From a virus, in IMG/VR virus record IMGVR_UViG_3300025120_000756, positions 1-20,110 of that record: a stretch of DNA of 20,110 nt; one strand, given 5' to 3'. Within the stretch, counting starts at the first letter, position 1. Each line of letters starts with the position of its first letter. Below, in pieces: positions 1 through 20,110 of this stretch. A program made the translations under genes and the position numbers. The notes under the pieces are model-generated. The model saw only the letters and a program-made list of their open reading frames with translations. It was not told the DNA's origin and did not search any database.

Positions 1-2
1 GT

Positions 3-146
3 GTTTATCCTAGTCCTGATGAGGGAGATCATTTGGATTACGATCCTAAGTTTGTTGATTTTTGCAGAGATCAGGAAGTTAATGAGGATTACTTTGCAGA
101 GTTTGTCAAAAAGCAAGAGGGTTGGGGTTCAGAGGAGGACGAATAA
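3..146 (+). CDS. C-terminal end of an acidic small protein (5' end outside window)
   Basis: The frame starting at base 3 is open from the window edge to a TAA at 144-146 and encodes about 47 residues. They are rich in Asp and Glu (ending ...GWGSEEDE), a composition typical of small phage early proteins. The stop overlaps the ATG of the next gene by one base (TAATG), so the two are probably translationally coupled. No domain is recognisable in this fragment and its start lies upstream of the window. Confidence 0.55.
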   Translation, partial: VYPSPDEGDHLDYDPKFVDFCRDQEVNEDYFAEFVKKQEGWGSEEDE

Positions 147-376
147 TGGGATATAAATTACCTAAAGAATGGCACGAAGTGCGCAAAACGTATGACAACG
201 CTTTTACTATTGCTTTTAGTATTAATGGTTGCAGAGATCCAGAAGGTGAAACCGTTACCCCTCAAGAATTTAGGGAGGCCATCTTATATAGGTTGGCCTC
301 TATAAATGATCAAGAATTGATCGAAGCAATTGGCGGTGCTTATGACAGTGCTGAAGAGGAGGATCGATATGAGTGA
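146..376 (+). CDS. Small hypothetical phage protein (76 aa)
   Basis: I chose the ATG at 146 because a purine-rich ribosome-binding site (GAGGAGGA, about 131-139) precedes it and it overlaps the upstream stop by one base. A TTG at 122 would also be in frame but lacks such a site. The product begins MGYKLPKEWHEVRKTYDNAF and ends in a very acidic tail (DSAEEEDRYE). It has no transmembrane segment, no cysteine cluster and no motif I recognise. It overlaps the next gene by 8 nt, so it is one of a chain of coupled small genes. Function unknown. Confidence 0.7.
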   Translation: MGYKLPKEWHEVRKTYDNAFTIAFSINGCRDPEGETVTPQEFREAILYRLASINDQELIEAIGGAYDSAEEEDRYE

Positions 377-563
377 AGTAGAATTAAATTCTAAAGAAAT
401 TGCTTATCTCATAATGGGGTTAAGATGCGCTGTAGATTATGCGGTTCTTACTCCAGAATCCGTCAAAGATTTACAATCAAAATTAAACAGAGAATTTCGT
501 CACCAATATGAAATTAAGAAATTACAAAATTCTCATATGGAATATGGAGGTGATTATGAGTGA
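369..563 (+). CDS. Small hypothetical phage protein (64 aa)
   Basis: The start is the ATG at 369 (MSEVELNSKEIAYLIMGLRC), preceded by a GAGGAGG site at about 355-361. A longer in-frame start at 330 would sit deep inside the upstream gene. The product looks mainly helical and mixed-charge, with one cysteine. The 'L..kEi.yLi.gLr.a...a.ltpesvk.L..KL' pattern is the kind of short all-helical protein common in phage early regions. It overlaps both neighbours by 8 nt. Function unknown. Confidence 0.7.
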   Translation: MSEVELNSKEIAYLIMGLRCAVDYAVLTPESVKDLQSKLNREFRHQYEIKKLQNSHMEYGGDYE

Positions 564-756
564 ACTTAATAAAATTCATATCATAAATGAGAAGGCTTGG
601 ACTTTGACCAAGGGTCAAATGAACGTGCTTCAGGTTGCAATGGATCACATGGTTGAACACATGGAAGATGTTGTGAAAGAACTTCCTGAAGTTGATGAAT
701 ACAAAAAGCGTTTGTATGAAGCCCGATCAATAAGAAATATGGTGCAACCTTGGTGA
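556..756 (+). CDS. Small helical hypothetical protein (66 aa)
   Basis: The start is the ATG at 556, five bases after a GGAGG at 546-550 and overlapping the upstream stop by 8 nt. The product (MSELNKIHIINEKAWTLTKG...) has a long amphipathic stretch (VLQVAMDHMVEHMEDVVKEL) and is probably alpha-helical. No signal peptide, membrane segment or catalytic motif is visible. Its TGA (754-756) overlaps the GTG start of the methyltransferase gene, suggesting coupled translation. Function unknown. Confidence 0.7.
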   Translation: MSELNKIHIINEKAWTLTKGQMNVLQVAMDHMVEHMEDVVKELPEVDEYKKRLYEARSIRNMVQPW

Positions 757-1805
757 CGCATAAATCTATAGGCGGACAGAAATGGGCATACTATAATGAG
801 ATTGACCCATACGCCGCAGAATGGCTCAGATCGTTAATTCGGTCTGGGCATATAGCGAATGGTATAGTGGACGAGAGGAGCATATCAGATGTCCGACCAG
901 ATGAACTTCAAGAATTTACTCAATGTCATTTCTTCGCCGGAATTGGGGTCTGGAGTTACGCACTCCGATCAGCCGGATGGGAAGATGACCGACCGGTCTG
1001 GACAGGATCTTGTCCGTGCCAACCTTTCAGCAACGCTGGTAGCAGAAAAGGGATTACTGACGAGCGGCACCTCTGGCCTCACTGGTTCCACCTCATCGAA
1101 CAGTGTAGACCTTCAACGGTCTTTGGAGAACAAGTTGCGTCAAAAGACGGACTTGGTTGGATCGACCTTGTACAAGCTGACATGGAAGGAGAGGACTACG
1201 CCATCGGGTCATTCGATCTCTGCTCTGCGGGCTTCGGCGCACCGCACATCAGGCAAAGACTTTGGTTCGTGGCCGACACCGACAACGCGAGATCACAAGG
1301 GCGGATATCAGGGCGGACGGATTCGAAATGGCAAGATAAGCACGGACACGTTGGATGTAACGGCTCAACTATCGGGATGGGCAACGCCGACAACAGCGGA
1401 TCACAAGGGGGCGGCAAAGCCAGAGTCGGTCAAGAACTGGAACAGTCGGGGGCACAATTTACCAGAACAAGGGCAGATGTCGGGATGGGCGACCCCGACA
1501 TCGATGACGGGCGGAACGAACATAGCACCGTCACATCTGAACGGGAAGCACGGTTGGAACACGGGAGCGCAAGCGCAACTGGCGGTATGGACCAAGGACG
1601 GAGCGGCAAGACTAACGGTCACTGGTCAGATGCTGACTGGCTCCGATGCAGAGATGGAAAGTGGAGGCCAGTTGAACCCGACACATTCCCGTTGGCTCAT
1701 GGGGCTACCGCAAGAGTGGGACGATTGCGCGCCTACGGCAACGCCATCACGGCGCAAGTCGCGCAAGGGTTAATTGAAAGTTACATGGAGGTAAAAGATG
1801 GGTAA
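753..1805 (+). CDS. C5-cytosine DNA methyltransferase (Dcm/M.HhaI-type, phage)
   Basis: This enzyme would transfer a methyl group from S-adenosylmethionine to carbon 5 of cytosine in a specific DNA site, probably protecting phage DNA from host restriction. The motifs appear in the expected order: AdoMet-binding FFAGIGVW (about residues 60-67), catalytic CPCQPF with the nucleophilic Cys near residue 89, FGEQV (about 124-128, in place of the usual ENV), IRQRLWF (about 166-172), a long variable region (about 175-300) that should contain the target-recognition domain, and a closing [11 protein letters not shown] (about 326-336). Length is about 350 aa, normal for a small C5-MTase. Start: GTG at 753 overlaps the upstream TGA; TTG at 750 is also possible. 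The gene is visibly richer in G+C than its neighbours, which suggests acquisition as a module. A second ORF is overprinted in the +1 frame. No cognate restriction endonuclease is seen, so it is an orphan here. Confidence 0.93.
889..1773 (+). CDS. Overprinted protein inside the methyltransferase gene (294 aa, +1 frame)
   Basis: This ORF lies wholly within the methyltransferase gene, shifted by one frame. Two things argue that it is real. Its ATG at 889 has a good ribosome-binding site (GAGAGGAG, about 873-880). Its sequence also matches a pattern I recognise from phage and prophage hypothetical proteins found at cytosine methyltransferase loci: [17 protein letters not shown] (about 91-107), [11 protein letters not shown] (about 111-121), repeated W(P/A)TPT motifs with DHKG (about 128-138 and 164-174, degenerate at 200-204), and C-terminal [16 protein letters not shown] (about 262-277) followed by [13 protein letters not shown]. 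It has no signal peptide or membrane segment. Its role is unknown; a link to methylation or target recognition is only a guess from location. The alternative is that it is a passive open frame created by the methyltransferase codon pattern. Confidence 0.6.
1270..1620 (+). repeat. Degenerate ~108-nt repeat inside the methyltransferase variable region
   Basis: Similar stretches begin at 1270, 1378 and 1486, exactly 108 nt apart, with a weaker fourth copy at 1588 (102 nt on). Each begins with TGG followed by an ACNCCGAC-like core; the first two continue to GATCACAAGG. In the overprinted frame they read W(P/A)TPT..DHKG; in the methyltransferase frame they read [20 protein letters not shown] and [10 protein letters not shown]. 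Units 2-4 are preceded by similar words (CAACTATCGGGA, CAGATGTCGGGA, CAACTGGCGGTA). A period of 36 codons keeps both reading frames intact. Confidence 0.6.
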
Positions 1806-2010
1806 AGTAAAATCATGGGTGATGGATCGTGAAGGGAGAGCCGCAGATCGCGGTTCAATGGATCGATATTATGGGCGACATCCAGAGCCACACATTTGGT
1901 TAGATAATATTGGTAGGAGTGTTGTGATTGAAATCGATATGACTAAAGAAGAAAAGGATGCCTACATGGAAGGTTGGCGCAATGAGGAAAACAGAAAGGA
2001 TTGGGGATGA
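1798..2010 (+). CDS. Small conserved phage protein, GRxADRGSxDxYYGR type (70 aa)
   Basis: The ATG at 1798 overlaps the methyltransferase stop by 8 nt and follows a GGAGGT site at 1784-1789. The product carries GRAADRGSMDRYYGRHPEPH (about 13-32) and ends with EGWRNEENRKDWG. I recognise this arrangement (G-R-A-D-R-G-S-x-D-x-Y-Y-G-R followed by an acidic link and Y...G(Y/W)..NE...KDWG) from small hypothetical proteins of proteobacterial phages, often near methyltransferase or replication genes. No biochemical function is known to me. The protein is small, charged, lacks cysteines and has no membrane segment. Confidence 0.75.
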   Translation: MGKVKSWVMDREGRAADRGSMDRYYGRHPEPHIWLDNIGRSVVIEIDMTKEEKDAYMEGWRNEENRKDWG

Positions 2011-2189
2011 AAGTATTAGGAATAGCTGAAGTCGAATTGGTGAGCGTATTGAGAAAGAAATTAGAGAAAGTTAAGGATGACATAGAATGGTCAGATGCCA
2101 ATGATCCCAGGATTGAGGGGCTGATTAAGGAGATAAATTACTACAAGGAAAAAGAAGAGGAGGGAGTTCTTTATGAACCGAATTTTTGA
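2007..2189 (+). CDS. Small charged hypothetical protein (60 aa)
   Basis: The start is the ATG at 2007, which overlaps the upstream TGA (ATGA). A TTG at 2001 is a less likely alternative. The product is Lys/Glu-rich and probably helical, with a coiled-coil-like centre (LRKKLEKVKDDIEWSD) and a second charged helix (LIKEINYYKEKEEEG). Its last 17 bases overlap the following 30-residue membrane peptide gene. Function unknown. Confidence 0.65.
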   Translation: MKVLGIAEVELVSVLRKKLEKVKDDIEWSDANDPRIEGLIKEINYYKEKEEEGVLYEPNF

Positions 2190-2265
2190 AGATTTTATAA
2201 TTGCAGGAATTATTATTTTTATGGTCTGTGGTTGGATTTTGGGAGTTCATTTTCAGTTATGGTAA
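2173..2265 (+). CDS. Tiny single-pass membrane peptide (30 aa)
   Basis: An ATG at 2173 with a strong GAGGAGGGA site (2157-2165) opens a 30-codon frame ending in TAA at 2263-2265. After a short polar start (MNRIFEDF) the peptide is almost entirely hydrophobic (IIAGIIIFMVCGWILGV), enough for one transmembrane helix. It overlaps the 3' end of the 60-aa gene by 17 nt and is the last gene before the intergenic region. Small membrane peptides of this kind occur in phage accessory regions, but no specific role can be assigned. Confidence 0.55.
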   Translation: MNRIFEDFIIAGIIIFMVCGWILGVHFQLW

Positions 2266-2266
2266 G

Positions 2267-2284
2267 CCCGAACCCGAACCCGAA
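2267..2284 (+). repeat. Three tandem CCCGAA units
   Basis: Directly after the membrane-peptide stop, CCCGAA is repeated three times without interruption. It is the only perfect short tandem repeat I see in the intergenic region. Its meaning is unknown; it may be replication slippage or a binding site. Confidence 0.8.
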
Positions 2285-2388
2285 GGCTGCAGGTAAAAAA
2301 ATTTCTTGCTCTCCAAGTTGGATTGTGCGATATATTTTTGTAGTAGAGACATTGCCTGTTTTCTACTAGCTCAAATTACTAAACTATA
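2285..2388 (+). other. Intergenic segment with a hairpin; possible leader or small RNA
   Basis: No convincing ORF is present. There is an inverted repeat TAGTAGA (2341-2347) / TCTACTA (2362-2368), extendable by one G-T and one A-T pair to 9 bp with a 10-nt loop. About 20 bases later the terminator stem begins. A weak promoter-like pair upstream (TTGCTC at 2306, TATATT at 2331, spacing 19) could give a transcript of roughly 90 nt ending at the terminator. This would be compatible with a small RNA, but the promoter match is poor. No tRNA cloverleaf was found. Confidence 0.25.
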
Positions 2389-2431
2389 CCCTCGATGCTT
2401 TTATTTCTGTTTTTGCATCGGGGGTTTTTTT
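2389..2431 (+). terminator. Rho-independent terminator
   Basis: A 10-bp stem CCCTCGATGC (2389-2398) / GCATCGGGGG (2415-2424) contains one G-U pair, encloses a T-rich 16-nt loop, and is followed by seven T residues (2425-2431). This is a textbook intrinsic terminator on the + strand. It closes the methyltransferase gene group and separates it from the 2515-3759 group. Confidence 0.88.
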
Positions 2432-2453
2432 ATAAAAAAATTTATATTTATCA

Positions 2454-2482
2454 TTGATCAATTACATAAATTATTTTATTAA
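2454..2482 (+). promoter_or_regulatory. Possible sigma-70-type promoter for the 2515-3759 gene group
   Basis: TTGATC (2454-2459) and TATTAA (2477-2482) are spaced by 17 bases in a very AT-rich stretch between the terminator and the first downstream gene. Each box matches the consensus at four of six positions. A promoter is expected here because the upstream operon is terminated. The AT-richness makes chance matches likely, so the exact boxes are tentative. Confidence 0.35.
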
Positions 2483-2514
2483 TTATATCATATCTAGAAT
2501 AAAGGAAAATCAAT

Positions 2515-2679
2515 ATGTGGATCTGTAAAAAGTGCAGTAAAGAATGGGAAGATACGGACTTTGCCCCCGACATTTGTAAGTGCGGTGGAGAGGTTGGACA
2601 AATTCAACCCGAAGTTATGAATGAAGTTAACAAGGTTCTGGACGATGCGTTTCAGAAAGTATTTGGGGATAGATGGTAA
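2515..2679 (+). CDS. Small zinc-ribbon protein (54 aa)
   Basis: An ATG at 2515 with an AAAGGA site (2501-2506) opens 54 codons ending in TAA at 2677-2679. The N-terminal half carries CKKC (residues 4-7) and CKC (about 21-23), the spacing expected of a rubredoxin-like or zinc-ribbon knuckle pair. The sequence begins MWICKKCSKEWEDTDFAPDI. The C-terminal half is a charged helix (PEVMNEVNKVLDDAFQKVF). It is the first gene of its group and overlaps the next start by one base (TAATG). A metal-binding, possibly nucleic-acid- or protein-binding role is inferred; the partner is unknown. Confidence 0.7.
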   Translation: MWICKKCSKEWEDTDFAPDICKCGGEVGQIQPEVMNEVNKVLDDAFQKVFGDRW

Positions 2680-2990
2680 TGTCTTATGATTTTAAAGAAA
2701 AAATGCCTGAGTGCATTTCTACGTTTGTAGATACAGCTTGTGAATTAAGTGTTATTCTTGGCAAACCACCTGTTTGTTCTTCCCGAAATGGGCGCGTCCT
2801 GGCTTGGGATAATGAAGATGGGGAGGGAGGTTATTTTATGGATCTTGTTTTGCAGGACGATGGAGAAACAAAAGCTCTTTTTGGCGAACACACTGATCAA
2901 CGCAAAGCGCATGAAGCTATAGGCTATTGTCGTTATCATGGCGTTAAAATCGAAATGTATTGGGAGGGAGAAAAATATAATGGCAATTGA
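2679..2990 (+). CDS. Hypothetical protein (103 aa)
   Basis: The start is the ATG at 2679 overlapping the zinc-ribbon stop; GGGG at 2665-2668 is a plausible ribosome-binding site. The ATG at 2673 is too close to it. The product has a probable alpha-beta layout: an N-terminal helix (FKEKMPECISTFVDTACELS), a strand-rich centre (RVLAWDNEDGEGGYFMDLVL) and a C-terminal helix (QRKAHEAIGYCRYHG). Three scattered cysteines do not form a CxxC motif. No family is recognised. It overlaps the next gene by 11 nt. Confidence 0.6.
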   Translation: MSYDFKEKMPECISTFVDTACELSVILGKPPVCSSRNGRVLAWDNEDGEGGYFMDLVLQDDGETKALFGEHTDQRKAHEAIGYCRYHGVKIEMYWEGEKYNGN

Positions 2991-3315
2991 AGACGATAGT
3001 ATTTGTATGCACCATGTTCTTGAAAAGCTTGGTGAGATTAAGACTGAAACTGATTTGAATAATTTCAAAGAGGATATTAAGGAAAAACTCGCTTACAATG
3101 AACAATGGCGCATAGATAATCCAGCTTACCTTGATTTGTTAGCGAAAGATGATTTTGACGTTATGAGGGCTATTAGAACAACTAAAGATAAATATGTTCG
3201 AAGGGCTCTTGATAAATCAGATAACATCGGATTAGCCGCAAAACTATTAGGGTTGAAAAATTATCAGACTCTGCAAAACTGGATGAAAGATTTGGAGATT
3301 AGTAAAGATGGATGA
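2980..3315 (+). CDS. Small protein with Fis-type helix-turn-helix tail (111 aa)
   Basis: The ATG at 2980 follows GGGAGGG (2962-2968). A longer in-frame start at 2938 lies inside the upstream gene without a better site. The first 75 residues are helical and charged with no recognisable domain. The C-terminus (VRRALDKSDNIGLAAKLLGL, then YQTLQNWMKDL) resembles the Fis/NtrC C-terminal helix-turn-helix: an 'AL...N...AA..LGL' first part and a '.TL...MK.L' recognition helix. The likely role is DNA binding, either as a regulator or as a nucleoid-like factor. No sigma-54 ATPase domain is attached. Assignment rests on pattern only. Confidence 0.6.
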   Translation: MAIEDDSICMHHVLEKLGEIKTETDLNNFKEDIKEKLAYNEQWRIDNPAYLDLLAKDDFDVMRAIRTTKDKYVRRALDKSDNIGLAAKLLGLKNYQTLQNWMKDLEISKDG

Positions 3316-3532
3316 TGATGGATTTAACACGGTTCATGTGTACCCGAAGCCCGACCACTACCCCGAAAAAAGAGAGTTCCTGGTGGAGATAGAAGGCGTT
3401 GTTAGAAAGACTTATCCTATTAAAGCTGAGAGTTCTGTTCAAGCTAGTCAGTTGGCTAAGAGCGAATTTATTATTGAGTTCGGTGGAGATAAGGACAAGA
3501 TCTTAATCAACGATGTGTGGAAGAATAAATGA
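3308..3532 (+). CDS. Small hypothetical protein (74 aa)
   Basis: The ATG at 3308 overlaps the upstream stop by 8 nt. The product has an acidic start, a Pro-rich linker (VYPKPDHYPEKRE), and then an alternating strand-helix-strand pattern (FLVEIEGVVRKTYPIKAESS, VQASQLAKSEFIIEFG, ILINDVWKNK). The shape 'beta-beta-helix-beta' with 'A.s..qA..lA' recalls small phage proteins in which a helix packs on a sheet, but no function can be assigned. It overlaps the next start by 4 nt (ATGA). Confidence 0.65.
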   Translation: MDDDGFNTVHVYPKPDHYPEKREFLVEIEGVVRKTYPIKAESSVQASQLAKSEFIIEFGGDKDKILINDVWKNK

Positions 3533-3759
3533 TAGAATACTTTACAGCGTTGGTTCTTTCTTACACTTTACAAACCCACGAAATCGATACGGTTGTTTGG
3601 TTCGAGAGTGAACAGCATTGCATGAAGGCCATGAGCAGCCGAACGTTTGATCACTTTTATGATCATATTTATGAGTTATATGGCAACGATATTTCTATGT
3701 GGTGTTTACCTTCAGACGTTCAATCAAAATTAGTTAGGCCACGAGTTCGGCCTAATTAA
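3529..3759 (+). CDS. Small hypothetical protein with hydrophobic N-terminus (76 aa)
   Basis: The ATG at 3529 overlaps the upstream TGA (ATGA). The N-terminus is hydrophobic (FTALVLSYTL) but has no positive charge before it, so a signal peptide is possible but weak. The mature part has two cysteines (about 31 and 59) that could form a disulphide if exported, and ends with a basic, Pro-rich segment (KLVRPRVRPN). It is the last + strand gene before the convergent junction, and its final codons form part of the terminator stem. Function unknown. Confidence 0.65.
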   Translation: MIEYFTALVLSYTLQTHEIDTVVWFESEQHCMKAMSSRTFDHFYDHIYELYGNDISMWCLPSDVQSKLVRPRVRPN

Positions 3760-3761
3760 TT
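3728..3761. terminator. Stem-loop at convergent gene ends, likely bidirectional terminator
   Basis: TTAGGCC (3734-3740) and GGCCTAA (3749-3755) pair perfectly around an 8-nt loop. The stem extends outward with A-T pairs and one G-T pair to 13 bp (3728-3740 / 3749-3761). It sits exactly where the + strand gene (stop at 3759) meets the - strand gene (stop from 3760). AT-rich flanks on both sides would supply U-rich RNA ends in either direction, though neither is a perfect T-run. Confidence 0.55.
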
Positions 3762-4068
3762 ATTTCGGCAGGTTATATTTTTTTATAATATTCCGAACAA
3801 AAGTTTCGGTTGAAAACATCATATCTGCAATTTTTGGTATATTCATATTTCTACTTAGAAAGCTATTAACCATCTTTGCATTTTTAGATAGATTTTTAGA
3901 CTCATCTTCTTTATCAGACCAAGTTTTTACTTTGATTTGTCCCCGAAGGTGAGGTTTTTCTGATACATCTAATCTATTTTGAGCGCACCAGGCTTTATTA
4001 TATAGCTCTTCGTATCTTATTCGAGCCGATTCGCTTTCGTATATTTTGCCTTTTACTTGTGCTTTCAT
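3760..4068 (-). CDS. Small protein with C-terminal helix-turn-helix (102 aa)
   Basis: The ATG at 4068 is preceded on the - strand by GGAGG (4079-4075) with six bases between them. A GTG three bases upstream is too close to that site. The N-terminal part is charged and helical. The C-terminus (IPKIADMMFSTETFVRNIIK followed by KYNLPK) fits a short homeodomain-like helix-turn-helix: 'I..IA..m..s...VR.IikKY'. It is the last gene of the replication block and overlaps the primase-helicase stop by one base. A DNA-binding regulatory role is inferred. The protein is otherwise unrecognised. Confidence 0.65.
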   Translation of the reverse strand: MKAQVKGKIYESESARIRYEELYNKAWCAQNRLDVSEKPHLRGQIKVKTWSDKEDESKNLSKNAKMVNSFLSRNMNIPKIADMMFSTETFVRNIIKKYNLPK

Positions 4069-6251
4069 CACTCACCTCCATGAATTATATTTTGTTCTTG
4101 ATGATACAATTCACCACCCATGACCCCGATAAATTGTTTTTTCCCTTTGTCGGATCTTCTATAAGCGCCTAGCCTGCCATCTTGTAGTAAAGCTGTAACA
4201 GCATTTTTAATTGTAGTTCTTCCATCATCTCTTAGATTAATAGCATTAATATCTGTAGATGGTGCGTTTTGAACTGATGCCCAAACACCATCAATATTAC
4301 CGTCTTTTGTCATGTAATTGCCTGCTTGCTCTTGAAGATCTATAAAGTTGAATAGATATTCTATTCTATTTCTAACAATTTCAGAACCAATAATGCTTCT
4401 AATATCTTCACTTCTATCTTCTAAAAGCCCGTTGTTTGGATTACGAATAAAATGCCTTATGTCTCGATTAGCAACACCGTTTGATTTTACAACAGCACCA
4501 TCGAACACAGCGTTTCTTGTATAGGCAACCCCAATATTTTTGCATCTCGTCCTGGCTACGCCCTCATCGACTTGCCAAACAGCAAAAGCTGACCGGACTC
4601 CATCCACAATAGCTGAAGTTCCTCGAATAAGATTACGAGCTTCTTCTGGCGTTGTGACCGGATCTTTATCTCTAATCTTAGCCATGTGGTGATTAACCAT
4701 TACTGTAGCCCCTGTTTCTGTAGCAATTTGAGCAAGTAAACCCATGAAGGCCGCGCCTGCAGCAGGATCTGCATTTACATCTGCATGAACAAAAGATGCC
4801 ATAGGATCAATAATGACCAACGCCAGATCTTCAATTTCAAGCATTTCTTCGTAGATCTTTTCAAACTCTGGAGATGTGACGTAGGTATTGTCGGCCTTCA
4901 TCATAATTGGAAACACTCCACCTTCGTTTGGTAAAGGCACAATTAATAGATCATGCTTGTAGTTTAAACGATTATTCATTTTATCGAGTCGGCTAACTCT
5001 TCGATGTAATTCATCTCTATCATCTTCAGCCGATAGTATTATTGCTGATCCATGATGAGCGACTAAACCCCCAAAAGAATTTTGCATAGCTTGCCCAGAG
5101 GCCACTTTCATAGCCAGATCTAATGTCATCATACCTTTACCGCTATCTCCTGCAGCGGCAAAAACACATGGTATTCCTAAAGGTATAGTGTCTCCAATTA
5201 GAAACTTTTGTTCTGGTGGGGCTCCTGCGAATTGCTCTCCAATTAACAGACTTTTATTTTTGAGAGATAATGTCTTTTTTATTTTATGATTTGGTGCGTT
5301 AAGAAACTTAGATATGTCGAAGTTTTCTTCGATTGCATCAGCGGCATCCCATTTTTTTGGTTTACCTCGCGGTGGTGTAAGCATCGTAACGGCTTTTGCA
5401 CCTGCATTGACACCAAGCTCTTGTATGATCCTAGCTAATTTTTGCCCTGCTTCATCGTTATCAGGCCATATAATAAGTTCTTTTCCGTGCAATGGAGAAA
5501 AATCAAACTTATCTTTTGTGCGCTGAGATAGCATCCCTGCGCCCCCGATAGTACAAGTTGCTGTATGCCCAAGCTTAATTAGTTCATCGGCACACTTTTC
5601 GCCTTCTACCCATATAACTCGATCAGCTTCTTTAATTTGTGGTAAATTATATAGCGGTCTTGTTTCTGGTAATTTAGGAAATTGACGAAACTCTTTCTTT
5701 GCACTGCCGTCATTATCCCGAACGATTTCACCAGTTTGATCCCGTTCGATGTATTTTCTAACGGCAACGATGACTTCACCATCTTCTGACAGATATAAAT
5801 ACTCTCCATCATGTGGTGTTGAGTAGTCTATGACCTTTTTTTGCTTAACTTGTTCGGGTTGTGGCTCCTGTTGCCTGGGCTTTATTGGGTTCATAGGCGG
5901 TTCAATTTTTGGTTTTTCCAACCATGTAACAAAATGTTCAGCTACATCTTTAATTTTCCAACTGTATGCCGCCATCAGGATTTTAGTTATTCCCCCAATG
6001 CCATCGCCTGTATTAAAATCCATACCGCGCATAAACTCTGGGCTCGATGGATCTATATTTATCTTGAGAGATTGACCGGCTTCGCCGTTTAAAGAACCTA
6101 AATAAAATTCATTCCGAACAACTTTTCCGTTTGGATAAGCGTTTTTTAAAGCCTCTACTTGCACATAAGACGGAACTTTATCCGTTATCTCTGCGACTAA
6201 ATCTCTTGGTTCACTACCATATCTTGTGTTGCCAATTACCCTTAATGACAT
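4068..6251 (-). CDS. Toprim primase / RepA-like helicase fusion (727 aa)
   Basis: This is the probable replicative primase-helicase. The Toprim domain shows VIWVEGEKCADEL with Glu about 216 and the metal-binding triplet in IIWPDNDEAG (about 260-269), as in DnaG/T7 gp4 type primases. After a linker comes an AAA_25/RepA-like ATPase: Walker A AAAGDSGKGM (about 365-374), Walker B LALVIIDPMASF (about 476-487) and VMVNHHMAK (about 517-525), typical of RecA-fold hexameric helicases. No N-terminal Cys zinc finger is visible, so template recognition may differ from T7 gp4. The C-terminus (about 640-727) looks like a winged-helix-type accessory region. The ATG at 6251 has an AAGGA site. It would unwind DNA and lay down RNA primers at the phage fork. 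No DNA polymerase is in this window. Confidence 0.85.
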   Translation of the reverse strand: MSLRVIGNTRYGSEPRDLVAEITDKVPSYVQVEALKNAYPNGKVVRNEFYLGSLNGEAGQSLKINIDPSSPEFMRGMDFNTGDGIGGITKILMAAYSWKIKDVAEHFVTWLEKPKIEPPMNPIKPRQQEPQPEQVKQKKVIDYSTPHDGEYLYLSEDGEVIVAVRKYIERDQTGEIVRDNDGSAKKEFRQFPKLPETRPLYNLPQIKEADRVIWVEGEKCADELIKLGHTATCTIGGAGMLSQRTKDKFDFSPLHGKELIIWPDNDEAGQKLARIIQELGVNAGAKAVTMLTPPRGKPKKWDAADAIEENFDISKFLNAPNHKIKKTLSLKNKSLLIGEQFAGAPPEQKFLIGDTIPLGIPCVFAAAGDSGKGMMTLDLAMKVASGQAMQNSFGGLVAHHGSAIILSAEDDRDELHRRVSRLDKMNNRLNYKHDLLIVPLPNEGGVFPIMMKADNTYVTSPEFEKIYEEMLEIEDLALVIIDPMASFVHADVNADPAAGAAFMGLLAQIATETGATVMVNHHMAKIRDKDPVTTPEEARNLIRGTSAIVDGVRSAFAVWQVDEGVARTRCKNIGVAYTRNAVFDGAVVKSNGVANRDIRHFIRNPNNGLLEDRSEDIRSIIGSEIVRNRIEYLFNFIDLQEQAGNYMTKDGNIDGVWASVQNAPSTDINAINLRDDGRTTIKNAVTALLQDGRLGAYRRSDKGKKQFIGVMGGELYHQEQNIIHGGE

Positions 6252-6283
6252 TATATTGTCCTTATATACCTATTTACCTCTTC

Positions 6284-6317
6284 GGGGGGTAGATCATAGT
6301 CCTTTTGCCTATCCCCC
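6284..6317 (-). other. G-run/C-run stem-loop between nuclease and primase-helicase genes
   Basis: Within the 73-nt gap, GGGGGGTAG (6284-6292, + strand) pairs with CTATCCCCC (6309-6317), with one mismatch, around a 16-nt loop. The - strand transcript would carry the stem between the nuclease stop and the primase-helicase start. No T-run follows on the - strand, so it is not a terminator for that operon. It may influence mRNA processing or translation. Confidence 0.45.
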
Positions 6318-6324
6318 GCTTTTT

Positions 6325-7107
6325 CTAATTATTCCAACAAGTCTCCCTAAACTCGCAAAACTTACAAAGATAAAAATCTTTTGTTTGAGCTATGCGAGGT
6401 AGAATGTCACCTGCTTTTGCCGCAGTCAAGATATTTACAGCCTTGTCACTTGCCGACTGTGCCAACTGACGATCGAACGGCACTAACTCGTAGTAAATCT
6501 CAGATGTGTTTTTGTTTACCACCGTAAAGAGTGCAGGATGATCTGTGAGCTCCATATACGCTTGATATAAGGCTATCTGAGTAGCATAAACAGGATTTGC
6601 CTTGGCTACCCCCATACGTTGAAAGCCTTTCCACTTCTGATCTTTTGCTGACTTGTTTTCCCACAAACATGGATATCCCATATCTACGTCACCGTCACAG
6701 ACCACACCATCAATGTGTCCTTTGATTTCGTCATCAGCTATAGAAAAGCCAAACTGTTTTCCCATCTTATCCTCTGTTCGCAGATCGAACCCTGCATCCC
6801 GCAACCACATTGCAGCGTAATCTTCGATGTAGTGACCGAACTCAAATATCCTTAGTGTTCTTGCACTAAAGCCTGATCCTTTATCAGTTGGATAATTTAG
6901 ATACCGATACTGTATTTTTCTACTACACTCATCGCCTATGCTTGAAGCTCCCAAGTATTTTCTTCGTTCGCGTTTGCTATTCTTTTCTACGATAGCTTTG
7001 TCTACTGCTTGCGAGATTGCCTCTACTTGTGGATTAGAAGGGGATGCTTGTAGAAGGCCAAGTGCCTGTTGACTTATAGTATTTGTCTTCGAGCGTTCCA
7101 ATTTCAA
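6325..7107 (-). CDS. Cas4/RecB-like PD-(D/E)XK exonuclease with Fe-S cysteines (260 aa)
   Basis: The nuclease core shows GHYIED (His about 91), GHIDGVV (Asp about 133), and ENKS (Glu about 150, Lys about 152), then Q..LYQAY (about 177-184). This is the RecB/Cas4 order of catalytic residues. One cysteine (about 61) before the core and three after it (CKFCEFRETCW, about 248-258) match the four-cysteine iron-sulphur cluster of Cas4/AddB-type nucleases. The expected activity is exonucleolytic processing of DNA ends for recombination. Start is uncertain: no ATG precedes the domain. TTG at 7107 is the longest; TTG at 7101 lies eight bases after a GAGGA and fits better. Either way it overlaps the 72-aa gene by about 70 nt. 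CRISPR genes are absent, so this is a replication-recombination enzyme, not an adaptation factor. Confidence 0.82.
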   Translation of the reverse strand: MKLERSKTNTISQQALGLLQASPSNPQVEAISQAVDKAIVEKNSKRERRKYLGASSIGDECSRKIQYRYLNYPTDKGSGFSARTLRIFEFGHYIEDYAAMWLRDAGFDLRTEDKMGKQFGFSIADDEIKGHIDGVVCDGDVDMGYPCLWENKSAKDQKWKGFQRMGVAKANPVYATQIALYQAYMELTDHPALFTVVNKNTSEIYYELVPFDRQLAQSASDKAVNILTAAKAGDILPRIAQTKDFYLCKFCEFRETCWNN

Positions 7108-7252
7108 ATTCCTCTGTTAGTTTTGATGCTTCCTGCAAAGCAAATATTAATACATGAACCTGATCTTCTGAGAGATCAGAGAATTTGGTATCCCAACCAA
7201 ATATTCCTAATATAAATGCCAACTCTTTTATTGGCTTTGGTTCGTCACTCAT
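7034..7252 (-). CDS. Small hypothetical protein (72 aa)
   Basis: The ATG at 7252 follows AAGGAG with seven bases between and overlaps the stop of the 47-aa gene (ATGA). The product begins MSDEPKPIKELAFILGIFGW and is probably helical (LSEDQVHVLIFALQEASKLTEEFE), with a polar Ser/Thr-rich tail. The last 70 or so bases overlap the start of the Cas4-like nuclease gene in another frame. No family is recognised. Its position between helicase and nuclease suggests a small accessory replication protein, but this is an inference from position only. Confidence 0.6.
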   Translation of the reverse strand: MSDEPKPIKELAFILGIFGWDTKFSDLSEDQVHVLIFALQEASKLTEEFEIGTLEDKYYKSTGTWPSTSIPF

Positions 7253-7392
7253 TTTTTTCTCCTTAAATATAAAGCAATGTCAGATAATAAATATGGAAAT
7301 TCATCTGGGTGTATCTCAGCTATAAGCTTTCCATTATACCAAATTTTAAGGCCATCATCATATACTGCCCATCGAGTCTTTACGTCTTTCAT
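7249..7392 (-). CDS. Tiny protein with RWAVYDDGLKIWYNGKLIAE core (47 aa)
   Basis: An ATG at 7392, overlapping the helicase TGA, follows GGAGG (7403-7399) with six bases between and opens 47 codons to TGA at 7251-7249. The peptide (core RWAVYDDGLKIWYNGKLIAE, then IHPDEFPYLLSDIALYLRRK) is compact, with two or three short strands followed by a helix. I associate this pattern with tiny unnamed proteins of phage replication regions. Coupling to both neighbours by ATGA overlaps strongly supports it as a real gene. Function unknown. Confidence 0.7.
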   Translation of the reverse strand: MKDVKTRWAVYDDGLKIWYNGKLIAEIHPDEFPYLLSDIALYLRRKK

Positions 7393-9056
7393 AGATACCT
7401 CCTAACTGCTTGTTCGATTACGAACTTATTCCATAAGAAACTAAGCATACAAGCCGCCCTGTACTTCGTCCAAGAGAAATCAAACGCCTCAATATTTATC
7501 CCTTGAGTAGCCAGGTGTGCTCTCTGTTTATCCGTTAATCGTTGATCTAGCCATCTTTTTGTCTTTTTAGCGGCATTGCCGTCTTCAATCTCTCGTAAGA
7601 AATCATCTGCAGCCGCCGTGCATTGTACGCCACCGCCAACTGCAAGAACCTTCAACTGCCCCCCTCTTCCTGTTACTTTTCCAAATGCAACACTTCCTTT
7701 TGAATTAGTCGCTACTCCAACAAATCCTTCAAAGCCCATAGCCATACGCAGGCTTTTATCTCCAAACATATCCATCCATCTAAATGGAGACATTTGCATA
7801 AGATCAAACTCTGTCATCTCAAACGTGTGAAGTTCTTCTTTTTCTTCTTTCTCACCGCTATCAAAGATGTGTTCACAGATAGGGCAGATCTTCGAGCCCA
7901 TAGGAACAACGGCTTCGCACTCTGGGCATTGTTTAAGCGGTGCTTCACCTTTTTCTTTATCATCTAAGCTAACTGAATCTTCCAACGATCCATGTGTCAG
8001 TACACTTGTTCCAAAATCTAAAACAATACAGTCTCTTTTAACCAGATCAGGGAACTCTTCTGGATCTATCGTTCGCAAACCTCGACCAATCATCTGTACC
8101 ATTGTAGCTTTCTGAGAGCATGGCCTGGTTAGAATGATGCACGACACTGGTGGAGCGTCAAACCCCTCTGTAAGAACAGATACATTTACCACAACATCAA
8201 CATCATCGTAAGCCAGATCATGAAGTATTTGAGCCCTATCTGCCTTTGGTGTTTCTCCTGTGACTAGTTTTGCGTTGATGTCTTGATCTGTGAACTCCTC
8301 CAACAGATCTTCTGCGTGTTTGATTGTGCTACAGAATACAACAGTTTTTCTGCCCTCTGCATGATTAAGATACTCTTCAACCACCCTTTGATTAATGACC
8401 TTGCGGTTCATAATGGATTCGACTTGCTCCATGTTGAAGTCGTTACCGCTAATAGCCACGTTTCTCAGACTATCGTTTACACCGCAATCAATCACATATG
8501 ACTTTGGCGGTACAAGAAAACCCTCTCGAATAAGTGTTGTAATATCTATTTGATGCGAACAGTTATTGAATACTTTTCGCAATCCTTTTCCATCGCCTCT
8601 GTTGGGCGTAGCAGTAAAACCTACAATCTCTGCATCTGGATTGTCTTCTTTAACTGCATTAATAACTTTTAAATATGTATCGGCTGCCGCATGATGACTT
8701 TCATCAATAACAATCATATCAAATGCAGGTCGATCTTTGAGATTGTTATCCCTGGATATTGTTTGCACCATAGAAAATATGGTACCGCCTTTCCAATCTT
8801 TGACTGTGCCGTTTACAATGCTTGTTGTGATGTATGGATTAATACGCTCGAACTTGGATTTGTTTTGATCTACAAGTTCATCTCTGTGTTGCATAACAAG
8901 AACTTTCTTACCGTCCTCGTATCTTTTGCCTACAAGAGCAGACAGCATAATTGTTTTACCGGCCCCTGTGGGCGCAACAACGATTGTATTTTTGTGCTTA
9001 TCTAATGCTTTGCAAGCATCACTGATAGCGGCCTCTTGATAGGGGCGCAATAACAT
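7389..9056 (-). CDS. SF2 DEAD/DEAH-type helicase with C-terminal zinc ribbon (555 aa)
   Basis: This is an ATP-driven DNA helicase or translocase of the ResIII/RecQ-like superfamily 2. Motifs run in order: LLRPYQEAAI Q-like start (about 2-11), Walker A APTGAGKT (about 28-35), DESHH (about 118-122), FTATP (about 147-151), VNVSVLTEGFDAP (about 290-302) and QMIGRGLR (about 321-328). After the helicase core is a four-cysteine zinc ribbon, CPEC...CPIC (about 377-394), then an acidic linker and a C-terminal domain of about 150 residues that I do not recognise. I chose ATG 9056 because the longer GTG start at 9068 lacks a ribosome-binding site. It sits in the replication operon between the ssDNA-binding protein and the Cas4-like nuclease, suggesting recombination-dependent replication, possibly a RecB/UvsW-like role. 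Confidence 0.88.
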   Translation of the reverse strand: MLLRPYQEAAISDACKALDKHKNTIVVAPTGAGKTIMLSALVGKRYEDGKKVLVMQHRDELVDQNKSKFERINPYITTSIVNGTVKDWKGGTIFSMVQTISRDNNLKDRPAFDMIVIDESHHAAADTYLKVINAVKEDNPDAEIVGFTATPNRGDGKGLRKVFNNCSHQIDITTLIREGFLVPPKSYVIDCGVNDSLRNVAISGNDFNMEQVESIMNRKVINQRVVEEYLNHAEGRKTVVFCSTIKHAEDLLEEFTDQDINAKLVTGETPKADRAQILHDLAYDDVDVVVNVSVLTEGFDAPPVSCIILTRPCSQKATMVQMIGRGLRTIDPEEFPDLVKRDCIVLDFGTSVLTHGSLEDSVSLDDKEKGEAPLKQCPECEAVVPMGSKICPICEHIFDSGEKEEKEELHTFEMTEFDLMQMSPFRWMDMFGDKSLRMAMGFEGFVGVATNSKGSVAFGKVTGRGGQLKVLAVGGGVQCTAAADDFLREIEDGNAAKKTKRWLDQRLTDKQRAHLATQGINIEAFDFSWTKYRAACMLSFLWNKFVIEQAVRRYL

Positions 9057-9085
9057 ATCCGAATCCACTTCTTAGTCTAGATGGT

Positions 9086-9151
9086 GGGGGGTATTGGCCC
9101 ACGCCCCCCCGTGCGTGGTCTAGCAGGTGTGGAAAAACCTGTGCCGCTAGA
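9086..9151 (-). other. Structured GC-rich intergenic segment with competing hairpins
   Basis: The 95-nt gap between the ssDNA-binding protein gene and the helicase gene holds several overlapping inverted repeats (+ strand positions). GGGGGG (9086-9091) can pair with CCCCCC within 9104-9110. CCACGC (9099-9104) can pair with GCGTGG (9113-9118). These two pairings share bases and exclude each other. A third stem, TCTAGC (9119-9124) / GCTAGA (9146-9151), encloses AGGT/ACCT (9125-9128 / 9137-9140). There is no T-run after any stem on the - strand. It may control helicase expression by attenuation or RNA processing. Confidence 0.5.
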
Positions 9152-9757
9152 TTACTTATTAGCCCAACTAGGAATTGCACCGGATGTTGGTTGCGCTGTC
9201 TGTTGCGGTTGAGCCGCAGGAGCTTGCGCCATTGGTGCTTGTCCAGAAGGGATAAAATCTTTCTGGTTCGGTGTTACTGCCGCCATGAGTTTATTCTTGT
9301 CCTCATAACCGCCTGTGCCTTTTTCAATTCCAACTTTAGCGCAAATTTCCATTCCACTCAAGTCATTAACGCCACCAATGTTTCGCCTTTGAACCGCAGT
9401 ATCTGACATATCAGATGGATCAATACTATTTGCGCTCTCTATAATTGACCTAAGAGTGGACAAACCAATCTCTTTTGCCACTGGAATACCGCTTGCACCC
9501 ATCTTATCACCGTCTAGAAAAATACGATGCCAGAATTTACGTTTGTCATATTCACCGCCAACAACTGTGAACTCTAGTTCCATCCATTTGGCATTGGATG
9601 TTTGAGATTTTTTAAACCACATTCCGTTACCAAACTCTGAAATTTCAATATCACCCATTTTGACTACAATGATTGCACGACACACTGTTCCGTTTGGAAT
9701 AAGTGTGCGTGTTTGTGTTGGTGCCTCTGACACCGGAGCATTATTAAGATTTAACAT
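9152..9757 (-). CDS. Putative phage ssDNA-binding protein (DUF669-like, 201 aa)
   Basis: The protein begins MLNLNNAPVSEAPTQTRTLI and has a strand-rich core with the phrase 'ELEFTVVGGEYDKRKFWHRI' (about 60-80), typical of DUF669-type phage proteins that act as single-strand DNA-binding proteins. After GGYEDKNKLMAAV comes a Pro/Gln/Ala-rich flexible tail (about 170-200) ending in PSWANK, like the disordered tail of SSB proteins although without the acidic tip. It lies directly downstream of the Sak4-like ATPase gene (one base between) with an AGAAGGGA site, as expected for a recombinase and its SSB partner. The identification is by pattern and context, not by a unique catalytic motif. Confidence 0.65.
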   Translation of the reverse strand: MLNLNNAPVSEAPTQTRTLIPNGTVCRAIIVVKMGDIEISEFGNGMWFKKSQTSNAKWMELEFTVVGGEYDKRKFWHRIFLDGDKMGASGIPVAKEIGLSTLRSIIESANSIDPSDMSDTAVQRRNIGGVNDLSGMEICAKVGIEKGTGGYEDKNKLMAAVTPNQKDFIPSGQAPMAQAPAAQPQQTAQPTSGAIPSWANK

Positions 9758-9758
9758 T

Positions 9759-10616
9759 TTATGTCCCTTCTGTTAAAATCTGTTGATTGGGGTCTACAAA
9801 GTTTAATTGTTTCTCTGTGTTTCCCCCTTTACCCATTTTCTCAATAAGTTTACCAAGATTTGGCTCTTCAAGTGTATCGAGCCTACCAGAGCGATCCTTT
9901 GCAGGATATCCCCATTCATTTAAGGCATCGCAAACAAAAGCACGATACGATCCATTTTCTCCCCCCAAGACCGTCATCGTAATCATTTCGTCCACGATGC
10001 CTGGTAATTCTTTGCCGGTTTTGGAACCTTCGATCTGAAGCGCATATTGTTTGCGCCCATAATCGTCAGTGTATTCGTCCAGAATACCAACAAAGATTAC
10101 GTTCTTATCACGAATATGTTGAAGGTGTGTAAGCCACGCCATCATTTCGCGTCCGTGCATACCATAGGCCGCACGAGTATCTAGCTTGCCAGTTCTATCT
10201 GATCTAGACTCTGGCTGTTGCTGACACCATTGAAAGCACAAACGCCCCGCGACTGTAATTGAGTCAATAAACAGCGTTTCATACTTATTTACATTTTGCT
10301 CTGGATCACCGTACACTTGGCAAACACCTTCATAGTGCGCCTGACTATAACACTGATCCTCATGCAGTGAAGGATTACCGCCACCAAGATAGCAAGCAAA
10401 GTCACGACATTCTGCCCACGTTTGCGGACGAATGACATCAATTGGATGCCCCTCAATAGCGGCATCCCCTGCTTCTAAATCCATAAATAAAGTTTTTGAT
10501 GGATCAAGAGTTTTTACTAATGTTGTTTTACCAACACCACTAGCACCACAGACTACGATCTTATGACCGCGCTTTTCTGCAAGCCGTTGTTCGGCTGTAA
10601 TAATTTGTAAACCCAT
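9759..10616 (-). CDS. Sak4-like RecA-fold ATPase (AAA_24, 285 aa)
   Basis: The N-terminus carries a Walker A motif CGASGVGKTT (about 23-32) and a later Walker B strand YETLFIDSI (about 112-120) with Asp about 118. Between them is LFMDLEAGDAAI (about 43-54), seen in phage AAA_24 proteins. This size and layout match Sak4-type single-strand annealing ATPases used in phage recombination, which work with an SSB partner such as the adjacent gene product. Several cysteines lie at about 70-105 but not in a recognisable zinc motif. Start ATG at 10616 with a GAAGAGGA site; the upstream gene's stop is immediately adjacent (TAAATG). It might instead be a more general phage nucleotide-binding protein. Confidence 0.78.
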   Translation of the reverse strand: MGLQIITAEQRLAEKRGHKIVVCGASGVGKTTLVKTLDPSKTLFMDLEAGDAAIEGHPIDVIRPQTWAECRDFACYLGGGNPSLHEDQCYSQAHYEGVCQVYGDPEQNVNKYETLFIDSITVAGRLCFQWCQQQPESRSDRTGKLDTRAAYGMHGREMMAWLTHLQHIRDKNVIFVGILDEYTDDYGRKQYALQIEGSKTGKELPGIVDEMITMTVLGGENGSYRAFVCDALNEWGYPAKDRSGRLDTLEEPNLGKLIEKMGKGGNTEKQLNFVDPNQQILTEGT

Positions 10617-11012
10617 TTATTTATCCTCTTCTATTGAAAAGCCACCAACCTCTACCGTGCGGCAAGGCTCTAACATTACTTTTATTGCTGGTGGTGCTGT
10701 TGTATATTTTCGTTCTTCAACTGACAGTACGATCTTACCGTAGTGACAGGCATCATCTGGAGGCATACGATTTAATGAATCATTGAGTTCTTTTTGATCC
10801 CAAGTCACTTTTTTACGAACTGTAGCCTTTAACCTTTTATTTCCAGACACAAGTGTAGTCGTTCCAAAATCTTTACCATTCGCTCGTAAAGCGTCACGAG
10901 TCTGTTCTAACCATGTATCTTGGATTTTTTCGTTTATATCTGAGAGCTCTTTTTTATGCCCATCGATAATATCGCGCAATTCCTCTCTGCGCTCGAGTAA
11001 TTGATTGCTCAT
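10617..11012 (-). CDS. Conserved phage protein with coiled-coil N-terminus (131 aa)
   Basis: The ATG at 11012 follows GGAGG with six bases between; the GTG at 11024 lies upstream of that site and is rejected. Residues 1-45 are a charged helix (LLERREELRDIIDGHKKELS). The second half has KKVTWDQKELNDSLNRMP (about 67-84) and SVEERKYTTAPPAIKVMLEP (about 97-116), then CRTVEVGG. I recognise this 'KKV.WDQ...VsERKY...p.aI...lEp.rTV..G' layout from small phage proteins next to Sak4-like ATPases and SSB genes. It has no known enzymatic role. Its place as the gene just before the Sak4-like gene suggests a recombination accessory factor. Confidence 0.7.
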   Translation of the reverse strand: MSNQLLERREELRDIIDGHKKELSDINEKIQDTWLEQTRDALRANGKDFGTTTLVSGNKRLKATVRKKVTWDQKELNDSLNRMPPDDACHYGKIVLSVEERKYTTAPPAIKVMLEPCRTVEVGGFSIEEDK

Positions 11013-11070
11013 AGCAACCTCCACGTTTAATTTTCTAGAACCTTACATGTCGCAAAATATTTTATGTTAG
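11013..11070 (-). other. Gap between DUF1064-like and coiled-coil protein genes
   Basis: This 58-bp AT-rich gap contains the GGAGG ribosome-binding site of the 131-aa gene near its left end. A TTGACT lies across the stop of the DUF1064-like gene on the - strand, but no convincing -10 box follows at the right distance. I see no ORF or strong hairpin. An internal promoter for the recombination genes is possible but unsupported. Confidence 0.3.
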
Positions 11071-11445
11071 TCAAGAATTTTTTTTGGATAGATATATTTC
11101 AATACCAAAAACAGCCTTCATTAACTTCTTTTTTAGTTTAAATTCAGGAGTTTCTACGCCTTTAGCATCTTCGACAATATGTTCCCATATACCATCTGCG
11201 CTCTCTTTATTGTATTTAAAATCGGCTACATACGCACAGATCTTTTGATCGTTTACCAGGATGTTATAGCGTGGTTGGAGCTCTAAATCTTTTATTCTAC
11301 CGGCTTTTTCGAGGGATTTTAAATACAAATAACGTTCTGATTCCCACTTCGAATCGAATGTAATTCCATGTACGGTGGTTTTTTTGTTGCCGTACTTTGA
11401 TCTTGACCTTTTAAGGTTGGGATTATATCGTGGTTTTAGGTACAT
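11071..11445 (-). CDS. DUF1064-like PD-(D/E)XK nuclease, possible junction resolvase (124 aa)
   Basis: The sequence fits the DUF1064 phage family: an N-terminal SKYGNKKTTVHGITFDSKWE (about 16-35), YLYLKSLEKAGRIKDLELQP (about 39-58), YVADFKY (about 73-79) and EHIVEDAKGVETPEFKLKKK (about 88-107). The Asp in ADF, then the Glu/Asp and Lys in EDAKG, make the D...(D/E)xK nuclease signature, and the family is related to phage endonucleases of the restriction-enzyme fold. A Holliday junction or branched DNA nuclease role is plausible but unproven. It is the first gene of the replication block. Its ATG at 11445 has no ribosome-binding site; TATAAC lies only 7 bases upstream, so translation may be leaderless. 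Confidence 0.72.
   Translation of the reverse strand: MYLKPRYNPNLKRSRSKYGNKKTTVHGITFDSKWESERYLYLKSLEKAGRIKDLELQPRYNILVNDQKICAYVADFKYNKESADGIWEHIVEDAKGVETPEFKLKKKLMKAVFGIEIYLSKKNS
11403..11431 (+). promoter_or_regulatory. Candidate promoter with operator-like palindrome upstream of the RHH gene
   Basis: TTGACC (11403-11408, five of six matches) and TATCGT (11426-11431, four of six) are spaced by exactly 17 bases on the + strand. Transcription would start near 11438, ahead of GGGAG (11449-11453) and the GTG start at 11462. ACCTT / AAGGT (11406-11410 / 11413-11417) form an interrupted palindrome that overlaps the -35 box, a natural place for an autorepressor. The element lies inside the oppositely oriented DUF1064-like coding region. 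Confidence 0.45.
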
Positions 11446-11461
11446 TTTGGGAGTTATACTA

Positions 11462-11668
11462 GTGTCTAAGAGTTCTTACATAAAGTCAGTAGGTGTTAGC
11501 ACAGATACTTATGAGAAGATAGTTGAAATATCGAGGAAAGAACGCAGAAGTTTAAAAGAGCAAGTTGGCCTAATTATTGATGATGCTTACAAAAAACAAG
11601 GATTTGCATCAAGTCATCAACCGATAAGATCTGTCTCCGGTGGACTAAGCGCTGTTATAGAAGACTAA
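11462..11668 (+). CDS. Putative ribbon-helix-helix regulator (68 aa)
   Basis: The likely start is the GTG at 11462, eight bases after GGGAG; a longer in-frame ORF from 11375 lacks a site and reads through the opposite gene. The product starts with a basic segment and a predicted strand (SYIKSVGVSTDTYEKIVEIS), then two helices (KIVEISRKERRSLKEQVGLI, then IDDAYKKQ). This is the strand-helix-helix shape of Arc/CopG-type repressors: 'v.v...ty..i...a...r.slk.qv..ii..a'. The tail after residue 47 is polar and unrecognised. It would act as a dimer binding DNA. It is the only + strand gene between 3760 and the window end and ends in a 4-nt convergent overlap with the 1021-aa gene. Confidence 0.65.
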   Translation: MSKSSYIKSVGVSTDTYEKIVEISRKERRSLKEQVGLIIDDAYKKQGFASSHQPIRSVSGGLSAVIED

Positions 11669-14600
11669 AGTAACCCTGCACTTCCTAAACCGCCAAGCAA
11701 TGTGGAGGCAATATAAGGGTTTTTTCGTGCGCGATCTCTAAGTTCTTTATTAACATTAGAGCGAAGAATATCAATTACACCAACAGGAGCAGTCGGACCT
11801 TCTTTTGAGATAGTTTTAGGTATTGATATTTGAGGCATTTCAGGTTGTTGAACATTTGGAACACTTGTTCGGTTTCCTTGTTCCTGTCTAAACATAGCAC
11901 GAGGAAGTACGTTTTTTGCTACACGACTACTTTGCCCATAAGTAGAACCTATCCCACGAGCAATTCCACCAGCCCTACCAGCCATCTGTCCTACGTTTAT
12001 ACCTTCTTCCATTGCAGCTTGGTTCATTATATCCATTACGCCTTGAGCGCGACCTTCTGGGTTATTTATAGTAGCTCGCCTCATTGCTATGTAAGCCTTT
12101 ACAGATTCTGGCTTGTTAAAAATACTTACGATTGCTCTAAATTTAGCTAGTCTTCCTAGCACATTAAGCGGATGTGAAAATATTCGAGAAAACAATCCTG
12201 AAGCAGCAATAGAACCTTCTTTAGCTGCATCTCCACCAATAACAGCTAAATCATCTGCAAAATCTTTTAATGCTTTAAAAGTTTGTTGACCTTCTTCGTC
12301 CAAAATTTGTTTTAAAGAACCCGGTTTGTATTTGCTTAAAGTTTCTTGTAAAGACCTTGCTTTTGCAGCAGATGTAAATACATCTTCGTCAACTACACTT
12401 AGCATGTCTTGAAGAACAACATTCTTCATGTTTTGTTTCATTTGAGGGTTGTAGTCAAAAAACTTCATAATTTGACGCGTTTCGCTTTCAGTCAAATTAG
12501 GTTTTGTTAAAGCCTTAACAACGTCATCATAACTCGCAGATTTGTTTGGGTTGCTTAGGTCTTTAATAACACTTGTTTTCAGAGCCTCTGTTTGCTCCTT
12601 GTTTGCTTTAACAACATTTTCTAAGGAAACTATAAGATCGGAAGAACCTCCTGCATCAAACACTCTTTGCACATCGTTTGCATTTAAAGTATTTTTTATA
12701 CTTGTTTGCTCCATAACCTTTGCAAGTTTTTTAACTTCGCCCCACTCCTTGCCAAATAATTTAGGTCCAGTAGTTCCAAGTTTCATAATACTTTTTGCAA
12801 ATGCTTTACCGTTAAACGCTTCAGGATTTATTGGATCAAGTGCAGAATCCTTTATAGCCATACTAAAGAAACGGCCTCCAAGTTCGTCCAATAATTCGTT
12901 TGGGTTATCAACTGCACTTATTACAGCCTGAAGGCGTTCAGGAGAATCTGGTTTAATAACTTTAGAAAAAAAGCCATCTGATATTGCTTGCGGACCTGCA
13001 TCACCAAAGGCTTTTAAGTCTTGTATAGACCGTATAACACCAATGTTTGATAAATCTTCAAACCTACTAATGCCTTTTCTGTAATTATCATTAGCAGTTT
13101 TTCGTAAATCTGCGGCTTTTGCTAATATTTTTCTTGTGTTTTTAGGAAGTTCTAATCCTGTAGGAAGAACTAAGCGATTAATAATATCATCGCTGTCTAA
13201 CATATTATCAAGCAAACCTTTAAGACTATTTAGTTGTTTTGTTCCTTGAGTTCCAGCACCGAACATTAAACTGTCATTAACGTGCTTTCTAAGAGAAACA
13301 AGGTTTCTAAAACTAGCTCTTCCACCCGCATCTGTTAGTTCTTTTAACGAGTTATATGCAAGACCAACGGAACCTTCTAAGAGAGATGTCCCATGATCTT
13401 CAATCATGTCATTAAATTTACTCATAAGACCACTAGTGTTAAATAATTTTAACTTACCGCCTTCTTTGAGAACCTGAACACCGTCTATAGTTACTGGAAC
13501 TTGTATTTGCGCCAAAGCATCGTCTATAGCACCATAAGCACTCCGCGATACATCATCAAAAGCATTGAATGATTGAACTATATTGCCAAGAATTTTTGCG
13601 TTTAAATCTAAATTTTCATCTACAGAAGTATATAGCATTTTCATGCCAGTATCTATGGCGTTAAAAGTTTCTGAGTGAGCTTTTTTTATGTTTGAATTTA
13701 ATTTTGAAAATTTAGAAGGAGCGTACCACATTACGTCTTCAGCTAAACCCTCTACAGGATCACCTTTTATAGCATTAGTAAAGGTTTTCTTTTCTTCCAA
13801 AGCTACTGCTAGGTTGTTGTCCATTCTTGCTGTATTTTTTGTTGCGTTTTCTCCAAAAAGCTGAGTGTAAGCTAAAGGTTCTGGAGCATTAAGAGAACGC
13901 AAAGATTGAACATAACCTTTACCAACTAATCTTTCGCCTTGGTCTAATTGTTTTAAAGTCACTTCATCCATTGCGCTAAGAGAGCCGCCTGCACGACCAG
14001 CAAGTGATTTGCCAGCGCGTCCTAATCCACGCACCCCTGATGCTACTATAGCGCCAGCAACTTCACCACCAGCACCAATAACAGCTTCTATAGCTACATC
14101 TTTAGTCACATCACCAAGACTTTGAGTTTGTACTCCAAGCAATGTCTCAATGGCTTCCTCTAATGCTTGACCACCAGCCGCACCAGCGGCTGCGCCACCA
14201 ATCGAACCAATTCCAAAAGTTAAACCACCACCAAGAATAGCCCCACCAATAGAACCTATGGTTTCAGGTAAGATACCAGCGAAGTCAGAAAAATCACGCA
14301 TACTAAAACCTTCATCTTCGATAATGAGGTTTTTGCCAATTGGCTCTATGCCACGGGCTTTTTGTCCTGCTTCAGTTAAGGCAAGTCGTCCAGATGGATC
14401 ACGCACATATCCATCTTCTCCAACAGTCTTTTTTAAGATTGCTTCACGATCACCTTCAGTTTCACCAAAGGACATTAAAGCGCGAAGTTTACCGTCTGCA
14501 CCTGATTCATAGTCAAACATATCACGGTCTTTGTTAGTTCTTTTATCAGCAACTTGTGTTAAACTTTCACCTGAATTTAAACCAGAAAAAGCTAAAGACG

Positions 14601-14730
14601 CCATTAGGTCTGACACTTCATTAGTTTCTTTATTTTGTTTAATTGCTTGTAGAGCCTCAAAGCTCTGTCTTTCATTTAACAAACCTGATTTTAAACCTTG
14701 AAGAAGATTATATTTTGTTCTGTCATCCAT
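11665..14730 (-). CDS. Large virion protein, probable DNA-ejection/internal protein (1021 aa)
   Basis: This very long, mostly helical protein has two glycine/alanine-rich hydrophobic stretches (about 157-187, with GSIGGAILGGGLTFGIGSIG, and about 213-235) that could insert into a membrane. The remainder is charged helices with repeated Asn/Leu/Lys patterns. The C-terminus is again Gly-rich and hydrophobic (IASTLLGGLGSAGLL). It has no lytic transglycosylase motif that I can see. Size, hydrophobic Gly-zipper-like segments and its place as the last of a rising size series (324, 622, 1021) resemble podoviral internal core/ejection proteins, such as T7 gp14-gp15-gp16. That role is an inference. Start ATG at 14730 overlaps the upstream stop by one base (TAATG). 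Confidence 0.6.
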   Translation of the reverse strand: MDDRTKYNLLQGLKSGLLNERQSFEALQAIKQNKETNEVSDLMASLAFSGLNSGESLTQVADKRTNKDRDMFDYESGADGKLRALMSFGETEGDREAILKKTVGEDGYVRDPSGRLALTEAGQKARGIEPIGKNLIIEDEGFSMRDFSDFAGILPETIGSIGGAILGGGLTFGIGSIGGAAAGAAGGQALEEAIETLLGVQTQSLGDVTKDVAIEAVIGAGGEVAGAIVASGVRGLGRAGKSLAGRAGGSLSAMDEVTLKQLDQGERLVGKGYVQSLRSLNAPEPLAYTQLFGENATKNTARMDNNLAVALEEKKTFTNAIKGDPVEGLAEDVMWYAPSKFSKLNSNIKKAHSETFNAIDTGMKMLYTSVDENLDLNAKILGNIVQSFNAFDDVSRSAYGAIDDALAQIQVPVTIDGVQVLKEGGKLKLFNTSGLMSKFNDMIEDHGTSLLEGSVGLAYNSLKELTDAGGRASFRNLVSLRKHVNDSLMFGAGTQGTKQLNSLKGLLDNMLDSDDIINRLVLPTGLELPKNTRKILAKAADLRKTANDNYRKGISRFEDLSNIGVIRSIQDLKAFGDAGPQAISDGFFSKVIKPDSPERLQAVISAVDNPNELLDELGGRFFSMAIKDSALDPINPEAFNGKAFAKSIMKLGTTGPKLFGKEWGEVKKLAKVMEQTSIKNTLNANDVQRVFDAGGSSDLIVSLENVVKANKEQTEALKTSVIKDLSNPNKSASYDDVVKALTKPNLTESETRQIMKFFDYNPQMKQNMKNVVLQDMLSVVDEDVFTSAAKARSLQETLSKYKPGSLKQILDEEGQQTFKALKDFADDLAVIGGDAAKEGSIAASGLFSRIFSHPLNVLGRLAKFRAIVSIFNKPESVKAYIAMRRATINNPEGRAQGVMDIMNQAAMEEGINVGQMAGRAGGIARGIGSTYGQSSRVAKNVLPRAMFRQEQGNRTSVPNVQQPEMPQISIPKTISKEGPTAPVGVIDILRSNVNKELRDRARKNPYIASTLLGGLGSAGLL

Positions 14731-16598
14731 TATTTAACGACTCCAAGTGTTTTTAAGTCAGCGTTCATAGACTTTCTTTCAGCGTCTGTAAGCTCACCAT
14801 CTCCAAAATAACTAGAAATTTGTTTTCCTGAAACTTGATCAAGATTTGTTAATCCTTCAAGGATTTTATTTTCCTCTCCCGTAACAACATCATTGTATAG
14901 TTTTGCAATTTTGAATTCTATTAAGTCTGGATTTGAAAATAATGTTTTATCCCCAACAATTGATTTTACAAGTTGACGCTCAAAGTCAGATGTATTTTTG
15001 CCGCCTTCACCTAATATATTACTTGCTTGTTTTGCTTGTAATTCTGTCAAAATAGCTTTCATTTTTTCGTTTGGATTAGCACCTTCTGAAACATTAACTC
15101 CAAATGCACTTGCCGCACTGTCTACAGTGTCTAGTAAGGTGCTAAATACGTTTACAGCACCCTCATCTGACATTGTTTGAAGGTTTATAAATTTTTCTTT
15201 ATTTGTTTGATTTGTTTTAAATCTTTTTTGAAGCGCCCTGTACGCAGAATCAATTTGAGGATCACTAGCCCCAACAACTTGTCCCCTTTTAGCTTTATTT
15301 GGAAGGCCGTAAAAAACATCAATCTTGTACATAGGATCATCATCCTCAGTTATAAGAGACATTGGCCTTGGGGTTGTGTCGAAATATTCTTTAGCCTCTG
15401 GTGTTTTCATAGCCTCTGATATAACAGAACTCCAAACTGATCCGGGTAGTGCTTCAAACTGATTAGAAAAATCAGGATTTTTCATAAGTTTGTCTAATTC
15501 ATATTTACTTAAAGATTGTCTTTTACCTTTTCCTTCTGCTAAATTAGCCAGTAAACCTTTATAATTATCTGATTTTGGAACAATAAAATAATCAGTACGT
15601 TCCATAGCTTTTTCTTTAGCCGCTTGTGATTTAGCCTGATCAGCAGACCTCATCTCCAAGGCAAACTTGCCAGCCGCTATCGCATCATTTCTGGCTTGTG
15701 TTTTGGCTTTCTCTAACGCAGGCATGGCGGCTTCTCCTGCTTTTCCAAACTCGCTAAATAGACGGCCTACATTAAAACCTTTACCTGCTCTATTTTGCAT
15801 CATAGCAAGTCCAAGAGACATTAAAGCCGAACTTTTGTCTACTTTACCGCTTATATCTATACCGGTAGCTTCAGCAAACTCTCGTTTGTATTCTGCTAAG
15901 TCCTTAGTTCTTTTTTCGGGGCCAACACCTCTAGCATTTGTAATATAGTCTTCCATAGATTGCTCAAAAAGTTTTTCTAAAGGTGTGTTTTTTGATGCAT
16001 TAGAAGCAGCTTCTTCTAACGCCTTACCTCCTACTTCTGGTTTTCCTTGAGCTTCAGCTATCTTTTCTTCTTGCTTTCTAAACTCATTTGCTCTTTTTTC
16101 TCTTTCATTTTCTGCCACCCCAAGTTGAGCTAATGCTTCATCACTAGCGCCCATTAACCCCATTGTTGATTTTGTTGGTGGCTTTTCTCCAGGCTTTAAA
16201 TTTTTTAATATTTCTGCATTTGCCTCATCAAAAATATCAGTATCAAAAGGAACAAAATCATCTGGTGTTTTACCGATTAATTTTCCGTCTTTATCAAATT
16301 TAGCGCCTGTTAAATCAGGTTTAAATCCACCCGCATCGGCAACTTTTTTAGTGGCTTCTTGTACATTTTTAGGAACAACGTAAGGTGAAAAAGCTTTATT
16401 TTTTACGGGCATATTCGCCCCGCTCAAACCACCATACATCTGAAGTCTACGAATATTATCCGTTAAAGTTTTAGGATTATCAGGTATAGTAGCTAAAGCC
16501 ATTTGTTTTCTTGTAACAGGCTTATTGTCAAAAAAATTTCTACCTAGTCCATAACTATATAACTGGTTTTCATAATCAGTTAGAGGTTTTTTTGCCAT
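14730..16598 (-). CDS. Virion-associated protein, helical (622 aa)
   Basis: The protein starts MAKKPLTDYENQLYSYGLGR and has a Lys/Glu/Ala-rich helical centre (about 150-340, with KQEEKIAEAQGKPEVGGKAL and AKTQARNDAIAAGKFALEMR) suited to coiled-coil formation. A segment 'DYITNARG...DLAEYKREFAEATG' is followed by 'ALMSLGLAMMQNRAGKGFNV' (about 260-280), phrasing I associate with structural proteins of marine podo-like phages. No enzyme motif is visible. It is co-directional and overlapping with the 1021-aa gene and follows the 324-aa gene after 17 bases. Residues about 227-236 are identical to the active-site loop of the SNase-like protein. Probable internal or tail-associated virion component. 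Confidence 0.6.
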   Translation of the reverse strand: MAKKPLTDYENQLYSYGLGRNFFDNKPVTRKQMALATIPDNPKTLTDNIRRLQMYGGLSGANMPVKNKAFSPYVVPKNVQEATKKVADAGGFKPDLTGAKFDKDGKLIGKTPDDFVPFDTDIFDEANAEILKNLKPGEKPPTKSTMGLMGASDEALAQLGVAENEREKRANEFRKQEEKIAEAQGKPEVGGKALEEAASNASKNTPLEKLFEQSMEDYITNARGVGPEKRTKDLAEYKREFAEATGIDISGKVDKSSALMSLGLAMMQNRAGKGFNVGRLFSEFGKAGEAAMPALEKAKTQARNDAIAAGKFALEMRSADQAKSQAAKEKAMERTDYFIVPKSDNYKGLLANLAEGKGKRQSLSKYELDKLMKNPDFSNQFEALPGSVWSSVISEAMKTPEAKEYFDTTPRPMSLITEDDDPMYKIDVFYGLPNKAKRGQVVGASDPQIDSAYRALQKRFKTNQTNKEKFINLQTMSDEGAVNVFSTLLDTVDSAASAFGVNVSEGANPNEKMKAILTELQAKQASNILGEGGKNTSDFERQLVKSIVGDKTLFSNPDLIEFKIAKLYNDVVTGEENKILEGLTNLDQVSGKQISSYFGDGELTDAERKSMNADLKTLGVVK

Positions 16599-16615
16599 AA
16601 TTGTTCGCCTTATTT

Positions 16616-17590
16616 CTAAGCCCTGTTAATGCCCTGAAGGGTGGTGTATGCTCCAAGTCCAGCCATTGCCGGATTAGTTTGATAAGTAGGTTGCTGTATT
16701 GTGCTATAAAGACCCGCAGAAGGTGTTCCAGATAGCGCACCATATGCATAGTTATATGGCAATAGAGCTTGCTCAGTTAGTCTTTGACCTTCTTGTCTGC
16801 CTGTATCAATTACCTGTTGACGGTAATTTCTTTCAGCCTCTCCTGTGCCTTGCATATACGCTAAATCCGCAGGTGCCATAGCGCCGTACACACGACCAGT
16901 ATCAGCCGCTTGAGTCCCAATAGATCCATAAGATTGACCTATACCACCAACAAGTCTACCGGCCTCTTGTGAGGCTTTTTGAGCCTGTGCATAGTTTTTC
17001 ATTCTTAGATCAGCAGTGGCTTTACGCTTTGCGTCTGCAATATTACGTTCTATTTCTGCTGTTTGTATGCCCTGTCGAGATCCACCAAATGCTCCTGCTT
17101 GTATAGCTTTATCAGCAGCGCGATTCATGGCAACTTGACCTTGGCGGTCAATATCCTTTTCTACTTCATCTATAACTGCTGTTTGATATGGGTTCATATA
17201 GCTTTGAACAGATGTTGGATCTGTAAGAATTGTTTTTGCATCTGCTAAAGAACCCAAACCTTCTGTTAAGCCCGTTTGCGCTTGATTGAAGTATGGATCT
17301 GTGCGCTGCATAAAATCTGGTATTTTATCTCCATCTGCATCTTCCTGAAGATATTGTGAACCAAAAGTCTCAAGTCCAAATCCTGTAATCTGACCTGTTG
17401 TTGGATCTCTGCCGTACTGACCTGCCATTTCATAAGGTGAAATTTTAAAATAATCTGGGTCTTGAATAAGACCACCAGAAAATTCTTTAGTTCCCTCATC
17501 ATATGAGCCGAATATTGCATCTAAGAGTGCTTTTTCCCGTAATTCTAAATACTCTGGGCGGCGGTTTATTGTTGTCATTGGATCAGACAT
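16616..17590 (-). CDS. Virion protein of the YMNPY / AGAFGGSR type (324 aa)
   Basis: The hallmark is SYMNPYQTAVIDEV (about 130-143), then QAGAFGGSRQG (about 164-174), a combination I recognise in structural proteins of marine phages. Between residues 84 and 92 is DADGDKIPD, which fits a calcium-binding D-x-D-G-D-x-I-P-D loop like those in thrombospondin type 3 and dockerin/EF-hand proteins. The second half is helical and Gln/Ala-rich (KATADLRMKNYAQAQKASQE), and the C-terminus is Pro/Tyr-rich (YQTNPAMAGLGAYTTLQG). Start ATG at 17590 with GGAGCG six bases upstream. Probable tail or ejection protein; exact role unknown. Confidence 0.65.
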   Translation of the reverse strand: MSDPMTTINRRPEYLELREKALLDAIFGSYDEGTKEFSGGLIQDPDYFKISPYEMAGQYGRDPTTGQITGFGLETFGSQYLQEDADGDKIPDFMQRTDPYFNQAQTGLTEGLGSLADAKTILTDPTSVQSYMNPYQTAVIDEVEKDIDRQGQVAMNRAADKAIQAGAFGGSRQGIQTAEIERNIADAKRKATADLRMKNYAQAQKASQEAGRLVGGIGQSYGSIGTQAADTGRVYGAMAPADLAYMQGTGEAERNYRQQVIDTGRQEGQRLTEQALLPYNYAYGALSGTPSAGLYSTIQQPTYQTNPAMAGLGAYTTLQGINRA

Positions 17591-17592
17591 AT

Positions 17593-18357
17593 TTACGCTC
17601 CTTGTGATGCAAGTTTATTTTGCATGGCATATGCTCTCTCAATACCCTTATTGAGATCTCCACCACCTAAACCTTTAACCGCATCTTTTTTTAATACAAA
17701 CTCCCCTGCCATAAGCATAGCAGGCACATCATCTTTTTGACCAGATCCTTCAGATGGCATGATGCCACCGTTTCTTCGAGGGAAATATTGTCCGTCAACG
17801 CTACCACCAGCAGCTAGTCGTTTTGGTATATTTATGTTTACCGAACCTTCCACACCACCAAAGGGTCTCCTTGCTGGATCTTCATCATCAGAACTAAACT
17901 GATCTGCTAACAAACTAGCAAGCATAGCGGCTCCTGCTTCACCAGGCACAGAGTTTAATAAATTAAAAATGCCTCCTTTTGGATCAAGAAATCCAGCATT
18001 CGCCAAACCAGAAGCAATGCCCAAAGTACCTTTTGCAGGCTCTATGCTTGCAATACCTTGTTGAGCTATACTTCCTGGTGATTTTTGTTGATTTACAGCC
18101 TGAGATATTGCGTTTTCTACTTGTTTATTAGCAGCGGCGGCTTGTAAACCAGACATTTCTTCACCTTTTCCTCCAAAAAGACCTGGCGTTCCTAATCCTC
18201 CTCCAAGAAGAGTGCCCAAACCAGCATACTTTACGGCATCTTTTGTATCGGCCCCAAGAGCTTTACTAAGGAGAAAATTAGTGGCTAAACTTGCAATTGG
18301 GTTGCCACCACCGCCTAGTAATGTAGCTCCCATTTTAATTATATCTGATAAAGCCAT
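17593..18357 (-). CDS. Glycine-rich virion protein with DDVPAMLMAGEFV motif (254 aa)
   Basis: The N-terminal part is Gly/Ala/Leu-rich and hydrophobic (IKMGATLLGGGGNPIASLAT, GLGTLLGGGLGTPGLFGG), suggesting membrane contact or packing inside the particle. Near the C-terminus is GSGQKDDVPAMLMAGEFVLK (about 203-222), then 'KDAVKGLGGGDLNKGIERAY'. This corresponds to the 'GPGTGTSDSIPAMLS.GEFV..AKAV.G.G.GD..kG...mY' tail known from phage tail-related proteins. The ATG at 18357 has GGAG at a spacing of about eight bases. It precedes the 324-aa gene with two bases between them. Tail or ejection component by context; function not established. Confidence 0.62.
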   Translation of the reverse strand: MALSDIIKMGATLLGGGGNPIASLATNFLLSKALGADTKDAVKYAGLGTLLGGGLGTPGLFGGKGEEMSGLQAAAANKQVENAISQAVNQQKSPGSIAQQGIASIEPAKGTLGIASGLANAGFLDPKGGIFNLLNSVPGEAGAAMLASLLADQFSSDDEDPARRPFGGVEGSVNINIPKRLAAGGSVDGQYFPRRNGGIMPSEGSGQKDDVPAMLMAGEFVLKKDAVKGLGGGDLNKGIERAYAMQNKLASQGA

Positions 18358-18399
18358 TTATCTCTCCAACAAAATATATCTTATTTTAGCACCAATGTA

Positions 18400-19017
18400 C
18401 TAAGATATCCACTCGTAAATCTTTTTTGTTTCTTTTACACGATGATCTAACCCAGTGTAACCACCGTTTATACGTTTAGTTAGCCTTTTAATAGTGTCAT
18501 CATTAACACCTTCGTCACATATTTTCCATAGATTGTTCTTCTTGAAAAACCACAAAGCAGTATCCATTGCGTAATCTTCTTCCAACAACTGCGGGTTTTC
18601 TAAAACCTCTGGTACACGCATATCTGATGCAAAAGATCTGACGTTGTTAAAGCCGGTTAATTGCAAAAATCCTCGACCGATATAGGCGCTGGATTTTTCT
18701 TTCGTATCGTTTCCCATTCTGCCAAAATACACGTTCTCAGCCAGTGCTTTTGGGTTTCTGGCAAAAGGCTCCGCGCTTTCTTCTGTAGGAAAACGGCTAG
18801 GCCAAACCTTCATCATAGCATCTACAGAATAGTTTAAGTTCTCTCTTGTGTATTTAAATGTTCCGCTTTCATGCACAACTTGGCCTAGTAAGTGTGCCCC
18901 TCTTTCTGGAGACAACTCATGGTGAGCCACTATAGCTTTGGCTGTGTTGGGGCCAAACGCTCCGTCTGGAGTTACACCACACTTTTCCTGCAACATCTTT
19001 AATGCTTCAAACGCCAT
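18400..19017 (-). CDS. Endolysin, GH19 chitinase-like lysozyme (205 aa)
   Basis: This enzyme should cleave peptidoglycan at the end of infection. Residues about 5-30 (ALKMLQEKCGVTPDGAFGPN, then TAKAI) look like a short peptidoglycan-binding domain (LQ...G...DG.FG..T). The catalytic domain follows with HESGTFKYTRENLNYS (about 49-64; candidate acids Glu 50 and Glu 59), GRGFLQLTG (about 114-122) and INGG (about 183-186), all hallmarks of GH19/family-19 chitinase-like phage lysozymes. I chose ATG 19017 because AAGGA lies nine bases upstream; the ATG at 19026 is too close and the 225-aa version has no site. It overlaps the nuclease gene by 11 nt. No signal peptide is seen, so it would need a holin. 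Confidence 0.88.
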   Translation of the reverse strand: MAFEALKMLQEKCGVTPDGAFGPNTAKAIVAHHELSPERGAHLLGQVVHESGTFKYTRENLNYSVDAMMKVWPSRFPTEESAEPFARNPKALAENVYFGRMGNDTKEKSSAYIGRGFLQLTGFNNVRSFASDMRVPEVLENPQLLEEDYAMDTALWFFKKNNLWKICDEGVNDDTIKRLTKRINGGYTGLDHRVKETKKIYEWIS

Positions 19018-19411
19018 CAGATTCATTCCTTTTTGCCATAAGATCTTCAAGGTTCTTTTCTTTAGTGCCACCGTCATATGACCAAGCGTAACCTTTATCT
19101 ATCATGATTTGGTTGATAGACATTGTGTCTTTGTCTGATTTGTACAACCAACCAAGCATACGACCAAATTTACCGTCTTTTTCAGTCTTTACGGTAAGCT
19201 TTGTTGCTTCCAAAAGGTGCATTTCTAAAAACTCTGTAGCCTGATATCCCATCTTTTTCTCTGCTAAATCTTTAGTTCTTTTTTCTGGGGTATCTATACC
19301 AGCAAGCCTTACACGTTCTTTTTTGGTAAGATCGAAACCAAGATCTATGCTGATGTCTATTGTGTCACCGTCAACAACTCTGTCTACAGACTTAACAAAA
19401 TAAGTATACAT
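19007..19411 (-). CDS. Staphylococcal-nuclease-like protein (SNase fold, 134 aa)
   Basis: The protein fits the thermonuclease family: VDRVVDGDTIDISIDLG (about 9-25) with the metal-binding Asp pair, RVRLAGIDTPEKR (about 33-45) with Arg 35, Asp 40, Thr 41 and Glu 43, and a second arginine in DGKFGRMLGWLY (about Arg 84). These correspond to the calcium-binding and catalytic residues of Staphylococcus nuclease, so activity on DNA or RNA is expected. It has no signal peptide. It lies between the small membrane protein and the endolysin, overlapping both (TAATG upstream, 11 nt downstream), with AGGAGGT before its ATG at 19411. A role in host nucleic-acid degradation or DNA release at lysis is an inference. 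Confidence 0.88.
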   Translation of the reverse strand: MYTYFVKSVDRVVDGDTIDISIDLGFDLTKKERVRLAGIDTPEKRTKDLAEKKMGYQATEFLEMHLLEATKLTVKTEKDGKFGRMLGWLYKSDKDTMSINQIMIDKGYAWSYDGGTKEKNLEDLMAKRNESDGV

Positions 19412-19608
19412 TAAGACTTACCTCCTACATATCCACCAACAACACCAATGATACCTGTCAATGACATTTGCAACAAGCCTATGATATTTTCATCTAGCTC
19501 ACCACCATGCTCATTAGCCATTTTAAATTCATCGTAAATGATAAGCCCAAGTATGGACATAAGACCTACCGCCATAACCAAAACAACTATGTCTTTCATG
19601 TAACTCAT
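19411..19608 (-). CDS. Small two-helix membrane protein, holin-like (65 aa)
   Basis: Two hydrophobic segments are visible: about 7-25 (IVVLVMAVGLMSILGLIIYD) and about 42-62 (IIGLLQMSLTGIIGVVGGYV), separated by a charged loop (EFKMANEHGGELDEN). The C-terminus is short and carries one Lys. Size, topology and position just upstream of the nuclease and endolysin genes fit a class II-like holin. It is coupled to both neighbours by one-base TAATG overlaps. The family cannot be named from sequence; an antiholin is also possible since a second membrane protein lies next to it. Confidence 0.6.
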   Translation of the reverse strand: MSYMKDIVVLVMAVGLMSILGLIIYDEFKMANEHGGELDENIIGLLQMSLTGIIGVVGGYVGGKS

Positions 19609-19988
19609 TATTTCTTCCTAACGAATTGTTTGTACCCTTTCACACCAAAAGAGGCTGAAATTGCAATACCCAAGCTGTAAAAATACCAGTCCGGTGCCTT
19701 GTGAAGCTGTTCAAAGCCTCTGTCTACAATGCCTTCTGCGCCCGGTACGAAGGCTAAAATTAATGGAATACTTAAAACAATTACAAAAAATTCGTCCTTC
19801 CAGCTTGACCCGCTATTCTCAGCCATGACCCGCTCCCAATCGGCAACGCTAGTCTTTTCTGACAATAGAATCTTTGCTTTAGCTTCTGCTTCTGTAAGCT
19901 TTAACTTGGCTTCGGCAGCTTGCTTTGTGGTCTTGGCATCAATCCATGACCCTGCTAGATTTGCTATTGGTGTTAAAAACTGTAACAT
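19608..19988 (-). CDS. Holin-like or lysis-accessory membrane protein (126 aa)
   Basis: The N-terminal 60 residues are an amphipathic, Ala/Lys/Glu-rich helix (AEAKLKLTEAEAKAKILLSE) that looks like a coiled coil. SSWKDEFFVIVLSIPLILAF (about 61-80) begins the first membrane segment, followed by a periplasmic-type loop, a second segment near WYFYSLGIAISASFGVKGY (about 101-119) and a basic end (KQFVRKK). This recalls phage and gene-transfer-agent holins with a cytoplasmic coiled coil and 2-3 membrane segments. It starts the visible lysis group together with the 65-aa protein. Holin is the favoured role; an Rz-like spanin is less likely because there is no lipobox or N-terminal anchor. Confidence 0.6.
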   Translation of the reverse strand: MLQFLTPIANLAGSWIDAKTTKQAAEAKLKLTEAEAKAKILLSEKTSVADWERVMAENSGSSWKDEFFVIVLSIPLILAFVPGAEGIVDRGFEQLHKAPDWYFYSLGIAISASFGVKGYKQFVRKK

Positions 19989-20104
19989 TATTTTAAAACC
20001 TTTTTGATTTTTTTTGCTTGACCCGCATGCAACTTAGAAGCTTTGTTTAAACCCGTAACAACTTTTTTAAGACTCTTCTTTTTCGCTTTTGTAAGTTTTG
20101 TCAT
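19988..20104 (-). CDS. Very basic lysine-rich peptide (38 aa)
   Basis: An ATG at 20104 opens 38 codons ending in TAA at 19990-19988, overlapping the next ATG by one base (TAATG). The peptide is extremely basic (MTKLTKAKKKSLKKVVTGLN, then KASKLHAGQAKKIKKVLK) with about 14 Lys and no acidic residue. Its Ala/Lys pattern recalls histone H1-like or DNA-condensing tails, and small Lys-rich peptides are common in marine phage late regions. The window ends six bases upstream, so the ribosome-binding site and any longer start cannot be checked. Function unknown; nucleic-acid binding is plausible from charge alone. Confidence 0.6.
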   Translation of the reverse strand: MTKLTKAKKKSLKKVVTGLNKASKLHAGQAKKIKKVLK

Positions 20105-20110
20105 TGATCC

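Follow-up and report, generated by a model that had tools for sequence, protein, structure and literature searches.

A candidate two-polypeptide C5-cytosine methyltransferase in a phage, with the smaller chain encoded inside the gene of the larger one

To our knowledge, long genes nested on the same strand have rarely been proven in phages or bacteria, and almost never with the functions of both products known. The beta subunit of the methyltransferase M.EcoHK31I, a protein of about 176 aa, is encoded inside the gene of the alpha subunit in another reading frame. M.EcoHK31I and M.AquI are both C5-cytosine methyltransferases (C5-MTases) that consist of two polypeptides (PMC3404938). The alpha chain of M.EcoHK31I includes motifs I–VIII and X as well as the predicted target-recognition region (TRD), and its smaller chain includes only motif IX. 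M.AquI is split within the variable region, part of which remains in alpha, and its smaller chain includes motifs IX–X (PMC3404938).

The window analyzed here is the whole of the virus record IMGVR_UViG_3300025120_000756, a stretch of 20,110 bases. It includes an ORF for a C5-MTase large domain, which we call alpha, and a second ORF, beta, that lies entirely within it in the +1 frame (Table 1). A sequence-only reading of the window had pointed to this nested ORF, with its own ATG and the ribosome-binding site GAGAGGAG, and all three were borne out. Alpha is likely to start at GTG 753 or TTG 750. At 753–756 the sequence GTGA overlaps this GTG with the TGA of an upstream 82-aa ORF, an arrangement that suggests translational coupling of the two. 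The stretch ahead of motif I that carries VDERSISDV is one that we take, from knowledge of the family, to be motifs II/III. The opposite-strand genes in Table 1 were named by PHROG matches; the large minus-strand proteins at 11665–14730 and 16616–17590 matched no family.

Table 1. Features of the nested methyltransferase locus and of the opposite-strand genes, in window coordinates.
Feature	Position	Strand	Evidence
Alpha ORF (C5-MTase large domain)	750..1805	+	PF00145 8e-11, phrog_363 3e-85
Beta ORF, 294 aa, ATG start, +1 frame, entirely within alpha	889..1773	+	phrog_1008 and phrog_31772 matches
Putative Shine-Dalgarno (SD) of beta, GAGAGGAG	873..880	+	
Alpha motifs II/III (presumed; contains VDERSISDV), ahead of motif I	789..893	+	alignment
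Alpha motif I	927..965	+	alignment
Alpha motif IV, GSCPCQPFS with catalytic Cys	1005..1031	+	alignment, M.HhaI match
Alpha motif VI-like, GEQV	1125..1136	+	alignment, M.HhaI match
Alpha motif VIII, RQRLWFV	1251..1271	+	alignment, M.HhaI match
Alpha linker, residues 184–295	1299..1634	+	predicted disorder and neutral evolution; same DNA as beta TRD region
Alpha motif X	1713..1775	+	alignment, conservation profile
Beta helix and beta-hairpin, residues 72–117	1102..1239	+	best-predicted portion of beta
Beta variable TRD-like region, W(P/A)TPT modules, residues 128–240	1270..1608	+	
Beta motif IX, residues 262–277	1672..1719	+	hhalign, scoring matrix, conservation profile
Genes for primase/helicase, Cas4-type exonuclease, DNA helicase, Sak4-like annealing protein, Holliday junction resolvase, endolysin, nuclease	4068..19411	-	PHROG

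In order to compare the two frames, the best 80 matches to alpha in IMG/VR were collected as homologous loci, and they comprise 71 distinct coding sequences. The sequence-only reading had proposed two checks on such homologues, the openness of the +1 frame against codon-shuffled controls and the suppression of synonymous variation in the MTase frame, and both came out in favor of a second gene. Only one +1 stop was found in the 71 distinct homologues (20,325 alternative codons), while 277 are expected from synonymous-codon shuffles. This sole stop, in L067, is the second alternative codon, and another in-frame ATG lies a few codons downstream. Beta was open in none of 300 synonymous shuffles of the window alpha, for which 5.7 stops are expected; in some GC-rich homologues the probability of an open frame after shuffling was 0.1–0.16. 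At 75–95% alpha identity, synonymous codon differences were found in 15% of cases inside the overlap versus 42% in the non-overlapping 5' part.

The start of beta is constrained as well. This was measured on aligned codons rather than on shuffles with the first ATG as start, because in distant clades the aligned start frequently differs from the first ATG. The aligned start is an ATG in 79 of 81 sequences, with AGGAG upstream in 64 of the 81. Wherever the codon that creates the ATG encodes Asp (69 sequences), it is GAT; neighboring Asp columns 5' of the overlap have mixed codons (34/34 and 30/41). Arg876, whose codon lies within the SD, is encoded by AGG in 57 of 71 homologues, versus 12% of the Arg codons elsewhere in the gene. 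An alternative ORF in the +1 frame of the MTase was present in 237 of 237 loci from three homologue searches, each limited to its best 80 matches and so favoring close relatives; one was run on bacterial genomes, and the loci from it are presumably prophages. No stand-alone beta homologue was found among the best 80 hits, again mostly close relatives, of searches with beta as the query, all of which overlapped alpha. On these comparative grounds the 294-codon ORF is a real gene. The openness of the frame, the frame-specific dN/dS (below) and the conserved ATG and SD give strong support to dual coding and to translation of a second protein, in agreement with the earlier claim that both frames look like real proteins.

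The claim that the host frame has all C5-MTase motifs in order was wrong. Alpha does belong to the C5-MTases (PF00145), with the PCQ of motif IV, the AdoMet motif I and motifs VI, VIII and X all present, but the alignment of its homologues gives the order II-III-I-IV-VI-VIII-X and revealed no motif IX-like stretch. Motif VI of C5-MTases is usually ENV. A position of motifs II/III before motif I (window 786–965) is unusual for a C5-MTase; in a second clade, which we call Diva-like, the order is normal. The alpha match to M.HhaI in PDB is confined to profile positions 85–179 and ends after motif VIII. Weak PF00145 matches of the alpha family in 20 bacterial genomes likewise center on motifs IV–VIII, starting at 64–70 and mostly ending at about 160–240, whereas the monomeric MTases of the same genomes cover PF00145 from 1 to 322.

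Searching Pfam and NCBIfam with beta, and PDB with its profile, gave no match. When beta was aligned to monomeric MTases with hhalign, the only match was between its C-terminal stretch and LTPNECRRLMGFPEDF, which is motif IX; taken alone this match is weak (E 0.13). Motif IX was also scored with a matrix derived from only four monomeric MTases, which identified it in 98% of 46 beta proteins at p ≤ 0.01 versus shuffles, and in none of 35 alpha proteins. The hhalign and matrix results therefore place motif IX in the beta frame and motif X in the alpha frame; the assignment of motif IX rests on position, the four-sequence matrix and selection, the profile match being short. In a monomeric C5-MTase the TRD and motif IX lie in the same chain as the other motifs, but here motif IX is absent from alpha and the alpha region equivalent to the TRD is neutral and disordered. 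Beta is most likely a second subunit of the same enzyme, because motif IX and a TRD-like region, absent from alpha, lie in it.

Selection was estimated per frame as dN/dS from 29 disjoint pairs of the window clade and 22 pairs of the Diva-like clade. Intervals are bootstraps over the codons of disjoint pairs, and as homologues within a clade are related they understate phylogenetic dependence. In the window clade, the region 5' of the overlap served as a negative control, with dN/dS of 0.06 in alpha and 1.18 in the +1 frame. Across motifs I/IV–VIII the values were 0.14 for alpha and 0.47 for beta. In the TRD (1260–1620) they were 0.98 [0.87–1.10] and 0.32 [0.28–0.37], in motif IX 0.81 [0.61–1.07] and 0.42 [0.33–0.52], and in motif X 0.11 and 0.40. 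The Diva-like clade gave, for alpha versus beta, 0.72 versus 0.40 in the TRD, 1.03 versus 0.32 in motif IX and 0.16 versus 0.70 in motif X. Alpha is therefore nearly unconstrained exactly in the segment that would be the small domain.

The conservation profile, computed as mean identity per 15 codons, follows the same division. Identity is 0.94 for alpha versus 0.58 for beta at 990–1034 (motifs I and IV), beta lies above alpha across 1260–1620, and at motif IX beta reaches 0.89 versus 0.71 for alpha, with 95% of alpha third positions conserved; at motif X alpha is again higher (0.86 versus 0.63). Selection visibly changes frame where the two domains meet. In the predicted structure of alpha, residues ~10–180 and 335–350 are folded and residues 184–295 disordered (pLDDT ~31–49 per 10-residue block), and with this model Foldseek identified M.HaeIII and M.HhaI in PDB. 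The AlphaFold model of beta is poor (mean pLDDT 45), residues 72–117 being its best part. Dual coding, a selected start site and the frame-by-frame split of motifs and selection are thus established for this locus.

The explanation that we favor, with a probability of roughly 0.87, is that the locus would encode one C5-MTase as two polypeptides, beta being nested in alpha, of the M.EcoHK31I kind. From the evidence above we infer translation of both chains, their association, the TRD function, methylation activity and a protective role, as follows. One mRNA would serve both chains, with beta produced by internal initiation at its own ATG and SD. Alpha would be the AdoMet-binding catalytic large domain, with motifs I–VIII and the motif X helix, and its middle ~110 residues would form a disordered linker, present solely because ribosomes have to translate through the beta coding region to reach motif X. 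Beta would supply the small domain, with motif IX and the target-recognition region. Together the chains would form an active MTase that methylates the phage genome, which would probably protect it against host restriction.

Other readings of the same locus were weighed. Beta may be genuine and overprinted but serve another function, in anti-restriction or regulation for instance, with alpha being a complete MTase alone. This we consider unlikely, though it would suit the N-terminal third of beta, which overlaps motifs IV–VIII and is conserved although it is hard to assign to any part of a canonical small domain. Alpha alone, however, would be without the small domain of the solved C5-MTases, because it has no motif IX and its TRD-equivalent segment is disordered and neutral; motif IX is found in beta instead, and in three relatives motif X joins it there. 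An unrelated accessory gene is disfavored by the motif IX and TRD of beta. The earlier idea that this DNA encodes a modification enzyme and an uncharacterized partner is right with regard to a second coding frame, but the partner is most likely a subunit of the enzyme itself.

Even less probable is a single-chain MTase produced by two programmed frameshifts, to +1 after motif VIII and back before motif X. Such a product would be a collinear MTase, with motifs IV–VIII in frame 0, the TRD and motif IX in +1 and motif X in frame 0 again, but it requires two shifts, and the relatives with an AquI-like layout use two ORFs. It is unlikely because the beta start is constrained and the first 120 codons of beta, its N-terminal third included, are under purifying selection in the +1 frame (0.47) although they would be superfluous in a frameshifted protein. 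We regard it as hardly credible that the +1 ORF merely results from codon or residue bias in the MTase frame. Composition can give rise to a single overlapping ORF of such a size, and the openness of shuffled GC-rich homologues agrees with that; the near absence of stops across the homologues, the scarcity of synonymous differences inside the overlap, and an alternative frame that shows no constraint before the overlap and clear purifying selection inside it all argue against it. A chance ORF is refuted by the synonymous shuffles and dN/dS.

A layout like that of the window is also found in phages of a second clade. Paenibacillus phage Diva encodes an MTase with normal motif order, gp49, and gp50, annotated as 'g49 internal gene', in the same +1 frame and ending in LNPDWVECLMGFPIGW. 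The clade collected with gp49 and gp50 as queries has motif IX in +1 and motif X in the alpha frame. Over all collected loci, 274 have motif IX in +1, alpha open through motif IX and motif X in alpha, and a further 20 have motif IX in +1 and alpha open, with motif X not scored; 110 loci were uncallable by the motif patterns used, and some contigs are counted more than once. From these comparisons the nested arrangement appears to be present in hundreds of phages and prophages. Mycobacteriophages gave weak matches that resemble beta and share its frame, for which the evidence is thin.

Natural variants were found among these loci. In L290, L325 and L355 motif X lies in the beta frame, so that beta includes the TRD, IX and X, and alpha is closed soon after motif VIII in an AquI-like layout; it follows that the alpha frame stays open across the beta region only if motif X lies beyond it. 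In L293/L351, L310, L417 and L057 motif IX is in the alpha frame and motif X is out of frame. These look like frameshifted copies and are possibly decayed; L284–L286, which share an assembly number with L293, show the nested layout. The count of W(P/A)TPT modules (window 1270–1608) varies among close relatives (L015, L016, L018, L046 and L059), as though modules for recognition had been gained, lost or shuffled; a tandem repeat search of the gene found none.

Annotation of these loci is uneven. Both ORFs are annotated in phages K1ind1, K1ind3, PhiXhv-18 and Diva, and only alpha in the records of N15 and epsilon15. The beta of Escherichia phage K1ind3 (L245, 1450–2247) is annotated as 'putative Mte8-like protein', a name for which no explaining paper was found in the part of the literature searched. 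Many phage 'DNA methyltransferase' records would thus be half annotated. Each of the two frames appears to specify one part of a single enzyme, the parts complementing each other; cloning of alpha only, or synonymous recoding, would silently destroy it, and target specificity would have to be sought in the nested frame. We think it fairly likely that these loci represent a broad class of C5-MTases, in phages of Proteobacteria, Firmicutes and probably Actinobacteria, that encode catalysis and recognition in two frames, the beta modules being free to diversify where alpha is a disordered linker. If this is true, the TRD of M.EcoHK31I belongs to the beta chain as well, and its assignment to alpha was wrong.

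The families PHROG 363, which matches alpha, and PHROG 1008 and 31772, which match beta, are all named 'DNA methyltransferase', and unlike our description their annotation makes no mention of nested subunits. With the monomeric C5-MTases (M.HhaI, M.HaeIII, Dcm) alpha shares motifs I, IV, VI, VIII and X and the large-domain fold, but in those enzymes the TRD and motif IX are within one chain. In L290, L325 and L355 the division falls, as in M.AquI, after motif VIII and before the TRD, with beta including the TRD, IX and X; in the window, unlike M.AquI, alpha retains motif X and the whole of beta is nested. Judged by its published motif content, the system most like that of the window is M.EcoHK31I: alpha includes motifs I–VIII and X, and the smaller subunit includes motif IX. 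That subunit is also nested in the gene of the larger one, in a different frame. The window system differs in that it is found in a phage, with no restriction endonuclease among the window ORFs examined, in its larger beta (294 aa) and in the alpha of its clade, which has motifs II/III before motif I. The TRD of M.EcoHK31I was predicted in alpha, whereas here selection (alpha 0.98, beta 0.32) and disorder point to beta. We found no description of a nested MTase arrangement in phages in the part of the literature that was searched. The kind of arrangement is known from M.EcoHK31I, and what is new here is its breadth in phages, the evidence for a TRD in beta and the motif-rearranged alpha.
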